From Primula veris (taxonomy: Eukaryota > Streptophyta > Magnoliopsida > Ericales > Primulaceae), in contig OY821745.1 in assembly GCA_963682055.1 (NCBI GenBank), positions 16,623,501 through 16,687,500 of the forward strand: a stretch of 64,000 bases of DNA. The letters run 5' to 3'. Positions 1 to 64,000 of the stretch are shown piece after piece. The position numbers were made by a program, and so were the translations under genes. The notes under the pieces are model-generated. The model saw only the letters and a program-made list of their open reading frames with translations. It did not search any database and was not told the origin of the DNA. The stretch's first letter is position 1; every line of letters starts with the position of its first letter.

Positions 1-96
1 TAGCTTAGTTAATAACCCATAGTTTTTATTCCGCGAAAATCGTACGAAAACCTTATTCACCCCCCCTATAAGGTTTAGACACCTACGGACCAACAA
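1..96. other. Junction DNA beyond the truncated copia element
   Basis: Similarity to copia RNase H stops at about position 96, just after the conserved HCDSQSA motif (minus strand). The remaining bases do not continue the RNase H or lead into a recognisable 3' LTR. They contain a C7 run (G7 on the minus strand). This is foreign DNA joined to the broken element, origin unknown. Confidence 0.5.
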
Positions 97-2861
97 GCCG
101 ACTGACTATCGCAGTGCATGCTTATTGCTGGGACAGGTTTCGGCCACATTGGAATTTCTTCCAGAAAGTTTCTCAGCCAGTCAGCCTCTTCTGTAGCTAG
201 ATCCAACGCTATGAACTCGGATTCCATAGTTGATCTGGCTATGCAGGTCTGCTTGGATGATCTCCACGAGACAGCTGCTCCTCCCATCACGAACACATAT
301 CTGCTAGTGGATTGTGTACTGTTGGAATCCGAGATCCAGTTTGTATCAGAATACCCTTCCAGTACAGCTGGATATCTGTTATAATGCAACCCTCGGTCGG
401 CTGTGTATCTCATGTATCTGAGAAGTCTCATGATGGCCTTCCAGTGTTCCTCATTTGGATTACTGGTGTACCTACTCAGTCTACTCACTGAGTTGGCTAT
501 GTCTGGTCTAGTAAAGTTCATGACGTACATCAGACTGCCTATTATTCGAGAATATTCCAATTGTCTCACACTCTCCCCAAAATTCTTTTTCAGGGTGGTT
601 GAGATCTCTATCGGAGTTCTGGATGTAGCTCTACTATCTTTATCAAATTTGTCAAGCATCTGCTTGACATAGTGAGTTTGAGATAGCGCATATCCGTCTG
701 ATGTCTTGGTAATTTTCATACCAAGTATTACATCAGCGACACCCAAATCTTTCATCTCGAATTTTTGTGACAACATTTTCTTAGTGGAGTTGATGTTATC
801 AATACTCCCTATTATAATCATGTCATCTACGTAGAGGCAGACTACCACGTAGTCATATTCATTTCCTTTTACGTAGACGCATTTGTCACACTCGTTTATT
901 CGAAAACCGTTTGATAGCATCACTCTATCAAATTTTTCGTGCCATTGTGTAGGTGCTTGTTTAAGTCCATATAAGGACTTCACAAGTTTACACACCTTGT
1001 GCGCTTTACCTGGAACTACAAACCCATCCGGTTGTTCCATGTAAATCTCCTCTTCTAGTTCACCATTCAAGAACGCCGTTTTAACATCCATTTGATGTAT
1101 TTCCGGATCGAACAGTGCCGCGAGAGCAATGACTATCCGGATTGACGTCTTCCTGGAGACAGGAGCATAGGTGTCGAAATAGTCGACACCTTCGGTTTGT
1201 CTAAAACCTTTCACTACAAGCCTCGCCTTGTATTTCTTGATCGTTCCATCGAGCTTTCTCTTCCTCTTGAAGATCCACTTGTGTCCTAGTGGCTTACACC
1301 TGGGTGGTAAATCCACTAGTTCCCAAGTGTGATTTTGTAATATCGATTCAACCTCATTGTTGATCGCTTCCTTCCAATATTGGGCTTCCGGTGATGACAT
1401 TGCTTGTTTGAATGTCGCCGGTTCGTCTTCTATCATGAAGGTTACAAAATCTGGACCGAAAGACGTTTCCTTTCTAGCCCTTTTACTACGTCGAGGCTCT
1501 TCTTCTTCTTCCTCCAACGGTTCACTTGCCCCCACATTTTCCTCACTGTTTGACTCCTCAATCTCTACAGTTATGGAAGACTTGCGGGGAAAGATCTCCT
1601 CGAAGAAAGAAGCTTCTCGAGCTTCGATGATAATATCTACATGCACATCGGGATTATCCGACTTGTGCATGAGAAAATGATAAGCACTACTGTTGTGTGC
1701 ATATCCTATGAACACATAGTCTACCGTCTTTGGCCCTATTCTCATTCTTTTTGGAAGCGAGACAAGGACCTTCGCAAGACAACCCCAAATCCTTAAGAAT
1801 TTATAGCTAGGCCGATGGCCTTTCCGTAGTTCATAAGGTGGTTTATCACGCTTCTTATGCGGTAGCTTGTTCAATACATAGTTGGTGGAAAGCAGCGCTT
1901 CCCCCCACATGTTCTGGAGTAACCCAGAACTTATTAACATAACATTCATCATTTCCTTGAGCGTCCTATTCTTACGCTCGGCAACCCCATTCTGCTTCGG
2001 AGAGTATAGGACTGTGGTTTGATGTATAATGACATTTTCTGCGCATATCTGCGCAAACGGTGCCTCGTATTCACCGCCTCTATCACTCATCAACATTTTA
2101 ATCTTTTTATTGAGTTGATTTTCTACTTCGGTCTTATAAAGAGCGAATTTCTCGACCGCTTCGTCTTTACTTCTCATTAAGTAGACATAGCAGTATCGAG
2201 TACAGTCATCTATAAACGTGATGAAATACTTTTTCCCTGCTCGCGTTTGTATAAACTTTAAGTCACATACATCCGTGTGTATTAGACCGAGAGGTTCAGT
2301 ACTTCGTTCAATATGTTGATACGAAGACTTGGTTAATTTTGCCTCAACACAAATCTCACATTTATGTTGTTTATTGAAGACAAAACTTGGTAGTAGATTT
2401 AGTGATATTAATTTCTTCATTGAACTAGTATTCACATGACCTAATCTATCATGCCATAAATTAAATGAATCACAAGAATAAGCAAAGAAAGTTTTATTGG
2501 CTACTTGGGCAACATTAACGATTACATTATTCTTGGTACTAGACTCAGTCTTAGTACCCTCAATAGCAGACTCGGCTTTAGGGGTGATTACAATTTTAGC
2601 AGATTCGAATACAAGTTTAAATCCTTTGTTCACCATCACAGACCCGGAAACCAGATTCTTGCGAATTTCCGGCACATGGAGCACGCCATTCAGTGTTAGC
2701 TCCTTTCCCGATGTCATCTTCAGCAGCACGGTTCCTTTTCCTTCCACCCTGGAAGTAGCCGAGTTCCCCATGAAGCAGCTCTCATTGTCTACGGCCGTAT
2801 AGGTCTTGAACATCCATTTGCTGGCACAGATGTGACTAGTGGCGCCTGGTCCAGCCACCAT
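75..2861 (-). pseudogene. pol: Copia pol: protease remnant, integrase, reverse transcriptase, RNase H
   Basis: A 928-codon open frame. In order: the protease C-terminal part (GATSHIC at residues 6-12), GAG-pre-integrase (LWHDRLGH near residue 135-145), integrase core with HTDVCD, SDRGGEY and NGVAERKNR motifs giving the D,D-35-E triad, reverse transcriptase with YVDD at residues 677-680 (DNA near 833-822), and RNase H with [11 protein letters not shown]. The ATG at 2861 is not the native start. The same protein continues upstream in another frame, and a one-base deletion falls exactly between the catalytic Asp of the protease (WWLD, other frame) and the GAT of this frame. The last about 15 codons are non-copia DNA after the truncation. 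Non-functional as a polyprotein, although RT and integrase are still open. Confidence 0.9.
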
Positions 2862-3002
2862 TCCTTTGGGTTGCTCCCCACCAGGTTCACTTCCGAGACC
2901 ACAACACTTAGGTGCATATAATCCTATCCAGCATCATCTCCTCCCTCAGCCACATTTGCCTGAGCAGGTGCCCTCTTCCTCCCTTTCCCTTGGAATTCCT
3001 CT

Positions 3003-3038
<36 letters not shown>

Positions 3039-4111
3039 TTTGGGCTTGTCGATACGCATCTTACAATCCGCGGCACGATGGTCCGGTTTGTTGCACACAA
3101 AGTAGTCTCCCATGAATTTCTTCTTGAGAGAAGCACCGACACCGCTGTCAAAGCGTTTCCGCTTAGACAAAGCGTTCTCAACCACATGGGCTTTGGCAAC
3201 CGCGTTGCCTGCTCCGCTACCGCCTTTCCTTCCAGATCGGTGGTTGCTTTGCTCAACATTGAGCCTCTCAATGAGTCCCTCCAAGGTCATAGCCTTTCGC
3301 TTGTGTTTCAGGTAGTTTTGGAACTCTTTCCAAGAAGGTGGCAGTTTCTCAATCATTAATGCCACTTGGAAAGGTTCGTTGATAACTAACCCCTCAACCT
3401 CAAGCCTATGGTATATGAGTTGGAGTTCCTCAACCTGCTCGATCACACTCTTTCCATCAGTCATCATGTACTCGTGAAATTCCGTGACAACAAATTTCTT
3501 TGCGCCAGCGTTATTCACTTTGTACTTTCTTTCAAGAGACTCCCAAAGCTCCTTTGCAGAAGCCTTGGGCTCGAATACAATGAAGAGAGTGTCATCTAGA
3601 GCACACAGGATGTAGTTCCGGCATAGGTAGTCGCCGTGTTTCCATGCTTCCACCGCCGAAACCGTCTGCACGTCCTCATCGTCCTCGCTTAGGACGGGTG
3701 CAGTCTCCTTGAGAAACCGGGTCAGGTTAAGGGCAGTTAAATAAAACAGCATCTTTTGCTGCCAATGTTTGAAGTTGTTGCCCCTAAACTTTTCCGGCTT
3801 CTCTAAATGAGAGGTTGGCAACATTGGCATAGACGGCGTTGCCGGAGCCTTGCCCTTTGCCCTGGCCGCAGCCACAGTGCTGCCTTGCCCGCAGCCTTAG
3901 CAGCAGCCTGTGCTGCGGCCGTAGCCGCAGCCTGTGCATCGGCCTTTGCCATAACGGCGTCGGCCGCAGCATTTGCCGCAGCATCTTCGGCCTCAGCCTC
4001 AGCCTGAGCCCCCCCATTCGCAGCGCTCGCAATGTTATGGCTACTGCCAATCACAACTGCGCCCTGCACGTTTCCCGAAGGAACGGTGGGTGTTTGATCC
4101 TCATTAGTCAT
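2862..4111 (-). pseudogene. gag: Copia gag (UBN2-type), frameshifted
   Basis: Gag begins at ATG 4111 (MTNEDQTPTV...), with an Ala-rich stretch of imperfect AAA/AEAE repeats. It shifts frame by one base near 3880 and continues as a gag core with LEKPEKFRGNNFKHW and the LPPSWKEFQNYLKHK motif typical of the UBN2/DUF4219 gag family. The zinc knuckle near 3080-3040 reads YFVCNKPDHRAADC: the first Cys and the Gly of CX2CX4HX4C are replaced. The frame then meets a run of 33 G (proline codons on this strand). After it the gag/pol sequence continues in a different frame (KEEFQGKGRKRAPA), meets an in-frame TAG near 2920, and runs on to WWLD at the protease. Four lesions, so a pseudogene. Confidence 0.85.
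3005..3037. repeat. Poly-G tract, 33 bases
   Basis: Uninterrupted G33 on the plus strand, inside the copia gag (poly-Pro on the coding strand). It coincides with a change of reading frame, so it is the likely cause of, or hides, a frameshift. The length may be uncertain because long homopolymers are hard to sequence. Confidence 0.95.
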
Positions 4112-5368
4112 CTGAAATGATAATATAAAACCGTTTAGTTTCTCGCAAGAAAACTAATATTCTTAATTGCAAATACTAATTATAACTTAATTAGTTTGCG
4201 TCAAAAGAATAAAACAATTAAAAGAGATTCTAGAGTGAAAATCAAATCACTTTTGATTTCACTAAGAATTCTTATAAATTCTAGAATTAAAAAGATTAAA
4301 CCAAATCGGATGTATTCTATTTGCAAATTTCAATTTCTAGTAAACTAGCAATGACTTTGCAAGAATAAAAACCGAGACGTCAACAAAATAAAATAAAAAG
4401 AAAAGTCCTTTTTCTTTTCGAAAATAGTAAAACCAAATAAAAATATTGTTTAAGATTGTTGGTTTTGGTACTATATCGAAAAGCAATAAAGTAAATAACA
4501 AGGACTTCAAAGGAAATAAACAATTTTATTTCTCACAATTGAAATATTAATTACAATTCCTGACTCAACAGAATTAAAATTACACTAATTTAAATTCCAG
4601 ACAGATTTAATATAAACTATTAAACTGCTGGACTGAATTGTAATTGTTTGAAAATGCCAGACAGAATAGTATAATTACTAACTGCTGGATTGTTTTGACA
4701 ATTATAGAAACTGAGAGACAGAATAGTATAATTACTAAACTGCTGGACTGTTTCTGTAAATACAAAAAAGTAAATTACAGAATTGGAAAGGACTGAATTG
4801 AAATTACAGAAACTAAAGGTACTGGAAAGTAAAGACAGAATGTAAACAGTACAGAAAAATAAAATACAGAATGTAAAACAATACTAAATGTAAATAGAGG
4901 CAATTGCTGGGCAGTTTCCCCCCGGAATCCACTCACTTTCCCCCCAAGACCAAGCCCAAGCCCAAGCCCAAGCCCGCGACCCGAGACACGAGCGAGCGTG
5001 TATGGTACATACTAATACTTTTAGATGTATGTGGACATGTTAGTTTAACAACTACATGGGTTGGTATTGTATATATATTGTAAAATTGACTCTCAATCTT
5101 CCAATATGGGATTATTCTAAATGGTTTTTCCATTAACCATTTCGTTTTCCAGAATTAAGCTTTCGAGAGCCCAACTTTGAAGCCGATTTGTATTCACACC
5201 CATTCTCCGAATAGGTCATGCGATATACCGTTACGAAGCTCGTCACACGGGCTACTCAAACACGTTGAGTACGGTATAAACAACTCAGCGCTGTCACATG
5301 TAATAATGACTCGAAGTTGGTCCAGTGACCATTCGGAAACACCCATGTTTATACATGTTTTTCCAACA
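4112..5368 (-). other. Copia 5' LTR plus untranslated leader
   Basis: This non-coding stretch lies upstream of gag ATG 4111. On the minus strand it starts TGTTGGAAAAACATG at 5368, a typical copia LTR start, and includes a TATATATA stretch near 5070-5080. The inner part (4560-4870) is full of imperfect repeats built on CCAGCAGTTTAGTAATTATAC and TTCTGTCT. I cannot place the LTR 3' end or the primer-binding site: no clear match to the usual initiator-Met primer site is visible. Confidence 0.5.
4951..4975. repeat. Short tandem repeat (CAAGCC)4
   Basis: Four copies of the hexamer CAAGCC, in the presumed copia LTR/leader. Simple repeat; no function inferred. Confidence 0.9.
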
Positions 5369-6965
5369 AATTCCACTTAAATCCTGTAGCTTATTAAGGC
5401 TTAAACAGTAAAAAAAATTGAAATGGGAAAAGAAGAAGAAGAAAAAGCTAACGGAAACTTAGAGAAAATAATCAAGATTCCAAGCCGCACATACTATAGA
5501 TAAAGAATCGGATAGCTCTTGGTTAGGATAGTTATAAACTTGCTGTTTAGAAATATGAAAGAAATAACCTATCGGAACTGAGAAATGACTAACATGATGA
5601 TAAAAATGGCTAAAGTTAGAGAAAGAGAAGCGGTGGCATTAATCACAATCAAATGAAAACAGTGTTTTAAAAGAGAAAGCTGGTTTTTGCGATTCCTGCT
5701 GGAAGTGGTTATGGCCGATTGACCTGTTTTTGCAAGAGATTCACTAATATAGAGTAAGAAATCATAAAAAATATGAAGTGTAAAATTTCTCACAAAGCAT
5801 TATTGTGACGCTTTAGCTTCTAATCGAGCTTTTAAGATAGAGGTGGAAAGCAAATCAAATGTCCAATCGCGAGTACAAAAGATCTAAGAGAATGGTCAAA
5901 AACAATCGAACAACATTAAATAGATAAGGAGATCCATACGTTAAAGTGAGAGCTATATACTAATGATTCGATGAACACGTAGAGCCATAACAAACAAAAC
6001 TTCGGAATGTAAGATCTCCCATACATGAAGTCTAATTATGAACTAGTTTAAAAAAAAAAACTTAATATGCACGTATCTAATCCTAATTACTTCATTTAAG
6101 ATGGAATCGAAGGTAGAATTAAGACAACATAACTTGTTGTATGTATGTTGTTACAAAGATGAAAATATATTACTTCATCGAGTAAACTTTCTCGAAAAGT
6201 CCATCGAGTACTTCAGTAGTATATCTAAAAGGAGGAAAAAGCATGTTTTCATCGATTTCTGACCCTTCAGTATATTGCAACGCGTACATATACTATACAT
6301 GATACATGATAGTATAAAAGGCTTTAAGTTTCGCTGAAAAATGCAACTAAGACAATAAGGCCATGTTTGTTGGAGTATTATTTGTTCCATGGAATCCAAC
6401 TTAATATGCTGAAACTTTTGTTATGAGGTAAGAAACATGGTATTGTACAATTTATACTCTTATCTTAGGGTTATAGGGGATATAAAGATTATCGGGTTGA
6501 TGCCTTATTCGTTTTAGTACGAACAATAACTTTACAAGTTATATATCCCTTTTCTGCTATCCTGCAAAAGATTCAAAATACGCAGCCCCCATACATACAT
6601 AATTGCTAAAACTAGAAAAGAACAACGTAACAGTTGGATTAAATATTAGCAATACAAGTGTGTTAACATGAAATAATAAAGTTCCACCTAGGTGTAACTT
6701 CATACTTTGGTTAGTGAACTTGAATAAGCTATCGACACTTGACCGGCTACAAAAAATGGATTTGGTTCAAGTCAATCGGTGGGAGCTTTGTTGGAATTTA
6801 TGATTTAAAACAATTTCGCCAATGAACTCCGCCATTTTCGGTGTACGGTACACATATATTTAATTATTTAAACGTTGTAATTGCATGTTAACAAGACATA
6901 GAATCGGTAACAATAATATTGCATGATTATAGTTATTTATACGAACTAAAATACCAAACAAGCTT
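5369..6965. other. Intergenic AT-rich DNA
   Basis: Only short frames without family motifs or coding character. No terminal repeats, RNA genes or transposon domains recognised. The A-run at 6051-6061 is a simple repeat. Confidence 0.5.
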
Positions 6966-7286
6966 TGTGGTCATTATGCGGAATCGAGGGATCACTTATT
7001 CTTTCAATGCATATTCTCGAAACGCATTTGGCCCGTTTTACTTGGAAAAATCGATTGTAATGAGGTTGGAATATTTTGGAACCAATGGATGTGTTGGGTA
7101 AGATCGCAAAGTAAAGGTAAAACGGTTAGTGGGTCTTTGTAAAATATCATCTTGGCGATTACTTTATATTGTATTTGGCAAGAAAGAAACGCTAGAATTT
7201 ATAGATACACTAGACTTTCTCCCGGTAAAGTCACCAAGGAAATCGAGCAATTGCATACGTCTTGTTTAATAGATTTTCAAATGTAA
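6966..7286 (+). pseudogene. LINE reverse-transcriptase C-terminal relic (zf-RVT domain)
   Basis: In one frame the DNA reads CGHYAESRDHLFFQC, then FSKRIWP and, after a single in-frame TAA, LYCIWQERNARIYR and a terminal FQM stop. This is the zinc-binding zf-RVT segment at the C-terminus of plant non-LTR retrotransposon ORF2 (normally C-x-L-C...ETRDHLFFQC...IWxERNxR). The upstream RT and endonuclease are absent, as expected of a 5'-truncated LINE. One stop codon and no start: a relic. Confidence 0.75.
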
Positions 7287-7554
7287 CTAATAGCAATAGG
7301 AATGTTTTTATTTCCAATGTTGGGAGATTAGAACCACACTTCTTTCGATGAAGTAAAATCATCCTTAGTACGGTATGTGCTTGTAGCCTTTGGGCATAGT
7401 TTGAAAGATTCCTCATATCAAGATATCGCTTAATTTCCCAAAAAAAAAATGTTAACATGAATAAAATCGTGATAGCCATTGAAAGGGTCTATAGAATTGT
7501 AACTTGGAGATTGAGCTAAGGAATCTCAAACAAATCGTCATACATTATTTTTAT

Positions 7555-7735
7555 ACTCTTATAACAATAAACATTATATTACTCTATATATACGATTGTG
7601 AATTTACTATATTCATTTCATAATTTTTGCAATTTTTTTTTTGAAAATATTAGCTTTATTTGTCCGGGATCATATTTATGCAACTAAGTGTCGCACACGT
7701 AACACGTAGGTTACGATTACTAGTATATATACATA
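7555..7735. repeat. Direct repeat, copy 1
   Basis: About 180 bp starting TATACTCTTATAACAATAAA and containing CGGGATCATATTTATGCAA, repeated in the same orientation at 8711-8890 with moderate divergence. The copies flank about 975 bp of AT-rich DNA without coding capacity. It may be a small non-autonomous LTR element (TRIM) or a local duplication; no TG...CA ends are evident. Confidence 0.6.
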
Positions 7736-8710
7736 CATATATATCGCCCCTTGAGAAAATTTGGTAGGAAATTAAAAAAATTCTGTGTAATTTGATAAAA
7801 ATCTTTAGAAATTAGTGCTAAGCGCCTCATGTTAAAACCAGAAGCCATATAAGATATTAAAAAAAATATTGAATACCACCCTTTTCCATTTAGAATTCTT
7901 GATTACGTCATTGCTATCGGCTATCAAACTCATTTACAACAAATTATTCAAAATGGTGATGCATGCAATTTTTGTGAGTTACATTTAAAACTGTGGACGA
8001 TTGTTGTGAAGAAATGAAAAAAACGTGAAACAAAATACAAAATGTAAACGTGATACATAAATGACAGTGAATTTTTTTCAAAATTTTACTTGTAAAATTG
8101 TAGTGAAAAGTAACTTACCGTGGCTGAGATCGAGCTCAATAAGGGAGGAGATAAAACACTAATTTGATCGTCGTCAGGGGACAGAACGAAATTGAAAAAT
8201 TATGATAATTCTTCTTATTTTATGTATGTATTAAATATGAGACAATTAATTAGAACTGTAAGATTAATTCTATATTTATTAATGTAAGCCGTATGATATA
8301 AGATTTGTTAGTTAATCAATTTAAACAGATGACGTCACTTGGAACTCATCAACGATTTTTCTGTGAAATATATCACAACTGGGTATTAGAACATGAATAT
8401 ATAATGGACGAAATAATAGCAGATGCATTAAAAAACACCATGAAATCAAATTTGAGGGCACACCCAATATCATACTATTGATAGAATGGAACCTAAAAAA
8501 ATTGAAGATGCCAAATTTTGCCAATTTTTTACAAAAATAATTTTTTTTCAAAAATGTCATATTCTAATTTTCTAATTAATCAAATATCTTAATGCAATTC
8601 AAATATATAAATATATTTTTTTCCACACATCTCAATTTTTCTCCCAAATAAATCATCAACTTCCTTTCCTTACTACGATATGCGCAAAGAAAATAAAAAG
8701 AAAGTATATT

Positions 8711-8890
8711 TTTATACTCTTATAACAATAAAACATTATAGACTCCTTATATACGATTGCTAATTTACTATATTCATTCCATAATTTTTGCATTTTTAAA
8801 AAAATATTAACTTTATTTGTTCGGGATCATATTTATGCAAGTGTTGCATACATGACACTGTGGGCTACGATTAGTAGTATACAAATATAT
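8711..8890. repeat. Direct repeat, copy 2
   Basis: Partner of 7555-7735, with the same block order (TATACTCTTATAACAATAAA, CATAATTTTTGCA, CGGGATCATATTTATGCAA, TACGATTAGTAGTATA). Small indels separate the two, so the duplication is old. Confidence 0.6.
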
Positions 8891-9106
8891 ACGATTAGAG
8901 TAATTCCATTAATGTAATTAAATTAGTAAATCCTCTCGCTAGTAAGACTTAAATAATAGTAAATATGCATCCCAATTGTGGTTTAATATAGGTATGTGGT
9001 CCCAAAGTTCTTTCATCTTTTATTTTCATCCATAAATTTTAATGAATTCTTCAAAATAGTCAATTTACCATTTTTTTGCACGACCTTACACTTAGCCTAT
9101 GTTTGT

Positions 9107-10080
9107 TTTGAATGATAATAGAGGCTGTAAAATATTTTTCCGAAAAATATTGTTTTCTCTGTGTTTGTTCCAATGGAAAATTTGTTTTCCAAGAAAATAT
9201 TTTTTAGAATTCTAGGAAAATATTTTTATTTAAAATTATCAAGAAAATATTTCCCGTAACCATAGCGTGACCATAACACAAGGTAACTTAAGGTGAAAAA
9301 TGATAAATAAATTTAAATTTAACTAATAATAACGTAAAATGATTTACAAATTAAATTTTAAAATTAAACCATAAGTTAAGAAAAAAGTAAATTAAAAGTA
9401 AAAAAAAGTAAATTACACTTAACGTTTATAAGTTAAAAAATAACTTATAAATAAAAACATAGTAAAAATAAGTAAGAAAGGGACTTTTTTGCTAGTAAAA
9501 AGTTAACTTATTTTAAGTAAATTTCAAATCACAAGCAATAACTTACATAAAATATTAACTTATATATTTTATTTCAGAAACAAAGTAGTTTAAATATCTA
9601 ATGATATTTTATATTTGGTCTCGTTAATCGTAATGGCAGTTAAATGCTTTGTTTATCATTAAAAAAATGTCTATTTAACACTTGTACATAAACAAAAACA
9701 TGTAAGTTAAATTTTTATACAACATTAACTCATAGTAAGTAAAAGTAACTTATTGCATATTAGTTCTAATAAGTTGAAAAGTAACTTGTAAGTTTAAAAT
9801 TTTTATGTGTTGATTTTGTTACTATTATGAGATTCTATTCTTGTGTTTGTTAGAGAAATTATAAATTATAATTCAGATTTTGCATGAAGTTTTTCCCTAC
9901 AACCAAACACCAAGAAAATAATGTAAAATGCATTGCTTTCCAAGAAAATATTTTTTCCCGAAAAATAATTTTCGAGAAAAATAATTTTCAAGGAAAAGAT
10001 TTTCTTGGAAAATAAGCTATTTTCCATGATTTTCTTGTTGATTGGTTGTAGGAAAAAATTTCATGGAAAATATGAATTAC
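9107..10080. repeat. AT-rich segment bounded by GGAAAATATTTTCC-type inverted motifs
   Basis: Both ends (9107-9245 and 9876-10080) are dense in GGAAAATATTTTCC and CCAAGAAAATATTTT motifs in opposing orientation. The middle repeats AAGTTAACTTATTTTAAGT-like words. This resembles a degenerate palindromic MITE or foldback unit. Exact termini and a target duplication are not seen. Confidence 0.35.
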
Positions 10081-10084
10081 AATT

Positions 10085-10255
10085 TATAATTTATAGGTCT
10101 TGTAACCCTACCCTCTATCTATATAAGGATGGTTAGAGGTCTTGTATTGTTACACATTCATTCATAATAATTAATATAATATTGTTCCCCCTATCTCTAC
10201 TTATCTCTCTCTAAATACCTATATCTAATAGTTGTATTTACAACAATATATGTTT
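10085..10255 (+). other. LTR-like fragment (promoter/R region)
   Basis: CTATATAAGGATGG at about 10117 is followed by CTTGTATTGTTACACATTC and pyrimidine-rich CTCTACTTATCTCTCTCT, ending TTTACAACA. This is the look of the TATA-to-end part of a plant copia LTR, perhaps a solo LTR remnant. No partner LTR or internal domain is seen, so tentative. Confidence 0.3.
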
Positions 10256-10599
10256 TTTTTTAATTAATATGAGTTATCCACTATTTTATTAATATGAAGT
10301 TTTTATTTAAAGGTATTATAATACAAATCAAAACAGAAAAACAGAAACTGAGAAATAATAAAACTGAGGGACCAATTGAAAAACGTTAAAAGCTCAAGCC
10401 CTTATCTGAAATTAGACCAAACTTCCACCTCTTAAATCATCTCTCTTCTCCATGTCTGTGATTAAACACCATTGACGTTAGAAACGGGGCTTTTCAATTC
10501 CACAAATGGATTTGATGAAGTTTTGACTCTCATGATGATCTCCGTTACCAATTCTCCGAGAACAAGTAAGTACCTTATGTATATCCATTCTGCCAATGT

Positions 10600-12250
10600 A
10601 ATTTCGCTTAATTCTATTTCTCTTATTTACGTAACAACTGTCATAGTCTCCATAATTATATGGATCGTAATAATTGTTGATTGATCTTGCGTTTCTTCTG
10701 GTGTTATAATGATGAGTTTTGGCTTTCCTTTCTTGTTTGGAAAATTTAATTCCTTTTCATCTTTTGGCTTGTTTCCTCTTTTTCTCTTCTTCTTCTTCTT
10801 CTTCATATACCTATGTTTCCCAATTGGATGAGTATAGATCAACTACCAATTACCCTTCATTTATTTGTATTTTCTTATTGGCGAGTTGGCTGTTTTGCTC
10901 GATTTGGTTTTCTGGTCTAGAATAAAAATTGTTATCCTCTTCATTTACTTCACTAATTATTTTAGAAGAGCATTCTAATTGCACAGACTCCAAATTATTC
11001 GTGTTTCCTACACTAATATTTAACGGAAAAGCCCCACAAATGTAATGTTTTCGGTAAGTGGGCAAAAGCTCTGAAAATGATTTCAGCTTATGAGATTGAA
11101 GTAATCGTATTTGATCATCTGTAGTTTCATCCTCTGCATTGTCTTGATGATATAGAGTAGGAACATACGGGACAACTGCCTCCTTTTCTTTTTTCCCCTT
11201 GATTATCTATTTGTTTGTCATTTTCCTTTTCCATTACTATCAATGGAGAGCAAGTATCCACTTTTAAATAATTGTTGTATGCCTCAGTTTCCTGCCGATT
11301 CTCATTCATGTCTTGATGGGTTAGGGCTTGAAAGCTATTGCAAATTGGTACTTGGAACTGAAACTGCTCTTTATGAGAATTGAAGGTCACTTTTTTCTTT
11401 TTCCATCTTTTCTCAATGTGCGTATACGCTCTTTGCCCTTTTGCAGCATGTTACTTCCCTTTCTTGATACATGGAAAAGCCTTGGAAGATTGTACAACTT
11501 TAGGTAAGTTATAATTCTGTACATGTTCAACTGTGTTTTTCTTCACTGGTATATCATCAAACACCTTGCACACCTGACTTGAATGCCCTACTTTTTACAG
11601 GTTTTACAATATACACATCTTTGCCAAGATACCTCTTGATCCTCGTATCCAATCCATACCCTTTGTGTAAGTGTTTCTTTCAAATCAACTTCTATGCAAA
11701 CTCTAACCAAATTTGGTCTACATAAAGTAGCAGTTGCTGTATCTAGCTTAAGAGGAGTGCCAAACGCACTTGTAATAGAAAATAGACTCGATTTATTATA
11801 GAGATGAACTGGTAACATGTGTAACCTAATCCAAACTGTTGTTAGGGAAGGTTCAAACCCAGGTTTAAAATCAAAAGTTCACTTGAAAACTCTCATGGAA
11901 AAAAACCTTCTACTACCGAATTTCTTCTAGTCCACGGTCTCAAATAATCTTCCTCATGAAAAAACCTTATTAAAATATGCTTAAAATCAATGATACCAAC
12001 TGTATAATCAACATTTAAATTCGGCCTGCTCAGAAATCTTTTTATATCATCTAACTCAGGTCCACCATGTGAAAACTTTCCAATTAGAGCATATTTAAAA
12101 AGCTTAGAGAGTGTGTTTACCTCATCTAATGTGAAACTAATAGCTTTTTTCCCTTTATAGGAACTGATTTTCTAAAACGGGATGCAGTTTCCTCTGTCAT
12201 TGTGAAAGATATCAGTGAAGGATTTGGAGAAGTCTATTTCGTTAGCTAAC
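10600..12250 (-). pseudogene. LINE ORF1-like pseudogene (DUF4283 plus CCHC knuckle)
   Basis: From ATG 12200 the minus strand reads a DUF4283-type nucleic-acid-binding region (LIGKFSHGGPELDDIKRFL, FFHEEDYLRPW). A stop and frame changes follow, then LFSITSAFGTPLKLDTATA and RVCIEVDL (11588-11818). A zinc knuckle C-K-T-C-x4-G-H-x4-C is split by a stop and frameshift at about 11590. Downstream to about 10600 is a low-complexity tail in several frames, with a poly-Lys run near 10790. DUF4283/zf-CCHC_4 proteins are the ORF1 (gag-like) products of plant LINEs. Several stops and frameshifts: dead copy. No ORF2 follows. Confidence 0.7.
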
Positions 12251-12440
12251 AATTGAGGGTAGAAAGATTTGAGTTTTTTGACTCTGTTATCGGCGATACG
12301 TTTGTTGGTTATGTCATTTTTGCGTCACCTCCTTATCGCCTTTCTCCTCTTTATTTCTCTACATCTTTTTACCTCACAAAAGAGTGTATTATATTTTTAA
12401 CTAAAAACAATTATATATGTATCTTGTATCATTCAAAATA

Positions 12441-12681
12441 CTCCCTCCCTCCCGTCCATTATTCCATAGTTGACTGGTGTCCGTTTTCCTAATTTATTAG
12501 TAAAAAAATGATAAAAGTACTATAATATCCTCAAATATTGCAATGAGTACATTCTAAAAATTGACTATAATAATTATTTAATTTAAATTAGGGCTATATT
12601 TGTAATTTTTTAATGCAATTAATAATAACTCTTAATATTTACCGAAATACAAGCAGGACAGTTAAAAGGAGATGGAGGGAG
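12441..12681. mobile_element. Stowaway-type MITE (Tc1/mariner)
   Basis: Begins CTCCCTCCCTCCCGTCC at 12441 and ends GGAGATGGAGGGAG at 12681, flanked by TA on both sides (12439-12440 and 12682-12683). CTCCCTCCGTCCC termini and a TA target are diagnostic of Stowaway elements. 241 bp, no coding capacity. Confidence 0.85.
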
Positions 12682-13047
12682 TATATATTTAAATTATTAT
12701 TTTCAATTTTTATTTTTTAAATAAGAACCTCTAGTTAACAATAACCTCTAAATAGTTTTTTTTTTTGTCCCGAACGTATGATTGTGTAGATGTTCTACTG
12801 TATGTGGTTTCTATAAGATGAATATTACATTCATCATATTTTAAGTTTTACGTTTGTTCAGTATTTGTTTTTTCACTCTTTTGCATAAGCTATCAAAATA
12901 TTTACCCAAAAAATTAGCTATCACTATGAGCGGAGTTGAGCTAGCTATGAATTGTAAAACACACTTTTGAGAAGAAAAAGAAGTAAGTTTGTGACATTTA
13001 TAAAATAAAACTAAGTCGTGATGTTATGGAGCACCCAAGTAGGTAAG

Positions 13048-13270
13048 TGATCCTCCGTTTTAAATTGTTTGTCCATTACGAAACTACGTGCAACTACAAA
13101 ACTAATATTTAAATTGTCGAAATAAAAATTTGCAAAACTGAATCATATAATTTAGCATTTAAAATTTATAACTAAATTTTGAATTATTTTTGGCAACTTA
13201 CTTATGACTTTTTGCCGGTCAAACTTGCATCTAGTTTCGTGGTGTATAAACAATTTGGAACGGAGAGAGT
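13048..13270. mobile_element. Degenerate Stowaway-type MITE
   Basis: Left end CCTCCGTTTTAAATTGTTTG and right end AAACAATTTGGAACGGAGAG form inverted repeats, with an inner inverted pair around ACGAAACTACG / CTAGTTTCGTGG. About 220 bp, the usual Stowaway size. The TA duplication is not clean, so boundaries are approximate. Confidence 0.65.
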
Positions 13271-14249
13271 AATATTAAGTTTTTCGTCCTAGCACGAGAG
13301 AGGAGCGAAGCATTGAATAAACAATGCAAGCGAGGTACGAAAAAAGAACCGAGAAGAAGGTATCAATAAAAATTACGTGACAACTTATACAATAAATGTC
13401 TTTAACTCTACCTTATCTTTTGTTTCATTTGTTCCGGAACAATTACTAAAACTTTTTTGATTATGGATCTACTACTAGAAATTCAATGTGTAATCTCATT
13501 ATTCAATATGTATTCCAAAATAATATTATTTTTCAATTATTGAACCATTTCATTTTACCGAGTTCAATTTTTTGGAAATGTCAAAGAAAAAATGCGTTCT
13601 TTCTTCCTTCATAAAGAATTCTTCCAATAATTTGGAGCCCCTTCTTTTCAAGAAAGCACGTACCGTACTTTTGTGTTTATGAGCCAAGGTTCTAGCTCAA
13701 GAAAATTGAATAATTTATTTTATTCGATAAAAAATCATTTTTTTTGAGGATCCGGTATATTAATTAGAAATATTTCTATATATACGCCCAAAACGGTCAA
13801 TAATATACAAATCGGATAAATCGGCACAAACTAGCTTACTAATTGGATGCCCTAATGGGTTACAAAATTTAGCTTCAGACAACGATCTAATAGGATGAAT
13901 AATTGGAACAATCGTTTCAAACTTTTTACTGGCATTAGCTATTAGAAATGCATTTTCTAGCCTTTGATTCCGTACCATTGAAGAGGTTAGTCTCACACTT
14001 AAAAGGTAGCTAATTCTTGGTTGAAATCACATGGAAAAATAATATTGCCAGAAATTTACAAAATAAGAGTACCATTTATTAATCAAAAGAAACGCCCATT
14101 TAAGCCAAAATGGCTTTTCCTTGATACCTAACACAATGCATGAAAGGATACTTGAACGAACATAAAATAGATTGAATATATTTCGTAAATATTTCTACAA
14201 AATGGTCTCATTTTTCATAGACATATATTCTGTCAAGAAAAGGTCTTAA
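13271..14249. other. Intergenic AT-rich DNA
   Basis: Short unsupported frames only (for example 13760-13996 minus, no recognisable motif). No repeats with defined ends. Confidence 0.45.
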
Positions 14250-15048
14250 TAGAACTTAAATAAGTTAATATTTATTTTGCTATCTAATTTGACTTCGATA
14301 AGAGTTTTCAAATTTATTAAACACACCTCAATCAATTTTTTATAGTTAGAGCTATACATAAAATAACCAGTATAATATATAATTGAAGAATAAATAACAC
14401 TTATCTGTTTTCAAGTGAAAACCTTGCAAATCTAATATAAGCTAAATGAAAAGGAAATATAGACATCGACTTCTGCAACTGGTAAGCAAGTTACTTGCTA
14501 TTGGTCATTGACAAGAGATACAAATAGTGAAGCTATGTTTATAGCTAGACACATGACATGAGATATTTACGGGTAAACATAGTAAAATTCTTGATAAGTC
14601 GAGTACCGTGAGTGGCATTTACGGGTAAACATAGTAAAATTCTTGATAAGTCGAGTACCGTGAGTGGCAATACATGAACCGTGGAATGCTTACCATATAG
14701 AACTTAAATAAGTTAATATTTATTTTGCCATCTAATTTGACTTCGATAAGGGTTTTCAAATTTATTAAACACACCTCAAAATCAGTATAATATATAATTG
14801 AAGAAGAAACAACACTTATCTTTTTTCAAGTGAAAACCTTGCAAATCTAATATAAGCTAAATGAAAAGGAAATATAGACATCGACTACTTATGCAACTGG
14901 TAATAAGCAAGTTACTTGCTATTGATACAAATAGTGAAGCTATGTTTATAGATACATGACATGACATATTTACGGGTAAACATAGTAAAATTCTTGATAA
15001 GTCGAGTAACGTGAGTGGCAATACATGAACTGTGGAATGCTTAACATC
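14250..15048. repeat. Tandem segmental duplication of about 350-450 bp
   Basis: Copy A (14250-14696) and copy B (14699-15048) both start AGAACTTAAATAAGTTAATA and both end in TGGAATGCTTA(A/C)CAT. Copy B lacks two short blocks and one of the internal 52-bp repeats. Few substitutions, so fairly recent. No coding. Confidence 0.85.
14565..14668. repeat. 52-bp tandem repeat, two copies
   Basis: ATTTACGGGTAAACATAG... occurs at 14565 and again at 14617, perfectly repeated with a 52-bp period. It lies inside the larger duplication; only one copy is present in the second duplicate. Confidence 0.9.
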
Positions 15049-15179
15049 AAGAAACGTGGATGCAAGTGATTTGAGAGAAAGTACGAGAATGAATGAACAA
15101 GTAGCATGGCAAGAAATTATGGTGTAAAACAAAAAGATATCCTTGAAATCTCATTTGGTAAATGGGTGAATATAAAAAA

Positions 15180-16790
15180 GGTAAATTTTGGATTGCACCA
15201 TAAAAACAAAATTATTTAAGGATTGGTCCATAAAACTGAAACTAATTAAGGATTGGTCCATTTCCCCTAACTAACCAATAAAAATGTAAAAAAATCAGAA
15301 AAAATGAAAAAATTTTAGAAAATAAAAATGCAAAAATGAAAAAATAAAAAAAATATGAAAAAATCCAAAAAAAAATAAAAGAGGCAAAACCTCGAAAAAA
15401 CACGACTTTTTTTTTTTAAAAATCCCAAAAAATCAAAAAAAATCCCAAAAAATCAACAAAAATCTAAAATCAACAAAAATCAAAAAACGTAAAAAAAAGA
15501 AAACAGTCTGAAAACGTAAAAAAAAACAGTCTGAAAAATAAATAAATAAAAATCCAAAAACGTAAAAAAAAAACAGTCTGAAAACGTAAAAAAACAGTCT
15601 GAAAAAAGTCTGTTAAACAGTCTGAAAACAGTCTGAAAAATAAATAAATAAAAATCTAAAAATTTTAAAAAAAACAGTCTGAAAACAGTCTGAAAATGTA
15701 AAAAAAAAACAGTCTGTTAAACAGTCTGAAAACAGTCTGTTAAAACAGTCTGAAAAATAAATTCTTTTACGCTACGGACCTGAAAGAAGTAAGCCTCTAA
15801 AAATTATCCGTAAGCTTGCGATGCGTTTCATCGGTGGTTCTATGCTGAAACACTTGACAAATATGTAACTTTTTGGAGCTCTAAAGCAATTTCCTTCAGC
15901 TGGAAAAACTGAATCTATTAACGTTAACAATGGGATTTTTTGATATTCTGTCATAAAAATCAGGGGAAAAAAAAGTCATGATCTGATCTTTCACCCTCTT
16001 CCCATATTCTTCTAGTGTACAGCAAACAAGGTTCTCAAACATTTAAAGAGATGGACACCGAGAATTGACATATTACATTACTAAAAATTAGATAAACAAG
16101 GCATCCAGAATGCAGCTTACAAAAGCTAATAAAGTTTTACATGATTAGTAATAGATGGCTACCGAGACATTAGCAGTAGATACTAGTACAAAACATCGGT
16201 TAAAGTCCAACTACTATAACAACTACTAGTGAAATATAAGTTCACAGTGGTTTATAAAAGTCTAAGCTAAAAATAAGCTAAGCCTAAAAGTACACTACAG
16301 TAAAATTGCTAAGCCAAAAACAGTCTGAAATTTTTTAATTTATTTTAAAAACAGTCTGAACTATTTTTAAGTCATTTTAAAAACAGTCTGAACAATTTTA
16401 AGTCATTTATAAAACAGTCTGAACCAAAAACAGTGAACCAAAAAACAGTCTGAACCAAAAACAGTCTGAACCAAAAAACAGCCTGAAAAATAAATTAATT
16501 AAAAAACAGTCTGAAAAATAAATTAATTAAAAAACAGTCTGAAAAATAAACAGTCTGAAAAAATAAAAATTGAAAATTTATCTTTCTCTCTCTCTCCTCT
16601 CTCTCCGCTCTCTGAACACAGTCTGAAAAATAAGCACTAACAAGTAACAGTCTAAAACTAATGACTTTGGTATTATCATATTTCCAGCCTTTGTTTTAGA
16701 CTCTTCACAAAAATAAAAACAATTAAAAAACAGTCTGAAAAAGATACATAGATACATATAAACAGTCTGAACCATTTTACATAGATACAT
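15180..16790. repeat. Low-complexity field with dispersed AAACAGTCTGAAAA motifs
   Basis: A-rich DNA in which the word CAGTCTGAA recurs roughly 30 times with irregular 15-60 bp spacing from about 15505 to 16760, nearly always on the same strand. Some stretches are short tandem arrays (for example 15560-15760 and 16370-16560). It is interrupted by the candidate exon 15772-15947 and by unique DNA at 15960-16310. Confidence 0.8.
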
Positions 16791-16976
16791 ACATAAATAA
16801 AAACACATATAACCTAAATACCGTTAGCAGAAACAAGCTAAACTATATTCGGAATAAATAGAAAAATTACCAGTAGAGGCTTTACCGATGAGTATCGAAG
16901 CATAGGTTTTACCCATTGAATTGTTGTCAATTTGGTTTTTACCCTTTTCCAACACCTCTGAAGAAGTAGCCGTCAT
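15772..16976 (-). CDS. Candidate two-exon host gene, product unknown
   Basis: Exon 1 runs 16976-16871: ATG then 35 codons (MTATSSEVLEKGK..., ...MGKTYASILIGKAST), ending at a GT donor (GTAATT) in phase 1. Exon 2 runs 15947-15772, begins after an AG acceptor in the matching phase and ends in TAG (EYQKIPLLTLIDSVF..., ...FRGLLLSGP), giving 93 aa. The intron of about 920 bp carries many CAGTCTGAA motifs. I recognise no domain. Phase agreement and open frames are suggestive but could be chance. The E1 retrotransposon sits about 75 bp upstream of the ATG. It could also be a captured or pseudogenised fragment. Confidence 0.3.
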
Positions 16977-17048
16977 AGGATCCTATTTTCGTACTGATAA
17001 TTGCAGATTTGATGATTAAAAAGATGATAAAGCATAGAATGGGAAAAA

Positions 17049-17053
17049 AATAC
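17049..17053. repeat. Target-site duplication of E1, left copy
   Basis: AATAC immediately before the LTR start TGATAG; the same five bases follow the 3' LTR at 34530-34534. Confidence 0.95.
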
Positions 17054-17621
17054 TGATAGAACACAAAAATCAGACCCGAATATTTTATTCGGGTCATAAT
17101 CAACCCACTTTATAAATGGGCATCCAACGCTTAAATGGGTCATCTCATATTGGTTGTAGGGATTGAGGGGCTACAACACAAAGCCCAAGCCCAATCAAAG
17201 GGGGACCCTTGTCTGAGAAATCCCTGGGATGAAGACATTTGTCACTATCCTAGAAGGCGCAGTTGCCTATAAATAGCCCACTACCCCTCCTAGAAAAGGA
17301 CCAGAAAATCTATCCAAAAAATATAGAGAGAAGTTAAGAAAAGAGAGAAACTAACCAAAGCATATCACTTCAAGAAACAAACCGAGAAAAGACAGCCGAG
17401 CATCGAATAAAAGAGGAGAAAGATCAAGACGAGGGATTAAATAGTTATATCGAGCATAATCGTAAAATCGGAATACGAATCCGAACAAGTGTAATAGTCC
17501 GAACAAGGACAAGAATCCGAGTCATAATAAAGATCAGGAAGCATCATTTATTCTCGGTCGATTTGTCATTTTATCTTTGTTGAAAAGCCTAACGCAACCG
17601 ACCAAAGTTATGGCTTTATCA
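17054..17621 (+). repeat. E1 5' LTR
   Basis: 568 bp, TGATAG...TTATCA. Near the start is an inverted motif CCCGAATATTTTATTCGGG. It contains a TATA box (17268-17275) followed by a purine-rich transcribed part. It matches 33962-34529 base for base as far as I can read. Confidence 0.95.
17268..17275 (+). promoter_or_regulatory. TATA box of the E1 LTR promoter
   Basis: TATAAATA within GCCTATAAATAGCCC, mid-LTR, the expected place for the promoter of the genomic RNA. The same motif is kept in the diverged E2 LTR. Confidence 0.75.
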
Positions 17622-17623
17622 AA

Positions 17624-17641
17624 TGGCGCCGTCTTCGGGAA
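17624..17641 (+). other. E1 primer-binding site
   Basis: TGGCGCCGTCTTCGGGAA starts two bases after the 5' LTR. The first nine bases match the 3' end complement of tRNA-Asp (TGGCGCCGT); the rest matches imperfectly. A TGGCGCC primer site is usual in Tat and Athila elements. Confidence 0.8.
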
Positions 17642-17700
17642 TCATCTAGTTCCCAACTAGTTTAGAATTCGAATACCAATACTCTGCCAGACGAGCGACA

Positions 17701-20700
17701 ATGGTTACCAATGTAGAGGAAACCCATCCCGAGATAGTAGAAACCAATAACCAAAACACACAAATTAGCCAACAAGACCTCGACGATCTACTCGCTATCC
17801 GCGACAGATATGAAGCTATCCAATCCGGAAACCAACCAACAAACTCCTACGCAAACCAAGAACAACCGGTCGAACCACCCCGACATTTCATCGAAGGAAT
17901 TGTCGACGAACACATTTCGTCCTCGGAGGACGAACAAGACGTGCCCGTATTAAGGCGTGCACGAAGACGCTTAACCGGGTCCCAAGCAGGGCCGAGCTCA
18001 AGAGTCCCTTTGCCTACGACCTCGGTCAACTCTGGTGCCCGTTTACAAACGGACGAGGCTCATCAGTTTGGCATGCCCGAGGATCGTGTACTCGGACAGT
18101 CGCCACGACTGCCGACTAATTCTCCGAGGGTGATTACACCACCCACGGTGGAGGTACAACATGTCGTTCCCTTAGCCGATGAAAGGAACTACACACAGCT
18201 ACAAGCTCAGCTGGCGGCATGCATGACGGCCATGACAGCGGCCGGCATCGTATTGCCAGTTATCCAACCCAACAAAGACCCACGCCATGAAGTGGAAGAT
18301 TCTGCCTACAGGGCCGCCCTGGAGGCAGCGGGTCGGCGAACCGATACAAGAGTCCCCCACCAAGGGGGCAATGTCCCAATAACTATCGTCCATCCGAACA
18401 CACATACGGAACGTGTCCACACAAACACGAAGGACGATAGATATCCCGATTACAGGATCGGGGAAGGATATGGCCCACCACCACATCAGGAAGGATACCC
18501 TCCCCCCTACCAAGTCACGGATGACGCGTTCCAACAGGCTTGGAACGTATGCCAAGAAACCCCGTGTGCTGAACAGATCACACGGTACCGCAATCCTATG
18601 GGATTCGTCATCCCCGAGTTCAGGCTCTATGACGGGAAGAGTTGCCCTATCGACCATCTGAGGCACTACAAGACGAAGATGGAACTGTGGAGTGACGACC
18701 ATGCACTGATGTGCAAATTTTTCAAAAACAGCTTGGGTCAAGAGGCTTCGTCATGGTATCATAACTTACCACGGGGTTCCATTAGAAACTGGGCAGAACT
18801 GCTAAGAGCGTACTCCACCCGGTACGCTGCTCATCGAAAAAAGAAGGTTAGTATCGAAACCCTTCTTAAAATGACGATGATGCCAAATGAAAGGCTCAAC
18901 GATTACTGCATACGTTTCATCGACGTAGCAAACCAGATTCCACGATACGCCAATAATATAGCCATTCAAAACTTTATCAACTCCATCCCTAATGGCTATT
19001 GGGCGAGAAGGAAGTTCATAGGCAAAAACTTCCCGACCACTGATTCCCTGCTAGCCTATTGTACCCACCTCACCGATAAAAACGACGAACTGCGTTTCCT
19101 AAACCGAACTCTACCAAGAAGAGAGTCGGTCCGTGAGGCACAGGTGGGTCGCAAAAGAGTTAGAAATAACCAGGGAGAAGCATTCCAACCGACCAGAAAG
19201 GGCAAAGAGCCCGAGGTCCATAGCAGGGGAGAGCGACCACGAGCACTAGAGCCTAAACCGCTCCAGATTGCATACCCAACACCGACCAACGAACATAAAC
19301 CGCTCCAGCTCACCTACCCGATGCCACCCAAGCCATTTCAACAGGTTCGGCCCCAAGAGAGGGAACTCCGAAACACTTTCGGACCGGTCGAACTGCGATA
19401 CACTTTCAACCTGTCTGCTGAAGATATCCTCAAGGAGATATGCAGGGAAAGTTGGTATTCCCGACCACAACCGATCATCTCTCCCCCCAGTCAGAGAGAT
19501 TCCAAGCTCTTCTGCGCATATCACGAGGATCACGGCCATCTCACTGAGCATTGCCGTAACCTACGATGGAGAATGAACCAGTGGGGCGATGCAGGATACC
19601 TAGCCAAGTTCATCAAAGGAGCTGGGAATAAAGGCAAACAACTGGCCATCGAGGGATCTGACAACCGGCAAGGCAAAACGATCAATGTCGTTCATATGTC
19701 ACGACCCAAGGGCCCAGGCGGGGAACGATCACGACAACGGCAGCTGGCCCACTTTAGCCAAGTAGCCAAGACATCACAGGCGTCGACTTCAAAACGACAG
19801 TGCACACCACGACGATATCCGCCCATTTCTTTTTCGGATCTTGACGAAGAAGGGGTGATATACCCCCACGGTGACGCCATTAACCTCCGTGTTCAAATCG
19901 GCCTAGACACAGTCGGCAGGGTACTTGTCGACCAAGGAGCCTCTTGTGATATCATGTACAAAGAGCTTTTCGACAAGATGGAACTCAAGCTGCAAGATCT
20001 TCAGCCTACCGATGTCACACTGATCGGATTCATCTCCGAAACGACCAAACCTTTGGGTAAGATCGTCCTCAGTGTCACAACAGGGTCCATGTCGGTTCCC
20101 GTGGAGTTCTTAGTGGTCGACGACCATTCTGGGCACAACGCAATATTGGGCCGACCTTGGCTACATGCCATGAAGGCCATACCCTCGACCTATCACCAAA
20201 AGGTCAAATACCCGAATGATAGGGGGGCGATCGAGACAGCCAGAGGATGTCAAGAAGATTCAAGACGCTGTGAGGACATCACCGCGACCCTCCAAAAACA
20301 ACGAAGCCCTGTGGAACAACCCACCAGCACAAAGAAGCTGATCAGCCAAATATCCAAAGCCGAAAGGGTTGTCGAAGAACAAGTAGGAGAGACACTTAGG
20401 AAGGTGTATATCCCGGATATGGACGAGGAGCACTATTTCCTCCTCGGCGATAACCTTCCAAAACAGGAATCCGAGGAGTTAGAAGCGTTCCTTTTCAGCA
20501 ACATTGATAAATTCGCCTGGAGCCCTAAAGACATGCCGGGCCTAGACCCCACTACAGCATGCCACCACCTAAGTGTAAACGCCGAGTACAAGCCAATAGC
20601 ACAGAGAAGCAGAAAAGTCTCGGTACAGCACAGAGCAGCTATAGTCGCTGAAGTACAAAAGCTATTGGAGGCTGGAGCCATAAGGGAGGTTTACTATCCA

Positions 20701-23619
20701 AAATGGTTGTCCAACCCGGTCGTCGTCCCTAAGAAGAACGGGAAGGAAAGAGTCTGTATAGACTTCACCAACCTCAATAAAGCCTGCCCGAGGGACCACT
20801 TTCCCCTTCCGAGGATCGATCAACTGGTGGACGCAACAGCAGGAGCGGAACGGATGACCTTCCTTGATGCGTACTCAGGATACCATCAAATTCCCCTCGC
20901 CTGCGAAGATCAAGAAAAGACTTCATTTATATCGCCTTTGGGAAATTATTGCTACACGGTAATGCCTTTCGGTCTACGCAATGCGGGGGCAACATACCAA
21001 AGGATGATAACACGGGTATGTCGAGATCATATAGGGAAAACAATGGAGATATACATAGACGACATGGTCGTCAAAAGCGAAAGAGCCACGTCCCACCTTC
21101 AAGATATCAGGGACGTCTTCCGAACGCTGGGCCAGCACAAACTGAAACTCAATGCGAGCAAGTGTGCATTTGGCGTCAGCAAAGGGAAATTCTTGGGGCA
21201 TATGGTTAGCCGACGAGGAATAGAGGCTAATCCCGATCAAATAACGGCTCTACGAAACCTAGCGGCGCCCAAGAATAAGAAACAGGTACAAGAGCTCACG
21301 GGAATGATGGCCGCGCTGAGCAGGTTCATTAGCCGATCCGCAGATAAGGGACGGTCGTTCTTCGAATCGCTCAAGAAGAATAGAAAATTCGTCTGGGACC
21401 CGGAATGTGAAGTCTCATTCAACAATCTCAAAGAGTACTTGAGGACACTGCCACTGCTGGTAAGGCCGAACAAAGGAGACATTCTGGCATGCTACCTAGC
21501 AGTTTCCACTACAGCTGTGAGCGCAGTCATCCTACGGGAAGAAGGTCGCGAACAATTTCCGATCTACTTCGTCAGCAAGACTCTGGTCGAAGCCGAAACA
21601 CGTTATCTACCCTTGGAAAAGCTGTGCCTGGCATTGGTCGTCGCAACCAGGAAGTTGCCACACTATTTCATAGCTCATCAGGTCCGGGTATATACAAAGT
21701 TTCATATTAAAGAGTCACTTCGACGGACGGACATTAGCGGCCGAGTTGCCGCCTGGGGGGTCGAGCTATCCCAATTTCATATCGAATTCGCGCCCCGCCA
21801 TGCCATAAAGGGACAAGTCCTGGCCGATTTCGTCGCAGAATTCACCGAAGGCTATGACGAGCCTTTGGCACTCTCTCCCCAATCACACTGGCAGATACAT
21901 GTCGACGGATCAGCCACCAAGGACGGATCAGGAGCAGGGATCGTCCTGAAATCTAGAGAGGGAGCAATCATCGAAAAAAGCATAAAACTGGGCTTCCGAG
22001 CTACCAACAATGAGGCAGAATACGAGGCCATGATAAATGGCATGCTTATTGCCCGGTCCCTCGGATGCTCCCACTTAATTGCCAGCTCAGACTCCATGCT
22101 CATTGTCAATCAAGCCATCGGCGAGTACCAAGCGAAAGATGATAGAATGATCCTCTACCAAGAAAAAGTCCAAAGCTTGATGGCCACCTTCGAACAATGC
22201 GAGTTAGTAAGAATCAATCGCACCGAGAATGCACATGCTGATGCATTGGCCACCCTAGCCTCGACATTAACATTGACCGACTCCCGGTCGATCACAGTGG
22301 AACTATTGCCGACCCCGAGCATAATGAAAAGGGTAAACCGGGTGACATCGATACAGTACGAACTAGGTTGGATGGAGGACATGACCCATTATCTGCGAAG
22401 TGGAACGCTTCCGGTCGATAAGATAAAAGCGATGAAGATTGCAAGAAAATCTCCTCGATTCTGGCTATCCGAGGATGATAAACTATACAAATCCAGTTAC
22501 CGGGGACCACATCTACTGTGCGTCCCGACCGAGCTACAACTGCCGGTCTTGGAGGAAATCCACGAAGGATCCTGCGGAGCACACATCAAAGGGCGATCCC
22601 TTGCAAACAAGGCAGTGACCCAAGGATATTGGTGGCCCTATATCAAGCGAGACGCCGATGCATACGTCCAACGATGCGACAAATGCCAGCGATTCGCCAA
22701 GATACCACGGCTCCCATCATCTATGATGACCCCGGTATCAGCACCATGGCCGTTCGCTCAATGGGCAATCGACTTGGTCGGTAAACTCCCAAGAGCACCT
22801 GGGAATGTGGAATATCTGATCGTTGCGACTGATTATTTCACCAAATGGGTCGAAGCGAAACCCCTCCGAGAAATCAAAGCCAGCAACGTCAAACAATTCA
22901 TTTGGGAATACATCATAACTAGGTTCGGTATACCGTACGCGATAGTCGCCGACAACGGAACCCAGTTCAAAGATGCCAATTTACAGCTATGGTACGAGGA
23001 ACTCGGTATCCGAAAATTCTATTCGACGCCGACATACCCACACGGGAACGGGCAAGCTGAAGTGTCAAACCGAACAATATTAGACGGCATCAAGACCACC
23101 CTTGAACAGGCAAAGGGGAGGTGGCCCGAGCGGCTACTCAACGTTTTATGGTCGTGCCGAACGACACCCAAGACGGGCACCAAGGAAACCCCGTTTAGCT
23201 TAGCATACGGTGTTGAGGCCATCATACCGACAGAGATCGGACTACCCACGCTCCGAACGACGTTGGTCGAGCAGGGAAATAATGAACAAAGAATGAGAGA
23301 AGAGCTCGACATGATAGACGAGAAACGAGAGATAGCGGCCCTTACCTTAGCAAAATACCAACAAAGCGTAAAGCAAACCTATGACAAGAGAGTAAAAGGA
23401 TCTAAAGAATTCATGGTGGGAGAACTGGTGCTGCGACGAGTGACGGTCTATACCCGCAACGAAATACATGGCAAACTGAGCCCTACCTGGGAAGGCCCAT
23501 ACGAAATCGTCAAGCGAACAAGTCCAGTCTCTTACAAAATCAAAAGCGTCCTGTTCGCCAACAGCCGCGGGGAAAAGAATTCTTGGAACGTGGCTAACCT
23601 AAAGAAGTACTACGTATAG
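17701..23619 (+). CDS. gag-pol: E1 Gag-Pol polyprotein (Tat lineage), intact, 1972 aa
   Basis: Makes the capsid and all replication enzymes of the element. An acidic/Pro-rich N-terminus is followed by the retrotransposon gag domain (about 295-450), a zinc finger C-x2-H-x4-H-x4-C at C605-C618 (His in place of the second Cys, as in Tat gags), and protease with D744-Q-G-A-S. Reverse transcriptase carries FLDAYSGYHQIPL and YIDD at 1118-1121. A degenerate RNase H (about 1250-1380) precedes a second, archaeal-type RNase H (D1402, E1438, D1464, D1514). Integrase has an HHCC finger, then D1691, D1751 and E1787 (exact D,D-35-E), and a GPY/F-like WEGPYEIVKR end. ATG 17701 lies 80 bp after the LTR; the first Met gives a complete gag. 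No internal stop or frameshift, so gag and pol are one frame. Confidence 0.97.
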   Translation: MVTNVEETHPEIVETNNQNTQISQQDLDDLLAIRDRYEAIQSGNQPTNSYANQEQPVEPPRHFIEGIVDEHISSSEDEQDVPVLRRARRRLTGSQAGPSSRVPLPTTSVNSGARLQTDEAHQFGMPEDRVLGQSPRLPTNSPRVITPPTVEVQHVVPLADERNYTQLQAQLAACMTAMTAAGIVLPVIQPNKDPRHEVEDSAYRAALEAAGRRTDTRVPHQGGNVPITIVHPNTHTERVHTNTKDDRYPDYRIGEGYGPPPHQEGYPPPYQVTDDAFQQAWNVCQETPCAEQITRYRNPMGFVIPEFRLYDGKSCPIDHLRHYKTKMELWSDDHALMCKFFKNSLGQEASSWYHNLPRGSIRNWAELLRAYSTRYAAHRKKKVSIETLLKMTMMPNERLNDYCIRFIDVANQIPRYANNIAIQNFINSIPNGYWARRKFIGKNFPTTDSLLAYCTHLTDKNDELRFLNRTLPRRESVREAQVGRKRVRNNQGEAFQPTRKGKEPEVHSRGERPRALEPKPLQIAYPTPTNEHKPLQLTYPMPPKPFQQVRPQERELRNTFGPVELRYTFNLSAEDILKEICRESWYSRPQPIISPPSQRDSKLFCAYHEDHGHLTEHCRNLRWRMNQWGDAGYLAKFIKGAGNKGKQLAIEGSDNRQGKTINVVHMSRPKGPGGERSRQRQLAHFSQVAKTSQASTSKRQCTPRRYPPISFSDLDEEGVIYPHGDAINLRVQIGLDTVGRVLVDQGASCDIMYKELFDKMELKLQDLQPTDVTLIGFISETTKPLGKIVLSVTTGSMSVPVEFLVVDDHSGHNAILGRPWLHAMKAIPSTYHQKVKYPNDRGAIETARGCQEDSRRCEDITATLQKQRSPVEQPTSTKKLISQISKAERVVEEQVGETLRKVYIPDMDEEHYFLLGDNLPKQESEELEAFLFSNIDKFAWSPKDMPGLDPTTACHHLSVNAEYKPIAQRSRKVSVQHRAAIVAEVQKLLEAGAIREVYYPKWLSNPVVVPKKNGKERVCIDFTNLNKACPRDHFPLPRIDQLVDATAGAERMTFLDAYSGYHQIPLACEDQEKTSFISPLGNYCYTVMPFGLRNAGATYQRMITRVCRDHIGKTMEIYIDDMVVKSERATSHLQDIRDVFRTLGQHKLKLNASKCAFGVSKGKFLGHMVSRRGIEANPDQITALRNLAAPKNKKQVQELTGMMAALSRFISRSADKGRSFFESLKKNRKFVWDPECEVSFNNLKEYLRTLPLLVRPNKGDILACYLAVSTTAVSAVILREEGREQFPIYFVSKTLVEAETRYLPLEKLCLALVVATRKLPHYFIAHQVRVYTKFHIKESLRRTDISGRVAAWGVELSQFHIEFAPRHAIKGQVLADFVAEFTEGYDEPLALSPQSHWQIHVDGSATKDGSGAGIVLKSREGAIIEKSIKLGFRATNNEAEYEAMINGMLIARSLGCSHLIASSDSMLIVNQAIGEYQAKDDRMILYQEKVQSLMATFEQCELVRINRTENAHADALATLASTLTLTDSRSITVELLPTPSIMKRVNRVTSIQYELGWMEDMTHYLRSGTLPVDKIKAMKIARKSPRFWLSEDDKLYKSSYRGPHLLCVPTELQLPVLEEIHEGSCGAHIKGRSLANKAVTQGYWWPYIKRDADAYVQRCDKCQRFAKIPRLPSSMMTPVSAPWPFAQWAIDLVGKLPRAPGNVEYLIVATDYFTKWVEAKPLREIKASNVKQFIWEYIITRFGIPYAIVADNGTQFKDANLQLWYEELGIRKFYSTPTYPHGNGQAEVSNRTILDGIKTTLEQAKGRWPERLLNVLWSCRTTPKTGTKETPFSLAYGVEAIIPTEIGLPTLRTTLVEQGNNEQRMREELDMIDEKREIAALTLAKYQQSVKQTYDKRVKGSKEFMVGELVLRRVTVYTRNEIHGKLSPTWEGPYEIVKRTSPVSYKIKSVLFANSRGEKNSWNVANLKKYYV

Positions 23620-23724
23620 GCAATGCTCCGAATACAAGTACAGGTGATACCTTACCTTTCTTGCTTAAGGGCATTATCTTTCTTCTTTTGAATGAATAAA
23701 ATATATTATTATGCTGTCTACTAA

Positions 23725-24645
23725 TACTATGAAATCCCGTAAATGGCGTGTTACCGAAGGAACGTCTAGGGATACTATGAAATTCCCAACATGGCCGAAG
23801 TGCCTAGGAATATTATGAAAGTCCGTAAATGGCGTGTTACCGAAGGAACGTCTAGGCATACTATGAAATTCCCAGCATGGCCGAAGTGCCTAGGAATACT
23901 ATGAAATCCCGTAAATGGCGTGTTACCGAAGGAACGTCTAGGGATACTATGAAATTCCCAACATGGCCGAAGTGCCTAGGAATATTATGAAAGTCCGTAA
24001 ATGGCGTGTTACCGAAGGAACGTCTAGGCATACTATGAAATTCCCAACATGGCCGAAGTGCCTAGGAATACTATGAAATCCCGTAAATGGCGTGTTACCG
24101 AAGGAACGTCTAGGGATACTATGAAATTCCCAACATGGCCGAAGTGCCTAGGAATATTATGAAAGTCCGTAAATGGCGTGTTACCGAAGGAACGTCTAGG
24201 CATACTATGAAATTCCCAACATGGCCGAAGTGCCTAGGAATACTATGAAATCCCGTAAATGGCGTGTTACCGAAGGAACGTCTAGGGATACTATGAAATT
24301 CCCAACATGGCCGAAGTGCCTAGGAATATTATGAAAGTCCGTAAATGGCGTGTTACCGAAGGAACGTCTAGGCATACTATGAAATTCCCAACATGGCCGA
24401 AGTGCCTAGGAATACTATGAAATCCCGTAAATGGCGTGTTACCGAAGGAACGTCTAGGGATACTATGAAATTCCCAACATGGCCGAAGTGCCTAGGAATA
24501 TTATGAAAGTCCGTAAATGGCGTGTTACCGAAGGAACGTCTAGGCATACTATGAAATTCCCAACATGGCCGAAGTGCCTAGGAATACTATGAAATTCCCA
24601 ACATGGCGTGTTACCGAAGGAACGCCTAGGAATACTATGAAATTT
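23725..24645 (+). repeat. E1 tandem array, 86-bp monomer in a 172-bp higher-order unit
   Basis: Two alternating 86-bp variants (ACTATGAAATCCCGT... with CTAGGGA, and ATTATGAAAGTCCGT... with CTAGGCA) form a 172-bp unit starting at 23725, 23897, 24069, 24241 and 24413, then a recombined partial unit at about 24585. Copies are nearly identical. Each monomer is itself two related halves (48 and 38 bp), both starting TACTATGAAA. Placed between the pol stop and the antisense genes. Confidence 0.95.
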
Positions 24646-24938
24646 ATGTGCAGGTACAATGCAAGGAAGTATTCAGGTCCACTTTACGACGGCAATGCAA
24701 TATATATTGGCTACAACGATGAAGGAGAATCAATCTAAACAACAAAACATCAACAAAAAGCATCTCCAAAACAGGAATAACGAAATAACAAATGATTTGG
24801 CAAGGAAAAACCGATCCGATCAATTAAACAGCAATACGGTAATGGAAAGGTACAAAACAGGAATAAAGAAATCACATATATAATCCTCGCCCGCATTACG
24901 GAGGCAACAAGAAGATCAACGGCACTAAAGAGATTCAG

Positions 24939-25589
24939 TTAAGAAGAACTACTGCAGGAGGAGCACGACGGTAATTGACCGAGCTCAATCTCTTCGTCGT
25001 CCGTCGTTGTATACCCATCAGACTCATCACCATCAAAACGCTCCTCAGAAATGAGGGCATCAAAATTGGTCGTATGAGCCCCAACACAAGTCAGCGTCTG
25101 AAGCCGCGCGTTGAACTCGGCTTCTTTGGCGGACTCGTGAGCATCCGAGGCCGCTTTACGGCGATCATCGTCAAAGGAGAGGTCACGGCGAGCTTCAATC
25201 ACAGCTGCGGAAGCATCGTATCTGGCGCGGGACAAACGGAAATACTTCACCAACACGTTGGCCTTGGTCACAAGCAACTTTAATTTGCCGAAGTACTCGC
25301 CTTTTGCACGCCAATATCGATCCAAACGACGCTCCTGAACCTCAACAGCATGCTCGGCACGGCGAACATATTCTCGAAAAGAGGCCGCCTGTGTTTTCAG
25401 CTTGGTCCGCAGTCGAGCACATTGGTCGGTCAATTTGACATTTTTGCTCATCAAAACAATGTAGGGCCACCTGTCAGGCACCTCACTAGCCGCACCAGAT
25501 GAGACCTCGTCCCGGGCAGCACCAGTAGGTCCTAACCCCGGGTTAACTAGGCATGGAGAACCAGCCTGGTGCGACGTAGTAGCATGTGC
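24939..25589 (-). CDS. E1 antisense gene h: coiled-coil reading frame with acidic, Ser/Cys-rich end
   Basis: An open frame of 216 codons from an AG acceptor at 25591-25590 (preceded by a pyrimidine tract) to the stop at 24939. It also has an internal ATG (LMSKNVKL), so it could be a terminal exon or start at that Met. The middle is basic and coiled-coil-like (RAEHAVEVQERRLDRYWRAK). The C-terminus is acidic (TTDDEE) and ends SCSSCSSSS. Its counterpart in E2 (58135-58782) has the same start, length, coiled coil and tail, so it is a real coding unit. I recognise no domain. How it is spliced to g or f is unresolved. Confidence 0.7.
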   Translation of the reverse strand, partial: AHATTSHQAGSPCLVNPGLGPTGAARDEVSSGAASEVPDRWPYIVLMSKNVKLTDQCARLRTKLKTQAASFREYVRRAEHAVEVQERRLDRYWRAKGEYFGKLKLLVTKANVLVKYFRLSRARYDASAAVIEARRDLSFDDDRRKAASDAHESAKEAEFNARLQTLTCVGAHTTNFDALISEERFDGDESDGYTTTDDEEIELGQLPSCSSCSSSS

Positions 25590-25631
25590 CTATAAAAAAA
25601 AGGGGGGGAGGAGAAGAACGAGAAGAGATGA

Positions 25632-25633
<2 letters not shown>

Positions 25634-25668
<35 letters not shown>
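25634..25668. repeat. A35 homopolymer
   Basis: 35 A on the plus strand, so T35 on the strand of the antisense genes, 45 bases upstream of the splice acceptor of h. It may serve as a pyrimidine tract. Confidence 0.9.
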
Positions 25669-25669
<1 letters not shown>

Positions 25670-25723
25670 GAGAAGAGAAATTTTTATAACAAGATACAAA
25701 GAAAACGACAACAAGCTATTTTA

Positions 25724-26296
25724 TTACTCCGACAACCCCTCAGCAGACGCCGAAGTCTCTACTACATCGGCAAAATGAATTTCTCGCAATGAATTAATTT
25801 GCGTCCCCAAACGCTCACGAATGACCGCCTCGATTCGGTTCAAAGCAACAGTGGTTTCAGTCACCCCGGCCTTCGCATCAACCATGCGCTCTGCCCGGGA
25901 TACACCACTCATTCCTTTTATAAGCTCAATCACCTCTAAAGCGCGAGCTCGGGCCCAATACGCTTTGACAAAGGATAGCAGCAGGTCCGCGTCCTCGAAA
26001 ACGGCCCCAAGGACCAAGGTCAAGCTCGTCACACGACCTCGGGCTTCATCACGAGAACGTCGTAGGGCACCGAGAAGTTCCTTCGCTTTACCCTTATTTG
26101 CCGTGTAATGGGCGGTCTTTTTACTAAATTTCTCTCCCAAATCACGTAACCGGATCGCCAGGTTGGAAATATGAATATTCAGACCCTCGATTTCCTGATG
26201 GGCACAAGTCAATTTCGCGGTAAGGGACGCGTTAGACCTTTCCAAATCCTCCATCACGTCACCTACACTACGACTAGGCGAGGTCCAGACCACCAT
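25724..26296 (-). CDS. E1 antisense gene g: coiled-coil protein, 190 aa
   Basis: Starts at ATG 26296 (MVVWTSPSRSVGDV). The same CCATGGTGGTCTGG context opens the E2 homologue. A coiled-coil N-terminal half (LERSNASLTAKLTCAHQEIE) precedes the block most conserved with E2: LGEKFSKKTAHYT, KGKAKE, RVTSL..LVLGAVFEDADLL and REIHFADVVETS. It ends EGLSE-stop. No recognised domain or membrane segment. It lies between f and h on the same strand. It may be a separate gene or an alternative 3' part of f; there is no TATA box as clear as those of a-e. Confidence 0.7.
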   Translation of the reverse strand: MVVWTSPSRSVGDVMEDLERSNASLTAKLTCAHQEIEGLNIHISNLAIRLRDLGEKFSKKTAHYTANKGKAKELLGALRRSRDEARGRVTSLTLVLGAVFEDADLLLSFVKAYWARARALEVIELIKGMSGVSRAERMVDAKAGVTETTVALNRIEAVIRERLGTQINSLREIHFADVVETSASAEGLSE

Positions 26297-26447
26297 GGCA
26301 AGGGGGTTATTAGGTACCTGACAATATTTTGTTTTCATATCCTTCAAAATATGACGACCATCAAAAGAAATTGACCCAAGCAAGCCCAACAGAAAGCAAC
26401 CATAACACTTATATTATCACTCCCCCAAAAGAATCTGTTTCTAGATA

Positions 26448-26448
<1 letters not shown>

Positions 26449-26488
<40 letters not shown>
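26449..26488. repeat. A40 homopolymer
   Basis: 40 A on the plus strand (T40 for the antisense genes), between the stop of f and the start of g, about 150 bp upstream of g. Exact length may be unreliable. Confidence 0.9.
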
Positions 26489-26491
<3 letters not shown>

Positions 26492-26509
26492 ACAATGCCA
26501 GAAAGATAG

Positions 26510-28927
26510 TCAAGGTTCCACCTGAAGAGATGTTGGTGGGGGAACAGTAGAATCCGGTCGAGGAGAAGACGCGGTCGACATAGAGTGAGGACGCAGCGCT
26601 GTCGAAATTGTCTGCCCCGGTAGCCGCGGAAGCTCTTCTTCACGAAGATTCGCCCAGTCCAAGGGTTTCGGCGGTGCACCATGCGGACACGGGTACACCA
26701 ACTCCGACCACGCCCTATCCGACAGAGGAACATTCGCGAAGTTGAGCGCCCGCACATGAGCGCAGTATACAGAAAAGTTGGCCATCATTGCTAACTTTTT
26801 CCGCTCCTCCGCCTGTGCCGTTTTCAGGGCAGACACCTTAGCCTTCTCGGCTTCCACGTCCTCAGCCAGGAGCAAGTTCTCCTCCTCTACTTCGCCGTAC
26901 TTAGCGGCCATGCTCTCTTTTTCCTCCCTCAATTTCTCGACCTCCTCGGTCAGGTGCAGGAAGTCCACCGACAGTTTGTCATAATTCTCGCCCAGGGTTT
27001 TCTTCTCGGCGACCAATTTCTCCTTATCGGCCTCAAGATTATCCTTCTCGGCCACCAATTTCTCTTTCTCAGCCCCGAGAGCTCCCAGCTGATCCCGTAG
27101 CGCCACGGCACTCACAGCAATCTGCACTTTAACACATTAGTTTCCAAATAAAATACAAGTACCCAACCTATATAGTGCAATACAAGCCCCACATACCCTC
27201 AGCGCATCCGCATGGGCCTGCTCTATCACTGACATTGTAGGTTGGGCAGATAGCTTTTCTGCATTCTTAAACACAAGGGGTTTCAGAGCCGTATAACCCA
27301 TCTTCAGCGTTCTCGGTTGATCCAGCAGTTCACCCCTACATCGGTCAATGTACCGGGTCATTGCAACCCCATCCACCGACCCCTTCTCTGATCCGTCGAG
27401 AGCCTCACCCTCGACACCCACCACATCATCCCCGGCATTCTCTTCGCTGCCTTCCCTCCCCACCCCCACGTCCTCCTCCAACGGCTCAATCTCAGGGGCC
27501 CTATGCTCGATCTCTTCCTCATTACGGAGGGGCGAGCACACGGACAACTCTATCGGACCCTCGGTGGGGATAGGCGAGATGACCGGCAAAGTCATCGTAC
27601 TATCTCCCATATTCGTCAAGAGGTTCATATATCCGAATACATCGTCGACCGACCCCTGAAACACAATAATACCCATAGACCGGGCAAGAGCGAGGGTAAC
27701 CAATTGAGAAGTCAGTAGCTGAAACAAGACGACTAATAAAGCAAAGCACTAGCGAACCAAATGACAAACCACCAAAAGACAGGAAAATCATAATACATAT
27801 ACACATACCTCGCCCGGAGCAGAGGCATCCTCGGCGGTATCCCCTTGAGCAACGGCAAACACCCCCTCGCCCGAGCCAACGTTAGCCTCTTCCTCGGTAA
27901 CCGACGTATCAGTTCCCCTAGCCCTCTTCGTTGTTTCAACGACAGGCTCAGCTGCGCGACGCTTAGAACGAACAGCTCTTTTCCCAAGCCGAGTAGCACA
28001 CCGAGCCTGTACCACCTTTAAAAATTCCTCCTCGGGCTCTTTCGGGATCTCGGGTGCCGGATTCCCCTTGGTCACCGACCCCATAGGGTACCCGAGCAAC
28101 ATGGGAGCCGTACGACTCGCAGGATCAGGCGTAGGTCCCGGCCCCCACCATTTCCAAAGAGCTAACAAAGCCTCTACATTAGGAGCGCCGAGATCTGGCA
28201 TAGTGGGAGCATTGGTAGCCGGTCCAGGAATCTGGTGTCCCGGACAAGCCCATTCACCAGACGCAATAACAATACCGAGATTGCGCTCTTTGTTGGTATC
28301 CGGCAAACCGATAACGAGCCGGCAAAAGGCACGCAGAGTCTTCAAATACGAGCTGCGACGCTCAAAGCTCAGACTATAGACTCCAAAGACGTCCTTCAGT
28401 TCAATCGGTATTCCGGACAACTCCGATAGCCTTTGGATACCATTCAGAGTACGGTAACCATTTAGGGCCAGTTGGGCCGGAGCAATTTGGACGGCCTCAA
28501 AGAACGAGGCCACCCAATTTGTAAAGGGCAGTCGAAGACCCCCAGTAAAGAAGGCCGACGACCGCACAGCTACCTCGCCGGCGGGAACAAATCCCAGCAC
28601 CTCCTCGTCCGATATAGGAAGCCGAATATGTACGTTGTCGGGTATTCCGGCGAGTTCCTTAAAATCCTTCTCCACGAATGTGCCAACTTGGGCCACGCTT
28701 TGGGTCAAAATTTCCTATACAAAGATCATCAACAGTCCATCAATATACTAACCAAATACACAAACCAGAACCACATCAATAGAACGAGAGCCACCCCCCC
28801 CCCCATGCACATTACATCAGAATCATCAGACATATACCAACGACACACCTATGACCACAACGACAAATCAAATACAACCCCTACAAGCGGAAAAGGGGAA
28901 GAACGAAAAATCACTTACAGTTATCAT
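26510..28927 (-). CDS. E1 antisense gene f: four-exon gene, 682 aa, Transposase_28-like
   Basis: Exons: 28927-28919 (ATGATAACT, donor GTAAGT), 28714-27809, 27718-27197 and 27121-26510. All introns begin GT and end AG, every junction is phase 0, and the joined frame is open. The same four exons and splice sites recur in E2. Exon 2 has GGLRLPFTNWVASFFEAVQ, APAQLALNGYR and VFGVYSLSFERRSSYL, resembling the 'putative gypsy type transposon' family (PF04195), then ALWKWWGPGP and a basic, nuclear-signal-like KRAVRSKRRAA. Exon 3 is acidic. Exon 4 is a strong coiled coil (EKEKLVAEKDNLEADKEKL), then WANLREEELPRLPGQ and a Ser/Pro tail. Biochemical role unknown. Confidence 0.8.
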
Positions 28928-29500
28928 TATGAGCAAGCAAGCGCGAACAGCAGCAACTCTTCCAACAAAACCACGAAACCCTAGAGCAAGCGGCCGAACT
29001 CTTTTCCCTTTTTGGCGGGAAAAATATGCTTTAGAGAGAGAGATATTTTCTTCAGCAAATTTTGTGATAAAAATAAACAGGATTACTTGGCACAATAAAA
29101 AGGAGTGGAGTCACAAAAGGAATAAAATAATAACCGTCCTTTCGTGTACCAGAGGTTCGCCCCTTTTCCAACCATACAAAAGTCAACAACCGCTGCTCTT
29201 TTTAACATTTCAACGCTCCAGATTTCGCCACGTCAGCGCATATCCCACTACCCAAGGCAGTTCACATCATTACACCTAAATAAACGGCCAGTGGACCCTA
29301 CCACGAAAAGCTTCCCACATACGCTACCAATATTATCACACAAAGAATGTCCCCCGATAAAGTTCCTCGACTCCCAACCATTTCTTACCCAAATGGCATA
29401 CCGAACAAGGTGAACGAAGACCGTTTCTAGCTTAATGGCAGGGAGCATCAAGTCTAACAACGCTCTTCGGGGGGATAACCGGGCACATTGTTCGATGTAT
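28928..29500 (-). promoter_or_regulatory. E1 upstream (promoter/5' UTR) region of antisense gene f
   Basis: Non-coding, yet long blocks are shared with 54140-54698 of E2, including TTATCCCCCCG, GGTCCACTGGCCGTTTAT, AATGATGTGAACTGC, GACGTGGCGAAATCTGG and CACGAAAG(G/T)ACGGTTA. The TATA equivalent reads TTTATTTAGG here (about 29276-29285) and TTTATATAGG in E2. Conservation between otherwise diverged copies suggests regulatory function. Confidence 0.55.
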
Positions 29501-29565
29501 GCTCAGAAAAAAAAAAGAGAAGCAAGCAGGAAATAAAATAGGACAGAATCAAATGCAAGACAAGT

Positions 29566-29571
29566 TTTATT
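29566..29571 (-). terminator. Poly(A) signal of E1 gene e
   Basis: AATAAA (minus strand) within GGATGAATAAAA, about 56 bp after the stop of e. The same GGATGAATAAAA follows gene e in E2 at 54059-54070. Confidence 0.6.
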
Positions 29572-29626
29572 CATCCACAAAGGGGGAAACACAAACAATA
29601 CAACAGAAAAAGAAAATACACACATC

Positions 29627-29989
29627 CTACTTTTTCGAACTATCCCCCATAGCAACATCCCTCTTCGCCAAAAGTTCCTCCAGACGCTCATTCTCCCTAA
29701 CCAAACGAGAAATCGCCATCTCAGCCTGTTTTAAGGCGTAAGACTGAGACTCGCATTTTTGTTCGGCCTTGAAACGGGCAGTGCCCTCCTCGTCCCAATA
29801 TTGTTAAAGCCTCCTCGCTTCAGTCCGAGCACATATGAGATCATGTTTCAGCCATGACATCTCAATTTCTTTTAGTTGAAGAGGAGTCAAATCCTCCTCC
29901 CCAAAGCCAGGGGGACGAGGTAGCAAAAAGGTAGGCTCCTCTTCCATAAGGGTTTTCTTTTTGGAGGCAGACCTAGTGATGGGAGCCAT
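29627..29989 (-). pseudogene. E1 antisense gene e (MAPITRSAS family), premature stop
   Basis: Begins MAPITRSASKKK at ATG 29989 and contains DLTPLQLKE. A TAA interrupts it at ARRL-stop-QYWDEE (about 29805); the same frame continues to RLEELLAKRDVAMG and a TAG at 29627. The E2 homologue (53490-53846, 118 aa) is open through that point, so the stop is a lesion or this copy makes a 61-residue product. The C-terminal half is coiled-coil. The basic start followed by an acidic stretch has no recognised domain. Confidence 0.75.
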
Positions 29990-30058
29990 CTCACGCAAAA
30001 GCAAGTTAGAAAACAAGAAGAGGTAGAAATTGATAATGAGATACAGGCAATAGGGAGC

Positions 30059-30065
30059 ATTTATA
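30059..30065 (-). promoter_or_regulatory. TATA box of E1 gene e
   Basis: CTATAAATGCTCCC on the minus strand, 70 bp before ATG 29989. E2 has TTATAAATGCTCCCC at the same place. Confidence 0.65.
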
Positions 30066-30208
30066 GAGAATCAGAAGGCACAAAATACGAAGAGTTCCAA
30101 TGGTTCACAAGACAGGCACGAGATACGAAAAGATACAACTGATTCATTAAATACAGAAGATAAAACACAAATGGCAAAAGGGGAAATACATAAGAAAACC
30201 AGCCCAAT

Positions 30209-30688
30209 CTAAGGATCAATGGGTGGAAAAACCGAACTGCCAGACCGAGAGAAGGCAATACGAGCAGAACAATTCAGCCTAGCTTGATAGGAATCGTTCA
30301 TGGCGACCAAATCGTCATTCTCCGAGGAGAGCCTATTATTTTCCGAGGTAAGAACCCTGACGCGTTCCACGAGCCGAGCATTCTTTACCATTAGGTTAGC
30401 GAGGCCCTGAGGAGAGTTGTCAAACTCATCTTGAGAATGGTCCCAAATTTCCTCGGCATCATACCAGGAGTTGGCCAGATGGTTTCTCTGCAGCAACAAG
30501 TGATCGAGCTGGCGACTCAGTGCCGAGATCTCGGTCCACTTCACCGTCTTTTCGGGATAAGAGCCGAACAGGCTCAAGGCCAAAACGCCATACTCTTTCT
30601 CAAGCCTTGCCATCCGACTGCGGACCCGAGATACCTCAGTATCCAAGCCCTTCATCTGAGCATGATATCTCACCACAGGTCCAGACAT
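30209..30688 (-). CDS. E1 antisense gene d: coiled-coil protein, 159 aa
   Basis: Open from ATG 30688 (MSGPVVRYHAQMKGLD) to the stop at 30209. Two coiled-coil stretches (VSRVRSRMARLEKEYG and NARLVERVRVLTSENNRLS) flank a highly conserved middle (KWTEISALSRQLD, RNHLANSWY.AEEIWDH). It ends SRSGSSVFPPIDP, a tail identical in the E2 copy (52697-53167, 156 aa). No known family, signal peptide or membrane segment. Single exon, with its own TATA box. Confidence 0.75.
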   Translation of the reverse strand: MSGPVVRYHAQMKGLDTEVSRVRSRMARLEKEYGVLALSLFGSYPEKTVKWTEISALSRQLDHLLLQRNHLANSWYDAEEIWDHSQDEFDNSPQGLANLMVKNARLVERVRVLTSENNRLSSENDDLVAMNDSYQARLNCSARIAFSRSGSSVFPPIDP

Positions 30689-30782
30689 TCTGGGAAATTG
30701 TTTAGTATGGAAGAAAATAAAGGGCTAAAGAAGAGAGAAGCAAAACGAAAAAAGAGATGATAAACTACCCAAGAAAAGAGGG

Positions 30783-30790
30783 TACTTATA
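30783..30790 (-). promoter_or_regulatory. TATA box of E1 gene d
   Basis: CTATAAGTACCC on the minus strand, about 95 bp before the ATG. The E2 counterpart is CTATAAATACTC, 107 bp before its ATG. Confidence 0.55.
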
Positions 30791-31019
30791 GAACGAAGAG
30801 TATGATATTTTATAACCTTGCTTGGGAAATTGCATATTTCCTGACATGATGTGGGAGGCATATGCATTTCCTGACCTACTAGGGAGCAGGCACATATGTT
30901 TGACAGTGATGGGGACATCTATTGACATCTGAGACTACAGTGCAGAAGAGATAAAGACGAGATATTCAAAGATCTAGATCCCAGACAAACAACAAACCAC
31001 ACGTACGATATAAAAAGAA

Positions 31020-31190
31020 AAGGGCAAAAATACTTTTCATTAATGAAGATGGAATACATCATTATCTATTACATCGAGGTCTATTACATCCGAGATAAAA
31101 ATCTATTACATCGAGGTCTATTACATTGAGGTCTATTACATCCGAAAAAGATCTATTACATCCAAGAAGAGCTAGTACAGAAGATCAGGC
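31020..31190. repeat. Short tandem repeat (TCTATTACATCGAGG)n
   Basis: About seven copies of a 14-18 bp word, TCTATTACATC(C)GAG, with variation. The minus strand reads GATGTAATAGA. At the same place in E2 (52243-52330) a GATGTAATCGATCTCC repeat occurs, so the repetitive 3' region of gene c is an old shared trait. Confidence 0.75.
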
Positions 31191-31214
31191 AAAGGATCAA
31201 CTATATCAGCTGAC

Positions 31215-31825
31215 CAAGTGAGCAGGAGACGCCAAAAAGAAAAAGTAAGAAGGAAGAGAAAGGAAAATCAAGAAGAGGAAAAGAAGAAGAATGCAAGAAA
31301 CGAAGGAAAGAAGCATAAAAAAGAAAACAAAAAGGGAAGAAAGAAGCGAAGAGGAGGAACATAAAGAAGAAGTGATAAGAAAGAAGAGTCAAAAAGAAAA
31401 ATGACAAAAACCCTAGATGTAACACAAAACCCTTAGGATCACAGGGCTGATTGTAACATCATAGTGGTGCAAAAAAAAAAAAAAAAAAGAGTGACGGGAG
31501 AGAAGATGAAGAAAAAGAAAGAGGAGGCACAGAAGAAAAACAGATGAGAAGAAGATTAAGAGATGAAGGAGACAGACAAATAAAAAGAAAGTCAATAAAA
31601 CAAAAAAGAAACGGAAAAAGAAAAGAATAAAAAGAGAGAGAAAACAGAGTATAAAAAGAAAATACAAGAGAGGAAGAGGAAGAAATGATGGAAACGGAGA
31701 AATAAAAAAAAAAAAGAGGAAGAGGAAGAAATGATGGAAACGGAGAAATAAAAAAAAAAAGAGGAAGAGGAAGAGATAGGAAAAGAAGGGGAAAAGCAGA
31801 GAAAAATAAAAAAGAAGGGAGAAGG
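31215..31825. repeat. Purine-rich low-complexity block in E1
   Basis: Long GA/A-rich run (plus strand). It includes an 18-A run near 31471-31488 and a direct repeat of GAGGAAGAGGAAGAAATGAT (about 31670 and 31718). It has no equivalent of this size between c and d in E2, so it looks like a private expansion. Frames through it are low-complexity and not genes. Confidence 0.75.
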
Positions 31826-32119
31826 TTAGGGGGAAGTCGATCGGTATCGATGAGAGGGCCCGGCAGAGACATCCCTGTCCCTCAGTGTCGGGTTCCCCCT
31901 TAGCATCTCATTCTCTTCGACTAAAGCCTGACGAGCACGTCGGCAGTAAGCCAGTTCGGATCTTAGCCAAGTTAATTCCCGAACCATCTCGGTATGGTGA
32001 TAACGCATCACCTTCAATTCCTCCTCGGCATCCCTCAACAGCCTTTGTACATGGTTATAGGAGGCCTCAAAGGCCTCCACTTGCAAAGCTAATGCTGATG
32101 GGGTGAAAGGACCAGACAT
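31826..32119 (-). CDS. E1 antisense gene c: coiled-coil protein, 97 aa
   Basis: ATG 32119 chosen (MSGPFTPSALALQVEAFEAS) because E2 aligns from the same Met with the same 97-aa length. A nearly continuous coiled coil (RLLRDAEEELKVMRYHHTEM, VRELTWLRSELAYCRRA) leads to a conserved tail LRGNPTLRD...AGPSHRYRSTSP. No known domain. Single exon with a TATA box 85 bp upstream. Confidence 0.75.
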   Translation of the reverse strand: MSGPFTPSALALQVEAFEASYNHVQRLLRDAEEELKVMRYHHTEMVRELTWLRSELAYCRRARQALVEENEMLRGNPTLRDRDVSAGPSHRYRSTSP

Positions 32120-32203
32120 CTTAGGGAAATTATAAGATGAGGGTCTATGTATGGGGGAAAATAATATGATGAGAATTGTGGATGTAACCATGCTGTAAGC
32201 AGG

Positions 32204-32211
32204 TATTTATA
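32204..32211 (-). promoter_or_regulatory. TATA box of E1 gene c
   Basis: CTATAAATACC on the minus strand, 85 bp before ATG 32119; E2 has ATATAAATACCCC. Confidence 0.65.
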
Positions 32212-32687
32212 GATCAAGCGTATGAGGGCTGGTATTGAGAGTCGCAACCGTTCGCCAATGGGTATTCAGAAGCAACGGCACTCAAAAGAGGTGACTGTTC
32301 AAGAGAAACGTTTGGATTCCCAAAAGACTCTAAAAAAGCGTGAGTAATTAAAAGCCACACCTGTTCAAGAAACGTTTGGATTATTACCAATATTTAAAGG
32401 GGGTAAGTAATAATGGCAGCAAAACACGCGTCATTTTTGGGAAGGACGGCGGATCGAATAAATATCCCAGATCTTCTGCGCAAGGCTCAAGAAAGCCTTG
32501 GTGATTGGGATTTTCTATGCACAAGGCTCAAGAAATCCTATTAGTCCCTAGATATAAAGAGTAAGGAGGTCCAATGGATAAGATCAAACGCCAGGCCCAA
32601 GAAAAGCATTAATGAGGCCACAAGCGTGCGCAGTCAAAATAAATTGCATTGGGAAAGTAATTCAAATATAAACAAGAAAAAGAAATC

Positions 32688-32693
32688 TTTATT
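32688..32693 (-). terminator. Poly(A) signal of E1 gene b
   Basis: AATAAA (minus strand) about 62 bp after the stop of b. Confidence 0.5.
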
Positions 32694-32754
32694 AATTGGT
32701 TGATACTTCGTTACAGAAGAAGCACAAAGAGGAAATACAATGAAAACAATAAAA

Positions 32755-33094
32755 TCATTTCATAGAAGGGCCCGCTTCGTCATTCGGCTTCCGTTTCGAC
32801 CGAGCATACACTTCCTTAAGGGCCAATTTGTAAGCCCTTTTGGAAGCGAGCTGCCTATCCCTGGAGGCCTCGAGCTCTTTGATCCGGGCACGAGCACGAA
32901 TACTGTCAAGCAAAGACCTTTGATGCTCCTTCTCTAGGGCATCCAATCGCTCGTCTAGTTCGGCGGACCCGACGAGCTTCCACTGACAGCCGGGCAACCC
33001 TCTTTTCGAGATAACGCACCTTCTGAACTTCCTCTTCCAGACGGGTAACGTATTCAGGAAGGTTGTCACCATACTTTTCAAGAGGAGAAGCCAT
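32755..33094 (-). pseudogene. E1 antisense gene b (paralogue of a), frameshifted
   Basis: Starts MASPLEKYGDNLPEYVTRLE at ATG 33094. A one-base insertion near 32960 moves the frame; the second half (ELDERLDALEKEHQ..., RIKELEASRDRQLASKRAYK, LALKEVYARSKRKPNDEAG) ends at 32755. The open E2 homologue (50981-51331) fixes the position of the lesion. The protein shares the start and the KRAYKLA.KE..ARSK end with gene a, so a and b are duplicates. Confidence 0.75.
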
Positions 33095-33144
33095 TTGCTC
33101 GTTAGTAAAGAATGAACTGCACAAAAGATACTGGGACAGTCCCC

Positions 33145-33151
33145 TTTTATA
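33145..33151 (-). promoter_or_regulatory. TATA box of E1 gene b
   Basis: TTATAAAAGGGGACTG on the minus strand, about 51 bp before the ATG. Further upstream GACCTTTGACCTAC is shared with E2 gene b. Confidence 0.6.
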
Positions 33152-33311
33152 AGAAGAAACAAGGAGTAGGTCAAAGGTCATCTCGAATAAATACAGCCTC
33201 TTGAACTTCCCAAGAGCATTAAAGGCGAATTAACCACAGTTCCAAATCCAATTAAAGTCATCCAAAAAGACATCAAGAAGATAAACAGACAAGAACAAGG
33301 AAAGGGAAATA

Positions 33312-33318
33312 TTTTATT
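33312..33318 (-). terminator. Poly(A) signal of E1 gene a
   Basis: AATAAAA on the minus strand, about 80 bp after the stop of a. Confidence 0.5.
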
Positions 33319-33397
33319 AATTCCAAAAACTTCGATTACAACTGAGGAGAAGACTTCCCATTCAAGAGAAATTACGACAGAAATTACAAAAGACTAA

Positions 33398-33718
33398 TTA
33401 TTTCGAGGAAGAGCCTTCTTCATCGTCATCCGAACTCGGTTTGGACCGAGCATGCAACTCCTTGAAGGCAAGCTTATAGGCCCTTTTAGCCGCCTTCTGC
33501 TTAGCCAGATTAGCCTCGAGCTTCTTTATATGCTCGAAGGCCCAATCCCGATCGGCCATCGTCACATGATGATCAGAATCCATGTCAGACAACCTTTTCT
33601 TATAGTTTGAAACCTTGGCCACGAGTTTCTTATTCGCGGTACGAGATTTCTTGATTTCCGTTTCTAAATATGAAATATAATTAAAGGAGCTCTCACCAGT
33701 AGAATCAGAAGAAGCCAT
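33398..33718 (-). CDS. E1 antisense gene a: coiled-coil protein, 106 aa
   Basis: ATG 33718 (MASSDSTGESSFNYISYLET). It contains HHVTMADRDWAFEHIKKLEA, nearly the same in E2, then AAKRAYKLAFKELHARSKP and an acidic/Ser tail. Mostly helical and charged, probably coiled-coil. No recognised family. It is the gene nearest the 3' LTR and reads away from it. Its E2 homologue is 50354-50695 (113 aa). Confidence 0.75.
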   Translation of the reverse strand: MASSDSTGESSFNYISYLETEIKKSRTANKKLVAKVSNYKKRLSDMDSDHHVTMADRDWAFEHIKKLEANLAKQKAAKRAYKLAFKELHARSKPSSDDDEEGSSSK

Positions 33719-33771
33719 TATGTCAAGGACAAATTAGTAGTAAGATGCCTAATTATGGAGGGAGCACACCC

Positions 33772-33778
33772 CTTTATA
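33772..33778 (-). promoter_or_regulatory. TATA box of E1 gene a
   Basis: CTATAAAGGGG on the minus strand, about 54 bp before the ATG; E2 has TTATAAAAGGG. Confidence 0.6.
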
Positions 33779-33946
33779 GGAGTTTTCCTCGAAAGAAGAT
33801 ATTAGGATAGGAAACATTAAATGTGCCCCCCTGGGAACCGTCACGAGTCTATTGCATTTCTCGATGAAGCATTTGGAAAAATAAGACCGAAGTAACGTTC
33901 TCGACAAACCGAACATGACTCCCCCGACATGGAAACCACGCCGAGG

Positions 33947-33961
33947 AAGTCAGGGAGCACT
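33947..33961 (+). other. E1 polypurine tract region
   Basis: AAGTCAGGGAGCACT directly precedes the 3' LTR. The identical 15 bases precede the E2 LTR in its own orientation (50081-50095), so it is the conserved plus-strand priming site. Confidence 0.75.
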
Positions 33962-34529
33962 TGATAGAACACAAAAATCAGACCCGAATATTTTATTCGG
34001 GTCATAATCAACCCACTTTATAAATGGGCATCCAACGCTTAAATGGGTCATCTCATATTGGTTGTAGGGATTGAGGGGCTACAACACAAAGCCCAAGCCC
34101 AATCAAAGGGGGACCCTTGTCTGAGAAATCCCTGGGATGAAGACATTTGTCACTATCCTAGAAGGCGCAGTTGCCTATAAATAGCCCACTACCCCTCCTA
34201 GAAAAGGACCAGAAAATCTATCCAAAAAATATAGAGAGAAGTTAAGAAAAGAGAGAAACTAACCAAAGCATATCACTTCAAGAAACAAACCGAGAAAAGA
34301 CAGCCGAGCATCGAATAAAAGAGGAGAAAGATCAAGACGAGGGATTAAATAGTTATATCGAGCATAATCGTAAAATCGGAATACGAATCCGAACAAGTGT
34401 AATAGTCCGAACAAGGACAAGAATCCGAGTCATAATAAAGATCAGGAAGCATCATTTATTCTCGGTCGATTTGTCATTTTATCTTTGTTGAAAAGCCTAA
34501 CGCAACCGACCAAAGTTATGGCTTTATCA
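33962..34529 (+). repeat. E1 3' LTR
   Basis: 568 bp, TGATAG...TTATCA, same as 17054-17621 with no difference that I can see. Confidence 0.95.
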
Positions 34530-34534
34530 AATAC
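34530..34534. repeat. Target-site duplication of E1, right copy
   Basis: AATAC, matching 17049-17053. Confidence 0.95.
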
Positions 34535-34740
34535 CACTCCTGGCTCACTCGGATAGAAAAAACAAAAATAAAAGGAGATCTAAACCATGGTGGGTGTTAT
34601 AACAGAGTATATAGGCTTAGAGAGAGAGGGGAGGAAGGGGGGATGGCTTATCGCCACTGCCGCCTCAGTGTTTCTCTCTTTGTTCCATTTCTCTCTCTAT
34701 ACAATTATTCACCGGTTGATATCTATATGAGAGAGAGTCT
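34535..34740 (-). promoter_or_regulatory. Possible promoter of the interrupted gene
   Basis: On the minus strand, CT-rich DNA (CTCTCTCTCTAAGC) leads to CTATATACTC at about 34597-34606. Without E1 this would lie about 145 bp upstream of the candidate ATG at 16976. CT-rich stretches followed by a TATA box are common in plant promoters. Dependent on the weak gene model. Confidence 0.3.
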
Positions 34741-35669
34741 GTAATATTAAAACAGAATATGTATTATATATATATATATTGGATTAATTCTTAATTAGTT
34801 TCATAAATAATGAACCAATCCTTAAATAAATTTTATAGCCGGATCAATCTTTAAATACTTTTGTTTTCATGGTCTAATCCTTAATTTTCTCTAAAAAAAT
34901 AACAGGCTAGTGTAGTTACAAATATGAGAACGGGTTTAAATTACTCTTATAATAATTACAAATAACGCTAAATTAATTGATACTATTTGAAATGAATTAT
35001 TCCTAGTCCTAGTGTTATTTTTCCAATATCCCATTTATAACAAGGTTATCGTAGGAGTTTTTCAGAAATTGAGTTTTTGATATCGGAATGTAAGTTTCCT
35101 AGTAACTATGTGTAACAATTTGGCTTTAAATTTCCTTTAATATATAGTCTATGCACGCCAAAAATAATCAAGAGAACCATAAATACTTAAAACTATCTTA
35201 ACTGTGTTTGTCCTACTAAAATCTTCATGATGAGTACCGGGGTGGGGAAATAGAGATCAAGCATGGCATCTATTCCATGCTCCTGAAAATTGATATATTT
35301 TTTTAAGGAAGTACTTGAAGCTTACATCTATTCTTGTACAATTCATATAAATGTAAGAAACAGAATTGAAAAAAACGTGTGGGGTTAAAAATATACACAT
35401 TCCTGTACTCACCTTAGTACGGTTCTTCTACAAATGCGCTGGCTGATAAAGAGCCACATGTCTTGCCATTTATGCATCACTTTGCTCCACAAACGCAAAT
35501 TTTCTCATCTTTTTAACCTCTCACCAATTAAGACCATTTTCAAGGCTTCAGTTTCGGTACAACCACCAGAAAGACACAAGCCAACGCCTTTAGCGCGCAG
35601 TGTGTATCTTGTCACATTAGTAGTTTACTGCACATACAACCGTGAACCAAACACACATGTTTATATCAA
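34741..35669. other. Intergenic AT-rich DNA
   Basis: Contains a (TA)n run near 34764-34780. One 95-codon plus-strand frame (35434-35721) has no recognisable motif and overlaps the next repeat, so it is not called. Confidence 0.45.
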
Positions 35670-35921
35670 TGTTTTAAATAGCGTTATCGCTATCGTAGCG
35701 TTTTTTCGAGAGAAACGCTAAAAGCGCAAATAGCGTTGCTACATAGCTCTTTACGATGTATTTTTTTTTTTTTTTGGACTGCACCCGCTATAGCGTAAAT
35801 AGCGTTCCTATAGCGCGAATTTAGCGTTTTTTTCATCCAAATAGCGGTTTATCATAGCGTTTTTCGGCCGAAAAACGCTATTTCGCGAAATATAGCGCAA
35901 TATAGCGGGATTTTTAAAACA
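35670..35921. mobile_element. Palindromic MITE-like element rich in TAGCG
   Basis: Starts TGTTTTAAATAGCG and ends GCGGGATTTTTAAAACA, so the ends are inverted. Inside, TAGCGTTTTT / AAAAACGCTA recur in both orientations and a perfect palindrome, GCGTTTTTCGGCCGAAAAACGC, is present near 35857-35878. No coding. Superfamily uncertain; a clean target duplication is not seen. Confidence 0.55.
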
Positions 35922-37600
35922 ATAATTTATATAACACAATTCAAAGTTTTGCGAGTACATGAAATAGTTTGATACTCAATAAAATATTTTACAATTTTAC
36001 AGCAACCACGATATCAATCTTTGTTGCATTTCTCTGCTTAAACTATGCAGCATCACTAGCCCTTGACTAATTTTCAGAACTTAGGAACAATTGGAATAAG
36101 TAATCACAGCTGAGATTCATCAGGAGTGAGAGTAAATGTACACATCATATATCTGGTAGCTTGCTTATTCGTTTCTAAGAACTAGTAGCTTGTTATCTTC
36201 TTCAGCTTCTTACACCAAATCAGCCTCAATCATAGCTTTTGTTGAATGAAAATCATTAAACAAATTGAAGTGTTTTCTTGACCATCCTTTATATTTTTCT
36301 TTTTACAAGAAATTCTGTACACCCAATTTTGTACACGTGCACTATTTTCTCCTGATGTTGCACTAGGAAGTTCTTACGTTCCTCTGTCCCAAATACTTTT
36401 ATATGCTCTGATTACATAAGAAGACTATGACGAGTTCAGTGATGATGAACTTGAATTTGATGTCGACCAAATTAAATTTTGATCTGCAGAAACCGGAAAA
36501 TGCTTATGAACTGGGAGCCAATGGCAGTTCTATAAATGAACAAGAATTTAAAAAGGTGAGAGGACAAATAACAAGAAACATGCTTCAAGATTAGCAAATT
36601 CACGAGGGCAATTTATTTCTTATTTAAATATTACCATATGGTTTCCAAGCATAAAAATAAATAACAAATAGAAAAACTCAACACAAAAGAATTTCAAGGC
36701 CTAATTAAGAAATAGAAAACAATTTCTCCTATTTGTTAAGAAAAATAAGAAAACGAGAAATTAAATAAGAAAATCTGAAATTTAGGCCTAAAATAGAAGA
36801 CAGCTGATGTGAGAAAATAAATAGCAGTATGATAGAGATAGAAAAGATATGCATGAGAAATAGCAGTTAATTGTGGATGTGCGGTAAACTTTTTTGCCTT
36901 GTCATCAAGTAATAACAATTAAATTTTTTGTTATCTTTAATAATGTTTTTAACATCTATAAAATTAACATACACTTTAACACAACTAATGGGGAGACAAA
37001 ATTGCATTGTTAGCTAACATTTTTAAGTAACAATAGAGATAACAACACTATTGTAGATGCTCTAAGACTTAAATCTACGTAGGAAGAATCGTTAGTGGAC
37101 AAACACGGGGTTCCCATTTTGTGCAGTTCTTGAGTTAGACTGTACAATGTCCAGTTACCTTTACAACCATTAGATTAAAAAATGAAGGGTTATATGATAT
37201 ATTTTCAATAACTAATATAATTTATCATTTTTTTTTATCATATATTAAACAAATTCAGATATAATAAATTAAAAAAAAAATTACAACACAATAAAAACTC
37301 ATATAAAAATATAGAACCATAGTGGATACTATCTTAAATTTAATTATTAATCAAAATTTGAAAAAAAATAACAATTAAATATTTATTTTTGAAAACGAGA
37401 CTTTGTGCCGTTCAATTGACTGACTGCACAAAAATAAAACCCGACAAACACGGGGCGTTGGGCGAATCATTCTCTCTCTACTAATAAATATGAATAAAAA
37501 AAAATATTTTAATAGTACAAAGTGCGTGACCGGTCATGTCCGGTATCTGCTTTTTGAAAAAACCAAAAACAGATCTTTTTTCGCTTTGTAACCCAATTTA
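35922..37600. other. Intergenic AT-rich DNA
   Basis: No supported genes. A possible small exon-like piece (36490-36555) is discussed among the rejected items. 37200-37400 is AT-rich low complexity. Confidence 0.4.
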
Positions 37601-37639
37601 CTGGTTCGTTTTGAGAACTAATATCAATATGAAATTAGT

Positions 37640-38800
37640 TCCCCGACAGCGGCGCCAAAATATTGACTGCCCCTTAAGTGGGTAGTTTTTACACGAAAAA
37701 GGCCTCGCAAGAGTACGAGTGCAATTGCAATATAATTCTCCGAAGTACGAGTTCGTTCCATGGAAAACCAACCAAGTTCGATATTAGTCTTTTAATTACG
37801 TAGATGTTGGGTTTTTAATCTCATTTTTCTGTAATAATCCACAAATATATTTTGTACTAACTAAACCAATATACTAAATAACATGCGAGAGTTGTCAATC
37901 TTAACAAATATAATATAGCAAATTATGGATATGTGTTCGATTAAGTGATTTTTCCTAACAATATAAATTATGCAAATAAGGAGTCGTCCATTCATAAACA
38001 TACAATAATAAATAAAGGAGTATTCCCCCCATTCCCATTTAATTCTCCACTATGAAACTACGTGCAATTTTGATTGACTTATAACTTTTATCAAAATTGT
38101 CGAAATAAATTTTTTTTAAATCTAATAATAAAATTTAATACTTGAATTATATGATCAAATTTAAAATAAAAATCAGACAATTTTGATACAAGTTATTGGC
38201 CGGTTAAAATTACACGTAATTTCGTAATGGATAATTAATTGGAAACAGAGGGAGTACTAGATAAAACAAATATCCAATCATACGATAAAAACCACAAACA
38301 TATACTGAAAAAATAATAGTAAATATCAAAGGAAAATACTTAGCTTGAAAGCTTGCGATAATAATGCGTGATGACAAAAGTATCCTATAAAAGTAAGATT
38401 GGATACTCTAATGAGCTCTAGAAAATGAGGATACAGAATAATGGTCTATTAGAATTAGGAATTATGGAGATATATATGTCAAAACCCAACAAACTTATCT
38501 TATATAAAACTTAAAATCATAACTGACTTGACCGGTCAGGTTGATCGGTCGTGTTCCAGAATGTTCTTGATTTTGGTCTCCGTTTTGGTCTCCATTTTGG
38601 TCAAATCCTTTGACTTTTGATATCTTCACTTTTGGTCCTTCAATTGGTCTTCTTGCGTCGTTGGCTCATTTTTGTGCTAATTCCATGCTTTAACCTGCAA
38701 GAAAGCAAAACAATGCAGAAAAACACAAAACTTGACTTAAAAAATCCAAAATGTCAACAAAACAACGCTAATATAGACCATTTTAACACATGAAAATTAC
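37640..38800 (-). mobile_element. Remnant of a gypsy-type LTR with primer-binding site
   Basis: On the minus strand TGGCGCCGCTGTCGGGGA (37657-37640) matches the tRNA-Asp-type primer site of plant gypsy elements in all but two positions. It is preceded by a CA end at 37664. The DNA to the right, up to about 38800, is probably the LTR, with tandem TTTTGGTCTCC words near 38570-38600 and a nested Stowaway. No gag or pol follows, so a truncated or solo remnant. The outer boundary is not determined. Confidence 0.45.
38023..38255. mobile_element. Stowaway-type MITE
   Basis: Starts TTCCCCCCATTCCCATTTAA and ends TTAATTGGAAACAGAGGGAG, flanked by TA (38021-38022 and 38256-38257). An inner inverted pair of ACGAAATTACG type, as in the MITE at 13048. 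233 bp, no coding. Confidence 0.75.
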
Positions 38801-39295
38801 CATTTCGTGGTTCAATCACTTCCAATTAGAACGTAAAAGGGCCAAGGGTTGCGATTTTGACACTGTTCAAATGACGGGCAGAATCAAGGCGAAACACCAA
38901 GGCACCTGGCTTGTTTAGGTTTTGCAAATCACTTTTGTCGATGATTGCCAAGAGTTTCACAAGGGATCGTGGTGAGTTTGTTTGGATGCTTGATGAAGCA
39001 ACATTAGCAAAACAATGCAGTTGTTGAAAGTACGTTTTAGCGGGAACAACTGCCTATTGAACGGAAAATGGAAAGCATTATGTGGTCAGGTCGCTGAGGG
39101 CTTCTAGAGACACTTCACACTTGGGACATCATTTTGGTAGCGAAATACTTAAAAAAAAAGTGAGAATCATTAATTAGTACATAAAAATGTATCCATCCAG
39201 TTAGTTTCTAACTCATGTGAATTGATTAAAGAAAAATTGTTTCATTTGAAGCTACGTTGCTTTGGAACCTTTATTCAAAACAAGGGAAGAAGAAG

Positions 39296-39415
39296 CGTCG
39301 TTATTGAGCATGAACATGTATAGAGGCCAGAGTTTACAGACTTGTGATGGCGACCCGTCGTTATTGAGCATGAACATGTATAGAGGCCAGAGTTTACAGA
39401 CTTGTGATGGCGACC
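39296..39415. repeat. Perfect 60-bp tandem duplication
   Basis: CGTCGTTATTGAGCATGAAC... is repeated exactly at 39296-39355 and 39356-39415. Two copies, no differences. Confidence 0.95.
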
Positions 39416-39925
39416 CAACTTCCTCAGGGATATCTTAAATTCCTTAGACAATATATAGTTCATATAATGTGATTGTACAAGGAGAGTTGGTTTTCACGAA
39501 CCAACTATAGTTGGGAGCAATTTCATGAAAGAGTTGTGATTTCCTATCGAGTTTTTCCGGCAGTTCCGAAGAAAACAATAGCTATGATGGGTGGGATTTT
39601 GAGTACAAACAATATTCAAAATTTAATCTATTGAAAAATTAAAATTTCTATTGAGAAAAATCTCCGGAATAAAAAAAAAATGATTAAAACATTGAAAAAC
39701 AAGTCACATCGTACCAAAATCGCAACCCTACATCCTAGAATGTCCTTATTAGTGTGCGTTGAAATAATTTGATCCAAAGAAGAAGAAAGGGAAAGAAAGT
39801 AAATAAAAGGAACTATGAATCGAAGTACGGATACGTAAAAATTTACCTAGGAGCCGTTTTTTCTGTCATTCATATTAGCACATCGGAATGTAACATACCA
39901 AAATTTCTCAAGTCGACACATATCC

Positions 39926-39928
39926 ATT
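39926..39928. repeat. Target-site duplication of the CACTA element (left)
   Basis: ATT before CACTACAGG; the same ATT follows the right end at 48840-48842. Three-base duplications are typical of CACTA elements. Confidence 0.85.
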
Positions 39929-40330
39929 CACTACAGGAAAATAGGTCAATTAATGCGCTTGTAAAGCACCTTAAAAAGCTATATAAGCGCCTCTAAAGCC
40001 TTTTGAGGCGCTTCACGGGGCGGTTTGTAAAACGTCGTGAATGCCTGTATTGCAAAAGCCCTTGAGGCGGTTACCAAGCGCCTCGAAAGAAGAAGGCGGT
40101 TATGACTCCTTTTAAAGGCGTTTTTTTAGCGCCTTAATAGGTGCTTCAAATAAGGCGGTTGGGTCTGCTTTTAAAGACGCTCTTTAACTGCCTCAATAGG
40201 TACTTCAAATAAGGCGGTTTGATAGTTTTAAAGGCGCTTATTTACCGCCTTTGTAGGTACCGCAAATAAGGCACTGCTAATGGCTTTTGAGGCGTTTGAT
40301 TACCGCCATCGTAGGCATTGGAAAATCGAC
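39929..40330. repeat. CACTA left terminal inverted repeat and subterminal repeats
   Basis: After the 19-bp terminal repeat, words such as GAGGCGCTT, AAGGCGGTT and AGCGCCTC recur in both orientations about every 20-30 bp as far as about 40315. Confidence 0.85.
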
Positions 40331-40979
40331 TAATTTGTGTTTCTATGTAGCCATGCACCTTTTGTTTTTTCATGGTGGTTTTTATTATATAGAATATTTG
40401 TAATCAAAACTTGAACATAAACAAGATTTTAGATATTAAAAACCAAATAACAGCCGAAACCAACAATATTTCTCAAATACCAAATACAATGTTTCATTGG
40501 ATAAACATAAACCAATCATCATAAACAAATTATCAATTCTTAAAATAATAGCGGGATACAGACACAGAGTAAAATATGTTAATAAAAGAAATAGTCTAAA
40601 AGGGTAAAAAGATAGATATCATACGCCCTTAACAAAATATCGGGTACGAACGTTGACTCAAAGAAGTAGATTGAAATATTTAAAACAAAGTTATAATTTT
40701 CCCTCCACATAGCTAAGCATGTATGCACAATTCATCTACTCTAGTTCACCTACTTTTTCTCTATCTGCAAAAAAAAGAAAATCACATATATATAAGTTAG
40801 TATATTGTAATATAACGAATGAGATGGAAATTAAACAACAACGACAAAGCTATATTATAAATAGAATAAAAGCCAGTTTTTTGTAATGGAAGTGATTACG
40901 ATGAAGAATATTAATGTAGGAAACTTTTATGTTTAAAAGTTCCTTTAAAAAATTTACATATGTATTCAATTTTACTTAC
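40331..40979. other. Non-coding CACTA interior
   Basis: AT-rich; no domain recognised. Lies downstream of the last Transposase_24-gene exon. Confidence 0.45.
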
Positions 40980-41202
40980 ATAGATGGCACGCCAAAAGAC
41001 GCTTTGTTTTTTATCAAAAGTTTGTCCAACTGTGCGGGTACAATCACGGGGGATCAACAAATTTACACGAGCAAACTTCACTTCAGTTATTAACACCACC
41101 CAGAATCCATTTATTCCTATTTGTCTTTAGAAATGATAGTACCATACCCGATAACTTGTTTTGGGTAATCAATGTTAAGAAGTTGAGCATCACTTTCGAC
41201 CT
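40980..41202 (-). pseudogene. CACTA Transposase_24-type gene, C-terminal exon relic
   Basis: After an AG acceptor at 41203-41204 the minus strand reads VESDAQLLNIDYPKQVIGYG, TIISKD, then after frame changes VKFARVNLLIPRDCTRTVGQ. This matches the layout of the C-terminal segment of plant En/Spm accessory proteins (a V-G-Y/W-G block, then a 'P-R...T-V-G' block). Broken by a stop and a frameshift. Confidence 0.55.
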
Positions 41203-41900
41203 GTATTTACATAAATAAAAACTTTTAGAAATACTCTAACAACATCATAACTTATTGTATGGAAATAAATATATGGTATTAAACATATGAGAATGAGAGC
41301 GAAAAAAATGTTTCAACTTTTATGTTAAAACTCCTACATTATTTTTATTTTTAACATAATTTAACATATTTGTTACCATCAGACTACTTTTATGTTACAA
41401 TTCGGCATTACAAAAATTTCTACATTCCATCGAAATATAGACTTTGTAGTTATGGACAATTTATTAGTTCAACCCCGACTTTGTTCTCACAATCTGTCAA
41501 TCTATACTTGTCTACAAATTCACCATTTTGTGACACGCTCCACTAAGGTATGAAGAAAATATAAAACATCATAACTGCTCTATAAACATAAACCGAATAA
41601 ACTCAAATATTAATTATGTACCTCATAAAAGGTTTTCGTAAGAGCTATCTTTTGATGAGAGCTTTCGGCATCCGACATTTCCTACAAATCATAGGTTGTC
41701 ATCAAATATTAATAGCCAAGCTAACATTTCCATCAAACTATAATACCGGAGCAACTAAAACGAGAAAATTAAATGAAAAACAAAGCCACGTTATCCCACA
41801 ATTGGGTACCTATATTAATTAAATAGGTGAGAGTTAGTATAATACAATAACTATATGTTGAGTACAAGCGTATCATGATAAAAAACCCTAACATGTATAG
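41203..41900. other. Intron-like CACTA interior
   Basis: AT-rich DNA between two relic exons of the minus-strand gene. No features. Confidence 0.4.
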
Positions 41901-44900
41901 TTAATTACCTCTGACTCTAATGATTTCTTGACTGGAGATTTCTTGAACCAAGATTTTACTGCCGAAGATTTCCTAGACTTAGGGATGGTTTTACCTGCAT
42001 TATGGATTTTATCCCCCTCTATCTTTACTGATTTCCTGGCAAAAGGTTTCCTACCCGGCGACTTTGATATGGTTGTCTATATTGTGGATTTGATCTCCCT
42101 CTAACTCTAGTGATTTCCTGGCCAGAGATTTCTTGACTGAATATTTAGGGATGGTTTCCCCTGTATTTTGGATTTGTTGTACTTTCCTCTCTACTGATTT
42201 CTTGGACAGATATTTCTTGACTGGAGACTTATGAATGGTTTCGTCGGTATTTTGGGTTTGTTGTACCTCCCTCTCTACTGATTTTCTGGCTGGAGACTTT
42301 TGGATGGTGTTTTGTTTATTGTTTATTTTATCCTCTAACCCTTAACAGTAACTCTTTAAACTTTCGAATTCAGCACGAAACTTTTTCTCCTTCTCTTGCC
42401 GCCCCTCTTCTCGTGCCTTTTCTAAGTTCTCAGCATGTTGCTCATGATATTGGTTGCATTTCTTTCCAAATATATCCGTTGGGGAAGGACCTAAACCGTG
42501 AGTAAGAACACGACCATGCTTATCAGGTCCAAGCACATCAGTAAACACTTTCTCCAAAAATTCTGGAGTGTGTTCAGATTCTGACTTTTCTTTGAACTTA
42601 TCTCGCATTTTATCCTGAATGCGTCATAAATAAATGAGAAATAGTCAAAAATATCATAACAAACCTCTACAACTAAATAAGACCCATAACGAAAAAAAAA
42701 AAACTAATCCTTAGAAATTAACAAGGACTAAATAATGATTCATTACATACCATTGCATGACCGGTAGCTCTACCAATTCCTTTATTAGTTTTCTGGTAAA
42801 CAGCTACTCTGTCCGGCTTTTTACCATTCTTAGTCATCTTCAATGGAAAACAATTTAGTATAGCACTATAAACACTTATATATAAGCCAGTAAACAATGT
42901 CGACTATTGTAAGTTAATATACCTCAACTCAAACATTTGCGTGAGATGTTCTACCGGTTAAGCGTGCCATAACCTTTTCTTGTTGATTTTGCTTATTGAT
43001 TATACTGATTGCCTATGTTAGTCAAGTTTAAGAAAATAAAAAAAAACATCAATCTGGGACTTGACAAAGATAAAATAGCGCGTGGGCATTTGAATAGCCA
43101 AAACTAGAATAACAATATGTAGCTTTCAGCTAGTAGTGATTTTATTCTATCTCACATGCATTTGGACCTTAGGAAAGAATTTAGGGAAGAAAAAATAAAA
43201 ATCACAAGAACAAGGGATGAATCATAAGAAATTTTTGATAGTTTATGCTCATTATTCACACAAGAAAAGGAAAATTTCAAACTTGTTGATTTTCTTCGAC
43301 ATAAAGTCTATCCTTGCGTATAAGTAAATTTTAGAACCTATACGCAAAGTTGGTCTTGGGTGAGAACGTGACCCTGTACCCCAGACATTGAACCCTTAGC
43401 ATTGTAGAATTAGCTAAAGGTTATGATTGGTTATACGTTCCTTTTTATATGCATTTTTCTTGGGTATGCTCTGAAGGAACCTATGGTCAAATTAGGTAGT
43501 ATAAATTTGGATTATTAGTGCTAGAAAAGGCATGTTTTTGGGCTGCATTTGTTAATAATATTAAATCTGGCTTATTAGTGCTAGAAAAGGCTTGTTTTAC
43601 AGTAACTAAATCGTAAAAATCAGTATACATATAGGCATGATGATGGGAAGTTCTATTGTCCATTACTATATCAACTAATTTTACCATAGGTTCTCTTCAA
43701 AGAGCATCCCCGGAAAAAAAAATGCATATAAAAAAGTACGTATAGCCAATCATAAACTCATTATAGCTAACTCTATAATTCTAAGGGTTCAAGGTCTGGG
43801 TACAGAGTGACGTTCTCACTCAAGACCAACTTTGCGTATAGGTTCTAAAGTTTACTTATGCAAAATGATAAACTATATGTCGAAGAAAATCAACAGGTTT
43901 AAAGCTCAATTTTTTGTTTCTTTTGCCTAAAAGCCGGAGTAGTTCAATTAATCCGCTAAACAGCGTAGCCATAGGTAAAAAAAAAGCCTTCAATATTAAT
44001 CATTGACAAGACCATAATTATAACACTTACATATACCGTTGACAATTTTATTTACCTTTGCCCTATCAGTGTCTTGGTATTGAACAAATACTTTCCATTG
44101 ATCAGCGTTTACACCATCAAGTGTACTTCATAGTCGTTCTGTATCATTATCAAATTTGTTGTAATGCGATTTTTTTAAAAGCGACTTCCAATTTCGCCAT
44201 TTCTTTCCGACGGACTTTAAGCAAACAACCTTGTAATGATCCGAAACGTTGACATTATCCTATAAAATTTATATATTATGAAAACATATGTAACACTGAG
44301 GACAATAAACTAATAGAAAGAAAGTATTAAAATATTTAATACTCGAATTACCTTCACCTCATTCCATATACGTTCTTTATATGTCTTCAGTTCTTTACAC
44401 CTCCAATCGCTATATATTATAGGACAGTAAGTCCCATTTCGAGCTATCACACCTAGTTGAGTTGCCAGTTTATCTGTATTTGGTCCAATTGGTTGGTAAA
44501 ACTCATTCAATTTGATATCGAGCTTCTTTCCCGTACCCCAATCTTTAGTAGGCCAAGATCGACCTCTTTTCTTCTTCTTCATCGGTGGTTGGGCTGGGGA
44601 ACCACTTGATAAATCTTCTAGATTCCAAATATACCAAAATGTGAATGATACAAATTCAGAGGGGAAAAGAGAGAAAAATACATAATAAATCTCGATCAGA
44701 CCAAACAATGTTCAAATCATTTTTATATATACGTATCCATCATAGACAGCCAAACTAATAAATTGACACCATGACAATAGAAAAATATCGCATGTACTTT
44801 GAAGTTTAGTGACTCAAATAGGACCTTGTGACTCTTAAATGTGCCTTAGCATTTCTTATTTGTTTTTTATAGCACGCACAACTTGCTGAACATGAATGCC

Positions 44901-45691
44901 ACTTAATTTAATCCAACCATATTAGTGAAAGACTTTGACAAACAAAGGAGCTGCTAGAGTTTTGACACCATCTATAATCAGCCCTCATCTTGTATCCTTC
45001 TTAGGCCTAACAAAATACACACATTTTCTGTCCTAGATTAAAATTGCAAAACAGTGAGCAATTATTAAAAGAAAAACTTTTCATCCCTTTAACTCTCTAT
45101 TTCTGAGAACTAGGTCTACAAATAAGAGAAAAAAGGTAAACACGTTGCTCATAAACAGATTATCAAACAAATCTTAATTCTAGTACTAGTACCTTCATTT
45201 TTTGTCCCAGTTTTTCATTATAAAACAGTGAGCAATGTAAAATACTATTCTACAACAATTAACCTGGTAAGAATTTTGAACACAGAGGTGCAAAAGAAAA
45301 AAAACTTCATGACCCACCATGAAAATAAAGCATCACAAATGTTTGTTGAACATTTTAGTAAATTAAGATTTCAAATGCGATAATCATCATATACTGTAGA
45401 GTTATATATGAAGCGGACACACATGGAAATTATAGTTTAAGTGTGAGCCATTTTTCAAAATAAGACCGGAACTAGTCCAATGTGTTTGCATCAATTATAT
45501 ATTTTTTATAAAAAAAGATATATGCATATGAAAAACAAATCAACTAAAAGAACCTGCTATATTTTCGTCGTTATGGGGAGGGGCTGAGTTTTAACCAGGG
45601 ACTTCTAAATCATGAGTACAAGTTTTTGATGTTGATCGTTGCAAAGAATCGGCCATAGGTCCAATAGAAAAACGAGCCCTTGGTTTTCCCA
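41900..45691 (-). pseudogene. CACTA accessory protein gene (Transposase_24, Ptta/En/Spm), multi-exon, broken
   Basis: Exons with GT/AG borders and agreeing phases: 45691-45557 (MGKPRARFSIGP..., one TAA), 44617-44352 (core: KKLDIKLNEFYQPIGPNTDK, ATQLGVIARNG, WRCKELKTYKERIW), 44259-44056 (one TGA), 43012-42923 (KVMARLTGRTSHANV, one TGA), 42837-42751 (KKPDRVAVYQKTNKG) and 42614 onwards (TPEFLEKVFTDVLGPDKHGR, stop at 42342). The last exon continues past its stop into repeated SPVKKYLSKKSVE-type units. The QPIGPN...ARNG and VLGP...GR motifs are those of PF03004. A TNPA-like DNA-binding role is known for this class; this copy has four or more stops. Confidence 0.75.
43279..43900. mobile_element. 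Long-inverted-repeat element (about 220-bp arms) nested in the CACTA gene
   Basis: Left arm 43279 to about 43497 and right arm about 43680-43900 are inverted copies. Shared blocks include GTTGATTTTCTTCGACATA, AGAACCTATACGCAAAGTTG, TGAGAACGT and TTTATATGCATTTTT. The spacer has two copies of ATTAGTGCTAGAAAAGGC. It falls between exons 3 and 4 of the Transposase_24 gene, that is, in an intron. Foldback- or MULE-like; no target duplication identified. Confidence 0.75.
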
Positions 45692-46358
45692 TTCTTTACC
45701 TGTACTAACATCAACACTTACATCAGACTTTCACCCGCAATGAAAAACAACTATGCTATATTGTAATAAAAAGATAGGATATATCTAAAATGCCCATACT
45801 CCACATAGTTGTAGTAATTCAAAGATTTGTAGTACATATTTGAAATCTGATCAAATGAACTTATAATTGCTAGCAACTGAAAAGAACTATATAAATCTCC
45901 GAAAATCACTAGGTGCATACAAAAAAAACTTTATAAAAAGAAAAGGCAAAAGGCATGTGGAGAAAATAAGATTGCTGCAATCCAATAACAGTAAAAAAAG
46001 ATACCATTAGCTACAGAGATCATATCTCATATATGCATAAATCAGGGTCGACATACAGAATATATTGAATAGCTAAAAGAAAAAAATCCACATCTAAGAA
46101 GTATATGAAAAACTAGAAACATTGAAAAAGTAGGAGTAGGCTAGACCAATCAAATTCAGGTTAAAACCTAAAATGCCAATTTCACAAAGCCTAACTAATC
46201 CAGATGCCCATAACTCTTAGCAATAAAAACAGATAATAAAAACAGAGCATCGGCAATAAGTTGAAAAGCTTGAAAACTTCATCCCATGTATACAAGAAAG
46301 ACATAGTACTTAAGTTATGAGTTGGTCTCTCTCTAAAAAAATACTAGTCAAAAGGTAA
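45692..46358. other. Non-coding CACTA interior
   Basis: AT-rich, between the DUF4216 piece and the Transposase_24 gene. No motif seen. Confidence 0.4.
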
Positions 46359-47045
46359 TCATTCATCATCCCCATCCATGTCATCGTCATCACTAATTTT
46401 ATTATTAACGTCCTCATCATCACTAGAATCATCAACTAAATCCTCATTGTCGCTTAAAAGATAATCTTCAGAAAAATACTCATCTTCATCTTTGTCATCT
46501 TCATCACCAGGATCATCCTCCTCGTTTAAATTATCATCAACTAGGATTCCAACCCCATCGTCATCTTCATCACCAATCTCATCCTCTTCTTCTAAATTTT
46601 CATCAACTAGTGTTTCAGCCCCATCCTGCATTACACTTGTATCATTATCTTCAGTGGATGTCGGAACACTTAGTTCTTGAACATTATCAAGCAAATCATA
46701 CACATCTCTAGGAAACATTTTCTTCACTAGCTGCCAATCTTTTTCAACGGGATCTTGTATGTACCAAACTTGTTTCGCTTGTGACACGAGAATAAATGGC
46801 TCATCTGATGGACGATTATGCTTATATAAAAGATGATTGAAATTTACAAGCATGCAACCAGATTCATCCTTTTTAGCACCAACACTATTATCAGCCCAAT
46901 CACATTTAAATAGCATAAACTTAAAGTCGTTTGTATATCTGAGCTCAATCATATCAGTTAAAATCCCATAAAAATCAATTTCACCCAAGACCGGACGATT
47001 ATCTCGTGAACTTGCAAAACTGTTGGTTTCAATACGATCATTAGA
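46359..47045 (-). pseudogene. CACTA transposase C-terminal fragment (DUF4216)
   Basis: Open from an AG acceptor at 47047-47046 to the stop at 46359. It reads SFASSRDNRPVLGEIDFYGI, ELRYTNDFKFMLFKCDW, LVNFNHLLYKHN and VSQAKQVWYIQDP, which are the ordered motifs of DUF4216, the domain following TNP2 in plant CACTA transposases. The last about 110 residues are an Asp/Glu-rich acidic tail. No TNP2/Transposase_21 or DUF4218 exon lies upstream within the element, so this is a truncated remainder. Confidence 0.8.
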
Positions 47046-47374
47046 CTGAAGTTTAAATTTATATACGTTATATTGATACTTTAGTCAACAAATTTAGATG
47101 GCTAAAAACAGCACTACGTTTGATCAATAAGTATGTATGTTAATTGATGTATTATCTATCTTAAAAGCATACATGTACTATAAGAAACAAAAGGGCTAGA
47201 ATGAATTGAAGTTAAACTAAAGAAAAAACAAAGATTTGAAACCAAAATTATGTCCAAGAAAGATAGTTGTAGACATATAAATCAATTCTGGTTATAATTA
47301 AACAAGTAAGAAACAACACCAACAAATCAAAGATGGATATAGAATTACCTTTTTATCTCTTCAAACAGTGAGGG

Positions 47375-47422
47375 AGGAAGGGAAGGAGAGAGGGAGAGAA
47401 AGAGAAAGAGAAAGAGAGGGAG
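47375..47422. repeat. GA-rich microsatellite
   Basis: Purine run of GAGG/GAAA units, (GAAAGA)n-like. Confidence 0.8.
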
Positions 47423-47540
47423 ACGTGGATATAAGGTGTTTTTATAAGAGAGGGAAAACTGACAGTGTTTTCGCGCAATTATAATACGGAAGACAAAAAT
47501 ATTTTGTTTAGATAGGATTAAAATTAGGCAGTTATCATTA

Positions 47541-47548
47541 ATCATAAT
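47541..47548. repeat. Target-site duplication of nested hAT-type element (left)
   Basis: ATCATAAT, repeated exactly at 48618-48625. Eight bases is the hAT length. Confidence 0.85.
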
Positions 47549-48617
47549 TAGGAATGCCAAAAACATCCAACACCCAAAAATCGTAATAACCGACCCGTCA
47601 CTGAATTGTTTTTGGGTCTATCCAACCCAACCCCGCCAGTTCTTGGGGCGTGTATGGTTCTCAATTCTATATCGTGGACCCGACCTGTAGACCCGACCCG
47701 CAGAACCGACCCGCATACCCGAATTATAGAACCGCAATATATACCCATATTTTAAAAATATTATATATACATATTATGTATGTGCAACAAAAATTGGATA
47801 AATGCATGAGAAAAAACACAATAAAAACTCATATAACGGCGAGTGAAGAAATATGAAATGTTTTTGAATATGTACGAAGACACGGTTGAAGATTTAACAT
47901 TGAACCATTAGTTTTTATGATGTTTTTATACTTATTTTATTTTTCATTAGTCGCTCATTTACTTTTTTTCTTTTATGTCTTGTGGGATTTTTTCCTCATA
48001 CTTTTTATATTTATCATTAATAATATAAAAATATGAGTTTTCCCTCCATTTAATAAAAAAATAGTTTTTAATATTTGTTATGATTACAATTTTTACGATT
48101 TATTTTTAATTCAGTCTATATTTTTTAATAATTTAGGAAAATCATTAACAATAAAATGGGTAATTAAGAAAATGAAAAATGGAACCATTAGTTTGTAATG
48201 TTTAAGTGATTGTGTAATGTTTACGTGATTCAGTAATCAACCAAACACATTGTTAACCAATATGAAGCAAAAAAAATTAATAGTACCTCATTACTTTGTT
48301 TACTTTTAACAAGTAAGCTAAGAACATATAGGAAAGAACATTGGAAAATAATATTCATTATCAATATTAAAAATACCATTTAGAAAATAACATCAAGAAA
48401 AGTAAAATAAATTTTACGAATTTTGGGTATTTTGGGTAAATACCCACACCGCGAACCGTTATACCCATTACAAATACGGTATGGGTCAGGTAAAATAAGT
48501 AAAGAAAAGTTATATAGACCCGACCCGTAGATGAAAAAAAATCGCTAAAACTGTTAACCAAATACCCAAAAACCGTTGGGTTGGGTCGGGTCGGGTCGGG
48601 TAAAATTGACACCCCTA
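47549..48617. mobile_element. Non-autonomous hAT-type element nested in CACTA
   Basis: Ends TAGGAATGCC... and ...GACACCCCTA (inverted: TAGGGGTGTC), flanked by perfect 8-bp duplications ATCATAAT. Both subterminal regions carry repeats of GACCCG / CGGGT (47675-47720 and 48570-48600), a pattern seen in plant hAT relatives with TAGGGGTGTCAA ends. 1069 bp without a transposase frame. It inserted into the right subterminal region of the CACTA element and is therefore younger. Confidence 0.85.
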
Positions 48618-48639
48618 ATCATAATCATATTACTATTTT

Positions 48640-48839
48640 ATTTAAATATTTGAGTATTTAAGGTGGTTAGTAAAATTAAAGTATCTAATAATAGTGTAAA
48701 AGAGGCGTTTAATTAAAACCGCCTCTAATAGACCATCATTAAAGACGTTTAAGCGAACCATCTCTATTGTTCATTTTTAGAGGCGGTTTTGTAACCGCCT
48801 CATAGAAAAGCGTCTTAATAGACCTATTTTCCTGTAGTG
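48640..48839. repeat. CACTA right subterminal repeats and terminal inverted repeat
   Basis: GAGGCGTTTAATTAAAACCG, AGAGGCGGTTTTGTAACCGC and similar words, ending in the inverted 19-bp terminal repeat. Confidence 0.85.
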
Positions 48840-48842
48840 ATT

Positions 48843-49511
48843 GTTTAATGTTATGGCAAATATTTATGTTTTTTTTCCTTTTCCTGAACAAGGTATAAAT
48901 TCTTAATTCAGCTTTTCTGCTATTTCTTTTACCTAAAAAGGTTATTTATCATGATTCGAGTGAGTTTTCTACTCCTCTTAAATGTGTTCAGGTACAATGT
49001 ACAAAAAGGAGGTTCATAAACTCATTCAAATATGGTTTGTCATGATTGTTTTCAACTTCAAGGACTTAAAATTCTTACCCTCCAAAAAAAGGACTCAAAA
49101 TTCTTAAATGTAGAACCGAAATTTTCATTTAGCACGTTTTCTAGGTCACTAATACTTAGAATGGGTCTGTGCTTCATGACCATTATGATTCAGAACAGAA
49201 ACAGTTGGTCAACACGAGTGACGGATTTGTATCTGGGCACTGACCGTATTTCCAGAAAAAAGCCAATCGCATAGACCATGCCTATTTATAAATTAAGCTT
49301 CTTATTTATGGGGATATTTTTAAAAGTATGGCGTGCATTAAACCATAATTTTTTTTTTCAAATTTACTGTTTCATGTAGCAAATGACCAATGATGCATAA
49401 TATATAAACTATACTTTTATAGTCTTCTATCGGTCAAGGGCCTCAACAAATAACGGCATATTATGTAGATGTTAAACTTCTACGGATTTCAGTTCTGATT
49501 AAAAGTAGTAA
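48843..49511. other. Intergenic DNA between CACTA and E2
   Basis: No coding or repeat structure recognised in about 670 bp. Confidence 0.45.
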
Positions 49512-50080
49512 TGAAGCAATAAATCGGTGTCGTTATACTTTTCAACGATAATATAATGAGTAAAAGATAATAAATATTGGACACTTCGTTGTTCTTTATT
49601 ATTGCTCGGTGATTATTCTTGCTCGGTTTACAATTTATTATTACACTTGTGCTCGGTCTAGTAATTTAATCTTAGTCTTGGTCTTTATCTTTCTCTTCGG
49701 TGCTCGATCTTCAATTGATCTCGATTTGCTTTCTAGTGAGATAAGCTCTGACAGGTTTTTCTTATATATCTCTTTCTCTGAGATTTTTCAGATGGATTTC
49801 AGGTCCTTCTTCCAGTGAAGGTACGTGGCTATTTATAGGCACTTATGCCTCATAGGATGTTGACAAATATCTCCATCTCATGCGTCATCTCATAGGCTTT
49901 TCCCCTGTGGGCCTTCACTAATTGGGCTAAGATACTTATTGTATAATTGCTTGTCCCTAAGTGTGGAAAGTACTCTTATACCATGAGTCTTATTATTCAA
50001 GCATTGGATACCCTCTAATAATGTTTGGGTCGATTTATACCCGAATAGATATATTCGGGTCTAATTTTTGTGTTCTATCA
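49512..50080 (-). repeat. E2 3' LTR
   Basis: About 569 bp. On the minus strand it starts TGATAGAACACAAAAATTAG at 50080, has GCCTATAAATAGCC, and ends ...TTATTGCTTCA at 49512, the length and layout of the E1 LTR. The left boundary is inferred from alignment to E1 and the terminal CA. Confidence 0.85.
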
Positions 50081-50291
50081 AGTGCTCCCTGACTTCTTTG
50101 GTGTGGTCTCCACGATGAGGGAGTCATGATCGGTCTTACAAGGACATTACTTCGGTTTTGCTATTCCCAATGTTTCATCGAGAAGCGTAATAGATTTATA
50201 ACTGTTTCCTTGTGGCCATTTAATGTCATTGGGAATTTCAAGCATGCTATCTTGCTTCAAGGTGACTCTTGACCTTCCCACATTTGTCCAT

Positions 50292-50299
50292 TATAAAAG
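50292..50299 (+). promoter_or_regulatory. TATA box of E2 gene a
   Basis: TTATAAAAGGG, 62 bp before ATG 50354. The preceding CTTGCTTCAAGGTGACTCTT resembles the upstream region of gene b, so the promoter was duplicated with the gene. Confidence 0.6.
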
Positions 50300-50353
50300 G
50301 GATTGCACCCTCTTTATAAACATTCAATTAATTAACACCTCGCTAGTAACGTC

Positions 50354-50695
50354 ATGGCCTCTCCCAATGGTTCTACGGGTGACAACTCTCCTGAATACAT
50401 TGCTTACTTAGAAAACGAGGTCCAGAAAGCTCGTATTGTGAAGAGGAAGTTTGCTGTTGTGGCAAGAGAATTTCTCAGGGTACCAGACTACATGAAAATA
50501 TTGTCTGATATTGACGCGGCTCATCACATGACGATGGCTGATCGGGATTGGGCCTATGAACGGATAAAGAAGCTCGAGGCTTCCCGGGATAAGCATAAGG
50601 CGGCAAAAAGGGCTTATAAGCTTGCCTTCAAGGAGCTGCATGCTCGGTCCAAACCTGGATCAGATGACGTTGAAGCAAGCTCCTCCTCGGGATAA
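50354..50695 (+). CDS. E2 antisense gene a: coiled-coil protein, 113 aa
   Basis: MASPNGSTGDNSPEYIAYLE..., then HHMTMADRDWAYERIKKLEA and AAKRAYKLAFKELHARSKPG, acidic/Ser end. Open and of normal length although E2 pol is wrecked. Orthologue of E1 33398-33718. Helical and charged; no known domain. An AATAAA follows at 50760. Confidence 0.75.
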   Translation: MASPNGSTGDNSPEYIAYLENEVQKARIVKRKFAVVAREFLRVPDYMKILSDIDAAHHMTMADRDWAYERIKKLEASRDKHKAAKRAYKLAFKELHARSKPGSDDVEASSSSG

Positions 50696-50925
50696 TTAGC
50701 TTTTGTATTTTCTTTTTTGTTTGGTGGCATCACCTATTTGTAACTTGATTATTGAAATTAATAAAACATTTCCTTATTCTCATTCTTGTCTGTTTACTTT
50801 CCCAATACCTTATTGGATGACGTAATTGGACTGAAACCGTTTTTAGGTAGCCATAAATGTCATTGGGAAGTCCAAGAGGGTTATCTTGCTTCGAGGGGAC
50901 CTTTGACCTACCCACTATCTATCCT

Positions 50926-50933
50926 TATAAATA
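50926..50933 (+). promoter_or_regulatory. TATA box of E2 gene b
   Basis: TTATAAATAGGGGGCTG, 55 bp before ATG 50981. Upstream GACCTTTGACCTACCC is shared with E1 gene b. Confidence 0.65.
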
Positions 50934-50980
50934 GGGGGCTGTATCTGCTCCCTTTGTATAACACACTTTATAACGACCCA

Positions 50981-51331
50981 ATGGCTTCCCCTTATGGATC
51001 TAGTGGAGATAACCTCCCTGAATACGTCGCCCATCTAGAGGAGGAGGTTAGGAAAGCACGTATTCATAAAAGGAGGTTTGCCTTCTTAGCGAAGGAAGCT
51101 CTTCGAGCCCCTGAACTGGAGGAAAAATTGGCCTCCTTGGAAGGAGATTATCAGATGGCCTTGATCGAGAAGGGTTGGGCGCTTGCTCGGATTAAAGAGC
51201 TCGAGGCCTCTCGGGATAGGCATAAGAAGTCTAAGAGGGCTTACAAACTGGCCCTCAAAGAGTTGTATGCTCGGTCCAAGAAGAGGCCGGATGATGAAGG
51301 AGGCTCTTCTACTAAATATTTATTTTTGTAA
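50981..51331 (+). CDS. E2 antisense gene b: coiled-coil protein, 116 aa
   Basis: ATG 50981 (MASPYGSSGDNLPEYVAHLE) chosen because gene a and E1 b start alike; frames open further upstream are untranslated leader. Middle ELEEKLASLEGDYQ; end KKSKRAYKLALKELYARSKK then RPDDEGGSS. Open. Paralogue of a. AATAAA at 51383. Confidence 0.75.
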   Translation: MASPYGSSGDNLPEYVAHLEEEVRKARIHKRRFAFLAKEALRAPELEEKLASLEGDYQMALIEKGWALARIKELEASRDRHKKSKRAYKLALKELYARSKKRPDDEGGSSTKYLFL

Positions 51332-51727
51332 TCTCCTTTTTGTTTGACTGGCCTCTCTTTGTAATGGAGCTTCTGAAGTTTTAATAAAATATCTTATTCT
51401 CGTTCTTATCTGTTTTATTTTCCCAACGTAATTTACCTTTACTGTATTTCTCTTTATCACGAGCGTGTGGCGTTATTAATGGGCTTCTTTAAACCCTGTG
51501 CATGATCTTATCCACTGAGTTTTCTCGAGCCCTGTGCAAAGAATCCTATTTAATACTATTAAGATCGTTGCACTTCTCTACAATGACACGTATGTAACTG
51601 CCTTTCCCAAATAATAGCACGAATCCAAGAGTCTCTTTTGAACAGTCGTGTCTCTTTAATGCACACGCTTCTTTAAACCTTTTGGCAAACGGTTGTGATT
51701 CCCACTTTATTGCCTCTCTTAATTAAT

Positions 51728-51735
51728 ATATAAAT
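51728..51735 (+). promoter_or_regulatory. TATA box of E2 gene c
   Basis: ATATAAATACCCC, about 110 bp before ATG 51838; a 40-bp (TA)n expansion lies between. Confidence 0.6.
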
Positions 51736-51785
51736 ACCCCTTTGAAGTATGTCTTTCTTCATAATCTCCTCATATATTCTTTCTG

Positions 51786-51822
<37 letters not shown>
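51786..51822. repeat. (TA)n microsatellite
   Basis: About 18 TA units in the 5' leader of E2 gene c, which lengthens the TATA-to-ATG distance compared with E1. Confidence 0.95.
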
Positions 51823-51824
<2 letters not shown>

Positions 51825-51837
51825 CCTGTAAATTGCA

Positions 51838-52131
51838 ATGGCTGCCCCATTTTCTGGGTCTGCTTTGGCCTTGAAGGTAGAGGCTTTTGAAGCCTCTTAT
51901 GGTAATGTCCTGAAGATGTTAAGAGATGCTGAGGCAGAGTTGAGAGAGATGCGTTCTCATCATGCCGAGATGGTGAGGGAGTTGACTTGGCTGAGGGACG
52001 AGTTGGACTATTGCAGGCGTGCTCATCAATCTTTGATCGATGAGAACAATGTTCTGAGGGGGAATCCTTCGCTACAAGATACTGTAATACCTGCGGGGCC
52101 CTCTCATCGATACCGACCAACTTCGCCCTAA
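51838..52131 (+). CDS. E2 antisense gene c: coiled-coil protein, 97 aa
   Basis: MAAPFSGSALALKVEAFEAS, then LRDAEAELREMRSHHAEMVR and VRELTWLRDELDYCRRA, tail AGPSHRYRPTSP. Same length as E1 c, with most positions alike. Open. No known family. Confidence 0.75.
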   Translation: MAAPFSGSALALKVEAFEASYGNVLKMLRDAEAELREMRSHHAEMVRELTWLRDELDYCRRAHQSLIDENNVLRGNPSLQDTVIPAGPSHRYRPTSP

Positions 52132-52242
52132 GCGCCCTAATTAATTGCTTTATTCTCTTGCGCTCTGTTTTATACTTTGTTATCTCTTTTTTTCTCTTTT
52201 TTTCCCTTTTTGTTTGGTTGTGTTTCTTGTTCGCTTTGCTCT

Positions 52243-52335
52243 TTGATGTAATCGATCTCCTTTGGATGTTTTGTCCTCTGATGTAATCGATCTCCTTTAG
52301 ATGTTTTGTCCTCTGATGTAATGAACGCCTGTGTA
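52243..52335. repeat. 33-bp tandem repeat after E2 gene c
   Basis: GATGTAATCGATCTCCTTTG/AGATGTTTTGTCCTCT occurs two and a half times. Same position as the GATGTAATAGA repeats in E1. Confidence 0.8.
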
Positions 52336-52583
52336 TTCCATCTTTATTAATGAAACAAATATTTGCATATTCTATTGCTCCTCTTTTTATGTTGCATTTG
52401 TGGTTTGTCGTTTTCTGGAACGTCATATCTTCGAATATCTTGTTACCTTTCTCTATTTTTGTACTGTACCCATGTGATATCTGAGGCATGTGTCAGACGG
52501 CCAAAGATGTGTTTTCGCAGACATGGTCAGTCAAAGATGCATGTTCCCAAGCATTGTCAGTCAATGACGTACTATTTTTGCTC

Positions 52584-52590
52584 TATAAAT
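52584..52590 (+). promoter_or_regulatory. TATA box of E2 gene d
   Basis: CTATAAATACTC, 113 bp before ATG 52697. Confidence 0.55.
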
Positions 52591-52696
52591 ACTCTTCCAT
52601 CTTTCTTCAAGTGGTATCATCATCTTGCATAAGTTTCTCTTACTAATACTTGCCCTCTCTTCTTTTTCCTTTTTGGTTGTATACCTACTTTTAAGA

Positions 52697-53167
52697 ATGC
52701 GTGAGCCCATGGTGAGATATCATGGTCAGATGAAAGACTTGGATGATGAGGTGTCTCGGGTCCGTCACCGCATGGCTAAACTTGAAGAGGAGTACAAAAT
52801 TCTGGCTTTGAGTCTGTTCGACTCTTATCCCGAGGAGACCATTAAATGGACCGAGATTTCAGCCCTGAGTCGTCAGCTCGACCAGTTGTTGTTGCGTAGA
52901 AATCATCTGGCCAACTCTTGGTATGAGGCCGAGGAGATTTGGGATCATGCGCAGGAAGAATTTGACAACGGTCCTCACGGCCTTGCTAGCATGATGGGTG
53001 AGAATGCTCGGCTCAGAGTTCATATTAATGCCCTTTCTAGGGAGAATGAGTCTTTAGCCGTAGTCAATTCTTCATTTCGAGCTCGGTTGGCTCGCTATGA
53101 CCGTGTAGCTCCTCGGGGACCTTTCTCTCGGTCTGGCAGTTCGGTTTTCCCGCCCATTGATCCATAA
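52697..53167 (+). CDS. E2 antisense gene d: coiled-coil protein, 156 aa
   Basis: ATG 52697 (MREPMVRYHGQMKDLDDEVS) matches the E1 start; an upstream ATG in the same frame at 52625 adds a hydrophobic leader not present in E1 and lies within the expected 5' UTR. KWTEISALSRQLDQLLLRRN and AEEIWDHAQEEFDN are strongly conserved, and the tail is SRSGSSVFPPIDP. Open. Confidence 0.75.
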   Translation: MREPMVRYHGQMKDLDDEVSRVRHRMAKLEEEYKILALSLFDSYPEETIKWTEISALSRQLDQLLLRRNHLANSWYEAEEIWDHAQEEFDNGPHGLASMMGENARLRVHINALSRENESLAVVNSSFRARLARYDRVAPRGPFSRSGSSVFPPIDP

Positions 53168-53221
53168 TTTAATTGGGCCTGTTTTCTGATGTATTTTTCC
53201 CATTTTGTAATTTGTATTTTT

Positions 53222-53400
53222 GTGCTTTTTTCTTATTCTGAACCGTTGTATCTCTTCGTATTTCATGCCTTTTTATAATGCCTCGTAGTTTGTGATTTTT
53301 TCGTATTCTGAACTGTTGCAACGTCTCGTACTTTGTGCCTTCTTTATATTCTGAACTGTTGCAACGCCTCGTACTTTGTGCCTTTTGATTCCTTATAAAT
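53222..53400. repeat. Tandem repeats between E2 genes d and e
   Basis: About three copies of a 50-60 bp unit with TATTCTGAACTGTTGCAACG and CTCGTACTTTGTGCCTT. Related, less regular sequence lies at 30070-30180 in E1. Confidence 0.75.
53394..53400 (+). promoter_or_regulatory. TATA box of E2 gene e
   Basis: TTATAAATGCTCCCC, 96 bp before ATG 53490; nearly identical to E1. Confidence 0.65.
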
Positions 53401-53489
53401 GCTCCCCATTGTTTGCATTTTATTGTTAATTCTTCCCTTCTCTCTCCTGTTTTATAATTCTTGTTTTTTCTAACCTGCTATTTTCTGAG

Positions 53490-53846
53490 ATGGCTCCCAT
53501 CACTAGATCTGCTTCCAAGATGAGGGTTCTTGAGGAGGAACCTCTTTTTACGTTGCCGCCTCCTCGTTTTGAGGATTTAACTCCTCTTGAGTTGAAGGAG
53601 AGAGATGTTGCGTGGTTGAAGGTGAAGCTCAAGTGTTCTGAGACGGAATATAAAAGGTTTAAACAGTATTGGAATGAAGAGGTGGCTGCTCGTTATGAAG
53701 CCGAGCAGAAGTGTAAATCTCAATCTCATGCTTTGCAACAAGTGGAGATTGGTATTTCCCATTTGATTAGGGAAAAGGAGCGCCTCGAGAAGCTTTTGGC
53801 GAAGAGGGATGCCGATGAAGGTGGTAGTTCTAGGGTTCAAAAATAG
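53490..53846 (+). CDS. E2 antisense gene e: MAPITRSAS coiled-coil protein, 118 aa
   Basis: MAPITRSASKMRVLEEEP, DLTPLELKERDVAWLKVK, then a coiled coil (EEVAARYEAEQKCKSQSHAL, REKERLEKLLAKRDADEGG). Open throughout, including the place where E1 has a stop. No recognised domain. The AATAAA at 54063 lies in GGATGAATAAAA, shared with E1. Confidence 0.75.
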   Translation: MAPITRSASKMRVLEEEPLFTLPPPRFEDLTPLELKERDVAWLKVKLKCSETEYKRFKQYWNEEVAARYEAEQKCKSQSHALQQVEIGISHLIREKERLEKLLAKRDADEGGSSRVQK

Positions 53847-53904
53847 TATCTTATTGTTTTTGTCTTCCTTTGGATACAATATGTTGTTACATCCACGGCA
53901 GAAC

Positions 53905-53975
53905 TTCATGGTATTTCCCGCTTGATTAAGGAAAAGTCGAAGAAGGATGCCAATGTGGGGGGCGGGGGGTGCTTC
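53905..53975 (+). repeat. Partial duplicate of the gene e 3' end
   Basis: GGTATTTCCCGCTTGATTAA followed by GGAAAAGTCGAAGAAGGATGCC repeats, with a deletion, the end of gene e about 160 bp earlier (GGTATTTCCCATTTGATTAG). A local duplication in the 3' UTR. Confidence 0.65.
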
Positions 53976-54139
53976 TAAGTTTGGGGATGGTTTTTGTAAT
54001 AATGTTTTTCTTTTTGGTTGCATTGAATCCATTGTAACTGGTTGTTTTCCCCCTTGTGGATGAATAAAAGTACTTTATTATCTGCTTTCATTTTACAATT
54101 CATTTACTGCTTATTTTTCTCTGTTTTCCTGTTGCTTCA

Positions 54140-54698
54140 TTTTGAGACTATGTTCTGTATCTCGGTATGGGACACCGTAGTTATCCCCCCGGAGAGCGTT
54201 GCCAGACTTTAGGCTATAGTACAGTCGAGCTAGCAACGTTCTGCATCAAACTTGTGCGGTGTTCCACCTCGGTATTTGAATATTGCTCGACGTGTCTTGC
54301 AGTAGCATTGTTAGCGTATGTTGTAAGCCTTTCATGGTGGGGTCCACTGGCCGTTTATATAGGTTTAATGATGTGAACTGCATGGGTTAGTTGGATATGC
54401 CTTTTGACGTGGCGAAATCTGGGGCGTTGATTTTTGAAATATCTGACGGTGTTTAACTTTTCTGTGGCTGAAAAGAGGGAAACCTCTGTCACACGAAAGT
54501 ACGGTTAATATTTTATTCCCTTTTTTGTGGCTCCACTCCTTTTATATTCTCTAACAGTTCTTTTTGTTCTTTCCTCATAATTTCTCAACATTCATATTCT
54601 CTCTCTAGGGTTGTCTCTCTTTCTAAAGAAAATTCTCTGCTGCTACCCATTCGTCAAAGAAAAAACATCTTCGCTGCTGCACCCTCCTCCCTATTGTA
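54140..54698 (+). promoter_or_regulatory. E2 upstream region of antisense gene f
   Basis: Shares many blocks with 28928-29500 of E1 (see there), with a clear TTTATATAGG at 54354-54363. Non-coding. Confidence 0.55.
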
Positions 54699-57191
54699 AT
54701 GACTGTAAGTGTCTATGATTATTGGGGTCCTTTGTATGCTCCTTTCTCATTTTCTTAGTTGATTCGTCTTCAGTAGCATGTCTTCGATTGATTTGTCTGT
54801 GTCTTAGTAGATGTTTGTATTAGTTGGTTGGTGGTGGGTTTATATAGTTATGTTGGATTTTACTTTTGTTGGATTGGTGGATAGGGTAAGGTTGTAGATG
54901 TTGTTGGATTGTTCTTTTGGCTCTTGTGGTTAGTATTCCTTGCTGTATTTTATACTGGTGGTGTTGTACTAATGACTTGTTTTTGCCGTTTTATCAGGAT
55001 ATTTTGACTCAATGTTTGGCTCAAGTTGGTGATTTTGCTGAGGAGGATTTTAAGCGTCGTGCAGAGATACCCGCCGATGGGCGAGTACGGCTTCCTACCT
55101 CGGAAGAGGAGGTTTTTGGGATAGTTCTTGCTGGCGAGGTGGCCATTCGGTCCTCGGCCTTGTTGACCGGGGGGCTAAAGCTTCCTTTATCTAATTGGAT
55201 AGCTTTGTTCTTCGAGGCCTTCTAGATTGCCCCTTACCAACTGGCTGTCAACAGCTACCGTATTCTGAACAGTATTAAGAGCCTGTCGGAGCTGGCTGGT
55301 GTGAGGGTCGAGCTCAAAGATGTGTTCGGGGTGTACTTCTTTAATTTTGACCGTCGAAGTTGTTATTTGAAGACTGCGCGGTCCTTTACCCGGCTTATTC
55401 TCGATATTCCCGATACCAATAAGGAACACAATCTTGGCATTGTGATTATATCAGGGAATTGGTGTCCTGCTGGTCATCAAATTCCTGTGCCTGCTACCTC
55501 TGCCCCCGAGATGCCTGATCTCAGTGCTCCCAATACCGAAATGTTGTTGGCACTTTGGAAGTGGTGGGGCCCTGGCCCGACCAAGGAGGTGGTTAACCGT
55601 GCTGCTCCAAAATTGCTGGGGTATGTAGCGGGGCCGGGGAATAGGTGCACCGTGCCACCCACTATTCCTGATGAGACCGAGGATGATTTCCTTAAGATCA
55701 TCAAGCCTCGTGTTGCAGTCCTTGGAGGGAAAAAATCTTCCTGTTCTCGTCGACGGTCGTTGGAGCCCGAGGAGGAAGCTTCCAAGAAGGCGAGGGTATC
55801 TGGCACCTCGAGGAGCGAGGTGGTGCCTGAGGGGAGCACGGAAGTGGAGGTGATGCAGGCTTCCCCTATATCGGTCGTCCCCCCGAGGACAAGACATCTC
55901 TACCCGAGGTATGTGTATTGGTCTGTTGTCGTTCCTGAATTTCCTGTTTTTATCTATTCATCTTTGATGTTGTCTTTCAGTTGTTAACCTCCTCATTGGT
56001 TATTCTTGCTCTTGCCCGAGCTATGGGCGTTGTGTTATTTCAGGGGTCGTTTGACGACTTGTTTGATCACGTGAACTTGGACCTGGGCATGGAAGAGGAT
56101 ATTATGAGTCTTCCTAATGTCTCGCCACCACGAGAGAGGTAGAGAAGGTGGTCGAGGAAGAGACCCATGAGACTCGTCGTTTGGAAGAGGACATGGGGGA
56201 TGAAAGATTAGAGGCTGCCGAGAAGGCGGTGGATGTCGTTGGCAACGAAATGGAGGTTGCCGGTAAGGAGGGGGGAGATGAAAATGCCGAGAAGGTGGAG
56301 GTGGACGGGGATGCAATGACCCATTATATTGCTAGGTGTGGCGGGCACTTGTTGGGGAAGCCCCGAGCACTGAGGATGGGGTACACTGCTCTTATGCCTC
56401 TTGCTTATAAGGACATGGCGAATATGGTTGCTCGTCCTGCAGTGACGGCCATTGAGCAGGTCAACGCTGATGTCCTCCGGGTATGCTTTATTTCTGTCAT
56501 TCTATTTTATATTTGACGTCCTTTGTCTGTATCTTATGTGGTTTTTTCGCAGGATTTCCTCAGCACCGTTGAGCTGAGGGATCGGTTCACGGCGTTAGAG
56601 GCCGAGAAGAAGGTGTTGGCTGAGCAAAATGCCAAGCTGTTGGCTGAAGAGAAAGCGGTGGCCGAGGATAAGGCACGTGCTTTGAGTATGGGCGAAGAGT
56701 ATGCCAGGGCGATGAATGAGAATTTGCGGTTGCACCAAGATAATGAGAAGCTTAAGGCTGAGAAGGTGCTTGTGGCCAATGAGAAGGCAAAGCTGGAGGC
56801 CGAGAAGGGGCTTGCGGCCGAGGAGAAGGCCAAGATGGAGGCCGAGAAGAAGGTGTTGGAGGACCAAGTGGCCTCGGTGAAAGCGGCTTAGGCAGAGGAT
56901 CGAGACAAGTTCAGAAAGATTGTCAATTTCTATGCATATGGCTGTCACGTCCGTGCATTGAATCTGGCAAGGGTGCCCTTTTCTAATCGGGCCTGGTCGG
57001 GTTTGATTTATCCGGCCCCGGATGCGTCGCCTCCTATCCCCAAGGATTGGGCGAACATTCAGGATGAGGAGCTCCCACGTCTGCCGGGGCAAAGTACCTC
57101 CACCGCGCCCCGACTGCATTTTGGGTCGGGCTCTTCTACCCCTCGTGCTGCGACCCCTCGGCCTTCGATCCCTCGGTCTTCTCCCCCTTAG
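54699..57191 (+). pseudogene. E2 antisense gene f (four exons, Transposase_28-like), broken
   Basis: Exons 54699-54704 (ATGACT, donor GTAAGT), 54998-55908, 55981-56480 and 56553-57191 use the same splice positions as E1 (exon 2 ends GAG before GTATGTG in both). Lesions: TAG at 55223 in exon 2, a one-base frameshift near 56138 in exon 3, TAG at 56889 and TAG at 57189 (one sense codon run before the original TGA) in exon 4. Conserved parts include GGLKLPLSNWIALFFEAF, VELKDVFGVYFFNF, ALWKWWGPGP and DEELPRLPGQ. It confirms the E1 gene model but is not functional. Confidence 0.8.
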
Positions 57192-57432
57192 GTTGATCTT
57201 TGAACCAGTTTCTCTTGTAAATGTTTAACCTCATGTAGGTCTTGTTTTGGAGCCCGGTTTGTGGGCCGTTGTATAAACTCACGAAATTGTTTTGGGGAAG
57301 TCTAATATTTTTTTTTTCTCCGTTGTCATTTGGCTTTGTTTATCGCTTTCGTTATTGCTCATTGCTTGTTGGTAGTCTTCGTATGTTTGAAGGTCATAAC
57401 AATCGTGTCAGATACCGGTTAACCCTCTTGCC

Positions 57433-57984
57433 ATGGTGGTCTGGTCCCTACCTAGTGGTAGTTTAGGTGAACGGTTAGGTAATCCTGAGGGGCCTAGTTC
57501 ATCTCATATTGCTGAACTTAACTTGGCTCGTCGTGAGATCAGGGAGTTAAAAGTTCATATCTCGGATTTGGGTGAGAAATTCAGCAAGAAGACAGCCCAT
57601 TATACTGTAAACAAGGGAAAAGCCAAAGAGATTCTCGGTGCACTTCGTTGGTGACGGGATGATGCCCGGGGCCGGGTGACGAGCTTGCATTTGGTGTTGG
57701 GGGCTGTCTTTGAAGATGCTGACCTTTTATTATCGTTTGTCAAAGTTTATTGGGCCCGAGCTCATGCATTAGAGGTATATGACTATGTGAAAGGCACTCG
57801 TGGCGTTACCCGTGCGGAACGTATGGTTGATGCTATGGCTCGGGTAACCGAGACAACGGCTGCCTTGAACCGTTTGGATTCTTCTGTGAAGGGTCGTTTG
57901 AGTACGCAGATAGTCTTGCTGCGGGACATTCATTTTGCTGACGGTGTAGAGACCTCGGTTTCTGTCGAGGGCTTGTCTGACTGA
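57433..57984 (+). pseudogene. E2 antisense gene g, one premature stop
   Basis: MVVWSLPSGSLGERL..., LGEKFSKKTAHYTVNKGKAK, TGA at 57652 (after GALRW), then VTSLHLVLGAVFEDADLLLS and VETSVSVEGLSD. Homologue of E1 25724-26296, with a shorter coiled coil. Confidence 0.7.
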
Positions 57985-58134
57985 CTTATATTAAAAGTAG
58001 CCTGTATTTTGATTCTTCTTATGCAACTTGTCAGAACAGTATTCTTTATGTTTGATTTGCTTTGTTAGTTCTCTTCTTTTTGTTTTAGATGAATACTCAT
58101 TTCGGTCTCCTCTCCCCCTCTTATTTTTTTATAG

Positions 58135-58782
58135 GCGCCTGCTACTACGTCACACCAGGATGGTTCTGCGGCCCTTAATAGTCCGGGGCAAGGACCTACT
58201 GGTGCTGCCCGGGATGAGGCCTCATCCGGTGTGGCTAATGAAACGCGTGCCAATTGGCTTTATATTGACCTAATGGGCAAGAACGAAAAGCTTCATGCTC
58301 AATGTGCTCGTCTTAAGGAAAAGCTGAAAACCCAAGCGGTGTCTTTCCATGAGTACGTTCGTCGTGCCGAGCATGTTGTTGAGGTTCTGGAGCGCCGTTT
58401 AGACCGCTATTGGCGTTTGAAGGACAATTACCTTGGCAAACTAAAGTCGTTGGTACTCCGGGCCAATGTCTTGATGAAGTATTTCCATGCTTCTCGTCTT
58501 AGGTATGATGCTTCGGCGGCCATGGCCCTAGTTCGACAGCTTCCTTTGGACGATGCTCGTCGTAAGGAAGCTTCTGATGCTCACAAGCATGCGAAGGGGA
58601 AAGAGTTCTCCACTCGGCTTGAAGTGGTGCAACGTATCGGTGCTAATACGACCAACTTTGATTCCCTTATTTCTCAGGAGCATTTTGAGGGTGAGGATAC
58701 CGATGAGGACACGGCGACGGATGACGAAGAGGTTTTGCTCGGTCAAGTACCGTCGTGCTCCTCATGTAGTAGCTCTTCTTAG
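58135..58782 (+). CDS. E2 antisense gene h: coiled-coil frame with Ser/Cys-rich end, 215 aa
   Basis: Opens at an AG acceptor (58133-58134) after a pyrimidine tract, as in E1, with ATTSHQDGSAA and GPTGAARDE. Internal Met LMGKNEKLHAQ is shared. RRAEHVVEVLERRLDRYWRL coiled coil; tail TDDEEVLLGQ...SCSSCSSSS. Open. The first coding exon and its donor are not identified. Confidence 0.65.
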   Translation, partial: APATTSHQDGSAALNSPGQGPTGAARDEASSGVANETRANWLYIDLMGKNEKLHAQCARLKEKLKTQAVSFHEYVRRAEHVVEVLERRLDRYWRLKDNYLGKLKSLVLRANVLMKYFHASRLRYDASAAMALVRQLPLDDARRKEASDAHKHAKGKEFSTRLEVVQRIGANTTNFDSLISQEHFEGEDTDEDTATDDEEVLLGQVPSCSSCSSSS

Positions 58783-59017
58783 GCTATTTTCTTCTTTATT
58801 TTTCGAGCATTGTTGCATCCGTAATGCGGGCTAGTATCATTTGCTTTATTTATTTATTCATGTATTGGATCTTCTTATTGCCGTAATGGTATTTCATTTA
58901 TTGGATTGATTTTCCATTATTGTTTTCTTCGTTTGGTACGCTGTCAATGCGGGCTTGAACTATTCAATACTCTTGTTTGACTCTGCGTACTGAATGGACT
59001 CGTACCTGTATATGTGC

Positions 59018-59680
59018 CTCCGGTTCGTTGGAGGACTTGTGCATGACTTAAATCCGGTTGCCTCCGGTTCGTTGGAGGACTTGTGCTTATACATGCCTCC
59101 GGTTCGTTGGAGGACTTGGTAGGCCTCTTTGACATGCCTTCTGTTCATCGAAGGACTTGTTCGGGACTTAAACCCTATTGCCTCCGGTTCGTTGGAGGAC
59201 TTGTTCTTATACATGCCTCCGGTTTATTGGAGGACTTGGTTCTTAGACATGCCTTCTGTTCGTCGAAGGACTTGTTCGGGACTTAAACCCTGTTGCCTCC
59301 GGTTCTGGAGGACTTGGTTCTTAGACATGCCTTCTGTTCGTCGAAGGACTTGTTCGGGACTTAAACCCTATTGCCTCCGGTTCGTTGGAGGACTTGTTCT
59401 TATACATGCCTCCGGTTCGTTGGAGGACTTGGTTCTTAGACATGCCTTCTGTTCGTCGAAGGACTTGTTCGGGACTTAAACCCTGTTGCCTCCGGTTCGT
59501 TGGAGGACTTGTTCTTATACATGCCTCTGGTTCGTTGGAGGACTTGGTTCTTAGACATGCCTCTGGTTCCTTGGAGGACTTAGTCGGGACTTAAACCTTG
59601 TTGCCTCCGGTTCGTTGGAAGACTTGGTTCTTAGACATGCCTCCGTTTCGTTGGAGGACTTAGTAGTTCAGACAGGATAA
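59018..59680. repeat. E2 tandem array, about 115-bp higher-order unit
   Basis: Built from about 36-43 bp monomers CATGCCTCCGGTTCGTTGGA-GGACTTG and CTTCTGTTCGTCGAAGGACT, in a 115-bp unit marked by GGGACTTAAACCC at about 59163, 59278, 59356, 59471 and 59586. Each monomer holds a small inverted repeat (CTCCGGTTCGTTGGAG). Same position relative to pol as the E1 array but a different sequence. Confidence 0.9.
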
Positions 59681-59759
59681 CAAAACACATTATTTATTCA
59701 CAAGATAATGTCATTACAAAGCAGAGGTAAGATATTATCTGTAGTGGTAGTAAGCTAGT

Positions 59760-62700
59760 TTACACGTAGTACTTCTTAAGATTAGCCACGTTCCAAGAAT
59801 TGTTCTCTCCACTGCTATTGTCAAACATAACGCTTTTGATCTTGTAAGAGACCGGGCTTGTTCTTTTAACGATTTCGTATGGGCCTTCCCAGTTGGGGCT
59901 CAGTTTGCCATGTATCTCATTTCTGGTATAGGCCGTTACTCGTCGTAACACCAGTTCTCCTACCATGAATTCCTTGGACCCTTTCACCCTCTTGTCATAA
60001 GTTTGCTTGACACTTTGTTGGTATTTTGCTAGGGTAAGGGCTGCTATCTCGCATTTTTCATCTAACATGTCGAGCTCCTCCCTCATTCTTTCTTCATTGC
60101 TTCCTTGTTCGACTAGGGATGTTCGGAGTGTGGGTAGGCCAATTTTCGTTGGTATAACGGCCTCGACGCCATATGCTAGGCTGAACGGGGTTTTCTTTGT
60201 GTCCGTCTTGGGCGTTGTTCGGTATGACCACAAAACGTTGAGTAGCCTCTCTGGCCATCTCCCCTTTCCTTGTTCGAGGGTGGTCTTGATACCATCCAGG
60301 ATAGTTCGGTTTGATACCTCGGCTTGTCCGTTACCCTGTGGGTAGGTTGGAGTCGAGTAGAATTTGCGGATACCTAGTTCTTCGTACCACAGCTGTAGCT
60401 TGGCGTCCTTGAACTGGATCCCGTCGAGTAGAATGGCGTATGGTATATCGAACCTAGTTATGATATGTTCCCAAATGAACTGTTTAACGTTATGGGTTTT
60501 GATTTCTCGGAGAGGTTTAGCTTCAACCCATTTGGTGAAGTAGTCCGTTGCGACGATCAAGTATTCAACGCTGCCTGGTGCTTTGGGTAGCTTCCCGACT
60601 AAATCAATTGCCCATTGTGCAAATGGCCAAGGTGCCGATACCGGGGTCATCATAGATGATGGGAACCGAGGTATTTTGGCAAATCGTTGGCATTTGTCAC
60701 ACATTTGGACATAAACGTCGGCATCTCTTTTGATATATGGCCACCAGTATCCCTGTGTGATTGTCTTGTTAGCGAGGGACCTTCCTTTGATGTGTGGTCC
60801 GCATGATCCTTCGTGGATCTCTTCCAAGATTTGTTGTTGCTGTTCAGTGCGGACGCACAGGAGGTGTGGTCCTCGGTAACTTGAGTTGTATAGTTTGTCC
60901 TCTTCGGATAGCCAGAACCTGGGGGCCTTTTTTGTGATCTTCAACGCTTTTATTTTGTCTGCCGAGAGCGTCCCGTTTCGCAGATAGTGAATCATTTCGT
61001 CCATCCACCCTAGCTCATCCTGTATTGATGTTACTCGGTCTACCCTTCTGGTGATGCTCAGTGTTTTCAGAAGTTCCACTGTGATTGACCGAGTGTTTGC
61101 TAATGTTAGTGTCGAAACTAGGGTTGCCAATGCGTCGGCATGTGCGTTTTCGGTGCGATTGTTTCGTATTAATTCGCACTGCTCGAATGTGGCCATTAAG
61201 CTTTGGACTTTCTCTTGGCAGAGGATCATTCGGTCGTCCTTGGCTGGTATTCACCGATGGCTTGATTGACAATCAGCATGGAGTCGGAGTTAGCAATTAA
61301 GTGGGAGCATCCGAGGGACCGCACAATGAGCATGCCGTTGATCATAGCTTCTCACTCGGCCTCATTGTTAGTAGTTCGGAAGCCCAGTTTTATGCTTTTT
61401 TCTATGATGGCACCCTCACAAGATTTGAGGAAGATTCCTGCTTTCGATCCGTCTTTGGTTGCTGATCCATCGACATGTATTTGCCAGTGTGACTGCGGTG
61501 ATATGGTCATTGGTTCGCCATGCCCTTCGGTGAACTCGGCTACGAAGTCGGCCAATACTTGTCCCTTTATGGCATGTCGGGGTGCAAATTTGATATGAAA
61601 TTGGGATAGCTCGACCCCCCATGCCGCAATCCGACCGCTTATGTCCGTCCATCGAAGGGACTCCTTGATGTGGAACTTAGTGTAAACTTGGACCTGGTGA
61701 GCTATGAAGTAGTGTGGCAGTTTTCTGGTAGCAACGACCAATGCCAAGCATAACTTTTCCAATAGTAGATAGCGTGTTTCGGCTTCAACCAGAGTTTTGC
61801 TGACGAAGTAGATCGGGAATTGTTCTCGACCTTCCTCAGGATGACTGCGCTCACAGCTGTTGTGGAAACTGCTAGGTAACATACCAGAATATCTCCTTTG
61901 TTCGGCCTTACTAGCAGTGGCAGCGTCCGTAGGTACTCCTTTGGGTTGTTGAATGAAGCTTCACACTCCGGGTCCCACATGAATATTTTTTTATCTTTTT
62001 TAAGTGTTTCAAAAAATGGTTGTCCCTTGTCGGCGGATCGACTGATGAACCTGCTCAGTGCGGCCATCATTCCCATGAGCTCCTGCACCTGCTTCTTGTT
62101 TTTGGGTGTTGCTAGTTTTTATAGAGCTGTTATCTGGTCGGGATTAGCTTCTATTCCTCGCTGGCTGACAATGTGTCCCAAAAATTTTCCCTTGCTGATG
62201 TCGAACGCGCACTTGGTTGCGTTGAGCTTCAGTTTGTGCTCGCCCAATGTTTGGAAGACGTCTTTGATGTCTTGGAGGTAGGATGTGGCCCTTTCGCTTT
62301 TGACGACCATGTCGTCTATGTATACCTCCATTGTCTTCCCAATATGGTTTTGGTATACGTTCGTTATCATCCTTTGGTAGGTCGCTCCCGCATTGCATAG
62401 GCCGAATGGAATTACCGTATAGCAATAGTTTCCCAAAGCCGATATGAACGAGGTCTTTTCTTGATCCTCGTGGGCGAGTGGAATTTGGTGGTACCCCGAG
62501 TATGCATCGAGGAAGGTCATCCGTTCTGCTCCTGCTATTGCATCCACCAATGGATCAATCCTTGGAAGGGCGAATGGGTCCCTCGGGCAGTCTTTGTTTA
62601 GGTTGGTGAAGTCTATGCAAGCTCTTTCCTTCCTGTTCTTCTTCGGGACGACGACCGGATTAGATAGCCACTTCGGGTAGAACACCTCCCTTATAGCCCC

Positions 62701-64000
62701 AGCTTCCAACAGCTTTCGGACTTCTGCTATTATAGCCGCTCTGTGTTGAACAAATATTTTTCTGCTCCTCTGAGCTATTGACTTATACTCGGCGTTAACA
62801 CTCAGACGGTGGCATGCTGTTTTTGGTGTAGGCCGGGCATGTCTTTGGGGCTCCAGACGAATTTATCGATGTTATTGAAGAGGAAAGTTTCCAGCTCCTT
62901 GGATTCCTGTTCGGGAAGGTGCTCGCCAATGAGGAAGTAGTGCTCCTCGTCCATTCCCGGGATGTATACCTTTTTGAGCTTCTCTCCTACCCGCTCCTCC
63001 ACCACCATTTCCTTGTTGGCAACTTGATCCACCAACTTCTTTGTACTTGTGGGTTGCTCCACGACGACCAGCTGTCTTTTTAGAGCAGCGGTTATGTCTT
63101 CACAGCGTCGCGAGTCCTCTTGACAGCCTCGGGCTGTCTGGATCTCCCCTCTACCATTTGGGTATTTCACTTTCTGGTGGTATGTCGAGGGTATGGCGTG
63201 CATGGCGTGCAGCCATGGTCGGCCCAAGATCGCATTGTGGCCTGAATTGTCATTGACCACTAAGAATTCCACGGGAACTGACACGGATCCTGTTGTAATA
63301 CTTAAGACGATCTTGCCCAAAGGTTTAGTCGTCTCTGAGATGAACCCTATCAATGTTACGTCGGTGGGCTATAGATCTTGCAGACTGAGCTCCATCTTGT
63401 CGAAGAGCTCTTTGTACATGATGTCACAAGAAGCTCCTTGGTCGACGAGCACTCTGCTGACCGTGTCAATGCCGATTTTGATGCGGAGGTTAATGGCGTC
63501 CCCGTGGGGGTATATTACCCCTTCCGCGTCGTGATCCGAGAAAGAAATGGGCGGGTGTCGCTGTGGCATGCATTGTTGCTTAGAGGTCGACGCCTGTGAC
63601 GCCTTGGCTACTTGCCCAAAGTGCGCCAGTTGCCGTTGTTGGGATCGATCCCCTCCGGTGTTTTTGGGCCGTGATAAAAGCACGACATTGATCGTTTTGC
63701 CCTGTCGGTTGTCGGCTCCCTCGATGGCTAGCTGTTTGCCTTTGTTCCGAGTGCTCTTGATAAATTTGTTGAGGTACCCGGCGTCACCCTACAAGTTCAT
63801 TTTCCACCGGAGATTTCGGCAGTGCTCTGTGAGGTGGCCGTGGTCCTCGTGATATGCGCAGAAGAGCTTGGAGTCTCTTTGGTTGGGAGGGGAAGCGAAT
63901 GGGTCTGGTCGGGAATACCAACTTTCTCTGCATATATCCATAAGGATATCTTCGGCAGATAAGTTGAAAGTGTATCGCAGCTCGACCGGTTTGAAGTTCC
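59760..64000 (-). pseudogene. gag-pol: E2 Gag-Pol (zinc finger to integrase), broken; continues past the window
   Basis: Aligns to E1 from about residue 560. Present in order: zinc finger CAYHEDHGHLTEHC, protease VDQGAS, RT with YIDDMVV, both RNases H, integrase and the end NSWNVANLKKYYV. Lesions seen: TAG near 63790 (Trp codon in E1), TAG near 63370, frameshift near 62830, TAA near 62120, frameshift near 61840, TGA near 61350, frameshift near 61240. At the second integrase Asp (LLDGIQF) one residue is missing compared with E1. The last 489 codons (61229-59760) are still open. Non-functional. Confidence 0.92.

Follow-up and report, generated by a model that had tools for sequence, protein, structure and literature searches.

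Antisense coding units between pol and the 3' LTR of a Retand-like Tat retrotransposon in Primula veris

Antisense genes in Tat elements and the classification of E1

Reports of antisense genes in plant Tat elements go back to the 1990s (as cited in PMC7264820), and these genes have no known function. One example is gene23 of maize Grande, which lies antisense between pol and the 3' LTR, has its own promoter and yields a nuclear product (as described in PMC7264820). Antisense ORFs at the same place are described for Silene Retand (ORF3 and ORF4), rice RIRE2 and bean PvRetro13 (ORF2); Retand ORF4 has a TRP28 domain and PvRetro13 ORF2 an SMC domain (as described in PMC7264820 and PMC11728184). 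A survey of Retand found antisense TRP28 ORFs in 97% of the clusters and LTRs of 315-1194 bp, which is a range and not a definition (Vicient 2025, PMC11963269). An additional RNase H (aRH) between RNase H and integrase is a mark of Ogre and Retand; in 57% of Ogre elements an extra ORF encodes a plant mobile domain, and Ogre has two ORFs, its GAG-PROT part being separated from RT by an intron (PMC6317226). Deltaretroviruses too have antisense accessory genes in an LTR retroelement, such as HBZ with its nuclear regulatory product (as cited in PMC11963269 and PMC7264820).

The stretch of DNA analysed here (the window) comprises 64,000 nucleotides of the Primula veris genome. Positions 17054-34529 are occupied by E1, an abundant and young Retand-like Tat element, whose two LTRs of 568 bp each are identical and lie inside the surveyed Retand range; the target duplication AATAC flanks the element on both sides. 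Its gag-pol contains gag, protease, RT, RNase H, a second RNase H-like domain and integrase. The second RNase H-like domain, a Pfam RVT_3 match at gag-pol 1401-1519, follows RT_RNaseH (to 1359) and precedes integrase (from 1608), and can be read as the aRH that marks Retand within the Tat clade. Two features of Ogre, another member of this clade, were not found in E1: a scan of ten proteins gave no match to the plant mobile domain PF10536 at E up to 1, and gag-pol is a single frame of 1972 amino acids instead of two ORFs and an intron.

Like the surveyed Retand elements (PMC11963269), E1 belongs to Tat, has antisense ORFs after pol and ahead of the 3' LTR, with a putative TRP28-type protein among their products, and has tandem repeats adjoining pol and the single gag-pol frame, the latter found in 59% of the clusters there. 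The antisense unit f fits the Retand TRP28 ORF in place and strand, the match of its exon 2 frame to PF04195 (TRP28) being weak (E 0.013, 16.2 bits, below the curated cut-off of 26.2 bits). E1 differs in the length of the region between pol and the 3' LTR (10,342 bp versus 2,933-6,566 bp, again a surveyed range and not a definition) and of the internal region (16,340 bp versus 7,380-12,869 bp), in the addition of five small genes of 97-159 codons, under the 600-bp ORF limit of the survey, and in the predicted splicing of f from at least four exons. Compared by description, Grande has one gene where E1 probably has six, and for Silene Retand, RIRE2 and PvRetro13 the descriptions consulted name one or two ORFs and no battery of small genes. 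The HBZ promoter lies in the 3' LTR, whereas E1 has its putative promoters within its internal part; homology with HBZ is not proposed. A preliminary description of this DNA had recognised no described set of this size. This agrees with the published accounts consulted, but the kind of gene, antisense TRP28 ORFs in Retand, is well described. New with respect to the literature are the five small genes, too short for the length cut-offs in use, and the length of the region (published maximum 6,566 bp), as well as, judged from the sequence, a promoter-like block that precedes f and last exons that may be alternative. The antisense set is more elaborate than those described so far in relatives of E1, and surveys with cut-offs of 600 bp or 250 codons would miss five genes in such a region.

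Layout of the units and their occurrence in the genome

All eight units a to h reported after pol in the preliminary description were found on the minus strand of E1 (Table 1). They recur in a second element, E2, at 50354-58782, with order and orientation towards pol unchanged, as had been claimed. E2 runs along the minus strand, and its 5' LTR falls outside the window. It had been called a diverged element, which is right for the split between its lineage and that of E1 (dS of pol about 1) but not for the E2 insertion itself, which is not old; its LTR pair shows 18 differences over 553 ungapped aligned sites. The tandem arrays of E1 and E2 showed no similarity to each other in blastn.

Table 1. 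Positions of the features of E1 and E2 in the window
Feature	Position	Strand	Remark
E1 5' LTR	17054..17621	+	568 bp; AATAC at 17049-17053
PBS-like TGGCGCCGTC stretch	after E1 5' LTR	+	
E1 gag-pol	17701..23619	+	single 1972-aa frame
E1 tandem array	23723..24644	.	86-bp unit, 10.7 copies; between pol and antisense cluster
E1 h exon	24939..25589	-	216 codons to stop; opens at conserved acceptor TATAG/GC
E1 g exon	25724..26317	-	197 codons to stop; opens at conserved acceptor TGTCAG/
E1 f exon 4	26510..27121	-	possible donor CAG/GT just before stop
E1 f exon 3	27197..27718	-	
E1 f exon 2	27809..28714	-	weak TRP28 (PF04195) match
E1 f exon 1	28919..28927	-	three codons, then GTAAGT donor
Non-coding conserved block upstream of f	29032..29331	-	putative promoter; 78% E1/E2
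E1 unit e	29627..29989	-	small gene, 120 codons; in-frame stop in E1
E1 unit d	30209..30688	-	small gene, 159 aa; three predicted helices
E1 unit c	31826..32119	-	small gene, 97 aa
E1 unit b	32755..33094	-	small gene, paralogue of a; frame lost midway
E1 unit a	33398..33718	-	small gene, 106 aa
E1 3' LTR	33962..34529	+	then AATAC
E2 3' LTR	49511..50080	-	inner end inferred from E1
E2 unit a	50354..50695	+	
E2 unit b	50981..51331	+	
E2 unit c	51838..52131	+	
E2 unit d	52697..53167	+	
E2 unit e	53490..53846	+	
E2 unit f	54699..57191	+	exon layout as in E1 f; stops and frame changes present
E2 unit g	57412..57984	+	one in-frame stop
E2 unit h	58135..58782	+	
E2 tandem array	59015..59674	.	position equivalent to E1 array
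E2 pol	59760..64000 (window end)	-	frames broken

Elsewhere in the genome all eight units were matched in order in L070, an older relative of E1, and in L069, another diverged cluster, so that three diverged lineages (E1, E2 and L069) carry the set. Among 150 pol matches listed, 66 elements kept gag-pol open over 1970 amino acids or more, and 59 of these showed a match to a and/or d at the expected place and strand. Three of the other seven were viewed in part, and two of the three carry units of the cluster. In one element with open gag-pol, C2:24558597, a different sequence stands at the expected place of a to e. Presence in other members is thus supported, and in the copies examined neither of the two outcomes that the preliminary description had named as refuting its reading, dN/dS near 1 for all units or their absence from other full-length members, was seen.

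Gene capture by plant LTR elements is documented, and the units might be host genes or fragments carried along without function. We hold this to be highly improbable, since set, order and strand are constant in several diverged lineages and under selection, and since those 59 of 66 elements carry a and/or d. No protein homologue was returned when f was searched either whole or as residues 20-225, which also speaks against capture but says little, as the database may hold few plant proteins. Viral contigs searched with f exon 2 and part of pol yielded no confirmed relative.

Selection on the units

The proposal that the cluster had long been kept by selection is supported by the comparison of E1 with E2, which yielded dN/dS values of 0.34 (a), 0.27 (b), 0.07 (c), 0.22 (d), 0.07 (e), 0.24 (f), 0.14 (g) and 0.28 (h), with upper bootstrap bounds of at most 0.58 for all eight units; as synonymous sites are near saturation, these values are rough. 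When all six frames were compared between E1 and E2, two gave low values, the antisense frame and the one on the sense strand which mirrors its third positions; the other four did not. Pairs with L069 gave 0.12-0.48. At shorter range the total pN/pS was 0.28 for L054; the total for L053 (0.55) was left unused because part of g is deleted there and the g row is misaligned. In the same comparison as the L054 total, unit e showed 9 synonymous and 17 nonsynonymous differences among 15 haplotypes, and constraint on e at this range is weak or not visible.

E1's own copies of b and e are no longer intact, which the preliminary description does not mention. As the LTRs of E1 are nevertheless identical, b and e need not be intact in each copy.

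It is improbable that only f with its TRP28 match matters and that a to e are decaying remnants. Decay would fit the broken b and e of E1, the stop-free matches at 12 E2-like loci (c in 6 of 12, d in 9 of 12, e in 5 of 11) and the values of a and b slightly above that of f. The values of c, d and e are below that of f, however, those of a to e are all well under 1, and young copies are open for b at 19 of 20, for c at 30 of 30 and for e at 28 of 30 loci read, E1 being counted among the loci for b and e.

Transcription units and proposed role of the products

The hexamer TATAAA was found within 160 bp upstream of a to e in all ten regions of E1 and E2, while 2000 shuffles gave a mean of 1.05 and a maximum of 5 of 10. 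Downstream, AATAAA or AATGAA occurred within 260 bp in 8 of 10 regions versus 1.5 in shuffles. In L051, L069 and L070 TATAAA or TATAAG was present at all 14 starts of a to e checked. For unit d the E1 TATAAA (-126) is not the E2 box (-113), whose E1 counterpart reads TATAAG. Units a to e thus look like separate mini-genes, each of which may be transcribed from its own promoter.

The preliminary description of f as a 682-aa protein from four exons matches the prediction, with GT-AG introns. No TATAAA was found in the 220 bp ahead of f exon 1. The non-coding block there shows 82% identity in its core between E1 and E2, is invariant in 169 of 230 columns across five sequences (L053, with its anchor missing, was left out) and is better conserved than the coding exons of f. 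As an RNA element it was rejected, no fold signal being present on either strand. This bears on a further reading, in which the region acts as antisense RNA, as a source of dsRNA or siRNA or as a decoy, with incidental frames. Antisense transcription of such elements is known, a dsRNA role has been discussed (Vicient and Casacuberta 2020), and a to e are short; but a silencing trigger requires no protein code, and with codon-level purifying selection in all eight units and a conserved block lacking RNA structure this reading appears quite improbable.

The count of eight holds for conserved coding stretches, whereas six transcription units, five for a to e and one for f-g-h, are likelier than eight. 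The last three units have the look of a single spliced gene, in which g and/or h would be further or alternative last exons of f. In both g and h the codons upstream of the first ATG are conserved back to the acceptors, and the internal ATG of g is missing in L069, where acceptor and open frame are retained. Eight separate genes, with g and h transcribed independently, seem rather unlikely on these grounds. Conserved stops that end g and h, and a TATA-like hexamer upstream of g in E1 and E2 and of h in E1, would suit independent genes, but the hexamers ahead of g agree neither in position nor in sequence when the two elements are compared, and none precedes h of E2. No poly(A) hexamer follows f or h within 250 bp in E1 or E2, which likewise favours separate genes in that a common f-g-h end is unmarked; with TATAAA lacking ahead of f, both ends of the proposed transcript are so. 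The stop of g is overlapped by AATAAA in E1 and not in E2. As donor from g to h GTAGAG was rejected because it is absent in L069, and no other clear candidate feeding h was found.

Nearly all products had been taken for coiled coils. This stands for b, c, d, g and h, whose heptad periodicity exceeds that of shuffles in both E1 and E2, and not for a, e and f exons 2-3. The predicted structure of the TRP28 exon was unusable (mean pLDDT 33.8). That of d (mean pLDDT 71.6) consists of three helices and had no match in the PDB at E up to 0.001 with Foldseek, so no function was read from it.

On balance we favour the view that this Retand-like Tat element carries, from pol to the 3' LTR, a battery of antisense accessory genes, with five mini-genes and one spliced f-g-h gene that probably encode helpers acting in trans. 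It starts from eight conserved coding stretches under purifying selection in three lineages, the conserved splice sites of f, the TATA boxes and poly(A) hexamers around a to e and the conserved non-coding block before f. Spliced f, with g and/or h, would give a TRP28-type protein with a coiled-coil tail, and the products might meet through coiled coils; the preliminary description had suggested that they may bind each other or Gag. By analogy with accessory antisense proteins of some retroviruses they may work in the nucleus on the element's own nucleic acid, most likely in the control of transcription or silencing. More tentatively, the cluster could be a second gene set on the opposite strand, with at least six independently promoted genes, one spliced to alternative last exons, whose coiled-coil products are partners around the TRP28-type protein and serve a large copy family in trans; single copies such as E1 could then lose units and still spread.

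The many young copies, the selected short genes, the putative promoters and splice sites and the natural copies lacking units make function testable: units required in cis could be told from those that work in trans, and an effect against silencing could be looked for. Antisense placement lets introns and internal promoters pass the RNA stage, since all that the genomic RNA contains of them is the complement. The idea that the placement hides poly(A) signals was not supported, as the sense strand of E1 is not poor in AATAAA, with 20 occurrences versus 8.2 by shuffle.

The E1 and E2 elements and selection on their antisense units

The Retand-like Tat retrotransposon E1 is bounded by two identical LTRs of 568 bp, is flanked on either side by AATAC, and has a PBS-like TGGCGCCGTC stretch directly after its 5' LTR. 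Its gag-pol is a single frame of 1972 aa with the domain order RT, RNase H, second RNase H-like domain, integrase, which matches the pattern of Ogre and Retand elements as the accessible text of Neumann et al. 2019 (PMC6317226) gives it. Pol is followed by an 86-bp tandem array, and the remainder up to the 3' LTR holds eight opposite-strand units, a to h in order from the LTR. E2, a diverged relative in the opposite orientation within the window, carries the same eight units in E1's order, as had been claimed. The arrays of both elements have equivalent post-pol positions and differing units, and no blastn similarity was found between them. Satellite-like short repeats of the AAAACAGTCTGAA type adjoin E1 (window 16316-16791), with similar sequence beside another copy at locus L071. 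Two long minus-strand frames (928 aa and 309 aa, window 75-3875) were read from their translation as putative Ty1/copia pol and gag.

Features of the elements in window coordinates
Feature	Position	Strand	Basis
E1	17054-34529	+ (gag-pol strand)	LTRs, target duplication, gag-pol
Tandem array, E1	23723-24644	n/a	86-bp unit
Tandem array, E2	59015-59674	n/a	unit about 78-120 bp
Conserved non-coding block ahead of f	29032-29331	-	E1/E2/L069 alignment

The lineages of E1 and E2 split long ago, as pol dS is about 1.06 (dN 0.07; three pieces, 860 codons), and the E2 insertion is young, since its LTR pair, aligned with 27 gap positions, differs at just 18 of the 553 ungapped sites. Values of dN/dS were obtained by Nei-Gojobori with 95% bootstrap intervals, stop codons being excluded and broken-frame units compared piecewise. 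Unit g of E2 contains a single in-frame stop.

Selection on the antisense units and pol, E1 versus E2 (lower bounds of 0 are due to saturated synonymous sites)
Unit	dN/dS	95% interval
a	0.34	0.18-0.58
b	0.27	0.12-0.49
c	0.07	0-0.18
d	0.22	0.13-0.35
e	0.07	0-0.20
f	0.24	0.17-0.31
g	0.14	0-0.22
h	0.28	0.19-0.41
pol	0.07	0.05-0.09

With 0.07-0.34 for all eight units, and 0.12-0.48 in pairs with L069, a third diverged lineage of the same genome, the proposal that the cluster was kept by selection is borne out. Between the copies L051 and L070 the ratio was 0.08-0.37 except for e (0.84, at a dS of only 0.05). When the E1/E2 alignments were read in the five other frames as a control, dN/dS was 0.95-2.96 save in one sense frame, which mirrors third positions and gave 0.12-0.42 but contained 5-31 stop codons per unit. 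Because selection acts at the codon level, the proteins are what matters in the cluster, which is a real, selected, multi-gene antisense region.

Occurrence in the Primula veris genome

In a first pass over the genome around the window (436.5 Mb, 34 contigs), candidates numbered 1712 with E1 d as query, 2635 with E1 a, 1436 with E2 d and 4733 with the end of pol; about 150 best matches of each set were scored. The frame was open in 150 of the best 150 matches both for E1 d (of 1712) and for E1 a (of 2635); the E2 d listing of 150 matches (67-100% identity, E1-type copies included) contained 109 without an internal stop. From the listed pol matches, 66 elements whose gag-pol frame is open over 1970 aa or more were chosen by pol alone. 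At least 59 of them match a, d or both at the distance and on the strand expected, a lower bound because these matches were drawn from the best 150. The units are thus present in other full-length members of the family. Three of the 7 remaining elements were fetched in part, two of which hold cluster units (b-e in L072, a in L073). At the third, L071 (G000:C2:24565400-24568900), an open gag-pol is followed by unrelated sequence and a second element's LTR and gag at the expected a-e site; this may be a natural copy without part or all of the cluster.

Every locus read has an open a (20 of 20), c (30 of 30) and d (30 of 30), the rates of a and d being biased because they served to choose these loci. 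Unit b is open in 19 of 20 (sole exception E1) and e in 28 of 30 (exceptions E1 and L022). Stop-free matches, some partial, were counted in 12 E2-like loci chosen by E2 d and numbered 6/12 for c, 9/12 for d and 5/11 for e; older copies therefore decay. Seven cluster stretches were fetched (L051-L054, L068-L070). All eight units are stop-free in L051, L052 and L070; half of g is missing in L053, and in L054 unit c is interrupted by a stop and f by a frame change. The matches in L069 cover the eight units in their usual order; e, f and h contain stops there, and c is matched in part only. L068 has b-e only, two of these with a stop. Best tblastn protein identity of L070 to E1 is 91-96% for a, b, c, e, f exon 2, g and h, 84% for d and lower for f exons 3-4; judged by sequence, L070 is an older E1 relative rather than a separate deep lineage.

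Gene layout and putative promoters

TATAAA occurs within 160 bp upstream of the ATG of every a-e unit in E1 and E2 (10/10 regions, at -39 to -126); 2000 Markov shuffles averaged 1.05 such regions and never exceeded 5 of 10. Within 260 bp downstream, 8/10 units have a poly(A) hexamer (AATAAA or AATGAA), compared with 1.5 in shuffles; E1 c and E2 d have none in that range. For d, the E1 TATAAA (-126) is not equivalent to the E2 box (-113), whose E1 counterpart is TATAAG (-102). TATAAA or TATAAG was present at 14/14 a-e starts checked in L051, L069 and L070, and TATAAATA was seen ahead of c in L069. Upstream of c, AACGGTTG (window ~32250, minus) is common to E1, E2, L069 and L070 inside a well-conserved stretch and may be a transcription-factor site. 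Orthologues are 64% identical for a and 62% for b, paralogues (a vs b) 40-56%; as their sequences indicate, a and b stem from an old tandem duplication. On the sense strand of the cluster (24645-33961), AATAAA occurs 20 times in E1 and 16 times in E2 versus 8.2 in shuffles of either, an excess opposite to expectation.

The four exons earlier ascribed to f were recovered as four predicted exons with three GT-AG introns, a layout kept in E2, in L069 and, with exon 1 missing, in L070. Unlike in a-e, the conserved coding sequence of g and h extends 5' of the first ATG as far as a splice acceptor, which reads TGTCAG in g and TATAG in h and is present in E1, E2, L069 and L070. The ATG of g is lost in L069 with the frame still open; f exon 4 ends in CAG/GT in E1, L069 and L070 and in TAG/GT in E2, and f exon 4, g and h join in phase 0. 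From the open frames at conserved acceptors, the lost ATG and the shared phase we infer that f, g and h are one gene, of which g and h are probably alternative last exons. The donor at the end of f exon 4 is weak, and none feeding h was found on inspection of candidate sites; in E1 and E2 there is no poly(A) hexamer within 250 bp after f or h, and the 220 bp that precede f exon 1 contain no TATAAA. The eight coding units of the preliminary description thus stand as conserved coding stretches and are better counted as six units (a-e and f-g-h).

The best conserved stretch upstream of f is the non-coding block, with a core identity of 82% between E1 and E2 and 94% between E2 and L069, well above the approximately 61% of f exon 2 protein in the latter pair. 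Runs invariant in E1, E2 and L069 include GGGTCCACTGGCCGTTTAT, TAATGATGTGAACTG and TGACGTGGC; GTGGACCC may be a TCP-like site and TGACGTGG a bZIP-like one. As RNAalifold gave no fold better than shuffled columns on either strand (z 0.29, 0.25), the simplest reading of the block is a putative DNA promoter.

Products, earlier surveys and a possible role

Almost all products had been described as predicted coiled coils. By a simple custom heptad-periodicity score this holds for b, c, d, g and h, which exceeded shuffles in both E1 and E2, and not for a, e and f exons 2-3; f exon 4 did so in E1 only. An AlphaFold model of d predicts three helices, the last of 56 residues, and the TRP28 (PF04195) match of f exon 2 is weak.

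Minimum lengths were set in earlier surveys, at 600 bp for the ORFs counted by Vicient (PMC11963269) and at 250 codons for the extra ORFs counted in Neumann 2019 (PMC6317226); being shorter, a-e are passed over by both. Like the preliminary description, which recognised no described set of this size, our literature search (titles, abstracts and passages, most subscription papers lying outside its coverage) found no such antisense battery. The cluster is new in extent and layout and old in kind.

Units a-e and f would be transcribed from internal promoters, and independently of the LTR promoter since the putative promoters sit inside the element. This is likened to Grande gene23, for which the accessible part of PMC7264820 gives expression apart from the LTR promoter and a nuclear product; in E1-type elements the promoters are predicted. 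Introns and promoters that lie antisense to the genomic RNA pass through it unaltered, as follows from the mechanism of reverse transcription. The antisense products may aid the element by controlling its transcription or silencing, with which Vicient's proposal, as far as the accessible text of PMC11963269 goes, agrees. E1 has identical LTRs, yet its b and e are not intact; this fits products acting in trans and also fits a change at or after insertion.
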